From the NCBI RefSeq assembly GCF_037076555.1, contig NZ_AP029023.1, forward strand, positions 1,302,001-1,366,000: a stretch of DNA of 64,000 nt. The letters run 5' to 3'. Shown piece by piece: positions 1-64,000 of the stretch. Every line of letters begins with the position of its first letter. The first letter of the stretch is position 1. The notes under the pieces were generated by a model. That model saw nothing but the letters and a program-made list of their open reading frames with translations. It was not told the DNA's origin and did not search any database. The position numbers and the translations under genes were made by a program. Source of the DNA: Methylophilus sp. DW102. Lineage in GTDB: Bacteria; Pseudomonadota; Gammaproteobacteria; Burkholderiales; Methylophilaceae.

Positions 1-1084
1 TCAGGCATTGATGATTGAGTACACTTCCCGTTGTAATTTGCGCTGCAAGTATTGCTCCAAGAGTAATCCCGGTGACGACCAAATTCCTGGGCGTAATATG
101 GATATGACAACCACAACCGTGGATGCGGTCATTCATTTAATCGAGCAATCTTCTTATAGCGAGTTGTTGCTGGCAGGAACCGGCGAGTCTACTTTTCATC
201 CGCATTGGCGTGAAGATTTTCCACGCATGATACACGCTGGCAAGTCTCGTAATCCGTCATGTTATATCCATGTCAACAGCAACTTTGCGGCCAAATATGA
301 AGATGAGGATTGGGCGGTCTTTGCCCAGCTAGACGGGATCGTGATCTCAATTGACACCGCTGATCGGCAATTGACACGTGAGGTGCGCGCAAAGTCCGAC
401 CTCGGTTTGATTATTTACAACATTACCCGTTTGCAGACTTATTGCCAGTTTCACGGCCTCAAGTTACCCAAACTGACGGTGAACGTCACTTTATATCATG
501 AAGCCGCTGCTGGCCTGCCTGAATTGATGGCGATGCTTTCTAATTTGCCGATCACGTCGGTGACGATTTCAGATTTGTTTGAGCGTGAAGCCACTGACAA
601 ACATGCGATTCGTCCTTTGCATAACGATGATCCAGTGTCATTCAAGCAAGCTGTTGAGCATTTAAAACATGCCATGGAAATTGCAGATAAGCAGCAGGGC
701 TTTCGCGTCACCATACAGCCACATTTGATGGAGAGAATCGAAGCGATGGCGAGAAGTATCAATGCTGCTGCCACTGATACAGGCACTGTGCAGGCCGATC
801 CGCAACTTTCCACCAAACTTTGTTTGCAGCCTTGGACACGCTTTACACTGGCGGCCGATGCTGCGATCTTCCCTTGCTGTATGACTGAAATGGATCCAGT
901 GGGCAATCTCGATAGTGGCAAAGAAGAGGAGGGGTTGAACGGTGAAGGGATTCGTGCTTTCCGTCATGCCTTGCTGCGTGGTGATATGCCAACCTCCTGC
1001 AAGCATTGCACGAATGCACCAGATGTCAGCCCGCAAACCCTGCAGGCAGCAATCCATGAACTTTCAAGAAAGGCCAATGCATGA
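1..1084 (+). CDS. Radical SAM/SPASM domain protein (5' end outside window)
   Basis: The reading frame is open to the left edge, so the gene is partial. The first start-like codon, TTG at 8, lies only eight residues before the CxxxCxxC cluster motif (CNLRCKYC), and the real start is probably upstream. This motif binds the 4Fe-4S cluster that cleaves S-adenosylmethionine. A C-terminal SPASM-like cysteine set follows (CLQPW, then FPCCM, then CKHC), which normally holds auxiliary Fe-S clusters. The stop overlaps the next start (ATGA at 1081), so the gene is translationally coupled to the TPR/glycosyltransferase-like gene. Family members modify peptides or oxidise sugars and alcohols. The substrate here is unknown; context suggests glycan or flagellin tailoring. 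Confidence 0.85.
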   Translation, partial: QALMIEYTSRCNLRCKYCSKSNPGDDQIPGRNMDMTTTTVDAVIHLIEQSSYSELLLAGTGESTFHPHWREDFPRMIHAGKSRNPSCYIHVNSNFAAKYEDEDWAVFAQLDGIVISIDTADRQLTREVRAKSDLGLIIYNITRLQTYCQFHGLKLPKLTVNVTLYHEAAAGLPELMAMLSNLPITSVTISDLFEREATDKHAIRPLHNDDPVSFKQAVEHLKHAMEIADKQQGFRVTIQPHLMERIEAMARSINAAATDTGTVQADPQLSTKLCLQPWTRFTLAADAAIFPCCMTEMDPVGNLDSGKEEEGLNGEGIRAFRHALLRGDMPTSCKHCTNAPDVSPQTLQAAIHELSRKANA

Positions 1085-4000
1085 GCCAAGACACGATCAA
1101 CCAGATGGATGCTACGCCGGAGCAACTGATGGCCGAAGCTAATGCGCTGTTAGATCAACCGGAGCAAGTGTTAAAACACTATCAGGCTATTTTGCAGCAA
1201 TATCCTCGCTATGCACCTGCTTATCATCAACTTGGATTGGTTTTACGCTCACAAGGCGATACCGGTGCAATTGGCAAACTTGAACAGGCTATTCAGCTGG
1301 ATGCCGGGAATGAGCAATATTGGGGCAGCTATATTGAGGCGTTGATGTCCTTCGCGCAATTGCAAAAAGCTGCGGCGGCGATTCAGTTGGGGCTGCAATA
1401 TGGTTTAGGCGTGTCAAAAGCACACCTCCTGGCCCAGACATGTGTAGACCTAATGCAAGCGGCCGCGCCTTCAGACATGCGCAGTGCGAGTGAGGTGTCT
1501 ACTGCATTTGTCAACCCAGGCAACAAAGCGAAGGTTAAGATTTACCAAGCCTATTATTCAGAACAAAGTCGCCTCGAGTTGGATCAAGGATTTATTCCGT
1601 TTGATAACCTGGCCAACCCTAGACCAGACTGGCGCGAGTATTGGTTTATGCGGCAATATTTTTTGAATGAGCAGCTGGATGAAAATACGTTTTACGGATT
1701 TTTATCACCCAAATTTCACGAGAAAACCGGACTTTCTTCACAGCAAGTCTATTCTTTTATTGATGCTAATGCCGATCAGGCAGACATCATTTTATTTTCG
1801 CCCTTTTTTGACCAGACGGTGATGTATCTGAATCAGTTTCAGCAGGGAGTCCTCGCACATAAAGGGATCGAGCAATGTTTTAAAATGGTCATTAACAAAA
1901 TTGCACCTGGTACAGATATGAATGATCTCATCATGCACAGTGGCAATTCTGTTTACTCAAATTATTTTGTGGCGAAGCCAGTGTTCTGGCAAAAGTGGTT
2001 GTCCATTTGCGAAGAGTTGTTTCAGGAGGCGGAGGTTGGTAAAACGCTGCTTGCTCAACATCTTAATGCAGACACTACACACGAAAATAAACTCTTGCCA
2101 TGCAAGTCATTTGTGTTTGAACGTATTGTTTCACTGATGCTCTCAACGCAATCTGGCTGGCGTGTAAAAGCTTATGACTCTAGTTCTATGCCCTTGGTGC
2201 ATGCCAATTTGGCGCAATTTATCTCTGTGGAGGATTTAAAACAACTGGATGGCTTGAAAAGGAAAGCGTGCGAAGAAAATTGTAGTCTCAGAGATTTGGG
2301 TTACTTTGCTACGATGGATTCAGTCTGGGCGAAGATAGAGAAAATCAGACACGATAAGCTCATGCAATTGAACGCGGCGATTCAAGAAGTCTTTTTAGAA
2401 GCGGAACAGTTGCATGCGGCTGGGAGTATTGAGCAGGCATTGCATTTGTATCAGAGTATTCTTGCATCGCAACCTGAACATCCTGGTGCGAATCACAATA
2501 TTGCCTTAATTGAGACCCATACTTTGGGCGTTGAGGTGGCATTGCCTAAATTTGAAATGGCGGCACTCTCAAGACCCGATGTTGAGCAATATTGGGTCAG
2601 TCTGATTGATGCCTATATTTTAAGCAAAGATTTTCCGGCCGCTTATGAAGCTATCAGGCGTGGTCAGGCCAATGCATTGAGTACACAAATGGCAGAGGTC
2701 TTAAGCAAAGAGTGCTTAGAGGCGACGGATGCTGCGTGGAATGCTCAAAAACAAATCGGTATCACTTCTTCTGTGCCTTCTAGTGTCATCACGCAAGCGG
2801 CTGTGGATGCGTTGCTTGGACAATCACAAGTGTTATTATCAGAGGGTCAATATGAGGCGGCCAAAACCAATCTGCAACAAGTCTTAAAGTCGGATCCAAA
2901 CCATGCGCGGGCAAATCACGACTATGGTCGCTTGATCGCTGAAACCGAGGCATTAGATGCGGCAATGCCGTATCTTGAGGCTGCTATTGCCAATGCGCCC
3001 GAAGTAGAACAATACTGGGTAACGATTATTGATGCCTATACCCAATTGCATGCTTTTAAAACAGTATTTATGGCGATTAGTGAGGGCCGTAAGCATGGAT
3101 TGTCTGACGCGATGCAGCAGACTTTGTTTGAAGAAGTGGTTAATTACGCGATTAACTTGATCGGTGATCCACAAGTACAGCAAAGCATGGTCATGGAAGC
3201 ATTGATTGAGGATAGCGGTTTACATAAGCAGATTGTGGCAACGAATGTTGCACAAATCGAACACTGTCAGGCAGCTGGCTTAGTCATTTCCGGCAATATG
3301 GATTTAACTGCCTGCGAAGGCTTTCTGCAGCGTTTTCCGGCTTTGCTGGAGACCGATAAATTAATGACATTTATCCGCGCTACCGTGTTGAAACTGATGT
3401 GGTTGCCTGAATTCACCGGCCATAAAATATTCGCCCCTTATTTTGATCAGTTACTTGCCAACATAGACCTAGGCATTCCAGCTGTTCTCCCACGCAATGC
3501 AAAACTGGCGAATATGGTCGTTGCTAGCGAGGTATATGACTTTGGCGGGCATACCAGAGATATTATTTCCATCCTGAATAATGTTGAAAATCCCATGCTG
3601 GTGATTACGGATGTCTATTCCAGATTTGCGACACAAACCTTTTATAACAACATACAAAGTGCGCTGCCACTTTGTCCGGTCTTGGTATTGCCAAACGAGA
3701 GTTTGCTAGCAAAAAGCCAACGCTTAGGCAGTTTAATCAATACCTATGCACGCAATGTATTCTTATTGACACACCAAGACGATGTTGTTGCAGCAGTGGC
3801 TTGTCAGCCAAACTTCAACACAGACTATTATTTTATTCACCATGCCGACCATAATCTTTCTGTTGGCAGTGGTATTCCACATTTGCAACATGTGGATTTA
3901 TATGGGCAGCGTGCCATTAACTGCCATGAAGATTTGCAACGCGAAACCATGCACTTACCCACGACTGCGGTAGACAGAGGATGTAAACAGTTTAACTATG

Positions 4001-4542
4001 ATGCCGGCAAGCTAAGCACCGTCACTGCCGGGACTTATGCCAAGTTTAAAACTGAAGGCTCGCTTGCTCTCGCTGAATTAGTGGCTCAGGCTTTATTGGT
4101 GGGCGAGGGATACCACTATCATTTCGGCGAAATCAAACCCCATGATCTTCAGCAGTTGCAAAATGCGATTGCTGAAAAAGGCATCGATGTTCAGCGTTTT
4201 GTTTACATGGGCAATGTGCCATCATTGTGGCAGGCATTATTGGAGATTGATGCTCATGTGTTTATCGGATCTGCGCCGATTATGGGGGCAAAGTCTGATA
4301 TTGAGGCGCAGGGAGCTGGCTATCCTTTATTGGCCTTTAAGGCGCTTGATTGTGCCCGTCACATGAATGTGGGTAGTCATGCCCCTGACACCATTTACTG
4401 GCATGACATGGAAGCTTTTGTGGCAGGTTTAAAAGTCCTAAAAGCCGATCATGTTAAATATGCACAGTCAGCGCGTACTTATTATGAGCAAGCCTGCTCC
4501 ATGAATGCTTATCGGGATATATTAGGGAAAATGAGTCACTAG
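1081..4542 (+). CDS. Large TPR protein with glycosyltransferase-like C-terminus
   Basis: This is a 1153-residue protein. Three TPR-like blocks (about residues 15-115, 430-560 and 570-690) each contain a related signature: EQYWGSYIEAL, EQYWVSLIDAY and EQYWVTIIDAY. Between the first two lies a domain of about 260 residues (about 150-415, beginning KVKIYQAYY) that I do not recognise. The C-terminal third (about 800-1150) looks like a GT-B-type glycosyltransferase, with FGGHTRDI, a YFIHHADHNLS segment and an SAPIMGAKSDIEAQGAG segment in the position where GT-B enzymes bind nucleotide sugar. TPR-glycosyltransferase fusions are known as protein O-glycosyltransferases of the SPINDLY/OGT type. Its position in a tailoring operon upstream of flagellins makes flagellin or surface protein a candidate acceptor. 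No transmembrane segment was seen. Confidence 0.7.
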   Translation: MSQDTINQMDATPEQLMAEANALLDQPEQVLKHYQAILQQYPRYAPAYHQLGLVLRSQGDTGAIGKLEQAIQLDAGNEQYWGSYIEALMSFAQLQKAAAAIQLGLQYGLGVSKAHLLAQTCVDLMQAAAPSDMRSASEVSTAFVNPGNKAKVKIYQAYYSEQSRLELDQGFIPFDNLANPRPDWREYWFMRQYFLNEQLDENTFYGFLSPKFHEKTGLSSQQVYSFIDANADQADIILFSPFFDQTVMYLNQFQQGVLAHKGIEQCFKMVINKIAPGTDMNDLIMHSGNSVYSNYFVAKPVFWQKWLSICEELFQEAEVGKTLLAQHLNADTTHENKLLPCKSFVFERIVSLMLSTQSGWRVKAYDSSSMPLVHANLAQFISVEDLKQLDGLKRKACEENCSLRDLGYFATMDSVWAKIEKIRHDKLMQLNAAIQEVFLEAEQLHAAGSIEQALHLYQSILASQPEHPGANHNIALIETHTLGVEVALPKFEMAALSRPDVEQYWVSLIDAYILSKDFPAAYEAIRRGQANALSTQMAEVLSKECLEATDAAWNAQKQIGITSSVPSSVITQAAVDALLGQSQVLLSEGQYEAAKTNLQQVLKSDPNHARANHDYGRLIAETEALDAAMPYLEAAIANAPEVEQYWVTIIDAYTQLHAFKTVFMAISEGRKHGLSDAMQQTLFEEVVNYAINLIGDPQVQQSMVMEALIEDSGLHKQIVATNVAQIEHCQAAGLVISGNMDLTACEGFLQRFPALLETDKLMTFIRATVLKLMWLPEFTGHKIFAPYFDQLLANIDLGIPAVLPRNAKLANMVVASEVYDFGGHTRDIISILNNVENPMLVITDVYSRFATQTFYNNIQSALPLCPVLVLPNESLLAKSQRLGSLINTYARNVFLLTHQDDVVAAVACQPNFNTDYYFIHHADHNLSVGSGIPHLQHVDLYGQRAINCHEDLQRETMHLPTTAVDRGCKQFNYDAGKLSTVTAGTYAKFKTEGSLALAELVAQALLVGEGYHYHFGEIKPHDLQQLQNAIAEKGIDVQRFVYMGNVPSLWQALLEIDAHVFIGSAPIMGAKSDIEAQGAGYPLLAFKALDCARHMNVGSHAPDTIYWHDMEAFVAGLKVLKADHVKYAQSARTYYEQACSMNAYRDILGKMSH

Positions 4543-4543
4543 T

Positions 4544-5473
4544 ATGGAAATTCGGGCTTATCAGCAGCAGCCTCAAGCGTGGGATCAGTTTTTGGCGCAG
4601 AGCCGGAATGGAGCCTTCTTTTTCAAAAGAGGCTATATGGATTATCACGCCGATCGTTTTCAGGATGCTTCTTTGTGGGTGGAAAAAGAGGGCGAAATCA
4701 TTGCTATGCTGCCCGCTAGCCGTGATGGCGATACCATTGTCAGCCATGGCGGTTTGAGTTTTGGCGGTTTGGTCATGAGCCCACGTTTAGGCGCCGCAGA
4801 TGTTAAAACGTTGTTCGAGCAACTGCGGGATTACTGGGCAGGCATCGGCATCAAAAAACTTATTTATAAACCTGTCCCTCATATCTACCACACGATCCCA
4901 AGCGAAGAAGATTTGTACGCTTTATACCGGCTGGGTGCCAGGACTATGCGTGTCGATGTATCGACAACCATCATGCAAGCGTCACGGTTGCGCCTATCAA
5001 AAGGGCGTAAACATGCATTGTCCAAAGCGAGCAAAGCCGGGGTCACGATAAAAAAAACCAATGATTACGCCAGTTGTTGGCAAATGCTAACCGATAACTT
5101 GCAAGAACGACATGGCACAAAACCCACGCACAGCCTGGAAGAGATTTCCCTTCTGGCCAGCCGTTGTCCAGAGATCAGCTTATATATGGCCTATCTGCAA
5201 GAACAACCGATTGCCGGGGTGGTCATGTTTGATTTCGGCCGTGTCGCTCATACGCAATATATTGCGCCTAGTCCTGTAGCAAGAGAGGTAGGGGCTGTGG
5301 ATTTGTTGCTGGAAACGCTCATCAGTGAAATTTACGCGGACAAACCCTATTTCAATTTTGGCATTTCAACCTGTCACAATGGCTTAAGTTTTAATGAGGG
5401 CTTGTGTGCGCAAAAAGAAATGTTTGGTGGCCGCACGACGACCTTGCAATGGTTGGAAATGGATTGTGTATGA
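4544..5473 (+). CDS. GNAT/FemAB-like acyltransferase
   Basis: A 309-residue protein with the layout of FemAB/GNAT-fold acyltransferases: two halves, the second carrying a basic KGRKHALSKASKAG segment, then MAYLQEQPIAGVVMFDFG and a conserved tail with HTQYIAPSP and FNFGIS. Relatives transfer acyl or aminoacyl groups to amino sugars or peptides. The gene starts one base after the preceding stop and its own stop overlaps the methyltransferase start, so it is in the same operon. If the pathway makes a 3-amino-3,6-dideoxy sugar (FdtA and FdtB homologs lie downstream), this could be the N-acylating enzyme. That role is inference. Confidence 0.65.
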   Translation: MEIRAYQQQPQAWDQFLAQSRNGAFFFKRGYMDYHADRFQDASLWVEKEGEIIAMLPASRDGDTIVSHGGLSFGGLVMSPRLGAADVKTLFEQLRDYWAGIGIKKLIYKPVPHIYHTIPSEEDLYALYRLGARTMRVDVSTTIMQASRLRLSKGRKHALSKASKAGVTIKKTNDYASCWQMLTDNLQERHGTKPTHSLEEISLLASRCPEISLYMAYLQEQPIAGVVMFDFGRVAHTQYIAPSPVAREVGAVDLLLETLISEIYADKPYFNFGISTCHNGLSFNEGLCAQKEMFGGRTTTLQWLEMDCV

Positions 5474-6228
5474 CGCATGTGGATCTGCGTAAACAGGCTA
5501 TTGCTGCCTATGAGCAGGCGTATAGTGCTAGCGATTTTGAGGTGATTCAGGCACGCTACCGTAAAAAACTGTTACTTGAGTTGCTTGAAAAACACCAGCC
5601 TAAACATGTGCTTGAGGTTGGTTGCGGCTGGGACTCAATCGCCAATCACTGGCAAGGATTTGAACGCCTGGTCATTGTTGAGCCTGGTCCGCAGTTTGCG
5701 GAAAAAGCGCGAAAAGACACTGCGCATTTGTCAGGTGTACAAGTTATCGAAGAGTTTCTTGAAAATGTCGGTCCGGAGCGCTCAACGACTTCCTATGATT
5801 TGATCTTGCTAAGCAGTCTCATGCACGAGGTTCCAGATCCAGAAGCCTTGCTGGTCAGTGCCAAGGCGTTGGCAGATAAACAGACGGTGATTCATATCAA
5901 CGTACCAAATGCTTTATCCATGCACCGTCTGCTAGCGGTGGAGATGGGGTTGATGGATAGCGTCTATGCCCAGTCAGCATTGCAAAAATCGTTTAATCAA
6001 CCACGTATTTTTGATTTAAAGCAATTAAAAGCCCTGGCAAACGAACTAGGATTACAAGTAATGGATTCAGGCTCTTTTCTGATGAAACCGTTTACGCATG
6101 GGCAAATGATGACACTCATGCAACAAGGCCTACTGACACAGGAAATGCTAGATGGGCTATGGCATTTAGCCAGACATTTTCCGGAAAACGGCTCTGAAAT
6201 TTATGTCAATCTCAAACTTGAGGACTGA
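5470..6228 (+). CDS. Class I SAM-dependent methyltransferase
   Basis: The start was chosen at ATG 5470, which overlaps the previous stop (ATGA), rather than at the longer in-frame opening at 5404 inside the upstream gene. The 252-residue product has the class I methyltransferase motif I (HVLEVGCGWDSIA), an acidic residue after the second strand (LVIVEPG) and motif IV-like LILLSSLMHEVPDPEAL. The last of these resembles small-molecule and sugar methyltransferases. The target is unknown; a sugar O- or N-methylation step in the same tailoring pathway is the simplest reading. The next gene starts two bases after the stop. Confidence 0.8.
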   Translation: MTHVDLRKQAIAAYEQAYSASDFEVIQARYRKKLLLELLEKHQPKHVLEVGCGWDSIANHWQGFERLVIVEPGPQFAEKARKDTAHLSGVQVIEEFLENVGPERSTTSYDLILLSSLMHEVPDPEALLVSAKALADKQTVIHINVPNALSMHRLLAVEMGLMDSVYAQSALQKSFNQPRIFDLKQLKALANELGLQVMDSGSFLMKPFTHGQMMTLMQQGLLTQEMLDGLWHLARHFPENGSEIYVNLKLED

Positions 6229-6230
6229 AA

Positions 6231-7706
6231 ATGGATACTAAAACAACTGTGATTGTTGGTAACGCTTTGGCTGGAATGGTTGCTGCTTTGGAGCTGGCGC
6301 GACAAGGCAAAACAGTATCCCTGGTAAATCCTGGCGGTCCGTGGGGCGGATACTTTGCCGGGCTAGAAATTGATGGCGTCATGTTTGACGCTGGTTTGGT
6401 TAAGTTTGAGCTTGACGGATACCTGGGGCAGGCTGGTGTTTCGCAATTGAGCAGCTATGACCCTGAGCGTCGCAATGATGTGGGGCGATTTTTGAATATT
6501 GTGCATGATTGGGTGTTGCAATATACCCCGCTACATCAATTTGACATGCCCAAAATGTGGCTGGGAAATAAAGCTTACGATGATGTGGTACTTGCAAACA
6601 GTTACCACACATTTAGCCAATTACCGTTTGCTCAGGCAAGTATTGCCGAATTGCAGGCTCAGACACCTTCCGATGCAGTGCATGCTCGCGAGAAAGCTCA
6701 GGGCGACAGTTATCACCGCCTGGATTACCTGAAGGCCTCACTGGCCAACCATGGCAAAACCATGCACGAGCAGATTATTGCGCCTTATTTGTTAAAAGCG
6801 CAGGGGGTGACGGCAGACAAAATGCTGGCTCGCTATCACCGCGTAGCCTGGTTGCCTTTATATTACCCGGAAACGTTGTTAGCGAGCTTTCAAGGCAAAG
6901 CAGTGCCCTTGAATCCAACCGTGTTCCACTATCCTAAGCATGGCGCCATTGGCGATATCCTGAAGCAGGTTAGGCAACAGCTCATTGCACACCCAAATAT
7001 CACGCTGATACAGCAACCTGTCACACGCGTGACTAAGCAGGCTAACTGCTGGCAAGTGCAACTCGCGGACAATACCACACTGGATGGTGCAAACCTCGTA
7101 TGGACCGGCGCGCCTGCAGCATTGCTTAAAGCCCTTGGTCAGTCGGCTACGCCAGTGCAAGAAATAAAATCACCGATCGCCGTGCTTTTTTTGCGCATTA
7201 AGCGTCAGGATATCAAAGATATTTATACCTTGATGCATGTGCTGGATTTGGACAAGTGTGCCTATCGGATAACCAACCAAACGGTGTGTGCTGACAATAT
7301 GACGGATGACATGAATATCGTGGTTGAATTCAATCAGGATTACTTCAAGCGATTGTATGGGGAGCAGGATCTGTCAGATGTATATATCATTGAAAAATTG
7401 CTGGCCGAGTTGGCGAGCATGAATATGATAGCGGCAGAGACTAAGCCTTTAATTGCATGCATTAAACGTATTCCGGGCGGTTTTTTGGTTCCAGACGAAG
7501 CGGCACGGGATGCCTGGGAGCAAGACAAGGCCAATGTTGTAAATAAACATCCTGAAATAGCCTTGCTGGCGATGTCTAGCGGATTTTTTGCAACTTCACT
7601 AAACGATCAGGTGGTACAAGGCTTGTACTATGCGCAAAGCCAAAATAACACCGCAGTAAAATCAGTACTGCAGCAACAGCCAACGGCCACGGCATTACTA
7701 AGTTAA
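6231..7706 (+). CDS. FAD-dependent oxidoreductase, amine oxidase/protoporphyrinogen oxidase-like
   Basis: A 491-residue protein with an N-terminal Rossmann dinucleotide-binding segment, VIVGNALAGMVAALELARQG, a variant of GxGxxG followed by further glycines (GGPWGGY). The length and the NLVWTGAPAALLKAL segment resemble flavin monoamine oxidases, protoporphyrinogen oxidases and UDP-galactopyranose mutases. It begins two bases after the methyltransferase. The GNALAG loop departs from canonical GAGxxG, so the cofactor assignment is from overall pattern only. In this operon it may oxidise or rearrange a nucleotide sugar, but the substrate cannot be read from sequence. Confidence 0.65.
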   Translation: MDTKTTVIVGNALAGMVAALELARQGKTVSLVNPGGPWGGYFAGLEIDGVMFDAGLVKFELDGYLGQAGVSQLSSYDPERRNDVGRFLNIVHDWVLQYTPLHQFDMPKMWLGNKAYDDVVLANSYHTFSQLPFAQASIAELQAQTPSDAVHAREKAQGDSYHRLDYLKASLANHGKTMHEQIIAPYLLKAQGVTADKMLARYHRVAWLPLYYPETLLASFQGKAVPLNPTVFHYPKHGAIGDILKQVRQQLIAHPNITLIQQPVTRVTKQANCWQVQLADNTTLDGANLVWTGAPAALLKALGQSATPVQEIKSPIAVLFLRIKRQDIKDIYTLMHVLDLDKCAYRITNQTVCADNMTDDMNIVVEFNQDYFKRLYGEQDLSDVYIIEKLLAELASMNMIAAETKPLIACIKRIPGGFLVPDEAARDAWEQDKANVVNKHPEIALLAMSSGFFATSLNDQVVQGLYYAQSQNNTAVKSVLQQQPTATALLS

Positions 7707-7729
7707 GTGGGTATTGATCTTATTCGTTC

Positions 7730-8635
7730 ATGAAAATATTGGTATTGGGTAGCTGGCAGAACTTGCATACAAGCGCAGACCAGTCAGCATTGGCATCTGT
7801 TTGGGCGAAAGCCATTGATCAGGGTATCCGGCACTTTGATACTGCTGATAGCTATGAAGATGGTATCGCTGAGATCTTGCTGGCTGATCTATTGCAGGGT
7901 CTACCCAGAACAAGCTACCAGTTATCCAGTAAATGTTTTTTTGCGACAAGCGCAGCGCCGTTGGGTGGATTATCCGTGGCACATGTAAAGCCTGCCTTGG
8001 AGGGTACGCTAAAGCGCCTGCAGACTGATTATCTGGATGTTTATTTTGCTCATCGCGATGATCAAAGTCTCTCGGTTGAGCAGATCGCTGAGACTTTTAA
8101 CGAATGCATTACGGAAGGCAGTATTCGTCATTGGGGGATTTGCCGGTGGGCACCTGAACGTGTTGCAGCGTTGATGGATTTTTGCCAGCAAACAGGGCTG
8201 CAACCGCCAGTCGCTCAGCAGTTTCATTACCATTTGTTTAACCGGGACGCAGAACAGGAATCTTTTCCGCTCTACAGCCGTTTTGGATTGCCAACTTGGG
8301 TGTATTCACCATTGGCGCAAGGGGTACTGACTGGTAAATATCATGATGGTATTCCGCACCTAGCACGTGCAGGTATGGAACATGCCAAAGCCAGTATGTG
8401 GGAGTTTCATCCGGAAAAAATTGCGCGTGTGAGGGCATGGGCTGAATGGTTACAGCATAGGGGATTGACTCCGGTACAGGCCGCGATGGCTTTTTGTTTA
8501 AGCCGGCCAGAAGTGAGTCATGTGCTGATCGGCGCGACACAGGTGCAACAACTGGAAGAAATTTTGTCAGCGGCCAACATAGATTGGCAACAGGAAATCG
8601 TAGAGGTGTTTGATGCAATGTCAACTTACCATTGA
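7730..8635 (+). CDS. Aldo/keto reductase
   Basis: A 301-residue TIM-barrel oxidoreductase of the aldo/keto reductase superfamily. The catalytic tetrad is recognisable: Asp37 and Tyr42 in FDTADSY, Lys68 in LSSKCF and His108 in YFAHRDD. The NADPH-binding C-terminus is visible as VLIGATQVQQLEEIL. The N-terminus is shorter than usual, with no extended beta hairpin before the first strand, and no good ribosome binding site precedes ATG 7730. It follows the FAD oxidoreductase by 23 bases and overlaps the next gene. It probably reduces a keto-sugar or aldehyde intermediate made by neighbours (inference). Confidence 0.85.
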   Translation: MKILVLGSWQNLHTSADQSALASVWAKAIDQGIRHFDTADSYEDGIAEILLADLLQGLPRTSYQLSSKCFFATSAAPLGGLSVAHVKPALEGTLKRLQTDYLDVYFAHRDDQSLSVEQIAETFNECITEGSIRHWGICRWAPERVAALMDFCQQTGLQPPVAQQFHYHLFNRDAEQESFPLYSRFGLPTWVYSPLAQGVLTGKYHDGIPHLARAGMEHAKASMWEFHPEKIARVRAWAEWLQHRGLTPVQAAMAFCLSRPEVSHVLIGATQVQQLEEILSAANIDWQQEIVEVFDAMSTYH

Positions 8636-9434
8636 TGGTCAGTCCCATCAATATCAAATTGAAGGCGATTTTTTCTGGGGTGAAGATCAGGTTTTATTTG
8701 AAAAAGACGCTGATACACTTGCTCTAGTGGATTGGCGTGAGCAAGGGTATACCGTCCAACCATTGTTTGGTGCGGAGGCTTTTAGCACAATCCGAGAAAG
8801 TCTGACGCAACGTCTCAAAACTATATTACAGGCCGAAGTCCCAACGTTAGATTTAGCTCATTTTCAGCTTGAAAACTATCATCATTACGTACAGGATGAG
8901 GTGCACCAGCGCGTCATTTCGCAGACCCGTTTTCTTGACTTCTCTTCATTTGAGATTGATACACAGCAACTGTGTGAAAATGTCTCTGCAATTTTAGGTC
9001 GAACGGTGGGGTGCCATAACCAATTGTTAGAACGTGATGTGGTGATTTTGCGCATTAGCCGTCCGAATAGCCTGGATATTAATCCACCGCATCGCGATGG
9101 TTATCTTGAGATTTGGCAACGCACAATCAATCTTTGGATTCCTATTGCCGGCTGCTCAGACCAGTCATCGCTACCAGTCATTGCGGGGAGTCACTTCTGG
9201 AATGAAAACACGATTTACAGAACGGCTGCAAAAGGTGCAAAAATTCAAGGTAATAACTATCACGTGCCTGCGATATTGCAGACAAAGCAAGGGCCGCTGT
9301 CATTAGCACGACAAAACCCGCAACCTGGCGAAGCGCTTATTTTTACGCCTTATTTAGTGCATGGCTCTGCCATCAACCAGCAAGCCGACACGACTAGAAT
9401 GTCGCTTGAAATTCGACTTCCTTTTCAAAGTTGA
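8613..9434 (+). CDS. Phytanoyl-CoA dioxygenase (PhyH)-family Fe(II)/2OG oxygenase
   Basis: ATG 8613 was preferred to the TTG one codon earlier because a GAGGT ribosome binding site lies at 8603-8607. The gene overlaps the end of the aldo/keto reductase by 23 bases. The 273-residue product has an HxD iron-binding pair (His160 and Asp162 in NPPHRDGY) and a distal histidine (His250 in YLVHGSA), followed by an arginine-containing TTRMSLEIRL that would hold 2-oxoglutarate. PhyH enzymes hydroxylate lipids, amino acids and sugars. It is the last gene of the overlapping run; a 123-base gap follows. It is one of two unrelated-looking 2OG oxygenases near the flagellins. Confidence 0.8.
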   Translation: MQCQLTIDGQSHQYQIEGDFFWGEDQVLFEKDADTLALVDWREQGYTVQPLFGAEAFSTIRESLTQRLKTILQAEVPTLDLAHFQLENYHHYVQDEVHQRVISQTRFLDFSSFEIDTQQLCENVSAILGRTVGCHNQLLERDVVILRISRPNSLDINPPHRDGYLEIWQRTINLWIPIAGCSDQSSLPVIAGSHFWNENTIYRTAAKGAKIQGNNYHVPAILQTKQGPLSLARQNPQPGEALIFTPYLVHGSAINQQADTTRMSLEIRLPFQS

Positions 9435-9557
9435 AATCCTGAACTGACTAGCAGGTGGTTGTTTTGTATTTTTTTCTAGCAATTGAAACAGCCACGCTAG
9501 TTTTAAGCTGATGGTGCTTGATTCAGTAACACCTAGAATATATGAAGGAATCTCGGT

Positions 9558-9968
9558 ATGCCATTGGAAGATTGCAGAATTATTGAACTGCCGAAAATAA
9601 ACAGCCCGGATGGCAATTTGACATTTGTCGAGAGCGACAATCAGATTCCATTTGCCATTAAGCGTGTCTACCATGTCTATGATGTTCCAGGTGGTGCACA
9701 GCGTGGAGGTCATGCGCACAAAAATCTTCACCAATTTATTGTGGCGATGTCAGGAAGCTTTGACATTACGCTCGATGATGGCAAGGATAAGCGAAAATTC
9801 CATTTAGCCCGCTCTTATTACGGATTGTATGTGTGTCCAATGATCTGGCGCGAAATCGATAACTTCTCCTCCGGCTCGGTCTTGATGTGTATTGCTTCCG
9901 AAAAGTATGACGAGTCTGATTATTATCGGCAGTATGATGAATTTATGCGAGCACGTTGGGCTGCTTGA
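9558..9968 (+). CDS. FdtA/QdtA-type dTDP-4-keto-6-deoxyhexose 3,4-ketoisomerase (WxcM-like cupin)
   Basis: A 136-residue single cupin matching the FdtA/QdtA family in length and motif order: IKRVYHVYDVPGGAQRGGHAH, with His52 and His54 in the position of the catalytic histidines of FdtA, then GSFDITLDDG and a C-terminal YDESDYYRQYDEF. These enzymes convert dTDP-4-keto-6-deoxyglucose to the 3-keto isomer, the step before PLP-dependent amination. An AAGGA ribosome binding site precedes the start. A matching FdtB-like aminotransferase is at 12364, separated by an oxygenase and a flagellin. Whether the product is the gluco or galacto epimer cannot be told from sequence. Confidence 0.82.
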   Translation: MPLEDCRIIELPKINSPDGNLTFVESDNQIPFAIKRVYHVYDVPGGAQRGGHAHKNLHQFIVAMSGSFDITLDDGKDKRKFHLARSYYGLYVCPMIWREIDNFSSGSVLMCIASEKYDESDYYRQYDEFMRARWAA

Positions 9969-10013
9969 GTTGCCACGTTCTGCCAATATCTGAATTCAAA
10001 ATATTTAACCATT

Positions 10014-10048
10014 AAAAAAGGCGCATCATTGATTTGATGCGCCTTTGT
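10014..10048. terminator. Bidirectional rho-independent terminator
   Basis: A perfect 9-bp stem (GGCGCATCA at 10020-10028 and TGATGCGCC at 10035-10043) with a 6-base loop is flanked by an A-run on the left and TTTGTTTTT on the right. It sits between the convergent FdtA-like and 2OG-oxygenase genes and can serve both strands. Confidence 0.85.
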
Positions 10049-10070
10049 TTTTATTACGTGGAAAATGTAT

Positions 10071-10916
10071 TTATGAGTGGCTGACGGTGCCAGCGACTGG
10101 TAAAGGCTCGGTCGGTTGTTTAGCAGGTTTTTTGTTTTTGCGGTAAACCTCGCTTGAGGTGGTTACATTGGCGCGCATACGGATCAGGTCAGCAATTTCT
10201 GCACTGTCTTTTTGATGCTCGCGCGGTGCAAACAAGGCTCTGCCACGCGGATCTGCGTCCACCGGTGGCTCGCATAAATAATAGACGGCCAGACTCTTGC
10301 GATACACACCATAAGGCTGGGTCAATGGACGGCTCATGCCGTGCCAGGAGTTCTGAGTCGTATCAAAAATCACTGCACGGTTAAATTTGGGGCAGACTTC
10401 TTTTAGCAGTTCGCCAGGCTGATTTTGCTCTGCATCGTGGCTCCACAAACCCAAATGTCCGCCATGATATGGCTTGAGTTGCTCCGACACATAAATAATG
10501 ATGTTGATTTTGCGCTGCAAACCTAATTTGGGATGAATGGAGTAATCCAGGTGCGGATTCAAATTGCCGCCAGTGCCGTGAATATGCCAGCCGCCGCCGT
10601 GCAAGCCATTGTCAGCATATAACTGGGTGCCGACGATTTCAGATAGTTTGTCTATGACCGGGGCCGAGTTCAGTGTCTGGAACAGCGCATAGGTCAGCGC
10701 AGGGAAAGCATTCCAGTCATTCAATGCTTTTTTGTCTTCGATCTCATTTTGGTAGTGAAACCAGCGCGAAGAGTCATACTCTGGAAATTCGCGTGCAATC
10801 TTTTTCACCAATTCAGGATTCAAGAAATTATCGATGACGGCATGGCGGAAAGGTTTTGCATCTTGAAAGTGATGCATTCCTTTAGTCAGATGATTCAAAT
10901 CCAGAAACGATTGCAT
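10071..10916 (-). CDS. 2OG-Fe(II) oxygenase, prolyl 4-hydroxylase-like
   Basis: A 281-residue protein. The start at 10916 was chosen because AAGGGGGA lies about five bases upstream of that ATG; a longer form to 10934 would place the start inside this site. The double-stranded beta-helix motifs are present: HLD in NLNPHLDYS (HxD iron ligands), the distal histidine in NSWHGMSRPL and an arginine in YRKSLAVYYL. This resembles prolyl-4-hydroxylase-like 2OG oxygenases common in surface-glycan clusters. It is transcribed towards the FdtA gene and away from flagellin 1. Its substrate could be a sugar, a lipid or a protein such as flagellin; nothing in the sequence decides this. Confidence 0.8.
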   Translation of the reverse strand: MQSFLDLNHLTKGMHHFQDAKPFRHAVIDNFLNPELVKKIAREFPEYDSSRWFHYQNEIEDKKALNDWNAFPALTYALFQTLNSAPVIDKLSEIVGTQLYADNGLHGGGWHIHGTGGNLNPHLDYSIHPKLGLQRKINIIIYVSEQLKPYHGGHLGLWSHDAEQNQPGELLKEVCPKFNRAVIFDTTQNSWHGMSRPLTQPYGVYRKSLAVYYLCEPPVDADPRGRALFAPREHQKDSAEIADLIRMRANVTTSSEVYRKNKKPAKQPTEPLPVAGTVSHS

Positions 10917-11329
10917 GAAAATCCCCCTTCGCATTCATTGAGCGTGTTATGTATTTATATCGGACACGCAAGCAATTTATTAAGGCGAATACGCATGTAT
11001 TTATGCGCTAATTTTTGTAGATGCTGTACCGACCTTGGGTGGTGGCGCAGTGTGACAAGCTCCAAGCGTTTTAGCGCATGAATCAGCGCGCAGGGATATC
11101 TCTAGAAATGGTGGCAAAACCACGTTCTATTCAATGAAATCAAATATGCGGGGCTGCGATAAAGTGATTCTTAACTTGACGCAACGTTCTTACTATAACG
11201 GTCAGCATTTGCTTAACTTGAGTAATAACGTGCGAAATCAGATTAATTTAAAACAGATTTGAAGAGCTTGAGTGTGGCATGAATACTTAACATGAAGCTC
11301 GATATTTTTGTACATTAAGGAGGCTTAAC
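10917..11329. promoter_or_regulatory. 413-bp divergent region upstream of flagellin 1
   Basis: Non-coding, between the minus-strand oxygenase and flagellin 1. It contains a strong ribosome binding site for flagellin 1 (TAAGGAGG at 11316-11323). I found no sigma-28 match here, unlike flagellins 2 and 3. A weak sigma-70-like pair, TTAACT (11171-11176), 17 bases, TATAAC (11194-11199), is the best promoter candidate. No small gene was recognised. Confidence 0.35.
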
Positions 11330-12130
11330 ATGGCTGCAGTCATTAATACCAATATTTCATCATTAAATGCCCAGCGCAATTTAAATGCATCTCAAGCTGG
11401 TTTGAATCAATCCATACAGCGTTTGTCTTCAGGGCTGCGCGTTAACAGTGCCAAAGATGATGCGGCAGGGTTGGCGATTGCAACACGCATGGACTCTCAA
11501 GTTCGTGGCAATGATGTGGCAATTCGCAACTCCAATGATGCTATTTCATATCTGCAAGTGACCGAAGGTGGTTTGTCGAAAGCGACTGATGTGCTCCAAC
11601 GTATGCGTGAGTTGGCGGTGCAGGCTGCCAACGGCAGCTATGGTTCTGGTGACCGTGCCAATCTGGATACAGAGTTTACGCAGTTGACTGAAGAGTTAAC
11701 CCGCTTGAGCACCTCTACCCAGTTTAACGGTTTGAACGTATTTGGCGGTCCCGGCTATACCTTCCAGATTGGTTCTGGCTCTGCGGATACTTTGCAAGTC
11801 AGTTCCGTGACCGCAGCTTCCATCTCTGGTAATGTGCAAACCGCCTCAGCAGCAACGGCTGCGATTACAGCCATTGATGCGCAACTGGATTCAGTGAATA
11901 CGTCACGTGCGAGTCTGGGTGCGTACCAGAACCGCTTTGAAGCGGTAATCAGCAGCTTGCAAGTGAATATCGAAAATGTGTCCGCGGCGAAATCCCGGAT
12001 TATGGATGCAGACTTTGCGTCAGAAACTGCGAAGATGACCCGTAACCAGATTCTGCAACAAGCAGGCACGGCGATGCTGGCCCAGGCCAACCAGTTGCCT
12101 AATAGCGTCATGTCGCTGATTCAACGTTAA
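11330..12130 (+). CDS. fliC: Flagellin 1
   Basis: A 266-residue flagellin consisting almost only of the conserved D0/D1 ends: N-terminal INTNISSLNAQRNL and SSGLRVNSAKDDAAGLAIA, and C-terminal QILQQAGTAMLAQANQLPNSVMSLI. The central segment (about residues 150-185) is short, so the surface D2/D3 domains are essentially absent. It has no cysteine. Compared with the two later copies it differs at scattered positions and ends SLIQR instead of SLLRG. It has its own, different upstream region and is followed by a long hairpin, suggesting a separate transcript. The subunit polymerises into the filament after export by the flagellar type III system. Confidence 0.96.
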   Translation: MAAVINTNISSLNAQRNLNASQAGLNQSIQRLSSGLRVNSAKDDAAGLAIATRMDSQVRGNDVAIRNSNDAISYLQVTEGGLSKATDVLQRMRELAVQAANGSYGSGDRANLDTEFTQLTEELTRLSTSTQFNGLNVFGGPGYTFQIGSGSADTLQVSSVTAASISGNVQTASAATAAITAIDAQLDSVNTSRASLGAYQNRFEAVISSLQVNIENVSAAKSRIMDADFASETAKMTRNQILQQAGTAMLAQANQLPNSVMSLIQR

Positions 12131-12160
12131 TCCTTAGGCTGTTTTATAGTGACATTTCAC

Positions 12161-12205
12161 AGGTCGTGGGCTTTTGTCTAGGCAAAAGCCCACGACCTCT
12201 TCATT
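12161..12205 (+). terminator. Long hairpin after flagellin 1
   Basis: A perfect 16-bp inverted repeat (12161-12176 with 12183-12198, loop of 6) starts 31 bases after the flagellin 1 stop. The tail is CTTCATTTCT rather than a clean T-run. It probably ends or stabilises the flagellin mRNA. Confidence 0.65.
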
Positions 12206-12252
12206 TCTGGATCATCTCATCAACACACCAGTTCTCTATCGTTCAGGATAGG

Positions 12253-12277
12253 CCGGTAAAACCGGTTTTGTTTTTTT
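12253..12277 (+). terminator. Short GC stem with long T-tract
   Basis: A 5-bp stem (CCGGT/ACCGG, 12253-12265) with a 3-base loop is followed by TTTTGTTTTTTT. It is a second candidate terminator about 60 bases after the long flagellin 1 hairpin and before the aminotransferase gene. Confidence 0.45.
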
Positions 12278-12363
12278 CAATTTAAAGTTTCCAGATGCGA
12301 TATAGTTAACGCAATCTTTGCGGTAACACGCGCGATCCCTGTTGCTGGGATGTTGATAATTGG

Positions 12364-13476
12364 ATGCCAAACATGATTCCTTTCCTTGATCTCAAAGCCG
12401 CTTATGACGAATTGTCGCCTGACCTTGAGACTGCCCTGTTAAGGGCTACCCGTTCTGGCTGGTATATCGGTGGCGAAGAAGTGGAGGCCTTTGAAGCCCA
12501 GTTTGCCGCATATACTGGCGCCCCGTATTGTGTCGGCGTGGGCAATGGCCTCGATGCACTGACCTTGGCCTTGCGCGCCATGGATGTGGGGGTGGGGGAT
12601 GAGGTGATTGTCCCCTCCCATACTTATATTGCGACCTGGTTGGCGGTGAGTGCGGTCGGCGCGACTGTGGTCCCTGTCGAGCCTACTGAGGGGCAGTTCA
12701 ATATTGATGTTGCCGCCATTCAGGCAAAAATCACAGCTAAAACCAAAGTCATTTTGCCGGTGCATTTATATGGTATCCCGGCAGACATGGATGCCATTTG
12801 TGCATTAGCCAAACAGCATGGCTTGCTGGTGTTGGAGGATGCTGCGCAAGCGCATGGCGCTGCCGTCAGGGGTAAATGGGTAGGTACGCATGGGGATGCG
12901 GTCGCATGGAGCTTTTACCCGGGCAAGAATTTGGGGGCTTTGGGCGATGGTGGGGCCGTCACCACAAGGCATGAGCATCTCGCCCAACGTATACGCGCGC
13001 TTGGCAATTATGGCTCAGCCGTCAAATATTACAATCTGGAGCCTGGCGTGAATAGTCGCCTGGATCCCTTGCAAGCCGCCGTGCTGTCAGTCAAGCTGGC
13101 TGCGCTGGATGAGTGGAATACACGCAGGCAGGCATTGGCGCAGCGCTATCTTGAGGGTTTGCAAGGCCTGCCTTTGCAATTGCCTGTTTCTCCAGCCTGG
13201 GCCAATACTATCTGGCATTTGTTTGTGATCGCAACGCCACAACGCGATGCCTTGCAAACCTGGTTGCAGGCGCATGGGGTGCAAACCCTGATTCATTATC
13301 CCGTCCCGCCACATTTGCAACAGGCTTATCAGTCGCTCGGTTGGCAAGCAGGCCATTTTCCGTGTGCCGAGCGTTATGCCAATCAAGTACTGAGTTTGCC
13401 CATGGGCCCGCAACTCTCAGTCACGGCTGTCGACCAGGTGATTGAGCTGGTACAGCAGTTTTTCAGAGCGCAGTGA
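12364..13476 (+). CDS. DegT/DnrJ/EryC1 sugar aminotransferase, FdtB-like
   Basis: A 370-residue PLP-dependent aminotransferase with the family's hallmark N-terminus ([13 protein letters not shown]), the [15 protein letters not shown] cofactor loop, [11 protein letters not shown] and the PLP lysine Lys188 in [15 protein letters not shown]. The C-terminus has [11 protein letters not shown]. Family and motif order fit enzymes that aminate dTDP-3-keto-6-deoxyhexoses (FdtB, QdtB), which is the next step after the FdtA-like ketoisomerase at 9558. The start may be ATG 12364 or ATG 12373; the ribosome binding site is poor. It lies between flagellins 1 and 2, with terminator-like hairpins upstream, so it may have its own promoter. 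Confidence 0.85.
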
Positions 13477-13500
13477 GACTGTCTCACGCATCGCCTCGTT

Positions 13501-13527
13501 TAAAGTTTTTCCGAGTAGGGTCGTAAA
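13501..13527 (+). promoter_or_regulatory. Upstream sigma-28-like element of flagellin 2
   Basis: TAAAGTTT (13501-13508, a perfect sigma-28 -35), 11 bases, then GTCGTAAA (13520-13527), a degraded -10. The same element with the same spacing recurs upstream of flagellin 3. It may be a weak second promoter or a relic of promoter duplication. Confidence 0.45.
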
Positions 13528-13574
13528 GAGTGTCAAGTGCATGATCTTCCCAACAGAAATTTAAAGTGCATGAT

Positions 13575-13601
13575 TAAAGAAATTTCTGGCGAAGTCGATA
13601 A
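13575..13601 (+). promoter_or_regulatory. Sigma-28 (FliA) promoter of flagellin 2
   Basis: TAAAGAAA (13575-13582), 11-base spacer, GTCGATAA (13594-13601), which is 7 of 8 with the GCCGATAA consensus. It lies about 110 bases before the flagellin 2 start. The same arrangement is conserved upstream of flagellin 3. Confidence 0.8.
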
Positions 13602-13645
13602 AAGTAATAACAACGCTGAATAGCAAACACGAAGTCAAAAAGTGG

Positions 13646-13657
13646 ATCAACGTTGAT
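13646..13657. promoter_or_regulatory. 12-bp palindrome in flagellin 2 leader
   Basis: A perfect palindrome, ATCAACGTTGAT, about 45 bases downstream of the sigma-28 -10. It is conserved exactly at the equivalent place upstream of flagellin 3 although flanking bases differ. It is a candidate operator; a binding protein is not known. Confidence 0.4.
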
Positions 13658-13711
13658 ATGACATGCCGATTTGACACTAACTACACATAGGACTCTGAAG
13701 GAGACTAAAAC

Positions 13712-14512
13712 ATGGCTTCTGTAATTAATACCAACATTGCATCCCTGAATGCACAGCGTAACCTGAATGCTTCACAAACAGGCTTGAATCAATCGATTCA
13801 GCGTTTATCTTCTGGCTTGCGTATCAATAGCGCCAAAGACGATGCAGCGGGGATGGCAATTGCCACTCGCATGGACTCCCAAATTCGTGGCAATGAAGTT
13901 GCGATTCGTAACTCAAACGACGCGATTTCTTACCTGCAAGTGACAGAAGGTGGTTTGTCCAAAGCGACAGACGCCCTGCAACGTATGCGTGAACTGGCCG
14001 TACAGGCAGCCAACGGCAGCTATGGTTCTGGTGACCGTACTAACCTGAACACAGAGTTTACACAACTGACTTCAGAATTAACCCGCTTGAGTACTTCTAC
14101 CCAGTTTAACGGTTTGAATGTATTTGGTGGTTCAGGTTACACCTTCCAGATTGGTTCTGGTTCTGCAGATACCTTGCAGGTGAGTGCAGTGACTGCGGCT
14201 TCTGTGACTGGCAGTGTTGCCACCGTTTCAGATGCGACTGCAGCGATTACCGCGATTGATGCGCAACTGGATGCGGTGAACACTTCACGTGCCAGCCTGG
14301 GTGCCTACCAAAACCGTTTTGATGCCGTTGTGAGCAGCCTGCAAGTGAACGTGGAAAACATTTCTGCAGCGAAATCCCGGATTACGGATGCAGACTTCGC
14401 GTCAGAAACTGCGAAGATGACCCGTAACCAGATTCTGCAACAGGCAGGCACAGCAATGCTGGCCCAAGCCAACCAGTTGCCTAACAGTGTCATGAGCTTG
14501 CTCAGAGGCTAA
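13712..14512 (+). CDS. fliC: Flagellin 2
   Basis: A 266-residue short flagellin, nearly identical to flagellin 3 and close to flagellin 1. It has the same D0/D1-only architecture and ends MSLLRG. The start is preceded by GAAGGAGA. The leader and promoter are duplicated with flagellin 3 (13501-13711 against 15122-15330), so the gene and its promoter appear to have been copied as one unit of about 1010 bases. The variable stretch is around residues 158-172 (SVTGSVATVSDAT). A strong terminator follows, so it is probably monocistronic. Confidence 0.96.
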   Translation: MASVINTNIASLNAQRNLNASQTGLNQSIQRLSSGLRINSAKDDAAGMAIATRMDSQIRGNEVAIRNSNDAISYLQVTEGGLSKATDALQRMRELAVQAANGSYGSGDRTNLNTEFTQLTSELTRLSTSTQFNGLNVFGGSGYTFQIGSGSADTLQVSAVTAASVTGSVATVSDATAAITAIDAQLDAVNTSRASLGAYQNRFDAVVSSLQVNVENISAAKSRITDADFASETAKMTRNQILQQAGTAMLAQANQLPNSVMSLLRG

Positions 14513-14537
14513 GTTTTCTCGAGGCTTTCAAATTATG

Positions 14538-14577
14538 GCGAGCATTTGTTTAGACAAGTGCTCGCTTTTCTTTTTTT
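14538..14577 (+). terminator. Terminator of flagellin 2
   Basis: A 12-bp stem with one G-U pair (14538-14549 with 14554-14565) and a 4-base loop, followed by TTTTCTTTTTTT. This is a textbook intrinsic terminator 25 bases after the flagellin 2 stop. Confidence 0.9.
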
Positions 14578-15121
14578 AGTCGCCAGCATTGTCAGTCAGC
14601 ACCTGGCTATGCATCCTGATCTGCCGGTCTAACACAACAGCATCAACCCTTGCACTGGCGTGTCACAACATGGGCATTGCAGGTTTGTCCTGCGGATGCA
14701 ACATTGCGCCTGATCTACAGCCGAGTGGCTTTCATTTCCCTTCTTCGTTTCATGATCCACAATACGTCAAGCAATTCGATAAGTTTATGAAAATAAAAAG
14801 AATACCTTTATTTTCACCTCTGATTTCAACGTACTCCATCTCTCAGTGAGCGTCTGTGCGACTTTGAAGATAAGCAGGTAAAAACGTCGTTGTTTAGCCA
14901 AATTATGCTGGCTTGGTTACGGTAAAGTAGGCATGTTGGTGTACCGCTAACTCACTTGAGTACAGCGGGCACAAAATGAGTTCATGGAGACTGCAGGACT
15001 GAAGGAAATTACACGGGATTTTTCGCAAGAATAGACCAAGTCGTGCTGACGCGATGACCATGCTGACACCGGCATGGTAGCCATGTTGCACGGCTTGAAT
15101 TTGCCATGAATGATTTGATAT
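14578..15121. other. 544-bp stretch without recognised gene between flagellins 2 and 3
   Basis: Only two short open frames exist here (14589-14849 plus and 14903-15163 minus, 86 codons each). Neither has a recognisable protein pattern, and the second runs into the flagellin 3 promoter. No repeat, RNA gene or clear terminator was seen. It probably is a spacer left by, or separating, the duplicated flagellin units. Confidence 0.5.
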
Positions 15122-15148
15122 TAAAGTTTTTCCGAGAGGAGTCGTAAA
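15122..15148 (+). promoter_or_regulatory. Upstream sigma-28-like element of flagellin 3
   Basis: TAAAGTTT (15122-15129), 11 bases, GTCGTAAA (15141-15148). It is the counterpart of the element at 13501, with identical -35, -10 and spacing. Confidence 0.45.
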
Positions 15149-15195
15149 TAGTTTCAAGTGCATGATCTACCCAACAGAAATTTAAAGTGCAGCAT

Positions 15196-15222
15196 TAAAG
15201 AAATTTCTGGCGAGGTCGATAA
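15196..15222 (+). promoter_or_regulatory. Sigma-28 (FliA) promoter of flagellin 3
   Basis: TAAAGAAA (15196-15203), 11-base spacer, GTCGATAA (15215-15222). Both boxes are identical to those of flagellin 2; the spacer differs by one base. Confidence 0.8.
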
Positions 15223-15265
15223 AAGTAATAACAACGCTGAATAGCAAACACGTAGTCGCAAGTGA

Positions 15266-15277
15266 ATCAACGTTGAT
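15266..15277. promoter_or_regulatory. 12-bp palindrome in flagellin 3 leader
   Basis: The exact palindrome ATCAACGTTGAT is repeated at the same distance downstream of the promoter as in flagellin 2. Confidence 0.4.
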
Positions 15278-15330
15278 ATGACATGCCCATTTGACACTCA
15301 TTGGATATACGACTCTAAAGGAGATTTAAC

Positions 15331-16131
15331 ATGGCTTCTGTAATTAATACCAATATTGCATCTCTGAATGCACAGCGTAACCTGAATGCTTCACAAACAG
15401 GCTTGAATCAATCGATTCAGCGTTTGTCTTCCGGCTTGCGTATCAATAGCGCCAAAGATGATGCAGCGGGCATGGCAATTGCCACCCGTATGGACTCCCA
15501 AATTCGTGGTAGTGATGTTGCGATTCGTAACTCAAACGACGCGATTTCTTACCTGCAAGTGACAGAAGGTGGTTTGTCCAAAGCGACAGACGCCCTGCAA
15601 CGTATGCGTGAACTGGCCGTGCAGGCAGCCAACGGCAGCTATGGTTCTGGTGACCGTGCCAACCTGAACACAGAGTTTACACAGCTGACTTCAGAATTAT
15701 CCCGCTTGAGTACATCTACCCAGTTTAACGGTTTGAATGTATTTGGCGGTTCAGGCTACACCTTCCAGATTGGTTCTGGTTCTGCAGATACCTTGCAGGT
15801 GAGCGCAGTGACTGCGGCATCTATTAGCGGCAACGTGTCCACTGTTTCAGATGCGACGGCAGCGATTACCGCGATTGATGCGCAACTGGATGCGGTGAAC
15901 ACTTCACGTGCCAGCCTGGGTGCCTACCAAAACCGTTTTGAAGCCGTTGTGAGCAGCCTGCAAGTGAACGTGGAAAACATTTCTGCAGCGAAATCCCGGA
16001 TTACGGATGCAGACTTCGCGTCAGAAACTGCGAAGATGACCCGTAACCAGATTCTGCAACAGGCAGGCACAGCAATGCTGGCCCAAGCCAATCAGTTGCC
16101 TAACAGTGTCATGAGCTTGCTGAGAGGTTAA
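15331..16131 (+). CDS. fliC: Flagellin 3
   Basis: A 266-residue short flagellin, differing from flagellin 2 at only a handful of positions (for example RGSDVAIRN for RGNEVAIRN, and SISGNVSTVSDAT in the variable stretch). It has the same D0/D1-only structure and ends MSLLRG. The last 150 or so bases are almost identical in the two genes, compatible with recent duplication or ongoing gene conversion. The ribosome binding site is AAAGGAGA. flaG follows after a small hairpin, so read-through into flaG-fliD-fliS is possible. Confidence 0.96.
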   Translation: MASVINTNIASLNAQRNLNASQTGLNQSIQRLSSGLRINSAKDDAAGMAIATRMDSQIRGSDVAIRNSNDAISYLQVTEGGLSKATDALQRMRELAVQAANGSYGSGDRANLNTEFTQLTSELSRLSTSTQFNGLNVFGGSGYTFQIGSGSADTLQVSAVTAASISGNVSTVSDATAAITAIDAQLDAVNTSRASLGAYQNRFEAVVSSLQVNVENISAAKSRITDADFASETAKMTRNQILQQAGTAMLAQANQLPNSVMSLLRG

Positions 16132-16152
16132 TTGTTCAGACACTTGAATCAT

Positions 16153-16182
16153 ATCCACAGAGGCATCCCTCTGTGGATTTTA
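16153..16182 (+). terminator. Hairpin after flagellin 3
   Basis: A perfect 11-bp stem (16153-16163 with 16168-16178) with a 4-base loop is followed by only TTTTA after the stem. It is a probable partial terminator or mRNA 3' stabiliser between flagellin 3 and flaG. Confidence 0.65.
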
Positions 16183-16204
16183 GGCTAAGCAGAGGAGCAG
16201 CATC

Positions 16205-16552
16205 ATGACTCAATCTATGGATGGTGTTGGCGGTAACCGCACATTAACAGGTGTGCCTGCAGTAAATAGCTTGAAGCTGGTGAAGTATGCAGAAGCCAGC
16301 GGCGAGCAAAAACCTGTCGAAGCGATGGATAAAGCCACTTTGACCGGGGCGGTAAAAAAACTGAATGACTATGTGGCGCCTGCGCTGCAAACCATACAGT
16401 TTTCGATTGATGATGACACAGACCGTATCGTCGTGAAAGTGGTCGACACCGAGACACAGAAGGTGCTCAGGCAAATCCCAAATGAGGAGGTGCTGGCCAT
16501 TAGCAAGACGCTGGACAAATTAAGAGGCCTAGTCATTCGTCAAACGGTGTGA
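16205..16552 (+). CDS. flaG: FlaG family protein
   Basis: A 115-residue protein with the FlaG C-terminal core: LQFSIDDDTDRIVVKVVD-like strand pattern, then VLRQIPNEEVLAISKTLD. FlaG proteins influence filament length and usually lie between flagellin and fliD, as here. The first 50 residues are variable and look disordered. An AGAGGAG ribosome binding site lies just upstream. Confidence 0.9.
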   Translation: MTQSMDGVGGNRTLTGVPAVNSLKLVKYAEASGEQKPVEAMDKATLTGAVKKLNDYVAPALQTIQFSIDDDTDRIVVKVVDTETQKVLRQIPNEEVLAISKTLDKLRGLVIRQTV

Positions 16553-16582
16553 TGAATTGTGATTGTATTTGGAGACTAGATT

Positions 16583-18271
16583 ATGGCATCAATTGTAAGC
16601 TCAACGGGCTCATCAGGGTTACCTATTGACTCTCTTGTCAGTGCCATGATGACGTCTGCCCAGCAGCCGATTACCCAGATCAAGACGCAAGTCTCTACTT
16701 ACAATGCCAAACTCTCTGCGTACGGTACGTTGAAAAGTGGATTGAGTACCTTCCAAACAGCTTTGGATGGTCTGTCTAGTGCCGGCAAGTTTAATGCGCA
16801 ATCCGTGACGCTCACCGATTCAAACAGTATCAGCGCGACTGCAAATGGTAGCGCTACCAATGGCAACCACAGCATTTCGGTGAGCCAGCTGGCGACTTCA
16901 CAACGTATTACCACGTCTGCTTATAGCGATGCCAGTACCACTTTTGGTACCGGGAGCCTGAAGATTTCCTTTGGTACTTATACCCCAGCCAACGGTAGTA
17001 CGGCAGCTTCTTTTACTGCGAATAGCAGCAAAAATGCGATTACGGTCAATATCGACAGTAGCAACAATACCCTGTCCGGTATCCGTGATGCCATTAACGC
17101 ACAAAATGCTTCTGTCACGGCTTCTATTGTCAATGACGGTACTGGTAACCGCCTGGTGATCACTTCCATGGACACTGGTGCAGCCAATAGTCTGAAGATT
17201 GATGTCACGGATAACGATGGCAACAATACCGACGGTAGCGGCTTGTCCACCTTTGCTTATGACCCGACCGCCTCCAGCGGCAGTGGTAAAAACTTAAGTG
17301 AGCTTCAGGCTGCACAAAATGCGTTATTGACTGTTGATGGGTTGAGCATCAGTAAGGCGAGTAACACCATTACTGATGTGATTGAGGGCGTGACCTTAAA
17401 CCTGAAGGCGGTCACCAGCACGCCTAACGCAATGACGATTGCGACGGACAATAGCGCGATTAAAAGTTCTGTACAGAGCTTTGTCGATGCCTACAACAAA
17501 CTGAATACCAGTCTGCGTAGCCTGACAAAGTTCGTTGATGGCGGATCTTCTGCCAATGGCCCTTTGCTGGGTGACTCGGTGGCCCGTGACGTGTCAGTGA
17601 AACTCGGATTAATGATGTCCCGCATCTCTCCTACGGCCAGTACCTACCGTACCTTGAGTGACATTGGCGTCACCGTGGGCGATGGCGGAGTCATGACGCT
17701 GGACGATACCAAGTTTCAGAAAGCGATGGCGAATAGCCCTTCCGATGTGGCGAAAATCTTTTCGCCTTCGGCAAGCAGTACCGACCCATTGGTCAGCTTC
17801 GTCAGCAGTGGGGATAAAACAGTTTCTGGCACCTATGCCGTCAATATCTCGCAAGCGGGGAGCAGCTCACAAGATGTGGCTGGTACCCTGAATGGTGTGA
17901 ATGCGATTGGCAGTGGTAATACCCTGACCGGCGCATTTGGTGAGAATAGTGCAGGTTTGAAACTCAGTATTTTAGGCGCTGCGACTGGAGACCGTGGCAC
18001 GGTGACTTTCAACCGCGGCCTAATCGGGGAGTTTAGTAGCATGCTTGATAGCTGGCTGGACTCCGATGCTGCGTTGGCTACCAGGACAGACGGTTTGCAG
18101 TCGTCTATTAAATCATTGAATAAAAAAGCCGATGACTTGAGCGCCAAGCTGCCAAGCCTTGAAGCAAGTTATCGTGCCCAGTACGCAAAATTGGATGCAT
18201 TACTCAGCAGCATGCAAAACCAGAGCACTGCGTTGACACAACAACTGAATACAATCAGCAATAATAGCTAA
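16583..18271 (+). CDS. fliD: Flagellar filament cap protein FliD (HAP2)
   Basis: A 562-residue protein with the FliD N-terminal domain (GLPIDSLVSAMMTSAQQPI), a serine- and threonine-rich middle and the FliD C-terminal coiled-coil region ending in LDALLSSMQNQSTALTQQL. It is exported and forms the pentameric or hexameric cap under which flagellin polymerises. It is followed 24 bases later by its partner chaperone genes fliS and fliT. The long threonine/serine-rich middle could be a glycosylation target, but that is only a composition remark. Confidence 0.95.
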   Translation: MASIVSSTGSSGLPIDSLVSAMMTSAQQPITQIKTQVSTYNAKLSAYGTLKSGLSTFQTALDGLSSAGKFNAQSVTLTDSNSISATANGSATNGNHSISVSQLATSQRITTSAYSDASTTFGTGSLKISFGTYTPANGSTAASFTANSSKNAITVNIDSSNNTLSGIRDAINAQNASVTASIVNDGTGNRLVITSMDTGAANSLKIDVTDNDGNNTDGSGLSTFAYDPTASSGSGKNLSELQAAQNALLTVDGLSISKASNTITDVIEGVTLNLKAVTSTPNAMTIATDNSAIKSSVQSFVDAYNKLNTSLRSLTKFVDGGSSANGPLLGDSVARDVSVKLGLMMSRISPTASTYRTLSDIGVTVGDGGVMTLDDTKFQKAMANSPSDVAKIFSPSASSTDPLVSFVSSGDKTVSGTYAVNISQAGSSSQDVAGTLNGVNAIGSGNTLTGAFGENSAGLKLSILGAATGDRGTVTFNRGLIGEFSSMLDSWLDSDAALATRTDGLQSSIKSLNKKADDLSAKLPSLEASYRAQYAKLDALLSSMQNQSTALTQQLNTISNNS

Positions 18272-18295
18272 TCGCGGAATATTATCAGGAGAATC

Positions 18296-18784
18296 ATGAT
18301 GTTTGGATCGAAACAATCTGGCATTAATGCCTACGCCAAAGTAGGTTTGGAAACCGGCGTCGTGGATGCCAGTCCGCTCAAGCTGACGATCATGCTTTAC
18401 GAAGGCGCTGTAACTGCCTGCATCCGCGCGCAACAAGCGATTCAAAAGCAGGATATTCCGCAAAAAGGTGAATATATCTCCAAAGCCATTTCCATCATTG
18501 AAAGCGGTTTGCGTACCAGCTTGAACAAACGTGCAGGGGGCGAGGTTGCCCTCAATCTGGACCAGCTGTATGAATACATGATCCGTACACTCATGCAAGC
18601 GAGCCTGCGTCAGGACAGTACTAAAGTTTATGAAGTTCAGCAGTTGCTCATGGAGTTGAAAGGCGCCTGGGAAACGCTGGAAAAATCGGGGATGAGCCGC
18701 CTTGCACAACAGAATGCCTTGGAAAACTCGGCGATCGCAGAAAAAGCACAGGCGTATCAACATTTGGCCATGGCCGGGGCCTGA
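18296..18784 (+). CDS. fliS: Flagellin export chaperone FliS
   Basis: A 162-residue helical protein with the FliS pattern: INAYAKVGLETGVVDASPLKL, LTIMLYEGAV, a KGEYISKAISIIESGLRTSL helix and LDQLYEYMIRTL. FliS binds the disordered C-terminus of flagellin in the cytoplasm and delivers it to FlhA. AGGAG precedes the start (ATG 18296 or 18299). At 162 residues it is longer than the roughly 130-residue enteric FliS, with an extended C-terminal helix. Confidence 0.93.
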   Translation: MMFGSKQSGINAYAKVGLETGVVDASPLKLTIMLYEGAVTACIRAQQAIQKQDIPQKGEYISKAISIIESGLRTSLNKRAGGEVALNLDQLYEYMIRTLMQASLRQDSTKVYEVQQLLMELKGAWETLEKSGMSRLAQQNALENSAIAEKAQAYQHLAMAGA

Positions 18785-18785
18785 T

Positions 18786-19118
18786 ATGTCCAAGGCGCTG
18801 ATTAATACTTATGAGTCTGCTGCCAAAATCATGGCGCAGATGCTGCTTGCCGCTCAGCAAAATGCCTGGGAAAAAGTGACAGAGCTGGAGCAGTCTTACA
18901 TGCTCAAGATCGAAGTGATCAAAGCGCTGGAACAAACCTTGCGTTTACAATCCGAGCAACTGACACAGGCGCAGCACTTGCGCAAACAGGAGTTGGTGCA
19001 GAAAATTTTGGCCGATGATGGCGAGATCCGTAATTTGCTGTATCCCGTCATGCATCGTATTACCGATATGATTTTTGATGCGCAGCTACATGCACGCACC
19101 CCACCGGATGTGATTTAG
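18786..19118 (+). CDS. fliT: FliT-like flagellar chaperone
   Basis: ATG 18786, one base after the fliS stop, was chosen over the longer frame that begins inside fliS. The 110-residue product is almost entirely helical (KALINTYESAAKIMAQML, WEKVTELEQSYMLKI), as in FliT, the FliD chaperone and, in enterics, FlhDC antagonist. Assignment rests on size, helical pattern and position after fliS. The next gene starts directly after its stop. Confidence 0.75.
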   Translation: MSKALINTYESAAKIMAQMLLAAQQNAWEKVTELEQSYMLKIEVIKALEQTLRLQSEQLTQAQHLRKQELVQKILADDGEIRNLLYPVMHRITDMIFDAQLHARTPPDVI

Positions 19119-20255
19119 ATGATTCCTATCCCGCAAGTCCTCTCACAACGTTTCATTACCAGTGAAACTGAGAACTTGCGTGCGGTCACTTCCATCATGC
19201 CGGTGGAAGGTACCCAGGCCGAAGCTCCTTTATGGGAGCGCATGCGTCCAGGCATGCAGTTTATCGGACTGATTTTGCAAAAAGACAACGCTCAAAAAGG
19301 CGCAGGCAATGCCGACCTGGCTGCTTTTAAAGTGCAAATCCAGTTACCCAACCAGCCACCCATGGTGGTGCAGATGCAATTACCCGCTTACTTGTCGCAA
19401 CAGCAAACACTGAACATGCAGTTTATGGGGCTGGCACAAGGCCAGGGCAAAGACGCCGAGGGCTATCCGCAAGTGCGCTGGGGTGTGCAGTCTTCCGCGG
19501 CGGGCACGTCACGGCTGTCGACAGCTGGGTTGCTGGCAGAGACGCCACATGCAGACAACCCCGCTACTATGCAAAGTCTGGTACAGCATGCGGCCGGGCA
19601 ATCGAGTCTGGTCGAGTTAAGCTCTCCCGCCAGAAACCTACAGCGCTGGCTGGATGCCAGCCCGTTTCAGTCGCAATCTGCCGTCTTGCAGGCACAAACC
19701 GTGGTCAGCAACAGCCCGCAAAAGCCGCAAGTGCTGGCGCAAGATCTCAAGCATGCGCTGGATAGCTCGGGCTTGTTCTATGAGTCTCACCTGAAAGAGG
19801 CGACGCTGGGCACCCGGCCCTGGCATCAACTACTGCAAGAGCCGCAAAACAAACCTCACTTTGTACCGCCGGAGATGGTGTCGCAACAGTTACAGGTGCT
19901 GGAACAACAGCGTGTGATTTGGCATGGTGAAGTCTGGCCTGGCCAGATGATGGAGTGGCAGGTCAGTGAGCGCAAAAATTCCCAGCAGTCTAGCGAAGAC
20001 CCGACCTTAAACAGTTTGTTTAGCAATTTGAAGTTGCAGCTGCCAAGGCTGGGCGAGGTGGCTGTAAGAATCACGCTGGCTAACGGGCGCTTTAGTGTCC
20101 GTGTGCAGCCCACGGATGCAGCGAGCCTCAAGGAAATGCAATCTGGCCGCAGTACGCTGGCCATGAATCTGCAAGCTTCCGGCGTGAAGCTGGATTCCTT
20201 GCAAATCGTGCGTGAAGAAATCGCGCAGCACAGACCGCAATATGCAGCAGGATAA
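19119..20255 (+). CDS. FliK-like flagellar hook-length control family protein
   Basis: A 378-residue protein with a variable glutamine-rich body and a C-terminal FliK/Flg_hook-like domain: LGEVAVRITLANGRFSVRVQP, then LKEMQSGRSTLAMNLQASGVKLDSLQI. A canonical fliK is at 28305, so this is a second member of the family. It directly abuts fliT and overlaps the FlhB-tail gene. FliK binds the FlhB C-terminal domain to switch export specificity; having a FliK-like and an FlhB-tail-like gene side by side suggests they work together. The precise role is not established here. Confidence 0.7.
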   Translation: MIPIPQVLSQRFITSETENLRAVTSIMPVEGTQAEAPLWERMRPGMQFIGLILQKDNAQKGAGNADLAAFKVQIQLPNQPPMVVQMQLPAYLSQQQTLNMQFMGLAQGQGKDAEGYPQVRWGVQSSAAGTSRLSTAGLLAETPHADNPATMQSLVQHAAGQSSLVELSSPARNLQRWLDASPFQSQSAVLQAQTVVSNSPQKPQVLAQDLKHALDSSGLFYESHLKEATLGTRPWHQLLQEPQNKPHFVPPEMVSQQLQVLEQQRVIWHGEVWPGQMMEWQVSERKNSQQSSEDPTLNSLFSNLKLQLPRLGEVAVRITLANGRFSVRVQPTDAASLKEMQSGRSTLAMNLQASGVKLDSLQIVREEIAQHRPQYAAG

Positions 20256-20520
20256 GCCTTATACCCAATCTGCCGTGGCCCTGGCTTACGAAGCCGGGGA
20301 TTTGGCGCCACGCGTGGTGGCCAAAGGCAATGGTCTGCTCGCACAACGCATCATTGCCCTGGCGCAAGAACACGAAGTCTATGTGCATGAGTCACAAGCC
20401 ATGCTCAACCTGCTCATGCAGGTCGAACTCGATGCCCATATTCCCCCACAGCTGTACCAGGCGATTGCTGAAATTCTGGCCTGGTTATACAAGCTGGAAC
20501 AAGGGCAGGCCGACCATTAA
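20242..20520 (+). CDS. FlhB C-terminal-domain-like protein (FhlB type)
   Basis: The start at ATG 20242 overlaps the preceding gene by 14 bases. The 92-residue product resembles only the cytoplasmic tail of FlhB: AVALAYEAGDLAPRVVAKGNGLLAQRIIALAQEHEVYVHE, a stretch matching the part of FlhB after its autocleavage site, without membrane helices. Such stand-alone FhlB/YlqH proteins occur in several flagellated bacteria, where they may partly replace the FlhB tail. Full-length flhB is not in this window. Confidence 0.8.
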   Translation: MQQDKPYTQSAVALAYEAGDLAPRVVAKGNGLLAQRIIALAQEHEVYVHESQAMLNLLMQVELDAHIPPQLYQAIAEILAWLYKLEQGQADH

Positions 20521-20527
20521 ACTGGCC

Positions 20528-20548
20528 AGTCTCAGATAGAGACTTTGT
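20528..20548. terminator. Weak hairpin between convergent genes
   Basis: AGTCTC (20528-20533) pairs with GAGACT (20539-20544), loop of 5, followed by TTTG. It is a weak candidate for termination between the FhlB-like gene and the minus-strand TPR glycosyltransferase. Confidence 0.3.
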
Positions 20549-20593
20549 CGCAGTAACATTGCCGCATCTTGTTTTGCCAGAGAGTTACTGCGT

Positions 20594-22189
20594 CTACGAT
20601 TTTTCTGCAATCACTTCTGCCAGCGCCTGTTTGACGTCTGTAATGACACTTGTCCAATGATGGTGTTGGGCTCTGAACAGTCTGGCCGAGGGGTACCACG
20701 GACTGTCTTCGCGTGCGAGCAGCCAGCGGAAGTCTGGTGGGTCAGGTAACAATATCCATACCGGTTTGTGCATGGCGCCAGCCAGATGTGCGACTGAAGT
20801 ATCCACTGAAATAATCAGATCCATGCGTGCGATGAGCGCAGCGGTATCGCTAAAATCCTCTAGTTCGGCCTGGTGCTGCGTGAGTTGTGGTAGCCCGCTT
20901 AACGCAGCCTGGTCAGTATCGCGAACTTCTTTTTGCAGGCTATGAAAACTCGCATCCAGTGCCAGCAACGGCGCCAGCTGCGCTAGCGGAATACTGCGGT
21001 AACGATCTTTCTGATGCGTGGTGGATCCTGACCAGACCAGGCCTACCCGTAATCTGTTCTGACTAGTCATCTGCAGACGGCTTACCTTGTCAGGCGCGGC
21101 AAACAGGTAAGGGGTGTGCTGAGGCAGATTGCCGAGTTCTGTCTTGAAGACATATGGCAAGCTCATGAGCGAACAATGGTAATCATAGTCCTGATACGCG
21201 GTGCCTGCAGCAATCAGTAAATAGTCTGGCCCCAGTGAGCGCAACAAGGGAATCAGGCTCGCTTGCACTTCAATAATCACCTGTGCGCCCAAGGTGGCGA
21301 CCAGTTTGGCGTAGCGTATAAACTGGATGGTATCGCCCAGCCCCTGTTCGGCGTAAAGCAAGATACGCTTACCTTGCAGGGATTGTTCGCCGGTCCACAT
21401 CGGTTGCACACAGACCGCACGGCGTCCCCTGGGCAAATGTGGCGCATGTTTGCCACTTTCGTACATGGCCCAGCCTTGCGCATAATCGCCGGTGAGTAAC
21501 TGAAATAACGCCAGATTCCAGTGCAAGGTCGGGTTGTGTGGTTCCAGTGTCAGTGCCTGACGATAACAGTCGCTGGCCATGTCAATGTCTAGCATATCCA
21601 GATACAGGTTGGCCAGATTAAGATAAAACAACGCGTTCTGCTGATCGGCTAGCGGGATTTGCTGGTAGCTGGCCAAGGCCTCATGATGGCGGCCAAGCAC
21701 GTGTAAGATGCTGCCTCGGCACAATAAGGCCGGTGCCAGCGTGGGTGCATAGCCGACCAGTTGGTCTGCACTGAGCAAGGCTTCTTCATAGCGGCCGAGC
21801 CGACTCAGGATCAGGCTTTTGCTGTGTAAGGCGGCAACGCAAGCCGGGTTTAACTGTAAAGCAAATTCATGATGGGCGAGCGAAAACTCAAATTGCTCTA
21901 ATTCAAACAGCAAGTTGCCGCATTCGATAAGTGTGGGTTCATGCTCAGGCGCAAGATGCAGGGCCTGGTTAAAACAGTGCAGGGCCTGCGGGGCGTTTTT
22001 TTGCTGCTTGAACAGCATTCCCTTTTGAAACCAGGCTTGAACACCCGCGGGGTTGCTGGCTAACACGCCGTCAGGTGACTCGTGGCTGGCGGTGCTACCT
22101 GATGGCCGCAATACTGGCGTGCCATTCAGTCGCATCAGCGGGGCAGAGGGGGTGTCTTGTATCAAGCCAGCCACATGTTGAGCCTGCAT
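20594..22189 (-). CDS. TPR protein with GT9-like glycosyltransferase domain
   Basis: A 531-residue protein. Residues about 45-250 are consecutive TPR repeats (AWFQKGMLFKQQ, ALHCFNQALHLAPEHEPT, ASCYRQ-type helices). Residues about 275-525 resemble glycosyltransferase family 9: RILLYAEQGLGDTIQFIRY, LRVGLVWSGS and a DLIISVDTSVAHLAGAM nucleotide-sugar site. This architecture resembles TPR glycosyltransferases found in flagellar clusters. It follows fliE by 64 bases on the same strand, so it is probably co-transcribed with a basal body gene, and it may glycosylate flagellin or another flagellar part (inference). It is unrelated in detail to the TPR protein at 1081. Confidence 0.8.
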   Translation of the reverse strand: MQAQHVAGLIQDTPSAPLMRLNGTPVLRPSGSTASHESPDGVLASNPAGVQAWFQKGMLFKQQKNAPQALHCFNQALHLAPEHEPTLIECGNLLFELEQFEFSLAHHEFALQLNPACVAALHSKSLILSRLGRYEEALLSADQLVGYAPTLAPALLCRGSILHVLGRHHEALASYQQIPLADQQNALFYLNLANLYLDMLDIDMASDCYRQALTLEPHNPTLHWNLALFQLLTGDYAQGWAMYESGKHAPHLPRGRRAVCVQPMWTGEQSLQGKRILLYAEQGLGDTIQFIRYAKLVATLGAQVIIEVQASLIPLLRSLGPDYLLIAAGTAYQDYDYHCSLMSLPYVFKTELGNLPQHTPYLFAAPDKVSRLQMTSQNRLRVGLVWSGSTTHQKDRYRSIPLAQLAPLLALDASFHSLQKEVRDTDQAALSGLPQLTQHQAELEDFSDTAALIARMDLIISVDTSVAHLAGAMHKPVWILLPDPPDFRWLLAREDSPWYPSARLFRAQHHHWTSVITDVKQALAEVIAEKS

Positions 22190-22253
22190 TGTTCTTTTCT
22201 CACTGTTAAAACGGACTGATGGTCTGGCCCAGTCGCCAGCTGGCTAGTTAAGC

Positions 22254-22619
22254 CTAGACTTGCATATTCATCATGTCCTGATAGGCGGTGACCAGTTTGT
22301 TGCGGACTTGTACTGTGGCCTGAAAGGCGATATTCGCTTTTTGCCCGGAGATCATGACATCAGACAGGCTGACGTTGTCATTTCCCATGGCAAAATCCTT
22401 GCCCATTTGTTCGGCCTGCAATTGCATATTGTTGACCTGGTCCAGAGAGGATTTCAGCGCATCACTAAAGCTCACTTGTGTCGTCGGGCTTGCCTGGGGC
22501 GGCTTGGCGACAGGATTGGCAATAGCACTGTTGCCCAGACCTTCTGGTTTTTGAGCCGCCGCCCGTAATTGCGCCAGCATGGAGGAGATGCGTTGTGCAT
22601 CAATACCGCCTGCGTTCAT
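22254..22619 (-). CDS. fliE: Flagellar hook-basal body protein FliE
   Basis: A 121-residue protein with the FliE signature: SFSDALKSSLDQVNNMQLQ, DNVSLSDVMISGQKANIAFQA and VRNKLVTAYQDMMNMQV at the C-terminus. FliE joins the MS ring to the proximal rod. It reads away from fliF, as in enteric bacteria. An AAAGGAGA site precedes the start. Confidence 0.95.
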   Translation of the reverse strand: MNAGGIDAQRISSMLAQLRAAAQKPEGLGNSAIANPVAKPPQASPTTQVSFSDALKSSLDQVNNMQLQAEQMGKDFAMGNDNVSLSDVMISGQKANIAFQATVQVRNKLVTAYQDMMNMQV

Positions 22620-22895
22620 AGGTGTCTCCTTTCATCCTGTACTCGTTTCGTGGGGGAGGCCATCACCTCTTATCTCATGGTGAGCACTGTAACATTGCGC
22701 CAGCTGGACTGCTTTGCAAAATAGGCAACATTAATCCGTCTTATTTGCTGATTTGAATAGGCAGGGTCAGCGCATAATGTGATCCATGTGAAAGTGTCCT
22801 GACAGGATATTGAAGTTCAAAAGAGGTGGCAGCATGACCGGCAATCAACAGGCCGGGAGGCAGGTCACTGCAAGTAGGTAATATTGGAGGTTCAG
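22620..22895. promoter_or_regulatory. Divergent fliE/fliF intergenic region
   Basis: 276 bases between divergent early flagellar genes, so promoters for both directions should lie here. I could not find a sigma-28 match or a properly spaced sigma-54 GG-N10-GC pair. GGAGG at 22886-22890 is the fliF ribosome binding site. Confidence 0.4.
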
Positions 22896-24617
22896 ATGGC
22901 TGCTGATGCTGCCTTATTAACAACAAGCAATGAGTCTGGCGGAGCGTCCAACATGTTTGGGCAGCTCGGACAAAAGTTAATGCTGGTCGCCGGGATTGCT
23001 GCCGTGGTTGCGGTGATGGTGGTGTTCTGGCTGTGGAGCCAGAAGCCGGATTACCGGGTGTTGTTCTCCAACTTTGCTGACAAGGATGGCGGTGCCATCG
23101 TCGCCGAGTTGGATAAATTGAATATCCCTTATCAATTTGCCGATGGTGGGGGTGCCATTCTGGTGCCTGCTGACATGGTGCATCAGGCACGTTTGAAACT
23201 GGCGGCACAAGGTCTGCCCAAAGGCGGCAACATCGGCTTTGAACTGCTGGAAAACCAGAAATTTGGCGTGTCGCAGTTTGTTGAGCAGGTGAACTTTCAA
23301 CGCGGCCTTGAGGGCGAGCTGGAACGCAGTATCCAGTCTATCTCTGCTGTGCAGGCTGCTCGTATCCATCTGGCGATTCCCAAGCCCAGCGTGTTTGTGC
23401 GCGAGCAACAATACCCAACCGCTTCTGTGCTGCTCAATCTGCACAATGGCCGCCGGTTAGACGCGCAACAAGTGGGTGCCGTCGTGCATCTGGTGGCAAG
23501 CAGTGTGCCTAACCTCTCAGCCGATCATGTCACCGTGGTCGATCAAAACGGCAATTTGCTGTCTGACAACGCCAATAAGCTCAAGCAAAGTGGCCTAGAC
23601 CCAGAGCAGATGGCCTACGTGGAGAATATGCAAAACAGCATTGCTCGCCGTGTAGAATCCATTATTACGCCGATTGTTGGTGCAAAAAATGTGCATGCCG
23701 AAACCAGCGCCGAGATTGACTTCTCGATGACAGAACAGGCCAACGAATCCTACAAACCCAACACCAAGCCGGATGACATGGCGATTCGCAGTGCGCAAAG
23801 CCATGAGACGCAAAATACCGGCGCCAACAACGGCGCGGTGCCTGGTGCTTTGTCTAACCAGCCGCCTGCAGATGCGACTGCTCCGATTAATGCGCCTGGT
23901 GCGCAGGGTCAAGGGGAAAATGATGCGCCTGCTGCTGCCCCAACCCCACCACAAAATACGCAAAAAGATACCACCACTAACTACGAGCTGGACAAGACTG
24001 TGAGCTATATCCAGCAGGCCAAGGGCGGCATCAAGCGCCTGCATGTGGCGGTGGTGGTCAATCACATCCCAGTCGTGGATAGCACCGGTAAAACGACTTA
24101 CCGTGCACTGACAGCAGCCGAGAAGCAGCAGGTAAGCGACCTGGCAATGCAGGCCATGGGCTACAACAAAGAGCGTGGCGATACTATCTCTGTGGTGAAT
24201 ACCCCGTTTGTGGCCGAAGCACAGGAAAAACTGGTTGAGCCACCGCTGTGGAAGGACCCTGTCATGATTGAGTATGGTAAAGATGCCTTGCGCTTCCTGG
24301 CTGGCGTGGTGGTGTTGATGATGATTTATAAAAAATTGCTCAAGCCGATGGCCACCAAACTGACTGGCGCGGATAAAAAACAACTGGCTGTGACTGCGGC
24401 ACAAAACGCGGCAGCAGGCGGTGAAGCGGTTGCCGGCGCGGCAGGCAGTGCAGCTGAAGGTGAAGATGCACTGGTCACCTTGAGTGGCGATCCTCCTGCG
24501 TTAACGGGCGATGATGGCCGTATGGATCAAACCTTGCTGGCCGTGAAGCAGGTGGCCAAAGAAAACCCACGCATGGTCGCGAATGTGGTTTCCAGCTGGG
24601 CGACTGCGGAGAAATAA
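22896..24617 (+). CDS. fliF: Flagellar MS-ring protein FliF
   Basis: ATG 22896 was chosen because GGAGG precedes it by five bases; the upstream TTG overlaps that site. The 573-residue protein has an N-terminal membrane helix (about 28-48, LMLVAGIAAVVAVMVVFW), the YscJ/FliF ring-building motifs (YRVLFSNFADKDGGAIVAEL; FVEQVNFQRGLEGELERSI), a long alanine- and proline-rich periplasmic linker (about 310-365) and a second helix (FLAGVVVLMMIY), then a cytoplasmic tail that binds FliG. It is first in the fliFGHIJKLMNOPQR run. Confidence 0.96.
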   Translation: MAADAALLTTSNESGGASNMFGQLGQKLMLVAGIAAVVAVMVVFWLWSQKPDYRVLFSNFADKDGGAIVAELDKLNIPYQFADGGGAILVPADMVHQARLKLAAQGLPKGGNIGFELLENQKFGVSQFVEQVNFQRGLEGELERSIQSISAVQAARIHLAIPKPSVFVREQQYPTASVLLNLHNGRRLDAQQVGAVVHLVASSVPNLSADHVTVVDQNGNLLSDNANKLKQSGLDPEQMAYVENMQNSIARRVESIITPIVGAKNVHAETSAEIDFSMTEQANESYKPNTKPDDMAIRSAQSHETQNTGANNGAVPGALSNQPPADATAPINAPGAQGQGENDAPAAAPTPPQNTQKDTTTNYELDKTVSYIQQAKGGIKRLHVAVVVNHIPVVDSTGKTTYRALTAAEKQQVSDLAMQAMGYNKERGDTISVVNTPFVAEAQEKLVEPPLWKDPVMIEYGKDALRFLAGVVVLMMIYKKLLKPMATKLTGADKKQLAVTAAQNAAAGGEAVAGAAGSAAEGEDALVTLSGDPPALTGDDGRMDQTLLAVKQVAKENPRMVANVVSSWATAEK

Positions 24618-24620
24618 ACC

Positions 24621-25616
24621 ATGACTGAAGGCTTGACTAAAAGCGCGATTTTGATGCTTGCCCTCGGTGAAGACGAAGCGGCGGAGGTGATGAAGTATTT
24701 GTCACCCAAAGAGGTACAGCGGCTGGGCATTGTCATGGCCTCAATGAAGCCGGTGCCACGTGAAGAGGTAACTGCAGTGCTGGAGTCCTTTATGGTCGAC
24801 TTTGCCGGCAGCAGTGACTTCGGTCTGGATTCGGACGCCTATATCCGCTCGGTTCTGATCAAAGCTTTTGGCGATGACAAAGCCTCCAATCTGTTAAGCC
24901 GGATTCCGCAATCGCAAGATGCCGCGGGTATTGAAAGCCTGAAGTGGATGGATGCCTTCAGCGTGTCCGAGTTTATCAAGAATGAGCATCCACAGATTAT
25001 CGCGACCATCTTGTCACATCTGGAGGCAGACCAGGCCGCAGAAATTCTGGGGCATTTTACTGACCGTTTACGTCAGGATGTGATTTTGCGGATTGCCACG
25101 CTCGACAGCATTAAACCGGCCGCGCTCAAAGAGCTCAATGAAGGCATGATGAAAATGCTGTCAGGCAATGAAAACCTGAAGCGTCAGCCGATAGGTGGCG
25201 TAAAAACCGCGGCTGAAATCATGAACTACCTGAGTGGCGACAACGAGGCCAAATTGATGGAAGGCCTCAAAAGCTATGATGACAATATGGCGCAGGAGAT
25301 CATGGACCAGATGTTTGTGTTTGACAATATTCTGGAAATTGACGACAAAGGCATTCAAACGCTGCTGCGTGAGGTGCAATCTGATATGTTGATTGTGGCT
25401 TTGAAGGGAACCTCTGATGAAATGAAAGAGAAGTTCCTGCGCAATATGTCTTCGCGTGCAGCCGATATGATGCGTGAAGACATGGAAAGCCGTGGTCCGG
25501 TCAAGCTGTCTGAGGTTGAAGCACAGCAAAAACAAATTCTGCAAATTGTGCGCAGGCTGGCCGATGAAGGCCAGATCATGCTGGCTGCCAAAGGCGATGG
25601 CGAGCAATATGTTTAA
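24621..25616 (+). CDS. fliG: Flagellar motor switch protein FliG
   Basis: A 331-residue protein with all three FliG domains: N-terminal KSAILMLALGEDEAAEVMKYL, middle EHPQIIATILSHLEADQAAEIL and C-terminal FDNILEIDDKGIQTLLREV, the last carrying charged residues that meet MotA (VALKGTSDEMKEKFLRNMS). It starts three bases after fliF and forms the rotor switch with FliM and FliN. Confidence 0.97.
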   Translation: MTEGLTKSAILMLALGEDEAAEVMKYLSPKEVQRLGIVMASMKPVPREEVTAVLESFMVDFAGSSDFGLDSDAYIRSVLIKAFGDDKASNLLSRIPQSQDAAGIESLKWMDAFSVSEFIKNEHPQIIATILSHLEADQAAEILGHFTDRLRQDVILRIATLDSIKPAALKELNEGMMKMLSGNENLKRQPIGGVKTAAEIMNYLSGDNEAKLMEGLKSYDDNMAQEIMDQMFVFDNILEIDDKGIQTLLREVQSDMLIVALKGTSDEMKEKFLRNMSSRAADMMREDMESRGPVKLSEVEAQQKQILQIVRRLADEGQIMLAAKGDGEQYV

Positions 25617-25640
25617 ATCCAGTCAGTGTAAGGAAGCATA

Positions 25641-26309
25641 ATGGTGGCTGCAGCAATCCCAAAAGAACAAATGAGTGCCTATCAGCGCTGGGAGATGGCC
25701 AGTTTTGATGATGCTAATAGCAGTGAGAGCGTGCGTCGCAAACAGGCACAGGCCGATGAAGCCGCGCGCACGGTCACTGAAATTCTCAAGCAAGTCCGCC
25801 AGGAAGCCTATGAAGAAGGGTTCAAGATTGGTTATGGCGATGGCATGCAGCACGCGCAGGCACAACTGGAAAACGAACGTGGTCAGTTGTTGCAAATGGC
25901 GCAGAGTTTCCAGCAGGCGCTGGCGTTTCAGGATAGCCATGTTGCCGAGTCTGTTTTGAGCCTGGCGCTGGATCTGGCCAAAGCCATGATGAAAACCAAG
26001 TTGCAGGCCGATCCGCAGGCGGTGCTCCCGGTCGTGCTGGATGCCATGCACTATTTGCCCCAAGTCAGACAGCCCGCGCGCCTGATTGTGCATCCGGATG
26101 ATGCGCAGGTGCTACGCAGTCATATCGGCGACACACTCAAAGAGCAAGGCTGGCAAATTGTCGAAGAGTTGCAAGTCGAACGTGGCGGTTGCCTGGTTGA
26201 AACGGCAGATAACCAGATTGATGCCAGCAATGAGGTCCGCTGGAAACGTCTGGTACAAGGGCTGTCACGCTATGATGACTGGCATAAACCTGCCTCCACC
26301 CACGAATAA
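25641..26309 (+). CDS. fliH: Flagellar assembly protein FliH
   Basis: A 222-residue protein with the FliH pattern: an N-terminal YQRWEMASFDD motif, a coiled coil with glycine-spaced EAYEEGFKIGYGDGM, and a C-terminal domain (RLIVHPDDAQVL, GGCLVETADNQIDAS). FliH regulates the FliI ATPase and docks it to FliN. AAGGAAG precedes the start. Confidence 0.93.
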   Translation: MVAAAIPKEQMSAYQRWEMASFDDANSSESVRRKQAQADEAARTVTEILKQVRQEAYEEGFKIGYGDGMQHAQAQLENERGQLLQMAQSFQQALAFQDSHVAESVLSLALDLAKAMMKTKLQADPQAVLPVVLDAMHYLPQVRQPARLIVHPDDAQVLRSHIGDTLKEQGWQIVEELQVERGGCLVETADNQIDASNEVRWKRLVQGLSRYDDWHKPASTHE

Positions 26310-26339
26310 GTTTTTCACTTTCTAGTTTAAGCCTACGTC

Positions 26340-27821
26340 ATGACAATTTCAGATTCAGGGCTGCCGACGTTAGACGCGGTTGCTGACAATAGCCCCCAAG
26401 TCACCAATGAGCCTCCCAAGCAGCCCAATGTGCATGAGCAGCGCTGGCAAAGTTATTTGCGCGATTGCAGTGAACTGATCAATATGGTCGACCCGCTTGA
26501 AGTCGCAGGTCGTATCGTCAAGGTGACTGGCCTGGTGATGGTCGCTACCGGTATCAAAATGCCAATAGGCGGTGCCTGTTTTATCCCGTTACAGGATGGA
26601 GGCCGGGTAGAAGCCGAGGTGGTGGGATTCGATGGCGAGAATTTGCTGCTCATGCCGCAAACCGCGTTGGAGGGGGTGACCCCGGGCGCCAAGGTGTTCA
26701 GCATGGAAATTGCTGAAACCGTGCCAAAACCCCAAATTGGCCGCCCGCCACGTCGACGTGCACAGGATAGAGCGCGCCATTTTCCGGTAGGGGATGGCTT
26801 GCTCGGACGCGTGGTCGATGCAGCCGGTAATCCGCTGGATGGTCTGGGCCCAATTCCGGGGGATGTGACCGCGCCGCTTAATGGCCGCGTGATTAACCCT
26901 TTGCAACGGGCACCGATTGAAGACACGCTGGATGTAGGGGTGCGTGCGATCAACGCCATGCTCACCGTGGGCAGGGGGCAGCGCATGGGCCTGTTCGCCG
27001 GCTCTGGTGTGGGTAAGAGTGTGCTGCTGGGCATGATGGCCCGTTACACCACTGCGGATGTGATCGTGGTCGGCCTGATTGGTGAACGGGGCCGCGAGGT
27101 ACAGGAATTTATCGAGCAGATTCTGGGGCCGGAGGGGCTGGCACGCTCTGTGGTGGTCGCTGCACCTGCCGACGTCTCGGCATTGATGCGCTTGCAAGGC
27201 GCGAGTTATGCCACGGCCATTGCCGAGCGTTTCCGCCAGCAAGGCAAAAATGTGTTGCTGATTATGGATTCACTCACGCGTTATGCCATGGCGCAACGCG
27301 AAATTGCCCTGGCCATTGGTGAGCCACCGGCAACCAAGGGCTATCCGCCTTCTGTGTTTGCCAAATTGCCGGCACTGGTCGAGCGTACCGGCAATGGCGC
27401 CAGGGGCGAGGGCTCGATTACAGCGTTTTATACCGTGTTGACCGAAGGCGATGACCAGCAGGATCCGATTGCGGACTCTGCGCGCGCGATTCTGGACGGA
27501 CACATCGTGTTGAACCGCAGCCTGGCCGAGAGCGGACATTACCCCGCCATTGATATCGAGCAGTCGATCAGTCGCGCCATGCACAACATTACCAGCAAAG
27601 AACATCAACAGGCCGCCCGCATGCTCAAGCAGTGGTACTCACGCTATCTGCGCAATCAGGACTTGATCGCGGTAGGGGCTTATCAGCCAGGATCAGACCC
27701 CATGCTGGATATCGCGATTAGAAAACGTGACGACATCAATGCCTTTTTACAACAAGACATTGATGAGTGTGCGGATATGCAGCATAGCCTGCAGCAATTA
27801 GCCAACACGCTAACCTTATAG
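26340..27821 (+). CDS. fliI: Flagellum-specific ATP synthase FliI
   Basis: A 493-residue F1-like ATPase with Walker A GSGVGKS near residue 221, [15 protein letters not shown], Walker [19 protein letters not shown] and [18 protein letters not shown]. It powers unloading of export substrates at the type III gate. The N-terminus (about 45 residues) is longer than in enteric FliI and rich in proline and asparagine. The ribosome binding site upstream of ATG 26340 is weak. Confidence 0.96.
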
Positions 27822-27839
27822 CCCCTTTAAAGCGAGCCC

Positions 27840-28286
27840 ATGGCCAAACAATCCACCCAAACCCTGACCTTGCTTAACCAGTTGGCTGCCGACGAGGTGG
27901 AAGCGGCGATGCAGGCGCTGGCCCAGGCCATGCAACAGCTGGAACAGGCGCAACAGCAGCAAGTCATGCTGGCGCAATATCAGCAGGAATATGAGCAGCA
28001 ATGGCAGCAGGTAGTGCAAAACGGCCTTAAAGCCGATTTATACCGTAATTTTCAGGGCTTTTTCTCGCAATTGGAATTGGCGGTACGCACGCAAAATGCT
28101 CAAATCGAACAATGTCAGGCGATTGTCCAGCAGCAGCGGTTGCGGTTGCAGGAAAAACAGCGCAAGCAAAAGTCTTATGAAGTTTTGATTACGCGGGCTC
28201 AAACCTCACAGGCCAAGGCTGAAAACAAGCGTGATCAGAAAATGATGGACGAATTTGCCAGCCGCGCCAGACGAGCACGTTGGTAA
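27840..28286 (+). CDS. fliJ: Flagellar export protein FliJ
   Basis: A 148-residue, almost fully helical, glutamine-rich protein, as expected for the antiparallel coiled coil of FliJ (LEQAQQQQVMLAQYQQEY; RQKQKSYEVL-type helix). It ends with DQKMMDEFASRARRARW, the usual FliJ tail. It couples FliI to FlhA. It lies 18 bases after fliI. Confidence 0.9.
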   Translation: MAKQSTQTLTLLNQLAADEVEAAMQALAQAMQQLEQAQQQQVMLAQYQQEYEQQWQQVVQNGLKADLYRNFQGFFSQLELAVRTQNAQIEQCQAIVQQQRLRLQEKQRKQKSYEVLITRAQTSQAKAENKRDQKMMDEFASRARRARW

Positions 28287-28304
28287 ATAGCCGGGAGTAA
28301 TGTG

Positions 28305-29699
28305 ATGGCCTTGATTAATTCACCAGTACTGCCTACCCAGGCGTCAGAGGCGCTTAAAGCGCCCATGACGTCGTCAGGCGGCCAGGAGCCGGTGTCACCC
28401 GATGCGTTTTCACAAACTTTGCGCCAGCAAATGGCCCAAGCCCAACCTTCTGCGCCTAAAGACAAGCCTGCTGCGCCCAAAGCGGAGAGCAACACTGAGC
28501 AAGGTGCTGTGTCGAATAAGGCGAGTGAACCGACTGAACCGTCTGACAAAACCACTGCCGCCACGGGGACAGAAGTCGCCCCAACAGAAAAAAATATTCC
28601 CCACCTCGCAGGCAAAACCAAGGCCAAATCCAAAGCAGACGAGAACACCAGTCTGGCAAACAGTGTCGCCAGAGAGCCTTCTAGCGTGGTCTCTCCTGTT
28701 GTGGGGGTAATTGACCCTGCCAGTTTGACCGATGCCAATCCTGACCAGAAAAAAACCGGTGTTGGCACGACTGAGGATACCAGTGCTGCGGCTGCCGGCA
28801 TCATGCCATGGATGCAGACCATGCTTGCGATGCGGGCCAATCAGCCCGCAGAGGCTGCAAAAGGTGGCGCCGAAGGGGTAGCATTGACCCTTAGTAACGG
28901 TCGCTTTGCAGCCGCTGGCTTCGATAAAGCCTCTAGCCAACACGGGATAACGAATGAGTTGCAGATCACGCCAGCCACCGACAAAGACACGCTGACAGCA
29001 GCGACCGCGGTTGTGCCAGACGGTAAGCAGCTCTCAAGCTTATCCACCAAATCAGAAAAGACGGCGGAAGGTTTTACAGCGCTGTTGAATAACGCCAAAT
29101 CGACCAGCGCGGAGATTGTCTTGCCTAAAGGCATGGAGCAGGCCGTGCGTGCGCATGAAACGACGCAGGGCGCCAGTACATTGACCACGCCGCCCATGAT
29201 AGAGGCCATGCCGCAGACGCCCTGGTTGCAATCGGCTGGCGTGACCGATTTGAGCCAGGTGGTCACCACCCAGATTACGACGCCGTTTACCGATGACCGT
29301 TGGCAAGCCGCAATTAACCAGCATGTGATGCAGATGGCTAGCCAGAGCGACGAAGTGGCCAGCCTGACATTGTCGCCCCCGGATTTGGGGCCCATCCAGG
29401 TGGTGTTAAAGGTCGATAACCAGTCAGTGAATCCCAGTTTTATCACGGATAACCCTCTGGTGCGCCAGGCGCTGGAAGATGGCATGCAGGATCTGCGTGA
29501 TCGCATGCAGTCCCAGGGCTTGCAACTGGGCCAGACCTTTGTTGGCAACGGGCAGCAGGCACAACAGCATTTTGAACAGCAATCCAGCCGTGATTCTGCA
29601 AGGACTGCAGCCCCTGGGGCTGAGTCAGACACGGCGATCGCACCGCAAACGGCAGTCCAGCCACGTGTGGTACGTGGCTTGGTGGATACGTTTGTATAA
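28305..29699 (+). CDS. fliK: Flagellar hook-length control protein FliK
   Basis: A 464-residue protein. ATG 28305 fits the GGGAG at 28293-28297 better than the preceding GTG. The N-terminal two thirds are low-complexity, rich in alanine, threonine and lysine (ruler region). The conserved C-terminal domain contains VASLTLSPPDLGPIQVVLKV and LRDRMQSQGLQLGQTFV. It measures hook length and switches export specificity. A second FliK-family gene is at 19119. Confidence 0.93.
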   Translation: MALINSPVLPTQASEALKAPMTSSGGQEPVSPDAFSQTLRQQMAQAQPSAPKDKPAAPKAESNTEQGAVSNKASEPTEPSDKTTAATGTEVAPTEKNIPHLAGKTKAKSKADENTSLANSVAREPSSVVSPVVGVIDPASLTDANPDQKKTGVGTTEDTSAAAAGIMPWMQTMLAMRANQPAEAAKGGAEGVALTLSNGRFAAAGFDKASSQHGITNELQITPATDKDTLTAATAVVPDGKQLSSLSTKSEKTAEGFTALLNNAKSTSAEIVLPKGMEQAVRAHETTQGASTLTTPPMIEAMPQTPWLQSAGVTDLSQVVTTQITTPFTDDRWQAAINQHVMQMASQSDEVASLTLSPPDLGPIQVVLKVDNQSVNPSFITDNPLVRQALEDGMQDLRDRMQSQGLQLGQTFVGNGQQAQQHFEQQSSRDSARTAAPGAESDTAIAPQTAVQPRVVRGLVDTFV

Positions 29700-29849
29700 G
29701 CATTGCTCCAGGCTGGCTAGCATGCCTCACCCAGCATAAAGGTCGATTTAACGCTGATTTTCCCCTTTTATCCGGCAATGTTTTGCTGGGCGCTCTCCGC
29801 ATAATGACACCATATATCGTCAAGGTTTTACAGTAAGAAAGGTAGTGTC

Positions 29850-30464
29850 ATGGCTCAAGAACCAGCAAAAGCAGACGGTGCAGCAGAGGCCGCCCCCAAA
29901 TCCAAGAAAAAACTGATTGTGATCCTGGCCGTGGTGCTGGCGTTAGCCGCTGGCGGCGGCGCAGCAGCCTTCTTCCTGATGAAAAAACCTGAGGCGCATC
30001 AGGCCAAAGGCAAGCATGGTAGCAAGGCCGAGAAAGAAGATGGCCACGAAGAAAGTGCTGCTGAGGGCGAAGAGGAAGAGGCCGCAGCCGATGAAGAAGA
30101 GGAAGAGCATGAAAGCGGTGGTGGCGGTGGCCATGGTGAAGCAGGTGCGGGCCCGGCCTACTTGCAGTTTGAAACGTTTACCGTGAACTTGCTGCCTGAT
30201 CCCGATGAAAAGTTTTTGCAACTGGACCTGACCATTGAAGCCAAAGACACTGCACTGGCCGACAAAATGAAGGCACAAATGCCGCTCATGCGTAACCGTG
30301 TATTGATGTTGCTCACCAGTAAAAAAGCATCGGATATTGCGACGCCTGAGGGCAAAGCTCAGCTCAGCGAAGAACTGCTGGCAGAACTGAAAAAACCTTT
30401 GAAAAAGGGGGGTAAACAACTCAAGATCAAACAGGTGTTGTTTACTTCATTTGTCATCCAGTAA
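29850..30464 (+). CDS. fliL: Flagellar basal body-associated protein FliL
   Basis: A 204-residue inner-membrane protein: a short cytoplasmic start, one membrane helix (LIVILAVVLALAAGGGAAAFFL) and a C-terminal periplasmic stomatin-like domain (YLQFETFTVNLLPDPDEKFLQLDL; MPLMRNRVLMLLTSK). Between helix and domain lies an unusually long acidic linker of glutamate, alanine and glycine (about residues 55-100), making the protein some 50 residues longer than enteric FliL. It sits 150 bases after fliK, so a separate promoter is possible. Confidence 0.94.
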   Translation: MAQEPAKADGAAEAAPKSKKKLIVILAVVLALAAGGGAAAFFLMKKPEAHQAKGKHGSKAEKEDGHEESAAEGEEEEAAADEEEEEHESGGGGGHGEAGAGPAYLQFETFTVNLLPDPDEKFLQLDLTIEAKDTALADKMKAQMPLMRNRVLMLLTSKKASDIATPEGKAQLSEELLAELKKPLKKGGKQLKIKQVLFTSFVIQ

Positions 30465-30479
30465 TGCCTGAGAATAACC

Positions 30480-31484
30480 ATGTCTGCAGATAAATTCTTA
30501 TCACAAGACGAAATCGACGCCTTACTTAAAGGGGTCGAGGGCGACGATGACAGTGATGCATCCAGCAAGGATGAGTCTGGTGTTCGCAACTATAACCTGG
30601 CCACGCAAGAGCGCATTGTGCGTGGGCGTATGGCCACGCTTGAGATCATTAATGAGCGTTTTGCCCGGCTGCTGCGTATTGAGTTGTTCAATTTTCTGCG
30701 GCGTACGGTCGAAATCTCGGTAGGGCCGGTCAGGATCATCAAATACACGGACTTTATCCGTAATCTGGTGGTCCCCACCAATCTCAATTTGATCCACATG
30801 AATCCCTTGCGCGGCACGGGTGTGCTGGTACTGGATCCTACCTTGGTCTTTTTGCTGGTGGATAATATGTTTGGCGGCGATGGCCGCTTTCATACCCGGG
30901 TGGAGGGGCGTGATTTCACCGAAACCGAGCAGCGGATTATTCAACGCGTGCTGAATATCTTGTTTGACGCCTACCAGAAAGCCTGGGCGCCTATTTATCC
31001 GGTGCAGTTTGAGTATCTGCGCTCGGAGATGAATACCCAGTTTGCCAGCATTGCCACCCCGAATGAAGTGGTGGTGGCGATTACGTTTAATGTGGAGCTG
31101 GGACCTAACAGTGGTGAAATCCATTTCTGTGTGCCTTATGCCATGGTGGAGCCGATCAAGGACTTGTTGACCTCGTCCCTGCAAGGCGAGAACCTTGGCG
31201 GTGACAAACGCTGGGTAAAAATGATGACCCAGCAAATCCAGGCGGCAGAAGTCGAAATTGTGGCCAATCTGACCACACGCAAGATGATGGTGGCAGACCT
31301 GCTTGCGTTAAAAGTGGGGGATGTCATTCCTGTGAATATTCAGGATACGGTAGAAGGACAAATCGATAACGTGCCCATTATGGAGTGTCGTTATGGCGTG
31401 TTTAACGGGCAATATGCGCTCAAGGTGGAAAAAATGATACGTGCTGACGGTAGTAGTCAGGAACAATTGCAAGGAGAGTCATAA
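30480..31484 (+). CDS. fliM: Flagellar motor switch protein FliM
   Basis: A 334-residue protein starting with the CheY-binding EIDALLKG type motif (FLSQDEIDALLKGVEG), a CheC-like middle domain (GPVRIIKYTDFIRNLVVPTNLNLI; FGGDGRFHTRVEGRDFTETEQ) and a C-terminal SpoA domain (VGDVIPVNIQDTVEGQIDNVP). Its stop overlaps the fliN start by one base. Confidence 0.97.
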   Translation: MSADKFLSQDEIDALLKGVEGDDDSDASSKDESGVRNYNLATQERIVRGRMATLEIINERFARLLRIELFNFLRRTVEISVGPVRIIKYTDFIRNLVVPTNLNLIHMNPLRGTGVLVLDPTLVFLLVDNMFGGDGRFHTRVEGRDFTETEQRIIQRVLNILFDAYQKAWAPIYPVQFEYLRSEMNTQFASIATPNEVVVAITFNVELGPNSGEIHFCVPYAMVEPIKDLLTSSLQGENLGGDKRWVKMMTQQIQAAEVEIVANLTTRKMMVADLLALKVGDVIPVNIQDTVEGQIDNVPIMECRYGVFNGQYALKVEKMIRADGSSQEQLQGES

Positions 31485-31969
31485 TGGCAATGGATCCCGC
31501 GACAAGTAGTAATGAAGAGGAATTGGATGCCGCACTGGCCAGCATGGGTATGCCTGAGTCGGAAGGGGTGCAAACCATTGCCGAGGATGACTGGGGCGCG
31601 GCCCTGGCCGAGCAAACCAAAGCCGAGTCCTCTGCATTGCAAGAGCCGATAGGCAAGGCCGCCGTTTTTAACGAGTTTAGCAGCAGCAACAAACTCGAAG
31701 GCACCCAGAACGATATTGATTTTATTCTGGATATTCCGGTACAGCTGACTGTAGAGCTGGGCCGTACCAAGATTTCGATCAAGAACCTGTTGCAATTGGC
31801 GCAAGGTTCTGTAGTTGAGCTGGATGGCATGGCGGGTGAGCCCATGGACGTATTAGTGAATGGCTGCCTGATTGCACAAGGTGAGGTGGTGGTGGTGAAT
31901 GACAAGTTTGGTATCCGCCTGACGGACATCATTACGCCTGCGGAACGGATCCGTAAATTGAACCGCTAA
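31484..31969 (+). CDS. fliN: Flagellar motor switch protein FliN
   Basis: A 161-residue protein with an acidic N-terminal extension of about 80 residues and the SpoA domain DFILDIPVQLTVELGRTKISIKNLLQLAQGSVVELDG, followed by NGCLIAQGEVVVVNDKFGIRLTDI. It completes the C ring with FliM. It overlaps fliM by one base (TAATG). Confidence 0.96.
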   Translation: MAMDPATSSNEEELDAALASMGMPESEGVQTIAEDDWGAALAEQTKAESSALQEPIGKAAVFNEFSSSNKLEGTQNDIDFILDIPVQLTVELGRTKISIKNLLQLAQGSVVELDGMAGEPMDVLVNGCLIAQGEVVVVNDKFGIRLTDIITPAERIRKLNR

Positions 31970-31984
31970 GTGCCCAGGATGGTG

Positions 31985-32494
31985 ATGCGCATAATTCATT
32001 CTTACCGGTGGCTAGTGGCCGCCGTCGTTAGCAGTTGTGTTTCCCCGTTGACCGTGGCGGCTACCTCTGCAGCAGCCCCGGTAGCACCCAGCGCCAGCGA
32101 TACCTTGGGCCGTATGGTGTGGGGCACTGTGATTGTCTTGCTGGCGATTGCCGGGATTGCCTGGTTTTTGCGTCGAGTCCTCCCGGGACAAACTCATCTT
32201 TCACGTGGCGTGATCAAGCAGGTTGGCGGTTTACAGTTAAGCCCTAGGGAGCGCGTGGTTGTGCTTGAAGTAGGCGGCCGTTGGTTGGTGGTGGGCCTGC
32301 ATGGCGGGCAAATGACGGCCTTGGGTGAGGTGAGTCCGACGGCGGCTGAATCTGGCGCCCTTGACAACTTAGCCACGCCTGAGGACTCCTCAAGCACAGT
32401 CATAGACCCGCAAGCATCCTTTGCAGTACGCTTGCAACAAGCCATGCAAGCCACCTTGCAACAGAAAGTCAAATCTTTCAAAAACAAGCCTTGA
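31985..32494 (+). CDS. fliO: Flagellar biosynthetic protein FliO
   Basis: ATG 31985 fits the CAGGA at 31975-31979 best; GTG 31970 and ATG 31979 are in-frame alternatives. The product of about 170 residues has a signal-like N-terminus (LVAAVVSSCVSPLTVAATSA), one membrane helix (VWGTVIVLLAIAGIAWFLRR) and the FliO core LQLSPRERVVVLEVGGRWLVVGLHGG. It helps assemble the FliP ring. Confidence 0.88.
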   Translation: MRIIHSYRWLVAAVVSSCVSPLTVAATSAAAPVAPSASDTLGRMVWGTVIVLLAIAGIAWFLRRVLPGQTHLSRGVIKQVGGLQLSPRERVVVLEVGGRWLVVGLHGGQMTALGEVSPTAAESGALDNLATPEDSSSTVIDPQASFAVRLQQAMQATLQQKVKSFKNKP

Positions 32495-32603
32495 GTGGCT
32501 TATTTCCAGCCTTTGATTAGGCGTTTCCCAGCGTAGACTAACCCTAACTTATTTTAGGTCTTGCGTGCTTTTGTGCGCGCAAGCAAGTGACGGGTATAGT
32601 TGC

Positions 32604-33368
32604 ATGCGTTTACATTCCATCCTCAAGTCTTTGCAATTCGTGCTGCCAGTGGCGCTGTTATGGCTATGGTCCACAGGCACGCTGGCGGCAGAAGGCTTGC
32701 CGATAGGCACAGTGACGCCGGCACCAGGGGGCGGCCAGGATTACACGCTGAGCCTGCAAACCCTGATCCTGCTCACCGCGCTCACGTTTATTCCAGCCGC
32801 ATTGCTGATGATGACCGGTTTTACGCGCATTGTGATTGTGCTGTCGCTATTGCGTCAGGCGCTGGGGACACAGTCTGCGCCTTCTAATCAGGTGTTGATT
32901 GGTCTGGCCTTGTTTATCACCTTTTTTGTCATGGGGCCGGTGTTCGACAAAATTTACAGCGATGCTTACCAGCCGCTTTCTGAAAACAAAATTACAATGC
33001 AAGAGGCCTTGCAGCGGGGCGTGTTGCCACTGAAAGCCTTTATGCTCAAGCAAACGCGCGAGACCGACCTGGCCATGTTTGCCAATATGGCCCATAGCGA
33101 GTCCATCAATACACCAGAAGAAGTCCCGCTCAGAATTCTGGTGCCTGCATTTATGACCAGTGAGCTGAAAACGGCGTTTCAGATTGGTTTTGCCATTTAT
33201 ATCCCGTTTCTGATTATTGATATGGTGGTGGCCAGTATCTTGATGGCCATGGGCATGATGATGATGTCACCGGCCGTGGTCTCTTTGCCTTTCAAGCTGA
33301 TGCTGTTTGTGCTGGTAGACGGCTGGCAATTGATCCTGGGGTCTTTGGCGCAAAGCTTTGTCCTCTAA
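32604..33368 (+). CDS. fliP: Flagellar export gate protein FliP
   Basis: The start was set at ATG 32604, which gives a proper signal peptide ([19 protein letters not shown]...LAAEG), as FliP is one of the few gate proteins made with one. The 254-residue protein has the FliP signature [44 protein letters not shown] and [16 protein letters not shown]. It forms the core of the FliPQR export channel. Confidence 0.95.
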
Positions 33369-33391
33369 CTCGTTTCTTTTTGGAGTATTGT

Positions 33392-33661
33392 ATGAGTCCA
33401 GAACAAGTCCTGACCTTGGGCAGTGAAGCCATGCAGACCACCTTGCTGGTGGCAGCGCCGGTATTGGGCACTGCGCTGATCATTGGTCTGGTGGTTAGTA
33501 TTTTTCAGGCGGCCACACAAATCAACGAGCAGACCTTGTCTTTTATCCCCAAGCTGGTAGGGGTGATGGCGATCTTGCTATTGGCCGGGCACTGGATGCT
33601 GATGACGCTGGTGGACTACATGCACCATATCTTCACCATGATTCCACAGCTGGTCAATTAA
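33392..33661 (+). CDS. fliQ: Flagellar export gate protein FliQ
   Basis: ATG 33392 follows TGGAG at 33381-33385. The 89-residue protein has two membrane helices (TTLLVAAPVLGTALIIGLVV; LVGVMAILLLAGHWMLMTLV) and the conserved SIFQAATQINEQTLSFIPKL loop. Confidence 0.96.
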   Translation: MSPEQVLTLGSEAMQTTLLVAAPVLGTALIIGLVVSIFQAATQINEQTLSFIPKLVGVMAILLLAGHWMLMTLVDYMHHIFTMIPQLVN

Positions 33662-33679
33662 CGACGGCTGCCTCGCCAC

Positions 33680-34447
33680 ATGCTGACGATTCATGACTCA
33701 GACCTGCAGCAGTGGGTGGTACAGTTTCTCTGGCCGCTGACACGTATCCTCGGCTGCATTGCCGTGGTGCCGTTGTTCAGTCATCCCTCCATTCCCAACC
33801 GCATTAAACTCACAATCGGCTTTATCATTACGCTGGCACTGGTGCCTGGCATCCAGGTGCCTAATATTGCCGTGCTGTCATGGCAAGGCTTGTTCTCATT
33901 ACTTGCACAGTTTTTGATCGGCATCAGCATGGGCTTTGTCATGCGGCTCATGTTCACTGCCGTCGAGCTGGCTGGCTTTATGATGGGGATGAGCATGGGG
34001 CTGGGCTTTGCCAGCTTTTATGACCCGCATACCGAAGGGCAAACCATCGCCGTCGCCCAGATGCTGACCATGCTGACCTTGATGGTGTTTATGAGCCTGG
34101 ACGGGCACTTGATTGTCATTGCAGTGATGATGCAGAGTTTTGAAACCATGCCGATAGGCATGACGCACTGGCAACTGAATAGCCAGGCGATTGCAAGCAT
34201 TGGAGGTCATATTTTCTCGCAAGGCTTGCTGATGTCTTTGCCCGTGATTGCCAGTCTGCTGATTACCAACATGGCGCTGGGCGTATTAACCAAAGCCGCC
34301 CCTCAACTCAACCTGTTTGCCATGGGCTTTCCAATCACCATCGCGGTCGGGTTTATCATGATTTTGCTCGGATTACCTTCTCTGATTCATCCGGTCGAGG
34401 ACTGGATGATCGATGCGCAGCAATACATGCTGCAAGTGCTGCATTAG
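33680..34447 (+). CDS. fliR: Flagellar export gate protein FliR
   Basis: A 255-residue multi-pass membrane protein with the FliR pattern: LTRILGCIAVVPLFSHPSIPNRIK, LIGISMGFVMRLMFTAVELAGFMMGM and GFASFYDPH. The C-terminal half has several membrane helices. It ends the plus-strand fli run; the next gene, flgL, is convergent. Confidence 0.95.
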   Translation: MLTIHDSDLQQWVVQFLWPLTRILGCIAVVPLFSHPSIPNRIKLTIGFIITLALVPGIQVPNIAVLSWQGLFSLLAQFLIGISMGFVMRLMFTAVELAGFMMGMSMGLGFASFYDPHTEGQTIAVAQMLTMLTLMVFMSLDGHLIVIAVMMQSFETMPIGMTHWQLNSQAIASIGGHIFSQGLLMSLPVIASLLITNMALGVLTKAAPQLNLFAMGFPITIAVGFIMILLGLPSLIHPVEDWMIDAQQYMLQVLH

Positions 34448-34498
34448 TCTCACTGATTTACCAATCGCGCTTTAGACGTATTGTTTGGATTGATCCAT

Positions 34499-34534
34499 GA
34501 AAAAGCCGATCGCTGGTAAGCGATCGGCTAAAAA
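34499..34534 (-). terminator. Intrinsic terminator of the flgB-flgL/flgKL transcripts
   Basis: A perfect 11-bp stem AGCCGATCGCT/AGCGATCGGCT (34504-34514 with 34519-34529), GGTA loop. Read on the minus strand it is followed by TTTTTC, so it terminates leftward transcription from flgL. A-runs on the plus strand give no T-tail for fliR. Confidence 0.85.
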
Positions 34535-34555
34535 TCAGTGTGATACCGGTCTGAA

Positions 34556-35461
34556 TTAAATAAACTGGAACAGTGACAGTTTAGAGGTCGAAACAAACGA
34601 CTTCTGAGCGGCTTCCATAATGGTATTCTTTTTAGCCAGGTCAGACAGTGCTTGCGTGTAGTCCAGGTCTTGCAAGTCGGAAAGTACCTTAGAGTATTGC
34701 AGGGATATATCATCGCCTGTGTCATCCAGAATCTGGATTTCGTTGAGTTGGCTACCAATTTGCGCTCTGGTATCAAGAATGCTGTCCAGGGATTTGTCTG
34801 TATTCTGCAGAGCAGTTGCCAGGCCATTGGTGAAGTTGGTGCGGGATGTTGCATCAGTAATCGGTGTATTGAGCAACGTAATTGCCTGTTGCATGTTGGC
34901 AAATAAGTTATTGCCGTTGGCATTGAACACGCTATCACCGGTAAACGTGGTCGGCATGGTCCGGTTATCATCAATCTGCAAATTCATGCGCGAGGTCTCC
35001 CCCTGGAAAACACCCGCACTGGTAAATGCCGCCTTATCTGTAGTAAATCCTGAGTAGATAAAGTTACCCATGGAGTCTTTGGCGTTGGCCAGACTGATCA
35101 GGCTATCCAGGCGGCCTTGCAACTCAGTCGCAATACTTTGGCGCTGTGAATCGTTATAGGTGGCGTTACCCGCGGCCGTCAGTGAACTCTTGATATTCAA
35201 CACCAAGTCAGTCACGGACGATAAATTGGTTTCATAGTTTTCGAGCATGCTGCTGGCCGTTTTTCGCGTCTCGGCAAAAGTGTCCTTCATGCTCTTGTTA
35301 TTGTTGATCTCGATAATCCTGGCAGAGGCAACCGGGTCATCCGCTGGCGAGCGGACTTTCTTGCCTGAAGAAATTTTTTCATTCAGATCATTCACGTCAC
35401 TTTGTAGGCCCATGAGGCGGTTGGTGCCATTGGCATAGATCGTATTTGTACTTAATCTCAT
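34556..35461 (-). CDS. flgL: Hook-filament junction protein FlgL (HAP3)
   Basis: A 301-residue flagellin-like protein: N-terminal MRLSTNTIYANGTNRLMGLQ, NDLNEKISSGKKVRSPADDPVASARI and a C-terminal LDYTQALSDLAKKNTIMEAAQKS helix. It joins hook to filament with FlgK. It lies 40 bases after flgK and is presumably read from the sigma-28 promoter upstream of flgK. Confidence 0.96.
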   Translation of the reverse strand: MRLSTNTIYANGTNRLMGLQSDVNDLNEKISSGKKVRSPADDPVASARIIEINNNKSMKDTFAETRKTASSMLENYETNLSSVTDLVLNIKSSLTAAGNATYNDSQRQSIATELQGRLDSLISLANAKDSMGNFIYSGFTTDKAAFTSAGVFQGETSRMNLQIDDNRTMPTTFTGDSVFNANGNNLFANMQQAITLLNTPITDATSRTNFTNGLATALQNTDKSLDSILDTRAQIGSQLNEIQILDDTGDDISLQYSKVLSDLQDLDYTQALSDLAKKNTIMEAAQKSFVSTSKLSLFQFI

Positions 35462-35501
35462 AGTGACATCCTTACTCGATGTGATTTACCCAGTTCTGAA
35501 T

Positions 35502-37145
35502 TTATCTGCCCAGACTTAGCAGGGTATCGAACATATTACTGGCGATTTGCATCATTTTGCCTGCCGCTTGATAGGCTTGCTGATAGCGTAGCAGGTTGGC
35601 AGCCTCTTCATCCAGGTTGACCCCTGATTGTGACTGCATGGCCGAGGTGGCATTATCCAGCGCAGTTTTGTCGGCCTGGTTAATGATGCTCATCTGGTTG
35701 GCTTTAATCCCCACCGCACTGGTGGTGAGGGCATAAGCCTGTGCAAAGGTTCTGTTGGTAGAGCTGGCATTCACCCTGACGAAGTTCTGATTCTGTAAAT
35801 CAGCCAGTTTTAGCGCATTGGTGTTGTCGCTTTCCCCTTTAGAAGGGTTGTCGGCCAATGCCAGCTTTTCCACATCCGTTACCGCCAGGGTCAATCCGCT
35901 GGCAGCATACTGGGTAGGCTTAATCAGGTAAGAGTCGCCATTGGTCGGTGAACTGGTATTCGTGTTAATGGTGATGCCATCCTGATTGAATGGCAAGGTC
36001 ACATTTGTCCAGACGTACTTATCATTTTGGCGCGTGATATTGTACTGACCATTCACATACTCCAGGGTGTAGTTACTGCTGGTCAGTTGTGAAGGGTCCG
36101 TGATCGCGACAGACGCCTGTTTGCTCTGGTCAGTATTATTACGGTTACTGATCGCGACCGGACCAGCAATATTAAACATATTCTGGCCAACGGTACCGGT
36201 CAGGTCTGTGCCCTGTTTGTGCTGGTTGTTAAACGCCGTGGCAAAGGTAATCGCCAGTTGTCCCAGCTGGTTTTGTACCGTGTCTAGCGTTTCATCCCTG
36301 AATTGCAATGCGCCGCCCAATGCGCCGCCCGTCAGAGAGCCGCTTATGGGTTTAGGCGAGCCAGAAGCACCATAACCGACTTCAAGTCGGGTGCTATCAG
36401 TGTCATTGGGTACCGCATACAGGTCTTGGGATTGATTGCCCAGTACAATCGGGATGCCATTGCCGATGGAAACGTTGTAAGTGTTATCTTGCTGTGGCAG
36501 GACTGTCGTTTTGATCTGTTCACTGATTTTTGCGACGAGCAAGTCACGCTGGTCCATCAGGTCATTGGGCGGATTACCAGTTGAACTAAACGCTTGCTTG
36601 ATTTTTTCATTCAGATCCGCAATAGAGCTGGCATAGCTGTTAATGGTTGCCACACTGGTTGAAACTTGCGTATTGATATTGGAACGCATTTCATCCAGAC
36701 GCGAATTGACTGCGGTAAAGCGGCTCACCAAGGATTGCGCATTGGAAATGACCGTTTGCCGGGTGGCAATATCCGAAGGGTTCGCAGCCGCTGCGCTGAC
36801 AGATCTGAAAAAGTTGGTCATCACCGCGCTCACGCCGGCTTTGTCATCAGACAGCAGGCTATTGACTTCATTAATGCCTTGTAAATATACCGAGCTTGAA
36901 CTTTGGTTACTGGTTGTATTAATCACTTGTTTGGCCAGCACGTCATCGTAGGAACGTACGATGGTCCCAACCTCGGCACCTTGACCAAGATAACCGTTAC
37001 CAAAACTTTGTGCGGCTGCCGCCTTTTGAACAATGGACTGCCTGTTGTATCCAGGCGTGGATGCATTGGCAATGTTATGTCCCGTGGTTGCAATGCCTAG
37101 CTGAGCGACGGTCAGCGCACTTTTCCCAACGTTTAATACATTCAT
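35502..37145 (-). CDS. flgK: Hook-filament junction protein FlgK (HAP1)
   Basis: A 547-residue protein with the rod/hook family start (VGKSALTVAQLGIATTGHNIANASTPGYNRQ), the FlgK-specific QGAEVGTIVRSYDDVLAKQ segment and the C-terminal NLDEEAANLLRYQQAYQAAGKMMQ. A sigma-28 promoter lies 73-99 bases upstream. Confidence 0.97.
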   Translation of the reverse strand: MNVLNVGKSALTVAQLGIATTGHNIANASTPGYNRQSIVQKAAAAQSFGNGYLGQGAEVGTIVRSYDDVLAKQVINTTSNQSSSSVYLQGINEVNSLLSDDKAGVSAVMTNFFRSVSAAAANPSDIATRQTVISNAQSLVSRFTAVNSRLDEMRSNINTQVSTSVATINSYASSIADLNEKIKQAFSSTGNPPNDLMDQRDLLVAKISEQIKTTVLPQQDNTYNVSIGNGIPIVLGNQSQDLYAVPNDTDSTRLEVGYGASGSPKPISGSLTGGALGGALQFRDETLDTVQNQLGQLAITFATAFNNQHKQGTDLTGTVGQNMFNIAGPVAISNRNNTDQSKQASVAITDPSQLTSSNYTLEYVNGQYNITRQNDKYVWTNVTLPFNQDGITINTNTSSPTNGDSYLIKPTQYAASGLTLAVTDVEKLALADNPSKGESDNTNALKLADLQNQNFVRVNASSTNRTFAQAYALTTSAVGIKANQMSIINQADKTALDNATSAMQSQSGVNLDEEAANLLRYQQAYQAAGKMMQIASNMFDTLLSLGR

Positions 37146-37217
37146 ATGCTATAGACCTTTCGGGCAAGCGGATGGATGAACGCTTAAAAACGGTCATCAA
37201 CATCACGATTAAGTTGC

Positions 37218-37244
37218 CTAACGGCAATGTTTTCAAATACTTTA
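37218..37244 (-). promoter_or_regulatory. Sigma-28 (FliA) promoter of flgKL
   Basis: On the minus strand, TAAAGTAT (37244-37237), 11-base spacer, GCCGTTAG (37225-37218). The -35 matches 7 of 8 and the -10 6 of 8 positions of the consensus. It lies between the flgJ stop and the flgK start. Confidence 0.75.
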
Positions 37245-37247
37245 ATT

Positions 37248-38324
37248 TCAACTTCGCAAATGATTAATCACTTGCGTCAGTTTTTTGCCATATTGCGGAT
37301 CAGTCGCATAGCCTGCACGCTGCAGCGCATGGGCATAAGCGCTGGCATCATGCGTGTTATTCATGGCTTGTTGATAGCGCGGATTTTGCGAAATCATTTT
37401 GGCGTAATCCTTGAATGCGTCACTGTAGCTGTCGTAGGCCCGAAATTTTTCCACTTTGGTTTGCTTGACGCCATTCACGTACTCGGTGGTGGTACTACTG
37501 ACGACTTTGCCTTTCCAGCTGGCATCAGCCTTGATGCCGAACAGGTTATGGCTGTTGACGCCATTCTCTGTTTTAATTTCATGTTTACCCCAGCCGCTTT
37601 CCAGTGCAGCCTGGCCGATCATGAATTTGGCCGGAATGCCAGATGCGTTACTGGCTGCCTGCGCATGTGGCAGCATGCTTTGAATGAATTGCTGGGTTTT
37701 GCCAGCGACTTCACGCATCGCGGTCGCCAACGGCGCCTGGGGCAGGGTAAAGCCTTGCACATTGGCTTGTGTTTCTTCAATCAAAGGCGGCAATTCCGGG
37801 ATGCCACGTGCCCAGGCGGTATCGCTGGCTGGCGCTGTGGACTGAGTATCAGCAGCTTCCCATTGTTGATACGCTTCACGGATTTTTTGTGTTGCTTGTG
37901 CCAGCACGGCTTGGGCATAGGTGGGGGCTGCGCTCTGCACCGTTGCACTGCTGACTTTGTCAGTGGCTTTATTTGCCTTGCCCGATTCGTTACCGCTTGC
38001 GGGTGTGTTGGTATCCACGGGATGTCCGTTGAGTTTACTCAATTGCCTGACCAACACATCAGTGAGCCCCAGGCCTTTCTGGCTCAAATGGGTACTCAAT
38101 TGTTGATCAAGCATGCCGGTAAACATTTTGCTTTGTTCGTTATCGGCAAAGCCTTCTTGCGGGACGGTGTCGCGCATGCTTTTGAGCATCATGTTCATCA
38201 AAATACCTTCAAACTGACGTGCCACTGCACGAATGGTTTCAGGCGAGTCATTTTTAGCTCGCTTGAGACTATTCAGCGCACTGCCGTCTATGGCCAGGCT
38301 ATTTGGATCGACACGTGGTTGCAT
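37248..38324 (-). CDS. flgJ: Flagellar rod assembly protein/muramidase FlgJ
   Basis: A 358-residue bifunctional FlgJ. The N-terminal rod-capping domain (ARQFEGILMNMMLKSMRDTVPQ; LDQQLSTHLSQKGLGLTDVLV) is joined by an alanine-, threonine- and serine-rich linker to a C-terminal glucosaminidase domain with QAALESGWGKHEI (catalytic glutamate), LFGIKAD and FRAYDSYSDAFKDYA. It cuts peptidoglycan for rod passage. GGGAGG precedes the start. Confidence 0.95.
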   Translation of the reverse strand: MQPRVDPNSLAIDGSALNSLKRAKNDSPETIRAVARQFEGILMNMMLKSMRDTVPQEGFADNEQSKMFTGMLDQQLSTHLSQKGLGLTDVLVRQLSKLNGHPVDTNTPASGNESGKANKATDKVSSATVQSAAPTYAQAVLAQATQKIREAYQQWEAADTQSTAPASDTAWARGIPELPPLIEETQANVQGFTLPQAPLATAMREVAGKTQQFIQSMLPHAQAASNASGIPAKFMIGQAALESGWGKHEIKTENGVNSHNLFGIKADASWKGKVVSSTTTEYVNGVKQTKVEKFRAYDSYSDAFKDYAKMISQNPRYQQAMNNTHDASAYAHALQRAGYATDPQYGKKLTQVINHLRS

Positions 38325-38337
38325 GAGCGCCTCCCGT

Positions 38338-39501
38338 TTAAATCACCTCAAGCTCGGCATTCAATGCACCGGCCGCTTTCATGGCCTGCAGAATTGCCAG
38401 CAAGTCCTGCGGCGTCGTGCCAATGGCGTTGAGTGCTTTGACCACATCTGCCAGGTTGGCCCCATTGTTGAGCTTGAGCACTTTGCCAGGCTCTTTGTTG
38501 ATATTGATCTCAGACACTGCAGTAGACACCGTTTGGCCGTTAGAGAATGGGCCAGGCTGGCTGATGACCGGTGAGGTATTGATGACCACTGACAGGTTGC
38601 CATGCGAGACGGCGCAACTATCCAGTGTCACGGCCTTGTTCATGACCACGGAGCCGGTGCGTGCATTAAGAATAATTTTGGCAGGCGTTGCCGCCAGCGC
38701 GACATTAATGGTTTCGAGATTGGCCAAAAATGAGACACGGCTCATGCTTTCAGGTGGCCGAACCTGGATCACGCGGCCGCTCTCGGCTTGCGCAGTCATC
38801 GGGCCAAACTTTTTATTGATGGCTTCCACGACGTTATTGGCGGTTGAAAAGTCACTTTCTTTAAGCTCAAGCTTAACAATATCCTGACTGAGCAGGGTAT
38901 TTGGCAACGCGCGTTCTACGGTCGCCCCTTCAGAAATCCGGCCCACGCTCAGATGGTTAATCTGGGCCTGGCTGCCATTGGCTGAAGCGCCGACCCCGCC
39001 GACCACCAGGTTACCCTGCGCCATGGCATAAATCTGGCCATCTGCACCTTTGAGCGGTGTCATCAGCAAGGTACCCCCCCGCAAGCTTTTGGCGTTGCCC
39101 ATGGAGGAAACGGTCACATCCAGTGTTTGTCCTGGTTGCGCAAAAGGGGGCAGGGCACTGGTGACCATGACGGCGGCAATATTTTTCAGCATCAGGTTGG
39201 TCCCGGGTGGAATTGTCACACCGAGCTGGTTCATCATGCTGATGATACTTTGGACGGTAAACGGGGTTTGTACTGTCATGTCACCAGTGCCATCGAGACC
39301 GACGACCAGACCATAGCCAATTAACTGGTTGCTACGCACGCCCTGGATGTTGCTGATGTCTTTGATCCGTTCTGCGTGGGCATTATCGGTGTTGACGATG
39401 GTCACGCTGAGCAATAACAGCATGCATAACAGTTCTTTTCTGTAGTCATAAAAAGACCGTAACAGGGTGCGTGCGTTGCGGGGGCGTGTTTGTTTCATCA
39501 T
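38338..39501 (-). CDS. flgI: Flagellar P-ring protein FlgI
   Basis: A 387-residue periplasmic protein with a signal peptide ending near DNAHA-ER and the FlgI signature RIKDISNIQGVRSNQLIGYGLVVGLDGTGD, followed by MGNAKSLRGGTLLMTPLKGADGQIYA. The start may be at 39501 or the next codon. The N-terminal stretch before the hydrophobic core is long and basic. Confidence 0.96.
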   Translation of the reverse strand: MMKQTRPRNARTLLRSFYDYRKELLCMLLLLSVTIVNTDNAHAERIKDISNIQGVRSNQLIGYGLVVGLDGTGDMTVQTPFTVQSIISMMNQLGVTIPPGTNLMLKNIAAVMVTSALPPFAQPGQTLDVTVSSMGNAKSLRGGTLLMTPLKGADGQIYAMAQGNLVVGGVGASANGSQAQINHLSVGRISEGATVERALPNTLLSQDIVKLELKESDFSTANNVVEAINKKFGPMTAQAESGRVIQVRPPESMSRVSFLANLETINVALAATPAKIILNARTGSVVMNKAVTLDSCAVSHGNLSVVINTSPVISQPGPFSNGQTVSTAVSEININKEPGKVLKLNNGANLADVVKALNAIGTTPQDLLAILQAMKAAGALNAELEVI

Positions 39502-39510
39502 GTGTGCCCC

Positions 39511-40179
39511 TTACAACGGAATCATGCTAAGAAAGAAGCGGGAAAACATCGATAGCACTTCTGCCGCATCCATTTTGCTATTGGTGCGGTATTCGATACG
39601 CGCATCAGCCACCTTGGTAGAGACCACCTGGTTACCAATGGTAATCATGTCCGGGTTGACCACGCCAGAGAAGCGCACATACTCTGTGCCTTTGTCAAAG
39701 CCGATCTGTTTTTCGCCGCTGATCACGAGATAGCCATTGGGCAGAACATCGACCACGGTTGCCGTGACAGAGCCGCTAAAGGTGTTGCTGGCATCCGCAG
39801 TCGCCTTGTCTTTGAAGGAGAGGGCAGAGCTGGCATTGAATGAAGCTTTAGGCACGTTGTGACCAAATAAACCGGTGACGCCAGCCGTAGTTGCACCGTC
39901 TTTGGTTTGTTCATTGTCAGTGGCTTTGTTGGCGGTGGTGTTCTCTGTAATCAGCACGGTGACCATGTCGCCGACATAGCGTGGACGACGATCCTCAAAC
40001 AGTGGACGGTAGGCGCCGCTGTTAAAAATAGCCCCTTCGCTGCGCGTATCCGGGCGGGCCGCTGCAACGCGCGGTGTTTCAGGCTTTTGAACAATCGTAG
40101 ACGGCGTGATGGAACAGCCATTCAGTAATTGGGAGAATGCCAGACAAAGTAATAAGCTCATGATCGTTCTATTCATCAT
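39511..40179 (-). CDS. flgH: Flagellar L-ring lipoprotein FlgH
   Basis: The start at ATG 40179 follows a GAGGGG ribosome binding site; a longer TTG-start frame overlaps that site. The product has a lipoprotein signal with lipobox LLNGC, then the FlgH motifs LFEDRRPRYVGDMVTVLITENTTANK and NGYLVISGEKQIGFDKGTEYVRFSGVV. It forms the outer-membrane L ring. Confidence 0.95.
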   Translation of the reverse strand: MMNRTIMSLLLCLAFSQLLNGCSITPSTIVQKPETPRVAAARPDTRSEGAIFNSGAYRPLFEDRRPRYVGDMVTVLITENTTANKATDNEQTKDGATTAGVTGLFGHNVPKASFNASSALSFKDKATADASNTFSGSVTATVVDVLPNGYLVISGEKQIGFDKGTEYVRFSGVVNPDMITIGNQVVSTKVADARIEYRTNSKMDAAEVLSMFSRFFLSMIPL

Positions 40180-40201
40180 TTGAATGCCCCTCAACCAGGG
40201 A

Positions 40202-40984
40202 TTAAAGCTGCGCTAGTTTTTGCAGCATCTGATCCGAGGTCGTGATTGCTTTGCTATTAATTTCATAGGCGCGCTGCGTCTGAATCATGCTAACCAGTTC
40301 TTCCACCACATTGACGTTGGACGTTTCAACATAGCCAGAATTCAACAGCCCCGCGCCATTAGTGCCCGGTGTGTTCACACCAGGGTTACCAGAGGCCGTG
40401 GTTTCGACATACAGGTTTTCGCCTTTGCCCTGCAAGCCAGCCGGGTTAATAAATGTTGCCAGCTGGATCTGTCCAATCTGTGTAGTGGCGGTAGAACCTG
40501 GAGTAGTGATCGAGACCACGCCATCACGGCCTATGGTCAGGCTTTGCGCGTTGGCCGGAATACTGATTGCCGGTTGTACAGGATAGCCGCTAGCGGTGAC
40601 CAGCTGGCCCTGGCTGTCAACCTGGAAAGAGCCGTCACGGGTATAAGCGGTGGTGCCATCTGGCAGCAAAATCTGGAAGAAGCCTTGGCCCTGGATCGCG
40701 ACATCCTTGTCGTTACCTGTTTGCTGCAAGTTGCCTTGGGTGAAAATACGCTCAGTCGCGACCGGTTTGACCCCGGTACCCAACTGCAAGCCGCTGGGTG
40801 ACTGACTTTGCTGAGAAGTCTGGGCGCCGACCTGGCGCAGGTTTTGGTATAACAGGTCTTCAAATACGGCACGCGATTTTTTAAAGCCACTGGTACTGAC
40901 GTTGGCCAGGTTGTTTGAAATCACGTCCATCTGCATTTGCTGTGCATCCAGACCGGTTTTGGAAATCCATAATGAGCGTATCAT
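40202..40984 (-). CDS. flgG: Distal rod protein FlgG
   Basis: A 260-residue rod protein: [39 protein letters not shown], the FlgG-typical [26 protein letters not shown] and the C-terminal [25 protein letters not shown]. It lies eight bases before flgH in the operon. Confidence 0.96.
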
Positions 40985-41037
40985 CGTTCACTCCTTGGGC
41001 ATTGAGCCATGTTCATAGTGTCATCTTAGTCCTGGCC

Positions 41038-41781
41038 TTAGCCATTCAAACCAAAGAGTTGATCAGCTTTTCCGGCGTTGTTTTGGGCGTTATCAAGCAT
41101 TTTCATTTGCATCTCAAACTGGCGCGCCAAGCTGATCATGTTGACCATGGTATCGACGACATTCACGTTACTACTTTCCAATGCACCACCGACCACCGTG
41201 ACATTGGCATCTGCCGGTGCCGGTTGTCCATTCGAAGTCACAAACAAGCCATCTGCAGCCCGTTTCAGACTGGATTCTGGCGGGTTTGCCAGTTTGATAC
41301 GGCCGATAATATTGGTTGCACCGGGCGCCGTCAGATTGTTCACGCTGGAGACCGTGCCGTCCTTGGCAATCGTCACCGAGACATCCGGTGGAATGCTGAT
41401 CGGACCACCATCGCCCATCACATTCAAGCCGGATTCGGTTTGCAACTGCCCATTCTGGTTAATCTTGAGTGAACCGTTACGCGTATAGCCCTCAGAGCCA
41501 TCGGCGCGCTGGACGGCAATCCAGCCTTCGCCTTGCACGGCAATGTCCAGATCACGTCCGGTTTGCTGAATGCTGCCTGCGGCATAATTGGTACCCATGG
41601 TGGCGTCAACCACAAAGGCGCGGGTTGGCAGGCCATCTCCTAAAATGGGCACCGCCCGGAAGCTGTCTATCTGCGCTTTGAAGCCTGTTGTCGTTGCGTT
41701 GGCCAGGTTGTGTGCAGTGGTAGCCTGTTGCTCCAGGATATGTTTGGCGCCGGTCATGGCGGTATAAATCAGACGGTCCAT
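41038..41781 (-). CDS. flgF: Proximal rod protein FlgF
   Basis: A 247-residue rod protein: MDRLIYTAMTGAKHILEQQATTAHNLANATTTGFKAQ, IQQTGRDLDIAVQGEGWIAVQ and a C-terminal SSNVNVVDTMVNMISLARQFEMQMK. Motifs and position between flgE and flgG identify it. Confidence 0.95.
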   Translation of the reverse strand: MDRLIYTAMTGAKHILEQQATTAHNLANATTTGFKAQIDSFRAVPILGDGLPTRAFVVDATMGTNYAAGSIQQTGRDLDIAVQGEGWIAVQRADGSEGYTRNGSLKINQNGQLQTESGLNVMGDGGPISIPPDVSVTIAKDGTVSSVNNLTAPGATNIIGRIKLANPPESSLKRAADGLFVTSNGQPAPADANVTVVGGALESSNVNVVDTMVNMISLARQFEMQMKMLDNAQNNAGKADQLFGLNG

Positions 41782-41825
41782 TGCGACTCCTTCAATCAGT
41801 CAACATTCAGCGTTTAACGACTCAA

Positions 41826-43064
41826 TTAACGCATGTTCACCAGTGTTTGCAGCACCTGGTCTTGCGTTTTGATGGTTTGTGAGTTGGCCTGGTAAACACG
41901 CTGCGCCATAATCATGTTCACCAGTTCTGCAGTCAGGTCGACGTTGGAGTCTTCCACTGCAGAAGATTGCAATACCCCCAGCGTGCTGCTGCCTGGTGCG
42001 CCAATCAAGGCTTCGCCTGAATCGAACGAGGATTGCCACTGATTGCCGCCCAGCGAGCGCAAGCCGTTAGGGTTGACAAAGTTGGCCAAAACCACACGGC
42101 CCAGCGCCTGTGATTGACCATTACTGTAACGTCCCACAATAATGCCGTCGCTACCGATGCTGAAGTTGGCAATCCGGCCAGAGGTGTAGCCGTCCTGGGC
42201 TAACTTGTTCACACTGAAGCCAGAGCCATATTGCGTACTGGCGGTGTAATCCAGTTTGAGGTTGACGGCAGCTGCACCGCTTGAAGGTGTAAAGCTGACA
42301 TTCAGGGCTGTAGAGTTGGCAGTATCATACGCGCCAGAGGTCGTGAATTTAATCGTGCCCGTTGCTGTATATGGATCTGAAGCATTCGCTTTCGGTGGGA
42401 CCACACTGCCGTCAGCAGTGGTATATGTTTGCCAGGTGTTTGCAGCGGTTTTGACAAAGTAATTCTGCACCGTATGGCTATTGCCCAAGGCATCATACAC
42501 GGTAATCGAAGTCGAGTTGGTGTAGGTAGTGGCATCAGAAGGGTTAAATGGTTTAACCGATTGATCGATGACTGGACTATCCGAGTTCAGATTGAGCTTG
42601 CCGGTGACCTGGGTGGATGTTTTTGGGGGCAGGTCGCTGGTGTTAATTTGAATATCTACTGGCGAGGAGCCTTCCAGGTTGTCAGCACTGTTGCCTCTCA
42701 GGCGTTTGCCTTCACTATTCACAATATAACCATCTTTATCCATCTCAAACTGGCCGTTACGCGTGTAGGTGACGACACCGTTCTGGCTCATAATGAAAAA
42801 GCCATTGCCATTGATAGCTACATCCAGTGTATTGTTGGTATTGGTGATGTTGCCTTGAGTGAACTCTTGCGAGACCTTGGCCAGCTTGGTACCAATCCCG
42901 ATTTGTGTGGCACCCCCGCCGTTCAATGAGGCGGCATACACATCAGAAAATTTGGAGGTTGATTGCTTAAAACCCACAGTGTTGGCGTTGGCGACGTTGT
43001 TGCCAATCACAGACAATTGTTGAGAGGTGGCATTTAAACCGCTAAGACCTTGTTGAAAACTCAT
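41826..43064 (-). CDS. flgE: Flagellar hook protein FlgE
   Basis: A 412-residue hook subunit: MSFQQGLSGLNATSQQLSVIGNNVANANTVGFKQS, a middle region typical of hook domains (SITVYDALGNSHTVQNYF) and the C-terminal SNVDLTAELVNMIMAQRVYQANSQTIKTQDQVLQ. Confidence 0.97.
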   Translation of the reverse strand: MSFQQGLSGLNATSQQLSVIGNNVANANTVGFKQSTSKFSDVYAASLNGGGATQIGIGTKLAKVSQEFTQGNITNTNNTLDVAINGNGFFIMSQNGVVTYTRNGQFEMDKDGYIVNSEGKRLRGNSADNLEGSSPVDIQINTSDLPPKTSTQVTGKLNLNSDSPVIDQSVKPFNPSDATTYTNSTSITVYDALGNSHTVQNYFVKTAANTWQTYTTADGSVVPPKANASDPYTATGTIKFTTSGAYDTANSTALNVSFTPSSGAAAVNLKLDYTASTQYGSGFSVNKLAQDGYTSGRIANFSIGSDGIIVGRYSNGQSQALGRVVLANFVNPNGLRSLGGNQWQSSFDSGEALIGAPGSSTLGVLQSSAVEDSNVDLTAELVNMIMAQRVYQANSQTIKTQDQVLQTLVNMR

Positions 43065-43102
43065 GCTATTTCTCCTTGCGTAAGATTACATTCTGTGGGG
43101 CT

Positions 43103-43774
43103 TTAGAATACTTCCAGAACATCGGCCAGTGCCACGTCCTTGCCTGTACTCAAATTCAGTCTGGACGAGCCGTTCATTTGTGAAACACTTTGCACCTGGG
43201 CCAGGCTTAATGCGGTGCTGGTTGTTTTTGCATCCCCCAGTGTTGCGGTCGTTTCAAAGGTATAAGTGCCAGTCGGTGCCGGTTGGCCGCTCGCGTCTTT
43301 TCCATCCCAGGACAGGGCATTGATGCCGGTGGCCTGCTTGCCTAGCGTCAGTGTTTGAATGACGGTGCCTGCGCCATTTTTAATGGTGACGGTCAGGTTG
43401 TCGGCTCCGTTCGGGATGTTGACACCGAACAGTGCGCCTTTTTCGCCCAGCTCCATGGTATTGCCGGCAGACAATATATTGCGGCCTATCATGCTGGTCG
43501 CCTGGTAGGACTGGCCCATCTGCACGTTGTTGATGAGGCTGGTCATGGAGTCATTCAGTTTGTTGATCCCGGTTACCGTGTTCAGTTGCGCCATCTGGCT
43601 AGTCACCTGAGCATTGTCCATCGGGTTGAGCGGGTCCTGGTTTTTCATTTGCGTCACCAGAAGCTTCATGAACCTATCTTGGGCATCATCGGTACTGGTT
43701 GTACTTGATGAGCGATTGTTCACTGTATTGAGCAAGTCTTGAGGGACCTGATTGTTAGTATTCACCGTGGTCAT
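43103..43774 (-). CDS. flgD: Hook capping protein FlgD
   Basis: A 223-residue scaffold with the FlgD N-terminus (DRFMKLLVTQMKNQDPLNPMDNAQVTSQMAQLNTV) and C-terminal FlgD Ig-like segment (INALSWDGKDASGQPAPTGTYTF). It caps the growing hook and is later discarded. Confidence 0.96.
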   Translation of the reverse strand: MTTVNTNNQVPQDLLNTVNNRSSSTTSTDDAQDRFMKLLVTQMKNQDPLNPMDNAQVTSQMAQLNTVTGINKLNDSMTSLINNVQMGQSYQATSMIGRNILSAGNTMELGEKGALFGVNIPNGADNLTVTIKNGAGTVIQTLTLGKQATGINALSWDGKDASGQPAPTGTYTFETTATLGDAKTTSTALSLAQVQSVSQMNGSSRLNLSTGKDVALADVLEVF

Positions 43775-43794
43775 ATGAGATTCCTTTCTGCAGG

Positions 43795-44202
43795 TTATTG
43801 ACCAATATTGAGTGTTTTAAGCAACATGGTCTTGGCCGCATTCATGGTTTCCACGTTGTTTTGATAAGCTCGGGAGGCAGAGATCATATTCACCATCTCT
43901 TCAGTAACGTTGACGTTAGGCATGGTGATATAGCCTTCACTGTTGGCCATCGGGTGTTTGGGGTCGTAGACCACTTTGCCGGGGCGGTTATCTTCAATCA
44001 CGCCGTCAACCGCAACCGTGCTGGCGTTTTGATTCGCCGCATCTTGCACGGCCTTGAACACGACCTGTTTGGCCTGATAGGGTTTGCCGTCAGAGCTGAC
44101 CACGCTGTCCGCGTTGGCCAGGTTGCTGGCTACGGTATTCAGACGCATGGATTGTGCGCTCATCGCAGAGCCGGAAATCTTGAATACATTAAACAAAGAC
44201 AT
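43795..44202 (-). CDS. flgC: Proximal rod protein FlgC
   Basis: A 135-residue rod protein: LFNVFKISGSAMSAQSMRLNTVASNLANADSV, YVTMPNVNV-type segment (EGYITMPNVNVTEEMVNMI) and SRAYQNNVETMNAAKTMLLKTL. Confidence 0.96.
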   Translation of the reverse strand: MSLFNVFKISGSAMSAQSMRLNTVASNLANADSVVSSDGKPYQAKQVVFKAVQDAANQNASTVAVDGVIEDNRPGKVVYDPKHPMANSEGYITMPNVNVTEEMVNMISASRAYQNNVETMNAAKTMLLKTLNIGQ

Positions 44203-44221
44203 GTCAGTACTCCTTACTCAA

Positions 44222-44647
44222 TTACTGGCCATTGATTGCGGTCAGCATTTTTTTGATCTGTCCGGTGATCATGGTTAAGCTTGCTTCATAACGGATGCCG
44301 TTATCGACATAGGCATTACGTTCTGCATCCATGTCTACCGTATTGCCGTCTACAGAGGCTTGCGTCACCGTACGGAACAATGGATCACCCGGGCCTGCGT
44401 AGCCTTGATTCGGCTGACCTTGCATGTGGCCCGAGTCGGTTTTTTGCAAACCACCTGTCGATGTACCCGTGCTACTGGCTGGATGCATGGCGGCCTGCAT
44501 GGCGGCTTTAAAGTCGATATCGCGTGCCTTGTATTGCGGTGTATCCGCATTCGCGATATTGGATGCCAACAGCTCTTGACGTTCATTGCGTACACGCAAT
44601 GCCGTCTGATGAAAATTCAGTGCGGCGTCTAATTTGTTGATCATCAT
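44222..44647 (-). CDS. flgB: Proximal rod protein FlgB
   Basis: A 141-residue rod protein: LDAALNFHQTALRVRNERQELLASNIANADTPQYKARDIDF and C-terminal NAYVDNGIRYEASLTMITGQIKKM. It is the first gene of the flgB-L operon. AAAGGA precedes the start (44647 or 44644). Confidence 0.96.
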   Translation of the reverse strand: MMINKLDAALNFHQTALRVRNERQELLASNIANADTPQYKARDIDFKAAMQAAMHPASSTGTSTGGLQKTDSGHMQGQPNQGYAGPGDPLFRTVTQASVDGNTVDMDAERNAYVDNGIRYEASLTMITGQIKKMLTAINGQ

Positions 44648-44914
44648 TGATTCCTTTCACTTGCCTGAATCTCTGGCTTTAATCTTTGGTTAGCGATTGT
44701 TGTAGCCTCGTCGCCAAAACACCTTTATTCAAAAATATCCTAAAGGTTTGCCAGACACGGCCGTTAATCCTGATAACTCGTTACCTCTTATTGCTCGAGT
44801 CACTTTTACTAGCTATGCCTAGTGTACGCCGCACGTTTATGAACAATTTCTGAATTAAATGCGGTAAATCCCCTTTATTTGAGCATTTAGCGCCAGCGGT
44901 TGTGCGTAGAATGA
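44648..44914. promoter_or_regulatory. Divergent flgB/flgA intergenic region
   Basis: 267 bases between divergent genes; promoters for the flgB operon and flgA should be here. No sigma-28 match and no correctly spaced sigma-54 pair could be read on either strand, so the early-class promoter type stays open. Confidence 0.4.
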
Positions 44915-45688
44915 ATGCTCATGAAACCTCGTCTGCTTACAATTTTTTGTGCGATGCTGATTGCCCTGACCGGGTTCTTCAGTCATTTATTGCACGCAGC
45001 TGACCGTACGGCGACAACCGCCACGCTGGCCAATCAGCGTGTCGCTGAGCCGGCGGTCGCAGACATGCACAGCCGCGTGTATCAAACCGCTGTGCAATAT
45101 GTGCAGAGCCAGACGCAAGGTTATCCAGGCAAAGTCAATGTCGACATTCAGCCACTAGACAGCCGTGTTCGTATTGCTGCCTGCGACATGATGGAAGGAT
45201 TTACCGTACCAGGCTCACGGTTGTGGGGTAAAACACATATAGGTGTACGTTGCCTGCAAGCCGAGACCAAGTTGTGGACGCTGTATGTGCAGGCAGACGT
45301 GCAAGTGTGGGCTGAATATGCAGTGACGGCAGTGCCAGTCAGTCAGGGTGCACTACTTAGCCCGAACGATGTGGTGTTGCAATCAGGGGATTTAAGCAAG
45401 CTACCGGCTGGCATTATCACGGACTTGTCCATGCTCGAAGGCAAACAAGCCGCCTTGAATATGCCGCTGGGCACGGTGTTGCGCCCAGAGCTGCTCAAGT
45501 CCAGACCTGTGATCATGCAGGGTCAGACTGTACAGTTAAATAGCCGTGGCGAAGGATTTGTGGTCAGTGCCGATGGGACTGCACTGCAAACAGCCAATGC
45601 AGGGCAGGTGGTGGATGTCAAGGTCAGTAGCGGCCAGGTGATTAAAGGGGTTGCACTGTCGAGTGGAAAAGTCGATGTAAGATATTAG
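44915..45688 (+). CDS. flgA: Flagellar P-ring chaperone FlgA
   Basis: A 257-residue periplasmic protein with a signal peptide (LLTIFCAMLIALTGFFSHLLHAAD) and a C-terminal SAF domain (ALLSPNDVVLQSGDLSKLPAGII, GTVLRPELLKSRPVIMQGQTVQL, VVDVKVSSGQVIKGVA). It helps FlgI assemble the P ring. Starts at 44915 and 44921 are both possible; no clear ribosome binding site was seen. Confidence 0.93.
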   Translation: MLMKPRLLTIFCAMLIALTGFFSHLLHAADRTATTATLANQRVAEPAVADMHSRVYQTAVQYVQSQTQGYPGKVNVDIQPLDSRVRIAACDMMEGFTVPGSRLWGKTHIGVRCLQAETKLWTLYVQADVQVWAEYAVTAVPVSQGALLSPNDVVLQSGDLSKLPAGIITDLSMLEGKQAALNMPLGTVLRPELLKSRPVIMQGQTVQLNSRGEGFVVSADGTALQTANAGQVVDVKVSSGQVIKGVALSSGKVDVRY

Positions 45689-45760
45689 GCAGACTCACCA
45701 CGACAAACATGAAAAAATACTTCTCGATCAGAATCTTGAGATAAAAACTATATTAACAAC

Positions 45761-45787
45761 TAAAGTTCGCTTAAACTATGCCGATAG
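45761..45787 (+). promoter_or_regulatory. Sigma-28 (FliA) promoter of flgMN
   Basis: TAAAGTTC (45761-45768), 11-base spacer, GCCGATAG (45780-45787). Each box is 7 of 8 with the consensus, the best sigma-28 match in the window. An in-frame ATG at 45778 lies within this promoter and so cannot be the flgM start. Confidence 0.88.
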
Positions 45788-45849
45788 AACTGTTAATCAA
45801 TGAGGGTTTAGTCACCCGACAAACTCAGACATCAAGGCAGAGGGATAGC

Positions 45850-46170
45850 ATGAATATTTCAGATTCGATCAAGAAACTTGGGATTGGTGTAGATAAACCA
45901 GTATTAGATAAAGGTACCAGCAGCAAAAGTACCGAAAAAACAAGCACATCGGCAACGCCAGCCAGCAAAGACAATGTGACATTGTCCGCGGCATCGGTGC
46001 AGATGCAGTCCATTGAAGCGGGGATCACCTCGTCAGAGGTGTTTGATACTCACAAAGTGGACGAAATTAAAAGTGCTATTGCGCGTGGAGACTTTACTGT
46101 CGACACGGGTAAAGTGGCTGACGGCTTATTGCAAACCGTTAAGGACTTGATACATTCGAAAAAAGGATGA
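45850..46170 (+). CDS. flgM: Anti-sigma-28 factor FlgM
   Basis: The start at ATG 45850 has GAGGGA upstream; the longer frame from 45778 overlaps the promoter. The 106-residue protein has the FlgM layout: N-terminal MNISDSIKKLGIGV, a serine-, threonine- and lysine-rich disordered middle and C-terminal FDTHKVDEIKSAIARGDFTVDTGKVADGLLQTV that binds FliA. It is expressed from a sigma-28 promoter, giving negative feedback on late genes. Confidence 0.93.
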   Translation: MNISDSIKKLGIGVDKPVLDKGTSSKSTEKTSTSATPASKDNVTLSAASVQMQSIEAGITSSEVFDTHKVDEIKSAIARGDFTVDTGKVADGLLQTVKDLIHSKKG

Positions 46171-46175
46171 TGTTT

Positions 46176-46658
46176 ATGACAACTGCAAATCGCAACGCTA
46201 TCCCTGAGATCAGTTTTGAAGCGGATGCCAATCTGGTTGAAGCGCTCATTGAAGATTTGCAGAATGAACAAAAAGCCTTGGTCAAAGCTGACCTGGACAC
46301 CATAGAACGGATTATTGATCAGCGTGTAGAGTTACTACAGGCGCTGGGTGAAGCCGCAAAACAGCGTTACGCTGCCTTGTCGGCTGCTGGCTTCGAAGCC
46401 AATGAAAAAGGCATGGCTAAATGGCTGGAGTTAGGACATGGCAAAGTGATGGATACTGCATGGATGGAGTTCCAGAAAAAACTGGCGCAGGCAAAAGAGC
46501 TTAACCGCATCAACGGCATCCTGATCAACAAGCATTTTCAACGCAACCAGGAAAAGCTGGATGCGATTCAAGGCAAAGCAACCAATGCCACACAGTTCTA
46601 TGGCAAAAATGGCCAAACTCACGGTGCCCACAGCTCTCGCACCAGTTTTGCGGTATAA
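46176..46658 (+). CDS. flgN: FlgN-like flagellar chaperone
   Basis: A helical protein of about 160 residues in the usual place after flgM: EALIEDLQNEQKALVKADLDTIERIIDQRVELLQAL and a C-terminal LNRINGILINKHFQRNQEKLDAI, as in FlgN, which chaperones FlgK and FlgL. ATG 46176 lies 8 bases after AAAAGGA; ATG 46167 and 46170 are too close to that site. The C-terminus ends TQFYGKNGQTHG, a typical FlgN tail. Confidence 0.88.
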   Translation: MTTANRNAIPEISFEADANLVEALIEDLQNEQKALVKADLDTIERIIDQRVELLQALGEAAKQRYAALSAAGFEANEKGMAKWLELGHGKVMDTAWMEFQKKLAQAKELNRINGILINKHFQRNQEKLDAIQGKATNATQFYGKNGQTHGAHSSRTSFAV

Positions 46659-46730
46659 CTCGCATTAAAATCAAACGATCACAACCGTAAATGGCAATTC
46701 ATCATTGCCATTATCAAGCTTGAGCGTTGC

Positions 46731-48638
46731 TTACTGGCTTTCCAGCCATTCCCAACGCTCCAGTTTCTGCAAGATTAACGCTTCAATTTCATCCAGTCTC
46801 TCTTGTCGTTGCTTGACCTGCTCAGGCGCTTGCTTGTAAATGTCCCCTTGTGCAAACTGTGCCTGGATATCAGCTTGCTCTTGCTCTAATTGTTCAATTT
46901 CTGCAGGCAGCGCTTCAAGCTCACGCTGCTCCTTAAAGCTCAACTTTTTTCGGGTTGAGGTGTTGGATGGGGCGCTCGTGCTGGCGGGGGAAGGGGCTGC
47001 AGGCACCGGTTTTTCGACTGGTTTATTTGCAGCTTCGCGCTGCTGGCTAAAGCGCAGCCAGTCATCATAACCACCGCTAAATTCGGTGAGTTTGCCCTGG
47101 CCTTCAAAAGCAATGACTTGTGTCACCGTATTTTCCAGGAATGCCCGGTCATGACTCACCAGAAACAGGGTGCCCGCATAATCTTGCAGCAGGTTTTCCA
47201 GCAGTTCCAGCGTATCGATATCCAGATCGTTGGTGGGTTCGTCTAGCACCAATACATTGGCCGGACGCGCAAATAATCGGGCTAGTAACAGACGATTGCG
47301 TTCACCGCCAGACAGAGATTTGACCGGGGAGCGTGCACGTTGCGGTGCAAACAGAAAATCCTCAAGATAACCAATGACATGGGTGCGTGTTTCACCGATT
47401 TGAACATACTCCGATCCCGGACTGATCGTGTCCATCAGCGTTGCTTCCGGGTTGAGCTGTTCGCGCATCTGGTCAAAGTAGGCCACCTGGATATTCGTTC
47501 CCAGTTGCACCTTGCCCGCGCTCGGCGCCAACTCGCCCAAGAGCAGCTTAAGCAGGGTAGATTTACCGACTCCGTTCGGGCCTAGCAGTCCGATGCGGTC
47601 CCCCCGCATGATGCGGGTACTAAAGCGATTAATCAGCACTTTGTCACCAAACGCCATGCGCACTTCTTGCAGTTCTGCAATCAGCTTGCCTGAGCGCTCG
47701 CCCGCATCCAGTTGCAAGTGCACCTGACCTTGACGATCACGGCGTGCAGCGCGGTCAAGCCGCAGTTGTTCCAGTCTTCTGACGCGACCTTCATTGCGCG
47801 TGCGCCTGGCTTCAACCCCTTTGCGGATCCAGACTTCTTCCTGCGCTAGAAACTTGTCAAATTTGGCCTGGTGTTGTGCTTCTACGGTCAGCAATTCAGC
47901 CTTTTTCAGTTGGTACTGGCTATAGTTGCCTGTAAATTCGGTTAAATGACCGCGGTCAAGTTCGACAATACGGGTAGACAGGCGGTCCAGAAAGCGACGA
48001 TCATGCGTAATCAGCATCACGCTGCCTTGATAGCCCAAGAGCAGCTCCTCTAGCCAGACGATTGCTTCCAGATCCAGATGGTTCGTCGGTTCATCGAGCA
48101 ACAAGACATCGGGGGCTTGCACTAATGCCTGTGCCAGGGCCACGCGTTTGCGCCAGCCACCTGACAAGGTGGCAATTGGGGTGTCTGCCTGTAGCCCGAG
48201 TTTGGACAACACTGACTCAATGCGGGATTGTAGCGCCCAGCCGTTTTCAGCTTCCAGGCTGTGCTGTAATACTTGCATGCGATCGAGCAAAGCTTCAGTC
48301 TCTTGCGCCTGCGACAACTGCAGTGACAGGTCGTGATATTCTTTAAGTTGTGTCACGACATTCCCCAAGCCTTGGGCGACGGCAGTAAACACATCATGTG
48401 CTGCATCCAGCTCTGGCTCTTGCGGTACGTAGGCAATCTTGCTGCCAGGGTCGCGCCAATATTCGCCATCATCCAGTTTGATCAGCCCGGCGACCACTTT
48501 AAGCATGCTGGATTTACCGGTACCGTTACGGCCAATGATGCCGACACACTCCTTGTTATCCAGCTGAAAGTTGACTTGGTCCAGCAATGGCACATGACCA
48601 AAGGCCAGGCTGGCCTGTTTGAGTGTGATTAAAGGCAT
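46731..48638 (-). CDS. uup: ABC-F family ATPase Uup
   Basis: A 635-residue soluble protein with two ABC cassettes: GRNGTGKSS, LSGGWRKR and LLLDEPTNHLD, then GPNGVGKST, LSGGERNR and LVLDEPTNDLD, joined by a charged linker. The C-terminal coiled coil (SFKEQRELEALPAEIEQLEQEQ; KQRQERLDEIEALILQKLERWEWLE) is the mark of Uup rather than EttA or Ybit. Uup proteins act on ribosomes and DNA-related processes. Its start is one base after the stop of the CapD-like dehydratase gene, so it is the last gene of the polysaccharide operon. Confidence 0.92.
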   Translation of the reverse strand: MPLITLKQASLAFGHVPLLDQVNFQLDNKECVGIIGRNGTGKSSMLKVVAGLIKLDDGEYWRDPGSKIAYVPQEPELDAAHDVFTAVAQGLGNVVTQLKEYHDLSLQLSQAQETEALLDRMQVLQHSLEAENGWALQSRIESVLSKLGLQADTPIATLSGGWRKRVALAQALVQAPDVLLLDEPTNHLDLEAIVWLEELLLGYQGSVMLITHDRRFLDRLSTRIVELDRGHLTEFTGNYSQYQLKKAELLTVEAQHQAKFDKFLAQEEVWIRKGVEARRTRNEGRVRRLEQLRLDRAARRDRQGQVHLQLDAGERSGKLIAELQEVRMAFGDKVLINRFSTRIMRGDRIGLLGPNGVGKSTLLKLLLGELAPSAGKVQLGTNIQVAYFDQMREQLNPEATLMDTISPGSEYVQIGETRTHVIGYLEDFLFAPQRARSPVKSLSGGERNRLLLARLFARPANVLVLDEPTNDLDIDTLELLENLLQDYAGTLFLVSHDRAFLENTVTQVIAFEGQGKLTEFSGGYDDWLRFSQQREAANKPVEKPVPAAPSPASTSAPSNTSTRKKLSFKEQRELEALPAEIEQLEQEQADIQAQFAQGDIYKQAPEQVKQRQERLDEIEALILQKLERWEWLESQ

Positions 48639-48639
48639 A

Positions 48640-50577
48640 TCAGTGTATCTGTTGTGAAGGCGAGGGGAGGGTCTCTAAGGGTGCCAGAGCGGCACGTAAA
48701 GAGACAGAGGGGGCGGGCCGGGTATCTGGCTGATACTCCTCGACCCAGCGCTGCAAGTCTTGCTTGATTTGAGACTCTGGCAAATGCGGTATGGTCGCCA
48801 ACCACTCGAGCAACTGCGTCAGCCAAAGGCTATCTGCACTGCGCGCTTGGGCAATCCGTAGTTTTTCATGGCTCGTCGGCAAGGTGTTTTCATCATCTGC
48901 CAGCAACTCTTCATAAAGCTTTTCACCCGGACGCAGGCCGGTAAACTCAATGCGTATCTCTTGCTCTTGCAGACCGGATAGTTTAATCATGTCGCGTGCC
49001 AGATCAATGATTTTGACCGGTGTGCCCATATCCATTACAAAGACTTCACCGCCGTTGCCCATGGTCGCTGCCTGTAATACCAGTTGCGCGGCTTCCGGGA
49101 TGGACATAAAGTAACGTGTGATCTCCGGGTGGGTAATCGTGATCGGACCGCCGTGCGCAATTTGCTCGCGAAATTTTGGAATCACGCTGCCACTGCTTCC
49201 CAGCACGTTGCCAAAACGCACCGTGATAAAACGGGTGTGATTTTGCTTGTTTTGCAAGCCCTGACAAATGAGTTCGGCCAGACGCTTGCTGGCACCCATG
49301 ACATTGGTCGGATTCACTGCTTTATCAGTGGAGACCAGCACAAAGGTGGGCACATTAGCTGCCTGGCACGCCGCTGCAATCTGGTAGGTGCCGTAGGCAT
49401 TGTTCTGCAAGGCCTCTACCACGTTAAAATGCTCCATCATAGGCACATGCTTATAGGCCCCGGCATGTAACACAACCTCCGGCTGATGATTTTGCAAGAT
49501 GCGTTGCATCCTGGCCTGATTCTTCACATCCGCCACCAGATAGACCAGCTCTGTATTGGTGACGGACTGATTAAATTCTTGCTGCAAGGTATACAACGCA
49601 TATTCCGAGATATCCAGACAGATTAATTGTGCCGGGTGAAAACTCAGTATTTGTCTGCACAGTTCAGAGCCAATGGAGCCCGCAGCCCCCGAGACCAGCA
49701 CTACCTTGTTAGCCAACATCGTACTCAAGCCATGGGTATCCAGCTGCACCACATCACGCCCCAGCAAGTCCTCGACATCAATCTTGCGAATTTGCGAGAG
49801 ACTGACCCGGCCACTGATCAGGTCAGACATGGCTGGCAGGGTCAAAACTTCCATCTCGGGAGATTTTCTGGCGGCTTCCACCGCCAATCTGCGTTTCTGG
49901 TGCCGGCTACTTGGCATCGCGATCATGCAATGCTGGCAGCCATAACGTGCGGCAATTGCTGGAATATCTTCCAGACCACCTTCTACCTTGGTGTGCATAA
50001 TTTCGCGGCCCACCAGCTTGTTCGCAGGATCTATCATCGCCACCACACGCCATTCCGGATTCTTACTGAGCTCTTTGATCAGGTTAAAAGAGGCATCTTC
50101 AACCCCGATCACAATCACGGGCTTACCTTGCAGTGCAACCGCATTAAATAAGCGCCGCTCTTTCCAGGCACGGTATAAAAAACGGCTCCCGCCCATCGCC
50201 AAAATGAGCAACATAGGATTCAGCATTAGCACCGAACGCGGGATGATGATCGTTGGGTGGACCAGCAGGGCATACGCTGCGCTAAGCAAGGCAGCAAATC
50301 CGACTGCGCGCATAATCCGTTTTAAATCGGGCAGACTGGCAAACCGCCAAAGTCCTTTATAAAGGCCAAAGGTATAAAAACAAATGGCATGAATGGCAAA
50401 AATCACTGGCAATGTTTGCCAGATATACTGCACAAAAGTGGAGGGTATCTGAAAGTTAAAGCGTAAAGAGAAAGCAAAGATCCATGCCGCGACCAGGGCG
50501 ACCGCATCATGAGCAAACGCAAAAAAAGACAAAACGCGTGTTGGTAGCCTGAGCATAGCAATCAAACAAACAATCAA
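48640..50577 (-). CDS. Membrane nucleotide-sugar 4,6-dehydratase (CapD/WbpM/FlaA1 family)
   Basis: A 645-residue protein with four N-terminal membrane helices, a CoA-binding-like middle domain (VIVIGVEDASFNLIKEL) and a C-terminal SDR domain with SGAAGSIGSELCRQ and STDKAVNPTNVMGASK. In the last motif methionine replaces the usual catalytic tyrosine while the lysine is kept, as in WbpM-type UDP-GlcNAc 4,6-dehydratases. It probably makes the UDP-4-keto-6-deoxy sugar used by the PglC-like transferase next door. TTG 50577 overlaps the upstream stop; ATG 50556 is an equally plausible start. Confidence 0.9.
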   Translation of the reverse strand: MIVCLIAMLRLPTRVLSFFAFAHDAVALVAAWIFAFSLRFNFQIPSTFVQYIWQTLPVIFAIHAICFYTFGLYKGLWRFASLPDLKRIMRAVGFAALLSAAYALLVHPTIIIPRSVLMLNPMLLILAMGGSRFLYRAWKERRLFNAVALQGKPVIVIGVEDASFNLIKELSKNPEWRVVAMIDPANKLVGREIMHTKVEGGLEDIPAIAARYGCQHCMIAMPSSRHQKRRLAVEAARKSPEMEVLTLPAMSDLISGRVSLSQIRKIDVEDLLGRDVVQLDTHGLSTMLANKVVLVSGAAGSIGSELCRQILSFHPAQLICLDISEYALYTLQQEFNQSVTNTELVYLVADVKNQARMQRILQNHQPEVVLHAGAYKHVPMMEHFNVVEALQNNAYGTYQIAAACQAANVPTFVLVSTDKAVNPTNVMGASKRLAELICQGLQNKQNHTRFITVRFGNVLGSSGSVIPKFREQIAHGGPITITHPEITRYFMSIPEAAQLVLQAATMGNGGEVFVMDMGTPVKIIDLARDMIKLSGLQEQEIRIEFTGLRPGEKLYEELLADDENTLPTSHEKLRIAQARSADSLWLTQLLEWLATIPHLPESQIKQDLQRWVEEYQPDTRPAPSVSLRAALAPLETLPSPSQQIH

Positions 50578-51149
50578 TGCGTGATGTTATCACGCCTTAA
50601 TACCTTGATCACTGTTAGCACAATAATCTTGATATCAATACAGAGGGATTGATGTTGCAAGTAATACGCATCTAACGCCACTTTTTGTGGGATTGGAATT
50701 TCGTCCCGGCCATTCACTTGCGCCCAGCCTGTGATGCCTGGTTTCAGTGTATGGACGTTTTTTTCAGTGCGCAATGCAATCAAATCGTCCTGATTGAACA
50801 GTGCAGGCCGTGGACCGACAATGGACATGTCGCCTTTCAGCACACTCCATAATTGCGGTAACTCATCCAGGCTGGTTTTGCGGATAAAGCTTCCTACTGG
50901 CGTTAAAAATGCGTTTGGATCCGTTTGCTGATTCATTAAATGGGTGGCCATTTGTGGCGTTCCCACACGCATGGACCTGAACTTTGGCATGCTAAAAAGC
51001 TGGTTATGCTGACCAACGCGCTTGCTCCAGTACAACGCCGGGCCTGTGGAGCTGAGTTTCACCAATAGATAAGTCGCTAATAACAAGGGACTCAAGCATG
51101 TTGTTGCGATCAGCGCCAGTACAATATCTAAAACTCTCTTAATCCACAT
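50574..51149 (-). CDS. Polyprenyl-phosphate sugar-1-phosphate transferase (PglC-like)
   Basis: ATG 51149 was chosen, giving the typical start WIKRVLDIVLALIATTCLSPLLL with a re-entrant membrane helix; a longer frame to 51182 lies inside the epimerase gene. The roughly 191-residue protein has the monotopic transferase motifs KFRSMRVG, IRKTSLDELPQLWSVLKGDMSIVGPRP and ITGWAQVNGRD. It starts glycan assembly by moving a phospho-sugar onto undecaprenyl phosphate. It overlaps both neighbours. Confidence 0.92.
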   Translation of the reverse strand: MWIKRVLDIVLALIATTCLSPLLLATYLLVKLSSTGPALYWSKRVGQHNQLFSMPKFRSMRVGTPQMATHLMNQQTDPNAFLTPVGSFIRKTSLDELPQLWSVLKGDMSIVGPRPALFNQDDLIALRTEKNVHTLKPGITGWAQVNGRDEIPIPQKVALDAYYLQHQSLCIDIKIIVLTVIKVLRRDNITH

Positions 51150-52026
51150 AGTCTGCCACAGTACGTTTAATGCCTTCGTCAAAGCTGATGACCGGCTGCC
51201 AGCCCAACATTTGCTTTGCCTTGGCGGTATTCACTTGCAAATTGCCCAATAAGCGATCACTCAAGCTGTGTCTGCCAACCAAGCTAAACATCCACTTCAT
51301 TAGCAAAGGAGGAAATGGTAACAATAAGGGTCTGAGCCCTAGCGATTTTTTAATTGTTCGGATTAATGTCATTGTGGAAACATCGTGATCGTCTGAGATC
51401 AAGAATATTTGATTGGCAGCGTGCGGGTGATGGCAGCATAACGTAATAAAATCATTCAAATTTTCCAAACTAATCAGGCTGCGTTTGTTATAAATAGTCG
51501 CAAATGGTAAGGGGACGGTTTTTTTACAAAGGGTAATCAGGGATTTAAAGTTGGCTTTGACGCCTGGTCCATAAATGAGCGGTGGGCGTATGATCACCCA
51601 TTCGATGCCATTCCCTGCACAAAAGCCCTTCAATGCAATCTCAGCCTCAAGTTTTGATTTGCCATACGCATCAAGCGGCGCTGGTTTATCCTCAGGTGTA
51701 AAGGGCGTTTCGGTGCTTTCGCCATTGACTTTGACTGAGCTTAAAAAAATAAACCTTTTAATGCCCAGATCTTTGGCCAGTTGTGCCATTTTCAATGTGT
51801 AGTTGATATTTATATCCGCGTAGGCTTGATAGACGTTCGTTGCCGTTTCTTGCATGACATGTGCCCGTCCAGCTAAGCTCACCAGACAGTCGTAAGGGAT
51901 GTCTGACCGTAGGCTGGTAAAGGGCGAATGGCGATCAATTTTTGTAACAGAATGTCCGGCCTTCTGTAAAAACGCACATAAAGCTTGACCGACAAATCCA
52001 GAGGCGCCAGAGACCAGAATATTCAT
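51139..52026 (-). CDS. NAD-dependent epimerase/dehydratase
   Basis: A 295-residue extended short-chain dehydrogenase: ILVSGASGFVGQALCAFLQ, DCLVSLAGRAHV, SSVKVNGE and the catalytic YGKSKLEAE. It is close in pattern to UDP-glucose/GlcNAc 4-epimerase-like or 4-ketoreductase enzymes that sit next to PglC-like transferases. It may supply the first sugar (for example QuiNAc or FucNAc-type) after the CapD-like step. Start overlaps the GT2 stop (ATGA). Confidence 0.85.
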   Translation of the reverse strand: MNILVSGASGFVGQALCAFLQKAGHSVTKIDRHSPFTSLRSDIPYDCLVSLAGRAHVMQETATNVYQAYADININYTLKMAQLAKDLGIKRFIFLSSVKVNGESTETPFTPEDKPAPLDAYGKSKLEAEIALKGFCAGNGIEWVIIRPPLIYGPGVKANFKSLITLCKKTVPLPFATIYNKRSLISLENLNDFITLCCHHPHAANQIFLISDDHDVSTMTLIRTIKKSLGLRPLLLPFPPLLMKWMFSLVGRHSLSDRLLGNLQVNTAKAKQMLGWQPVISFDEGIKRTVADYVD

Positions 52027-52922
52027 TTTTTTGCCAGAAAAAGCACATATAACGCGAACGCTACCTGGTCGCGAAGTCTACGTCTGAACTGATGAGCATG
52101 CAGAGCAAGCTTGAAGCGATCAAATAGATTCAAGCGTACAAAACTATTGATTGGCCAGTGATTTTCATATCCTACTGCGGCGGCAATCAGCAATATTTGT
52201 TGGCGATACCAGCCTTGTCCCAGTTTTATTAATCTGGCGATCATCGGCTTCAGTCCGCGGTTTGCACCGATGACATTATTTGCATGCTGTCTATACATCA
52301 TGCTGGGGTAAGAATCTATGTACCATTGATAACCTTTAGAACGGGCAAATGCATAAATAAACCAGTCATGTAAGAAAATTTCCTGTGTCTGCAAAACATT
52401 GTTTCTTAAGTAGGATTGCAATTCGACTGCAAGTGTTTTGGAGAGCACAAAAGTACATCCAGGGCCAGCAGACTCAAACATGAAGTCATGATTCGTTTGT
52501 GCTTGTGCTTTATCAATCAGTATCTGTTTTCCATCCTGCCAGAAAGCTGTCACATTGCTGGAGTAAGCGTGTGTATGGTGTTGGGAAATCATGACGATTG
52601 CATTTTTTAACTTGGTTGCGTGCCAAACGTCATCCTGATCGGAGAGGGCAATATAGTCAAATGGTTGCAGCTCAACTTCTCTCAACAAATGAAAAAAATT
52701 TTTTGCTGCACTGCCTAACACACCTTGATTAGGTAGCTTATACAGCGTCGGATAGCTATCTTTAAGTGTATCAACCAATGAACTGGTATTGTCTGAGGAT
52801 AAATCAACGCTAATTGCAAGCGTAACTTCAACTTCTTCCTGAGAGTAAATGCTTTTAACTTGTTCCTTTAGCCAGTTTTCTCCATTATAAGCAGCAAGTA
52901 GGACTAAAACGTTGGGGTGCAT
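52023..52922 (-). CDS. Family 2 glycosyltransferase
   Basis: A 299-residue GT-A glycosyltransferase: VLVLLAAYNGENWLKEQVKSI, ALSDQDDVW (nucleotide-sugar and metal site) and GPGCTFVLSK, a pattern common in rhamnosyl- and similar O-antigen transferases. No membrane helix was seen. The DNA is visibly AT-rich compared with flagellar genes. Confidence 0.88.
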   Translation of the reverse strand: MHPNVLVLLAAYNGENWLKEQVKSIYSQEEVEVTLAISVDLSSDNTSSLVDTLKDSYPTLYKLPNQGVLGSAAKNFFHLLREVELQPFDYIALSDQDDVWHATKLKNAIVMISQHHTHAYSSNVTAFWQDGKQILIDKAQAQTNHDFMFESAGPGCTFVLSKTLAVELQSYLRNNVLQTQEIFLHDWFIYAFARSKGYQWYIDSYPSMMYRQHANNVIGANRGLKPMIARLIKLGQGWYRQQILLIAAAVGYENHWPINSFVRLNLFDRFKLALHAHQFRRRLRDQVAFALYVLFLAKK

Positions 52923-52933
52923 AAGCGTAATGT

Positions 52934-53896
52934 TTAGTTGGGCTCAATATTGGATTTTGGAATGGCGATACAACTGGATGACTCTGTTATTAGTTTACCA
53001 TCTATCCCGGTTAATCCATGAAACAGCCCTAACAATAACATGCGTATACGTAACAATCTATTTGGGGCAAAAATGATGAAAAACAAACAGAAGTAAAGTA
53101 GCCTGAGCAGTAAAAAAAGTTTTATCGGGTAAAGACCTGAAATGTTCTTGATGCAAAAAACAGTATTCCTGAACATATAGTAATCACGGTAAGGTGCATG
53201 GTGAGAAACTTGCCTGTTCTTCATAAATGGAATGGTTTGAGCATGGTCACCGATCGCATGAATCAGTCTCGCATCATTAACTCCATACAGTTTGTAGCCT
53301 GCACACAGGGCGCGCATGCACCATTCCGTATCAACATGATCAATAAAATAACCACTTCTATTCCCGCCGATTGCCTGAATAGCCTCTAGCGAGACCAATG
53401 AGCCAGACGATATCAAAAAACAAGCCTCTGTTACATGGCTGGCTTCATTTGTGTCTTTTTTTACTTCTCTGACAGGATAACCATGTTTAAGCACTAAAAA
53501 TGGTGATTCGATCTTGGTCCTTGCATCAATGGTAACCGGCGCGGTAATCGCTACTTTATTCCCTGCAGCAAGCTCACAAAAACACTTTAAAAGTGCATTC
53601 ACCATGTGTGGTGTTGGAACACTGTCTTGGTCTAGAAACAATATATAGTCAAATTTTTGTTTTATTGCATACTCAATTGCAATATTTTGTGCGTAGGCAA
53701 TGCCCATATTATCCGCAAGATGAATAATTTTTACATTCATCTCTTTGGAGGGATTTAGATTAAAGGAGTGCAGTGGACTATTGTCGATGATGACCATTTC
53801 ATCGACCTGTTCTTTAGTCTCGGAAACCAATTTAGAGAGTGAATCGTTACAGGGATTGTATGTTACTACCGCTGCAAGGACTTTTTTATTGTTCAT
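52934..53896 (-). CDS. Family 2 glycosyltransferase, rhamnosyltransferase-like
   Basis: A 320-residue GT2 with AAVVTYNPCNDSLSKLV, ILFLDQDSVPTPHMV (DxD), FIDHVDTEWCMRALCAGY and a hydrophobic C-terminus (LFLLLRLLYFCLFFIIF). This layout matches O-antigen rhamnosyltransferases. It overlaps the flippase gene by 11 bases. Confidence 0.87.
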   Translation of the reverse strand: MNNKKVLAAVVTYNPCNDSLSKLVSETKEQVDEMVIIDNSPLHSFNLNPSKEMNVKIIHLADNMGIAYAQNIAIEYAIKQKFDYILFLDQDSVPTPHMVNALLKCFCELAAGNKVAITAPVTIDARTKIESPFLVLKHGYPVREVKKDTNEASHVTEACFLISSGSLVSLEAIQAIGGNRSGYFIDHVDTEWCMRALCAGYKLYGVNDARLIHAIGDHAQTIPFMKNRQVSHHAPYRDYYMFRNTVFCIKNISGLYPIKLFLLLRLLYFCLFFIIFAPNRLLRIRMLLLGLFHGLTGIDGKLITESSSCIAIPKSNIEPN

Positions 53897-55214
53897 TTTT
53901 TCCTAAAATCTTGGTATGGAACTGATGTAGAACGTAAATAGCGCCAAGCATGCCAATCAACACAGTATTGATCAAATAGATCCCAAAAATATAACTGACC
54001 TCTTTGAGTACGTAAATAACGCAAATCGAGGTAAATAAAAAAATAATTCTTAGCAGGTTTAATTTGAAAAGAGGATCTAGCTTAAATGACAGCAGATAAG
54101 TATTGATGGATGTGTAAACATGTATTCCGATTGCTGTAATCGAAAATAGTAAAATATATTTTGCGCTTAAGAATCTGGATAAGTATGGTGAGTTTGTTTG
54201 GTTGAGCGCAAAAAATAATGTCCACAGTATTAATAGCAATAAGATTAATACAAGCAATGACGTCCCAAATAAGCTTTTAAACTGAGCGTAAACTTTTAAA
54301 CGCTCTCCTTTTGATATCGAAGCGCCAAACAGGGCAAGTTTGGAATTGATCCAGGTAATGGCAAATCCATTTATTGCATTAAACGCTTGTAGGGTGACGC
54401 CTAGTTTACCTGCCAGTTCAACTTGCCCGAGAGCAAACATTAACGGAACATAGACTTGTGCACCCATGTAGATAGAGAGAAAAGACACGCTCAGTCTTTT
54501 TTGTAAGGGGAAGACAGATTTTAGGTATGAAAAAAAATCTTTGATTGAGATGTGTTGGTTAAGCGCTTGCCGAATAAATAAGCCGTATTGACTGAGCAGC
54601 CATGCGCTTAATGTTATGACATTTGCAATTGCCTGTATGACCAATGCATAAACGCCGAGGTGAGAGGATAAACAAAGCCATAAGGTCGGAATGGAGACGA
54701 GAGTCGAGAGCATTCTTGCGATTGCAACATCATTAATTTTTCCTGTGCCCTCAATGATATTAATGGCTGTATTGATGAAAAAACTTAAACAATAAACCAG
54801 TACCAGTAAAAGCCAGGGCAGATAAAGCGTAGCGGATTTTTCGAGGAGGATGCCACCTAGCACACCTAATGACAGCGCCATGAATATGGCAAGAAAAAAC
54901 GCATGTACTAGAATATTCTTAACCAGAGTCAGAAACTGATTTAACGATGATTCAGGCCCGACCAACCTCTGCTTCTGAAGATAAGTGTCGCGCACATGGT
55001 GACTTATTAACTGGATGATTAATGTACTGAGACCAAACTCAAAAAAAACACTAAAACCAATCAAATTTAAAAAGGTGTAGTAGTGTCCCTGAAGTTTATC
55101 GTTTAAGTAATGGAGTACAAAGTAGATTGTGACAAAGCCACCAAGGCTATTAATGACTCTGCCTGCAAGAATCAGCAATACTGTTTTATCAACGAGATGT
55201 GTTTTGTTAAACAT
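53886..55214 (-). CDS. Wzx-type polysaccharide flippase
   Basis: A 442-residue integral membrane protein with about 12 hydrophobic helices, starting TVLLILAGRVINSLGGFVTIYFVLHYL as in the Wzx/MOP family. It would flip lipid-linked oligosaccharide across the inner membrane. It is very AT-rich (for example 17 G+C in the 60 bases from 54001). No Wzy polymerase was recognised nearby. Confidence 0.82.
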   Translation of the reverse strand: MFNKTHLVDKTVLLILAGRVINSLGGFVTIYFVLHYLNDKLQGHYYTFLNLIGFSVFFEFGLSTLIIQLISHHVRDTYLQKQRLVGPESSLNQFLTLVKNILVHAFFLAIFMALSLGVLGGILLEKSATLYLPWLLLVLVYCLSFFINTAINIIEGTGKINDVAIARMLSTLVSIPTLWLCLSSHLGVYALVIQAIANVITLSAWLLSQYGLFIRQALNQHISIKDFFSYLKSVFPLQKRLSVSFLSIYMGAQVYVPLMFALGQVELAGKLGVTLQAFNAINGFAITWINSKLALFGASISKGERLKVYAQFKSLFGTSLLVLILLLLILWTLFFALNQTNSPYLSRFLSAKYILLFSITAIGIHVYTSINTYLLSFKLDPLFKLNLLRIIFLFTSICVIYVLKEVSYIFGIYLINTVLIGMLGAIYVLHQFHTKILGKNEQ

Positions 55215-55219
55215 AGGAT

Positions 55220-57082
55220 CTAATGATAAAGTCCACTTAGTACGCTTGGATCCAGATGTTCTAGTAAGAACTGCCCGCCAGCTTCGGAAAGGTGTGAGCT
55301 ATCCAGATACAATATTTTAGAGCCATTTAAAACCGGGCATCTGTCTTCATGACACATGGCAGGCATAGGGTCGATGACTTTTAGGCCATATTTTTGAACG
55401 ATAGGCGCTATTTTTTCCCGGTAGCGCTGCTCATTCTGAGTCACAAGCGTTTTCGGTAAATCACACCCCTTTAACTCGAAAGGCAATCTTTCAAAACATC
55501 TTCTAGGTTCTGCACCTAAGGGCACTGAGTAAACAATATATATTTGATCGATGGTTTTTGAATATGCAGCAATAGTGTTTTCAAAAGACTGCCAAAAAAA
55601 ATCCGACCTAAACGTCTGGCCGTTGACCGTGATGCCATCACTGTATAACGGCCATTGTGCAGCAATAATCAGCGTTTTAAACGTATGCCGCTGCGTGATG
55701 TACTCAAAAGTTTTTGCCGAAAAATGACGGCAGTCATGAGTACCATACCCAATCAGCGCAGGGCACATACCCATGCCCAATTGAAGGTAGTTAGATTTTT
55801 CAGAAGATTCAAATGCGTTAAGTACCGTCGTGAAGGCATTTGATTGGCTATCGCCAATGACAGCCAACTTGGTTCCGCCCTCTACATAGTGATCATCATT
55901 GCAGCGGTCTTCTTTATGAGGCTTCCCAATATACTTCTCGCATGACCTTCTGTAAGTCATGACTAACGTATTGTTTTGATTGAGTTCTGCGTTATTAAGA
56001 TGAACGGTTCTTGATGTGAAGCCTTTGTTGATGATGACGAGCACAGAAACGGCTGCGGTTGCGAGCAGGAGCGTGATCAATAGCTTAAGTTTTTGGTCTT
56101 TCCTTAGCCATTTTTCAAAGTAGAAAGTCGTCACAAAGGCTAGCGCCATGGATACTATTAAGAGTTTGATTCTGAACAGAGGGGTGAGTCCTCCCCAAAT
56201 CAATTTGGAGTATTCTAGTAATGGCCAATGCCATAGATACAGCGCATAGCTCATTTCGCCGACAAGGGTTAGTGGATAGAGCGAAAGGGATGTGGTCACA
56301 ATGTTGGGTCTTGTTCGCACTAGCAGCAGTGCGGCGGCCAACACTGGTAATATCGTGATGAGCCCTGGGTGTGTTGACTCACTGGACATAAGAGATAATG
56401 CCAGGGCGAGTAAAGCCACTCCCAGATAACTCAGGACCGGAGTAGATTCTTTATCTTTTTGTAGCAATGCAGCGATCGCGCCTGCCAAAAACTCCCATAG
56501 TCGAAACGGCGTAAAGAAGAAAACGGCAGAAGGTGCGCGATTGACCAAGGTAATATCAAGCAAAATAGATACTGTTGTGCACCCGAGCAGCAACAACAGC
56601 ATGTTGTTTCGCTTGCGACATAAACTGCAAAGTAGTGCAATAAAAATATAAAACTGAAACTCTACTGCCAATGACCATAGGTGTAGTAGTGGGCGAATAT
56701 TAATCGCATTATCGAAATATCCACTTTTGGAAAACTCAAAGTAGTTGGATTGTGCCAATAAAGACGCTAAGACTGAGGTGGATAAATCAACATACTCTCC
56801 TGCCAATAATACACACCCACCTATCGCCAGGGTACAGATGAGGATTAGCAGAAATGATGGAAATAGTCTTAGAAATCTGCCTTTCAGGAATGCTTTTAAA
56901 GGGAGTTCGTAATTATTTTTTGAAATAATTTGAAAAATCAGATATCCGGAAATGACAAAAAAGATATCCACCCCAATAAAGCCAGCCTTGAGATAGCTGG
57001 GGAAATAGTGGTAAATCAGAACAAAAGCAATGGATAATGCTCTCAGACCACTGATTTCTGGACGGTAATACAGCTTATTCAT
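55220..57082 (-). CDS. OafA-type acyltransferase with SGNH domain
   Basis: A 620-residue protein. The N-terminal half (about 1-350) is an acyltransferase-3 membrane domain: YRPEISGLRALSIAFVLIYH, GFIGVDIFFVISGYL and FLRLFPSF. The C-terminal half is an SGNH hydrolase-like domain with GDSQSN near residue 412 and a DSSH block near residue 594. Such proteins O-acetylate surface polysaccharide. ATG 57082 overlaps the preceding stop by one base. Confidence 0.92.
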   Translation of the reverse strand: MNKLYYRPEISGLRALSIAFVLIYHYFPSYLKAGFIGVDIFFVISGYLIFQIISKNNYELPLKAFLKGRFLRLFPSFLLILICTLAIGGCVLLAGEYVDLSTSVLASLLAQSNYFEFSKSGYFDNAINIRPLLHLWSLAVEFQFYIFIALLCSLCRKRNNMLLLLLGCTTVSILLDITLVNRAPSAVFFFTPFRLWEFLAGAIAALLQKDKESTPVLSYLGVALLALALSLMSSESTHPGLITILPVLAAALLLVRTRPNIVTTSLSLYPLTLVGEMSYALYLWHWPLLEYSKLIWGGLTPLFRIKLLIVSMALAFVTTFYFEKWLRKDQKLKLLITLLLATAAVSVLVIINKGFTSRTVHLNNAELNQNNTLVMTYRRSCEKYIGKPHKEDRCNDDHYVEGGTKLAVIGDSQSNAFTTVLNAFESSEKSNYLQLGMGMCPALIGYGTHDCRHFSAKTFEYITQRHTFKTLIIAAQWPLYSDGITVNGQTFRSDFFWQSFENTIAAYSKTIDQIYIVYSVPLGAEPRRCFERLPFELKGCDLPKTLVTQNEQRYREKIAPIVQKYGLKVIDPMPAMCHEDRCPVLNGSKILYLDSSHLSEAGGQFLLEHLDPSVLSGLYH

Positions 57083-57837
57083 CAATTTCTATACAGAACG
57101 TGTTTTTTGATGAGGTTTCTTAGCTTGATGTAGGCGCGGGCGAAGACGCTACTTTCCCATTCTTGAGGGATGTGGTCTCCCCATCCAGTGTGTTTTACAT
57201 AGCCTTCAGGATGCGTCGTGATAGCAGCTCTAAATCCAAGCCTGTCATAGTAAATCGACAGGTCAATCTCTGATGCAATGCGCTGATTTTTCTTGCCAAT
57301 AATGATTGGCTTTTCTGCATAGGGGGCAAGCAGCTGGTAGTCCGTCAAGCGTTTTAAGCCGGGATTAAATGTAAATCCACTCCATGCGCCGCGATATTTT
57401 CGTTGCATTAACTTGTTATCAAAACCTTCGACTGATTCGGATTGTGAGATTGGATGGGTATTGGTATCGTTGTGCGCTCTCAACCAAACGGTAATGATCT
57501 GTTTATGGTGCTCAAGGATGGCCAGCGACTCCTCTATAAAGCCTTCCTTGTAAAACTCCCAATCATCTTCGCAATGGAACACATAGGGAGTGGTGATACT
57601 GGAGTAAAGCTTATCAATTGAGCGAATCTGTCCGATATTTTCTGTATTCAAAATAAACTCGTAACTGTTGGGAATGCAGGCACTAATACGTTCAGTGTCA
57701 AACCCACCGCAGCTATCATCAATAATAATGGTTTTAAAGATAGGGTAAGTGTTGAATTTGTAGAAGCTTTTAAGCGTCTTTTCCAGTAAGTCCATTCGGC
57801 CACAAGATGTGATGGCTAGGGTGATCGGATGTGTCAC
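57082..57837 (-). CDS. GT-A-type glycosyltransferase (family 2-like)
   Basis: GTG 57837 was chosen: it overlaps the upstream stop as GTGA and has GGGAG about eight bases upstream; an ATG at 57852 lies further inside the upstream gene. The product of about 251 residues starts THPITLAITSCGRMDLLEKTLKSF, with IIIDDSCGG and HCEDDWEFY (acidic metal site), and a C-terminal HTGWGDHIP. It is a likely glycosyltransferase; donor and acceptor are unknown. Confidence 0.78.
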   Translation of the reverse strand: MTHPITLAITSCGRMDLLEKTLKSFYKFNTYPIFKTIIIDDSCGGFDTERISACIPNSYEFILNTENIGQIRSIDKLYSSITTPYVFHCEDDWEFYKEGFIEESLAILEHHKQIITVWLRAHNDTNTHPISQSESVEGFDNKLMQRKYRGAWSGFTFNPGLKRLTDYQLLAPYAEKPIIIGKKNQRIASEIDLSIYYDRLGFRAAITTHPEGYVKHTGWGDHIPQEWESSVFARAYIKLRNLIKKHVLYRN

Positions 57838-58772
57838 GCGTGCTGCTCCCATGGGTAGTCAAAACCGAATTGTTCTCGAAGCGCTGTTCTTAATTTCAAG
57901 TGATCATACATGGATTTCCCTATCCCCTGATCAACCCATACGGAGTGGCCGGTTTTTCCATCTTCCCAGTGCGAGTAAAATTTAGACTTATCTTTTCCTG
58001 CAAGCGGATCTGTAAAGCTCATGCCGTCTTCAATCAACTTTGAAAACCAATAAGCGGAAGTATCTCCTCTATCATCAAAGTTACCAAAAAATATTTTATG
58101 TTTTTGCGTTATTTTTTTAGCTATACCGACTTTTAGTAAAGCGGACCATTCATTTATCCGGCATGCCCATTTGTGGTCATTTTTATCCAGTTTGGTATTT
58201 GGCCATTGTTGAGAAGGGCGATATCCGGCACAAATTTTTTCAGGATTACAGCCAACCGCTTGATAGGCACAGCGCCAGCATTGACCTAGGTCTCCGACAA
58301 TTCCAGGGTTGGGGAGATTTTTAATAGCGTTGAGATAGAGTGCAATAATGTCCCCATTAAAGCTGATGTCATCATGCATGATAAACAGATATTCTTTGTC
58401 CGTATTTTCGATGGCCCATTGGTAACGTAAATCCTCCCTGTCTACAAAAATAGATTTATTTTTATAGAAGTTCCATAGCATTCTGAAAAACATATAGCGA
58501 TATGTCAGATACGTCGGCTTGTAGCCTTTGACGAATGAAAGCCACCACCCCATTCTGTGATTGTTTCTTCGAACGTTTATTTTCCAGGGATGCAATGCTT
58601 TTAAAAGCGCATCGGATTTGTAAGCTTTGAGTATTTCTGGCGGAGATTGATCATCATTGATCCAGACCGTATCTACCAAGTCTTTTGATTGTTGGTGAAG
58701 GGTGAGCAGCGAGTAAATTAGAGATTCCGGTTTTTTAAAAGACTGAATGGCAACATCGACTTTGTTTAACAT
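57834..58772 (-). CDS. Glycosyltransferase-like protein of unknown specificity
   Basis: A 312-residue protein with GT-A-like features: VDVAIQSFKKPESLIYSLLTL, TVWINDDQSPPEIL and LFIMHDDISFNGDII (acidic metal-site pattern). The rest, including many tryptophans and a cysteine-bearing CWRCAYQAVGCNPEKIC stretch, is not one I recognise. It is the first gene of the minus-strand polysaccharide operon and overlaps the next one by four bases. A promoter should lie in the 83 bases before it. Confidence 0.65.
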   Translation of the reverse strand: MLNKVDVAIQSFKKPESLIYSLLTLHQQSKDLVDTVWINDDQSPPEILKAYKSDALLKALHPWKINVRRNNHRMGWWLSFVKGYKPTYLTYRYMFFRMLWNFYKNKSIFVDREDLRYQWAIENTDKEYLFIMHDDISFNGDIIALYLNAIKNLPNPGIVGDLGQCWRCAYQAVGCNPEKICAGYRPSQQWPNTKLDKNDHKWACRINEWSALLKVGIAKKITQKHKIFFGNFDDRGDTSAYWFSKLIEDGMSFTDPLAGKDKSKFYSHWEDGKTGHSVWVDQGIGKSMYDHLKLRTALREQFGFDYPWEQHA

Positions 58773-58855
58773 GGTGAAATCCCGCCTATTGCATAGTTCC
58801 GGTCATTTTAGCTGTAATAAGACTGCTTAACGGTTTGGTGTTAGCGAGCTAGTAG

Positions 58856-60895
58856 CTAGGATTGGATTGATGTGGTTTTACTCGCCAGCATCGCCTTAAT
58901 ATTCGCCATTTTACTCTTGCCATAATCCTTACTTAACACCTGATCTGGCCCATTAAACGGGTTGCCAAAGTGCTTCACATCATCTTTAGGCAATTCGCTA
59001 ATAAAACGGCTGGGCTCGCAGGCTTGCATTTCCCCCGCGCGTTTGCGTTTTTTGCACCAGGTAATGTTAAGTGATTTTTGGGCGCGGGTGATGCCTACAT
59101 ACATGAGTCGGCGTTCTTCTTCAATCTGGTCGGCGTCGATGGAGTTGGTGTGTGGCAGGATGCCTTCTTCACAGCCGATCAGAAACACATGGCCGTATTC
59201 CAGTCCTTTTGAGGCGTGTAAGGTAGAGAGTTTGACGGCATCCGGCTCGCCATCTTCGCGGCCTTCTAGCATGGTGATGAGCGAAACCAGTTGTGTCAGT
59301 TCGATGAGGTTTTTACCGTCGGATTCATGGCCGAACTCGGTCGAGGCTTCGCCTTTTTTGCTGAGCCAGGCGACGAATTCTTGTACATTGCTCCAGCGCG
59401 TCTCGGCAGATCTGGCTTCTTCACCGTCGTACAGATAGCTTTCATACTGGATGGCGGTGAGCAAGTCGCTGAGCACTTCGTTAGCCGGGTCTTTGACAGC
59501 ACGGCCTTGCAGCGTTTGGATAAAGCGGCAGAAGGTCAGCAGGTCATCGAGCTGTTTTGCGCCGACCTCATGCTGAAAGCCACCTTCAAAGGCGGCGGCA
59601 AACAATGACATCTTGTGTGCGCTGGCGTATTCGCCCAGCCTTTCCAACGTGGTGTTGCCTATGCCTTTTTTCGGCGTGGTGGCGGCGCGGATAAACGCCG
59701 GATCATCATCTTCGTTCATTATCAGGCGCAGGTAGCTGATGATGTCTTTGATCTCAGGCTTGTCAAAAAATGATTGGCCCCCCGAAATTGTGTAGGGGAT
59801 TTTGTGGTTACGCAGAAATTGCTCAATAATTCGCGCCTGGTGGTTGCTGCGGTAGAGAATGGCGTAGTCTTTGTAAGTCGTACGATGCTCAAATTTGTGC
59901 GCTTGCAGCTTCATCACCACGGTTTCTGCTTCGTGTTCTTCACTTTGCGTCGCCGTGACGTGGATCAGGTCGCCCGTGCCGAGTTCGCTCCACAGTTTTT
60001 TCTCAAACAGTTTGGGATTGTTGGCAATGACGTGGTTGGCCGCGCGCAAAATCCGCACGGTAGAGCGGTAGTTTTGTTCGAGCTTGATCACCTTGAGTTT
60101 GGAAAAGTCTGTGGTCAACTGACGCAAGTTTTCCACGTCGGCACCACGCCAGCCATAAATCGCCTGGTCATCGTCGCCTACGGCGGTGAATTGTGCTCTC
60201 AGGCCGGTTAGCTGTTTAATCAGCTTGTACTGGCAAGCATTGGTATCCTGATATTCATCCACGAGCAGGTAGTGCAACTTGCGTTGCCATTTTTCTAGCA
60301 TTTCACTGTGCTGATCAAACAGCTCCACCGGGACCTTGATCAGGTCATCAAAGTCTACCGCCTGATACGCGCGCAGGGTTTGCTGATAAAGCTGGTACAC
60401 CCGGGCTGCGGCATGGGTGAGCTCTTCATCGGCTTGTGATTTGGCCTGATCCGGGCTGATAAAGTCATTCTTCCAACTGGAGATTTGCCATTGTGTTTTG
60501 CGCAACAGTTGCTTGTCGGTGGTGGCTAAAATATCACTGAGGATTTTAAAGCTGTCCGAGGCGTCCAGAATGGAGAATTGTGGTTTATAGCCGAGCAGCG
60601 CTGCTTCCTGGCGCAAAATCTGCAAGCCTAGGGAGTGAAAGGTGGTGACGGTGAGTCCTTTGCCACTTTTGCCTTCCAGCAAAGGCGTCACGCGCTCCTG
60701 CATCTCACGTGCGGCCTTGTTGGTAAAGGTGATCGCCGCGATTTGATGACCCTGGTAACCCGCCTGGTTGATCAGGTAGGCAATTTTCTGGGTAATGACG
60801 CGGGTTTTACCACTGCCAGCGCCTGCCAGTACCAGCAACGGGCCGTCAAGATAGTGAATCGCTTCACGCTGGGGAGGATTTAACAGATGCTGCAT
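58856..60895 (-). CDS. rep: ATP-dependent DNA helicase Rep
   Basis: A 679-residue SF1A helicase: LNPPQREAIHYLDGPLLVLAGAGSGKTRV (Walker A), YLLVDEYQDTNACQYKLI (Walker B), GDDDQAIYGWRGAD, TLHASKGLEYGHVFLIGCEEG and RRLMYVGITRAQKSL. Length and motifs fit Rep better than UvrD. It unwinds DNA ahead of the replication fork. It is unrelated to the preceding operon and divergent from the GGDEF gene. Confidence 0.93.
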   Translation of the reverse strand: MQHLLNPPQREAIHYLDGPLLVLAGAGSGKTRVITQKIAYLINQAGYQGHQIAAITFTNKAAREMQERVTPLLEGKSGKGLTVTTFHSLGLQILRQEAALLGYKPQFSILDASDSFKILSDILATTDKQLLRKTQWQISSWKNDFISPDQAKSQADEELTHAAARVYQLYQQTLRAYQAVDFDDLIKVPVELFDQHSEMLEKWQRKLHYLLVDEYQDTNACQYKLIKQLTGLRAQFTAVGDDDQAIYGWRGADVENLRQLTTDFSKLKVIKLEQNYRSTVRILRAANHVIANNPKLFEKKLWSELGTGDLIHVTATQSEEHEAETVVMKLQAHKFEHRTTYKDYAILYRSNHQARIIEQFLRNHKIPYTISGGQSFFDKPEIKDIISYLRLIMNEDDDPAFIRAATTPKKGIGNTTLERLGEYASAHKMSLFAAAFEGGFQHEVGAKQLDDLLTFCRFIQTLQGRAVKDPANEVLSDLLTAIQYESYLYDGEEARSAETRWSNVQEFVAWLSKKGEASTEFGHESDGKNLIELTQLVSLITMLEGREDGEPDAVKLSTLHASKGLEYGHVFLIGCEEGILPHTNSIDADQIEEERRLMYVGITRAQKSLNITWCKKRKRAGEMQACEPSRFISELPKDDVKHFGNPFNGPDQVLSKDYGKSKMANIKAMLASKTTSIQS

Positions 60896-61042
60896 GAGCG
60901 GATTGATAAAACGTGTTTCAGTACAAAGTGGAGAATAATGGGAAAGCAGACAATTATTAGCCTAGATGGACTATTCAACCCTTTCATTTATATGGGTATA
61001 GTCCTGTAACCATAGTATGATGTTTCTTCAGGTTAACTAATT

Positions 61043-62308
61043 TTGTCCGTCCCTGTGTTTGATCTCAATAGCGCCATTCTATCATCAATTGGACTCACCC
61101 TAACGCTGGTTCTGGTCTTGATGATTTCTGGTGCCTATCAGCAGCGCCGCCTGATCATGGGTTGGGTGCGGGGCTTGCTCATTTTTGGCTGTGGACTAGC
61201 CGTCTATTTCTTTTCGCAAACCAGTCTTATCATCGGGCCACAAAGTATCTATATTGCGGCGGCGGTGACTCTGGTGGCACAAGGCTTGAGTCAGCTCGTT
61301 AATGGGATACGTATGTTCAGGGGGTATCGCGTTTACCGCTATTGGACCTTGCTCGTGATTACCACCTTGCTGGCCTGCAATGCCGTGATGTTGAACATGC
61401 ATGTTTCCAATCGCTGGCTGCTACTGAGTAATTTAGCCGTTTTGCTCTGGATATTTGCTTACGGCAGTCGCAGTTTGGTAGGACATGGAAAAGATTTTGT
61501 CGCCAATGTCTTTTGGCTGTGTTGTAGTCTGTTTGCCATGGTTGGCTTGATCCTGGCCATTGTCGCAGTCAAGGTTGGCCTGGCGGATCAGGCGAGTCTC
61601 GATGGCTTTGGCGACTGGAGTATCCATGCTTATCTGGTGTCCTTTTTCATGCTGGTCATCACGGCGGTGGTGAGCTTGCTGTTGTTGGTCATGCATGTCA
61701 AGGCGCAAGCCGGGTTGCAGGCGATTGCGACCCTGGATGGCCTGACTGGCGTGCTGAATCGGCGTGGCCTGCAAGAAGCTGCCAGTCGCATGCAGGCGGT
61801 TTCGCAACGGATTCAATTACCCATGGGCATGCTGATTGTCGACCTGGATTACTTTAAAAAGGTCAATGACGTGTATGGCCACCTGGTGGGCGATGTGGTA
61901 CTCAAGTCTTGCGCCGGGACCATACGTGCCGCCTTGCGTGGCGGCGATGTTATCGGGCGTTATGGCGGTGAGGAATTCTGTATCCTGATGCCCAACACTG
62001 GTGAGCAAGAGGCGATGGTGCTGGCTGAGCGCATCCGCCGCATTATTGAGGTGACGCCCGTGAGCATTGCTGGCGTTGAGAGCATGAGTCGCGAGACCCA
62101 GGCGATTAAATGTACGGTCAGTGTCGGCGCTGTAAGCTCAGAAACCGTGGGCTATGTGATTGATGCCTTGTTTGCAGCGGCAGACCAGAATCTCTACCGT
62201 GCCAAGCAAAAGGGCCGCAACCGTATTGTGAGCAATATAGAGCAATTGCTGGATAAGTCCCCAGTGAAAGGTAAGTCTGCGAAACGGCATGCTAGCGTGA
62301 TTGCCTAA
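61043..62308 (+). CDS. Membrane-bound GGDEF diguanylate cyclase
   Basis: A 421-residue protein with about six N-terminal membrane helices (residues about 10-215) and a C-terminal GGDEF domain: ATLDGLTGVLNRRGL, MLIVDLDYFKKVNDVYGH and the active site RYGGEEFCILMP. An inhibitory RxxD site (RGGD) lies five residues before GGEEF, so product inhibition is likely. The start is uncertain: TTG 61043 is used for lack of a better codon. It may link c-di-GMP to the neighbouring motility and surface-glycan functions (inference). Confidence 0.88.
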   Translation: MSVPVFDLNSAILSSIGLTLTLVLVLMISGAYQQRRLIMGWVRGLLIFGCGLAVYFFSQTSLIIGPQSIYIAAAVTLVAQGLSQLVNGIRMFRGYRVYRYWTLLVITTLLACNAVMLNMHVSNRWLLLSNLAVLLWIFAYGSRSLVGHGKDFVANVFWLCCSLFAMVGLILAIVAVKVGLADQASLDGFGDWSIHAYLVSFFMLVITAVVSLLLLVMHVKAQAGLQAIATLDGLTGVLNRRGLQEAASRMQAVSQRIQLPMGMLIVDLDYFKKVNDVYGHLVGDVVLKSCAGTIRAALRGGDVIGRYGGEEFCILMPNTGEQEAMVLAERIRRIIEVTPVSIAGVESMSRETQAIKCTVSVGAVSSETVGYVIDALFAAADQNLYRAKQKGRNRIVSNIEQLLDKSPVKGKSAKRHASVIA

Positions 62309-62339
62309 CTTCAGAGAGCTCCTGCCGTTGAAGCAGACT

Positions 62340-63275
62340 TCACGCTTGGTCTGATTCAGAAGCGGGGATTTCTTCCTGAGCGGTGCTGTTTTGTTGCTCA
62401 GCCGCTTGTGCCAGCATTTCGGCTCGGCTTTGCGGGGACTCCAAGCTGACGCGGCCAATGGCGCCACTTCGATAGTCTGTGAGCAAGGCCATGGCGGTAC
62501 GCTCCATATCCCACTCTCCATCATTGCGTTTGTAGCTTCTGCGTTTGGCAATGGCTTGCAATAAGTCGATGCCATCTATTTCAGCCACATTCAGCTTCAT
62601 CACGTCCAACTTGTAGCGAGTATTCATGAGCGCTGGATATTGCTTCAACAACACATTGCCCAAAAACTCAGCCACATCCTCATCAATCACTGCATTGCGG
62701 CCAATCGCATGGCTGGCGGCCAGCATATACCCATCTGAGGCGTGTTCGATTTTGGGCCACATCATGCCCGGCGTATCCGTGATGTTGAGGCTGTCGCTCA
62801 GTTCGAAACGTTGCTGGCTTTTGGTCACGGCCGGTTCATCGCCGACCTTGGCTGCACGCCGGTTGAGCAGGGCATTCATCAAGGTGGATTTGCCGACGTT
62901 GGGAATCCCCATGATCATCATGCGTAAGGGTTTCAGCGGCGTGCCACGATGCGGGGCCAGTTGGCGGCATAGACCAGGGATTTTTTTTGCATCACCGGGC
63001 TTTTTGCAAGAGAGGGCTACCGCTTTTGTATTGGGCTGGCTGTTAAAGTAATTCAACCAGGCTTGCGTCACATTCGGGTCAGCCAGATCGGCTTTGTTGA
63101 GGATTTTGAGGTTAGGGCGCTGGCGGAAATTACGCATTTCCTCAATCATGGGGTTGTGGCTGGCGGCGGGTACGCGGGCGTCCAGTACTTCAATGACGAC
63201 ATCAATGTGTTCCAGTGTCTCTTCTGCTTTTTTGCGGGCAGAAGTCATGTGCCCCGGAAACCATTGTATCGCCAT
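62340..63275 (-). CDS. ylqF: Ribosome biogenesis GTPase YlqF/RbgA
   Basis: A 311-residue circularly permuted GTPase: the G4 motif LNKADLAD comes first, then G1 GIPNVGKSTLMN and G3 DTPGMMWPK. The N-terminus IQWFPGHMTSARKKAEETLEHIDVVIEVLDARVP is the family hallmark. RbgA assists late 50S subunit assembly. The C-terminal tail is short and acidic. Confidence 0.94.
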   Translation of the reverse strand: MAIQWFPGHMTSARKKAEETLEHIDVVIEVLDARVPAASHNPMIEEMRNFRQRPNLKILNKADLADPNVTQAWLNYFNSQPNTKAVALSCKKPGDAKKIPGLCRQLAPHRGTPLKPLRMMIMGIPNVGKSTLMNALLNRRAAKVGDEPAVTKSQQRFELSDSLNITDTPGMMWPKIEHASDGYMLAASHAIGRNAVIDEDVAEFLGNVLLKQYPALMNTRYKLDVMKLNVAEIDGIDLLQAIAKRRSYKRNDGEWDMERTAMALLTDYRSGAIGRVSLESPQSRAEMLAQAAEQQNSTAQEEIPASESDQA

Positions 63276-63437
63276 ATTTTTGCTCCATGCTTAACTCAAA
63301 AAATACGGGCTCAATGTCTTTGCCGTACCCGGTTGTGTGAGGGAGCTCTATGCCGTTATCAGCTGCGCACCTCACCATCAAGCGCGTATTTTAACATTTA
63401 AGCGGCCAGCCACTAAATACGATTGTCTTTTTAGCGA

Positions 63438-64000
63438 TTACTTCCAGCTGTAACCCAGCGTAAACAGCGCGCGCGTATCGCCTTTACGCCGTTCATCGAC
63501 AGGGCGGCTGTCATAGTTATAGTCGACTTGTGTAGAGGCACTCAAGCCGAAAATAAACGGAAAACGCAAGCCGGTGGAGCTGTAAAGCAGGATTTGTGAC
63601 GGCGAGTTCGGCGTGTAAGTGACTTCATGCCGGTGGAATGCTTGCACAAATGAATCAAACAGGTATTGGTTATAGTTGACCGCCCAACGCAAGGCCGCAT
63701 GATTCTCGTTACTTTCCTCGTAATAATCCTGGGTGATGTATGACAGACCGCCTTCCAGTGAAAGATTGCGTTTTTCGCTTTCAAAAAACTGGTAACCCGT
63801 ACCCACACTGTAGGTGCTGCGCAAGCGAATGTCGCGGAAACGGTCTTTTTCCTGAATCGTGTTCAAGTAGCCATACCATTTTTTGGTGAAAAAGTGATCG
63901 TACTGACCACGGACTCGCCCATTGTTCTGAGTCTGGCGATCTTTATCTGCAGCCCAATAGTAGTAGCCCTGTACGGTATAGCGCGTATCAAAGCCGCGCA
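63438..64000 (-). CDS. DUF481 outer-membrane beta-barrel protein (5' end outside window)
   Basis: The frame stays open from its stop at 63438 to the right edge, so only the C-terminal part is present (a TTG at 63866 is internal). It shows alternating-strand barrel sequence: YDHFFTKKWYGYL, NTIQEKDRFRDIRLRSTYSVGTGYQF, LSYITQDYYEES and an aromatic end LFTLGYSWK. This is the pattern of DUF481/YdiY-type proteins, whose function is poorly known. Confidence 0.8.
   Translation of the reverse strand, partial: RGFDTRYTVQGYYYWAADKDRQTQNNGRVRGQYDHFFTKKWYGYLNTIQEKDRFRDIRLRSTYSVGTGYQFFESEKRNLSLEGGLSYITQDYYEESNENHAALRWAVNYNQYLFDSFVQAFHRHEVTYTPNSPSQILLYSSTGLRFPFIFGLSASTQVDYNYDSRPVDERRKGDTRALFTLGYSWK

Follow-up and report, generated by a model that had tools for sequence, protein, structure and literature searches.

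In Enterobacteriaceae and Geobacillus, flagellin glycosylation islands are described as variable, with horizontally exchanged sugar genes; FdtA/FdtB can be found in one Geobacillus island and a UDP-galactopyranose mutase gene in other islands (PMC4875605, PMC5109656). FlmG of Caulobacter, a protein of 596 aa associated with pseudaminic acid, is described as combining a flagellin-binding N-terminal TPR region with one GT domain, of the GT-B type, and is reported to act on several flagellins in the cytoplasm (PMC7591256). In C. difficile, the type B flagellin glycan is reported to bear a terminal sulfonated peptidylamido sugar, and its modification locus to contain a FemAB-like gene (PMC5207246). 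The locus considered here lies at the start of the window, i.e., the whole stretch of 64,000 nucleotides analysed. It is best read as a flagellin glycosylation island whose decoration cassette can be exchanged (probability about 0.65), flagellin being the predicted acceptor and a modified amino sugar the predicted product. The gene block and a giant glycosyltransferase would probably build this unusual sugar and attach it to the flagellum. Its features are as follows.

1..9557 (upstream limit at -360), forward strand: segment exchanged between strains
1..1084, forward strand: radical SAM/SPASM module and stop codon, C-terminal end of a 2406-aa ORF
1081..4542, forward strand: 1153-aa TPR protein, predicted by model to end in a GT-B glycosyltransferase domain (aa ~741-1153)
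4544..5473, forward strand: FemAB/GNAT-type acyltransferase (Acetyltransf_6)
5470..6228, forward strand: SAM methyltransferase (Methyltransf_23)
6231..7706, forward strand: UGM-like FAD enzyme
7730..8635, forward strand: aldo/keto reductase, AKR (Aldo_ket_red, 182 bits)
8613..9434, forward strand: PhyH-type 2OG-Fe(II) oxygenase (Pfam PhyH)
9558..9968, forward strand: FdtA/QdtA-type dTDP-4-keto-6-deoxyhexose 3,4-ketoisomerase (PF05523, 189 bits)
10017..10046, forward strand: putative intrinsic terminator-like hairpin 3' of FdtA (12-pair stem, T-rich tail; consensus match)
11330..12130, forward strand: flagellin 1, candidate acceptor (Flagellin_N, Flagellin_C)
12364..13476, forward strand: DegT sugar aminotransferase, QdtB/FdtB-type, between flagellins 1 and 2 (376 bits)
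13712..14512, forward strand: flagellin 2 (Pfam)
15331..16131, forward strand: flagellin 3 (Pfam)
16205, 16583 and 18296: FlaG, FliD and FliS, 3' of flagellin 3 (Pfam)

The genes are tightly packed, and the coordinates and overlaps given by an earlier, sequence-only reading hold: ATGA overlaps are found at 1081 and 5470, one base (4543) separates the gene of the 1153-aa protein from the FemAB-like gene, two bases (6229-6230) precede the FAD gene, and the AKR and PhyH genes overlap by 23 bases (8613-8635). Its domain labels are supported by Pfam (radical SAM and SPASM, TPR, Acetyltransf_6, Methyltransf_23, Aldo_ket_red, PhyH, FdtA), the FAD protein being classified only weakly. The radical SAM domain is not encoded by a separate gene, as had been supposed, and forms instead the C-terminus of the 2406-aa ORF, which crosses the window edge. 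The cassette has a GC content of 46.8% versus 51.0 and 50.2% for its flanks. Flagellins 2 and 3 share 90 and 91% identity with flagellin 1. Genes for sugar synthesis and glycosyl transfer stand inside or beside this flagellin locus.

Synthesis of an amino-deoxy sugar beside the three flagellin genes, also proposed earlier, is supported by a PF05523 ketoisomerase together with a DegT aminotransferase, the pair typical of Fdt/Qdt pathways, and by RmlB elsewhere in the genome (TIGR01181, 499 bits, cut-off 365; G000:C1:1637412, G000 being the present genome). The ketoisomerase matches 5tpu with 124 bits, 2pa7 with 116 bits and QdtA 4o9e with 98 bits (galacto/FdtA versus gluco/QdtA), and the protein at 12364, previously named FdtB, is indeed a DegT sugar aminotransferase matching PDB entries 2oga and 3frk QdtB. 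RmlB and a presumed RmlA, also encoded elsewhere, would supply dTDP-4-keto-6-deoxyglucose. Judging from the enzyme families, FdtA would then shift the keto function to C3 for amination by DegT, giving dTDP-3-amino-3,6-dideoxyhexose, either Fuc3N or Qui3N. The 3-amino group is likely N-acylated by the FemAB-type enzyme, perhaps with an amino acid; NCBIfam places this assignment below cut-off, and the family profile matches an aminoacyl-tRNA-dependent peptide synthase (E 4.8e-6). The methyltransferase would add a methyl group.

What is done to this sugar appears to differ between strains. In another genome of the species, G539, the flanks match those of the present genome, while 4517 bases stand in place of -360 to 9557, and no blastn match at E 1e-3 can be found between the exchanged segment and its replacement. 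The latter encodes a different C-terminal end for the giant protein, along with a QdtF-like sugar N-formyltransferase (QdtF being the name of TDP-3-aminoquinovose N-formyltransferase), which matches TDP-3-aminoquinovose N-formyltransferase with its ankyrin part included (E 1.3e-89). DegT is 98% kept in G539 and stands between two flagellins in both strains. Given matching flanks around a swapped segment with a formyltransferase, the shared part probably makes dTDP-3-amino-3,6-dideoxyhexose and the strains probably swap its decoration. Strain variability between conserved flanks, as in an island, is seen here in one genome pair, G000 and G539. FdtA and DegT are common to the present locus and to Fdt/Qdt pathways with QdtF; in place of formylation, the present locus has FemAB, methyltransferase, UGM-like enzyme, AKR, PhyH and radical SAM.

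A scan of named genomes for relatives of the FAD enzyme yielded 37 loci from Pseudomonadota, Actinomycetota and Bacteroidota, many of them cut by contig ends. The methyltransferase can be found in 36 of the 37 and the FemAB-like gene in 35, counted with methyltransferase and FAD profiles built partly from members of these loci and with a FemAB profile that includes the divergent L036 member, so that the pseudomonad FemAB matches lean on L036. Single-sequence queries, used for the remaining genes, detected FdtA in 32/37 loci and the DegT transaminase in 33/37. The FemAB-like gene lies a short way ahead of the FAD gene in 33/37 loci and the methyltransferase immediately 5' of it in 33/37, an arrangement which is therefore not due to chance. 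From these counts, the conserved core is FemAB-MT-FAD-FdtA-DegT. The seven genes do not constitute one conserved pathway, as had been suggested, since no locus among the 37 gave a match to the radical SAM domain, AKR or PhyH; judging from this distribution, AKR and PhyH are accessory to the present lineage. Among 60 relatives, the FAD enzyme has five strong and three weak matches (three strong among 20 same-genus genomes), PhyH one weak match (E 6.8e-4) and the radical SAM domain a single weak one (E 4.6e-4). A plasmid search gave no match to the FAD enzyme, and the PhyH-type protein scores 35 bits against SpoChoClust_2, under the cut-off of 150.

The flavoenzyme is the single unassigned member of this core. 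By fold it is nearest to UDP-galactopyranose mutase (UGM), to which it can also be aligned in profile over its full length, and it resembles UGM at two Arg positions: R204 and R346 are kept in 113/113 sequences and align with R182/R333 of the UGM-like L129, although against a five-sequence UGM profile R346 is aligned and R204 falls in a gap. In UGM, this Arg pair lies in the active site and binds the substrate. Unlike UGM, the enzyme lacks the GLF domain PF03275 among its Pfam matches at E 0.01, it has V57 (Val in 95/113) where L129 has the conserved active-site His of UGM, and its substrate is likely a dTDP-sugar. In single-sequence runs, L129 was the best match (E 4.3e-12) and five bacterial UGMs were poor (7.7e-6 to 0.007). 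An hhalign match to bacterial UGM (E 7.8e-10) was not accepted as proving that the enzyme is a UGM, since a control profile of eight mixed amine-oxidase, PPO and desaturase sequences scored better; the family matches this control with E 3.3e-15 versus 1.2e-9 for the bacterial UGM profile. What remains in support of the UGM reading is the fold rank and the Arg pair. Within the same island, the FAD protein might instead be a true oxidase or dehydrogenase that, with no ring contraction, oxidises the N-aminoacyl group introduced by FemAB or the N-methyl group introduced by the methyltransferase. Membership of the amine-oxidase superfamily, the better score of the PPO/desaturase profile, a gene that adjoins those of the acyltransferase and methyltransferase in most loci, Val at the UGM His position and the loss of UGM Tyr positions (in an alignment judged by eye) all speak for an oxidase, which is a serious competitor at somewhat under even odds. 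If UGM-like, the flavoenzyme would turn the dTDP-sugar into its furanose form.

Regarding the acceptor, the check proposed earlier, whether the operon always neighbours flagellins, fails in part. A flagellin lies at less than ~10 kb in 13/37 loci and 14-19 kb away on the same contig in six more, i.e., within 20 kb in 19/37, including loci from Burkholderiales, pseudomonads and Actinomycetota. No flagellin is found within ~10 kb in L013-L017, the five nearest relatives of the cassette, whose genomes all have a flagellin. Flagellin genes are present in 32 of 36 searched genomes having the FAD gene and were not found in the other four, all Bacteroidota MAG records; therefore, other acceptors likely exist. 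L013-L017 and these four carriers also favour a product destined for LPS, capsule or another surface protein, with the flagellin locus as mere island housing, as does the fact that Fuc3N and Qui3N are common O-antigen sugars. This destination is nevertheless unlikely in view of the 19/37 loci with flagellin within 20 kb, of DegT flanked by flagellins in both strains and of the FlmG-like architecture of the TPR-GT protein.

Flagellin as acceptor is also consistent with the giant protein, since the 2406-aa ORF, like FlmG, has N-terminal TPRs and a GT-B/GT41-type catalytic domain. It starts 6137 bases upstream of the window (L002:7864, GTG; earliest in-frame ATG at aa 27) and has the order TPR-GT41-GT2-like-TPR-GT41-TPR-radical SAM/SPASM, i.e., two GT41 domains, one GT2-like domain and three TPR regions. 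The final ~380 aa form the radical SAM stretch, with a CX3CX2C motif at aa 2057 and PF04055 and PF13186 (radical SAM, SPASM) both over the Pfam cut-off. Of the 10 other genomes of the genus that were examined, 8 encode a TPR-GT41 giant in the ~20 kb preceding fliC, and the TPR-rSAM fusion recurs in P0121 (58% identity across 553 columns). The radical SAM domain has no match at E 1e-30 among 398 further genomes from the order, none in a PDB sequence search, and 58 relatives, most of them free-standing, in the protein database. In the 1153-aa protein, the stretch downstream of the TPRs, which lacks Pfam matches, models as a GT-B glycosyltransferase; a PDB sequence search with this family gave no match. 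The TPRs of the giant protein may dock flagellin in FlmG-like manner, its GT modules would build the glycan and the 1153-aa protein would add the modified sugar. In the present strain, further changes to the sugar could come from AKR, PhyH and the radical SAM module; the last, being fused to the transferase, may act on glycan already bound to flagellin. That these three act RiPP-style directly on flagellin side chains and not on the glycan is very doubtful: peptides are frequent substrates of SPASM radical SAM enzymes, the module is fused to a presumed flagellin-docking protein and it matches named NCBIfam maturases (none at cut-off among the best 25 of 30, the top at 81 bits versus 380), but all three share one exchanged block with sugar genes and the genome's only PqqD-type leader-binding match, at C1:1502546, is distant from the island.

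Under the favoured reading of a glycosylation island, everything from acylation onwards would be swapped when strains exchange the 3' part of the giant gene together with the genes that follow, the stretch in which the two genomes differ. A bolder version, which is tentative, holds that FemAB-MT-UGM-like-FdtA-DegT is a widespread, apparently undescribed flagellin-sugar pathway to an acylated, methylated 3-amino-3,6-dideoxyfuranose, and that the present lineage has a modular, assembly-line flagellin glycosyltransferase that swaps its last modules. It is just as speculative that the radical SAM module remodels the sugar on the protein, strains altering their flagellar surface by gene-end replacement. 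Flagellar glycans influence immune recognition, phage adsorption and motility and, to our knowledge, the chemistry of many flagellin glycosylation islands is not known. The within-species swap amounts to a natural experiment, with near-identical flagellin loci and a recognisable N-formyltransferase in one genome, and predicts that the same flagellin peptides would differ by a defined mass. The conserved core, with its single unassigned flavoenzyme and beside flagellin in two phyla, offers a tractable target.

In the open-licence literature, no description of the present gene set was found. With the islands of Enterobacteriaceae and Geobacillus it has in common that sugar genes are exchanged at the flagellin locus; FdtA/FdtB is shared with one Geobacillus island, and the UGM gene of others has a UGM-like counterpart here. 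Unlike in these, the present exchange breaks within a transferase gene. In the main texts on those islands, "radical SAM" and "oxidoreductase" are absent and FemAB does not occur together with flagellin glycosylation (PMC4875605, PMC5109656); "TPR" is absent from one (PMC5109656). FlmG, compared by description, shares the architecture of N-terminal TPR plus GT domain, whereas the present ORF runs to 2406 aa, carries GT41 twice along with a GT2-like domain, and terminates in radical SAM/SPASM. The C. difficile locus likewise has a FemAB-like gene at a flagellin modification locus but, unlike the present one, uses ATP-grasp and Pfam 00535 (GT2) enzymes, and its description names no UGM-like gene (PMC5207246). 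Among flagellin glycosylation islands, the present locus would represent a new variant.

The gene borders proposed in the sequence-only reading were correct when checked in the sequence, except that its radical SAM gene, the first 1084 bases of the window, is the tail of a much longer reading frame in the source genome (3.02 Mb; window at C1:1302001-1366000), located in the stretch extended 5' of the window (L002):

L002:7864-15084, 2406-aa ORF with, in order, TPRs, GT41, GT2-like domain, TPRs, second GT41, TPRs, radical SAM and SPASM

A TPR-radical SAM fusion is also found in P0121, a 534-aa database protein (58% over 553 columns). The C-terminal domain of the adjoining 1153-aa TPR protein has a predicted GT-B fold. 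Upstream of the island, at L002:503-4824, lies a row of glutamine-synthetase-like, GATase, GXGXG and glutamate-synthase-like genes, which we take to resemble the N-methylglutamate pathway for methylamine.

Comparison with the genome G539, which is listed under the same species, delimits a replaced block. The left flank (window -13999 to -360) matches in two pieces at 97.6 and 95.2%, and the right flank (10005 to 22000) at 96.3%, with identity dropping near the borders, to 88% in the final 1640 bases of the left flank and 85% in the initial 300 of the right flank. Between them, the 9917 bases from -360 to 9557 gave no blastn match at E 1e-3 to the 4517 bases found in G539; FdtA follows directly with a 76% match. 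The G+C of the block (46.8%) is below that of the flanks (51.0 and 50.2%). The two giants share 94% identity across aa 1-1964 and diverge beyond; the G539 giant (3017 aa) is extended by GT61 and GT2 modules, its tail shares only TPR similarity with the window proteins, and a comparable TPR-GT41-GT2-GT61-GT2 giant is found in L015, a close cassette relative. In G539 a single gene follows the giant; it codes for an ankyrin-repeat formyltransferase, matched best in the PDB by TDP-3-aminoquinovose N-formyltransferase (E 1.3e-89, residues 9-390). DegT is 98% kept in G539, and the flagellins 91-97% (all scored against flagellin 1). From this one genome pair, our reading is that a sugar-decoration block and the C-terminal modules of the transferase were probably exchanged jointly.

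The three flagellins are in tandem (window 11330-16131). Flagellins 2 and 3 share 90-91% identity with flagellin 1, and DegT lies between flagellins 1 and 2, an order identical in G539. A strong terminator-like hairpin (17 pairs, 12161-12198) follows flagellin 1, and a 2OG-Fe(II) oxygenase gene on the opposite strand (10071-10934, 93% kept in G539) separates the cassette from the flagellins.

Of 7998 candidates scored, 116 are related to the FAD protein at E <= 0.001. In 37 loci from a scan of named genomes, annotated by BLAST and by profiles or phmmer, a methyltransferase is found in 36 (directly 5' of the FAD gene in 33), a FemAB-like gene in 35 (a short distance 5' of the FAD gene in 33), DegT in 33 and FdtA in 32; the loci are not phylogenetically independent. 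Most core-gene absences concern contigs below 6.3 kb (L018, L027, L030, L048); on longer stretches, FdtA is missing from L042 and DegT from L038. Since the aldo/keto reductase, PhyH and the radical SAM domain were detected in 0/37 loci against 32-36/37 for the core, the seven genes, initially taken as one set, resolve into a conserved core and accessories that were seen here only in this lineage.

That the operon always neighbours flagellins, a check proposed in the sequence-only reading, holds only in part. A flagellin gene lies inside the examined stretch (at most +-10 kb) in 13/37 loci. Six further loci (L033, L037, L040, L044, L045, L049) have one on the same contig at 14-19 kb, as checked by matching contig stretches to loci; the L038 contig did not match. 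The remaining 18 comprise loci truncated by contig ends, the unsearched L035, loci unlinked to flagellin and loci lacking one. None of the closest relatives, L013-L017, has one within ~10 kb; in L013, L014, L015 and L017 (by position, genomes G016, G001, G012 and G027), the flagellin gene sits on a separate contig or roughly 1 Mb off. Flagellin is present in 32 of the 36 searched carrier genomes, the four in which it was not found (L027, L030, L031, L042) all being Bacteroidota MAGs by title.

The flagellin locus was examined in ten of 20 other same-genus genomes. Eight have a TPR-GT41 giant of ~2500 aa and, between it and fliC, six phosphonate-chemistry genes:

L115:10896-16945, (-) strand, phosphonate set, also in flagellin loci L114, L116-L120 and L123

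The set comprises a PEP mutase-cytidylyltransferase fusion, a phosphonopyruvate decarboxylase, a PhnW-like transaminase (below cut-off), a second cytidylyltransferase, a methyltransferase and a glycerophosphotransferase-like gene. Because of this position, aminoethylphosphonate may decorate flagellin or its glycan in those eight loci. The other two (G012 and G016) have neither giant nor phosphonate genes at the flagellin locus; both carry the FemAB-MT-FAD cassette elsewhere, with its own giant (L015 and L013, respectively).

With regard to known systems, the FemAB profile weakly hits an aminoacyl-tRNA-dependent peptide synthase; this hit and the type B locus of C. difficile (PMC5207246) make it our leading guess that the 3-amino nitrogen would bear an aminoacyl group added by FemAB. 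For flagellin docking, FlmG of Caulobacter (PMC7591256) serves as the working model.
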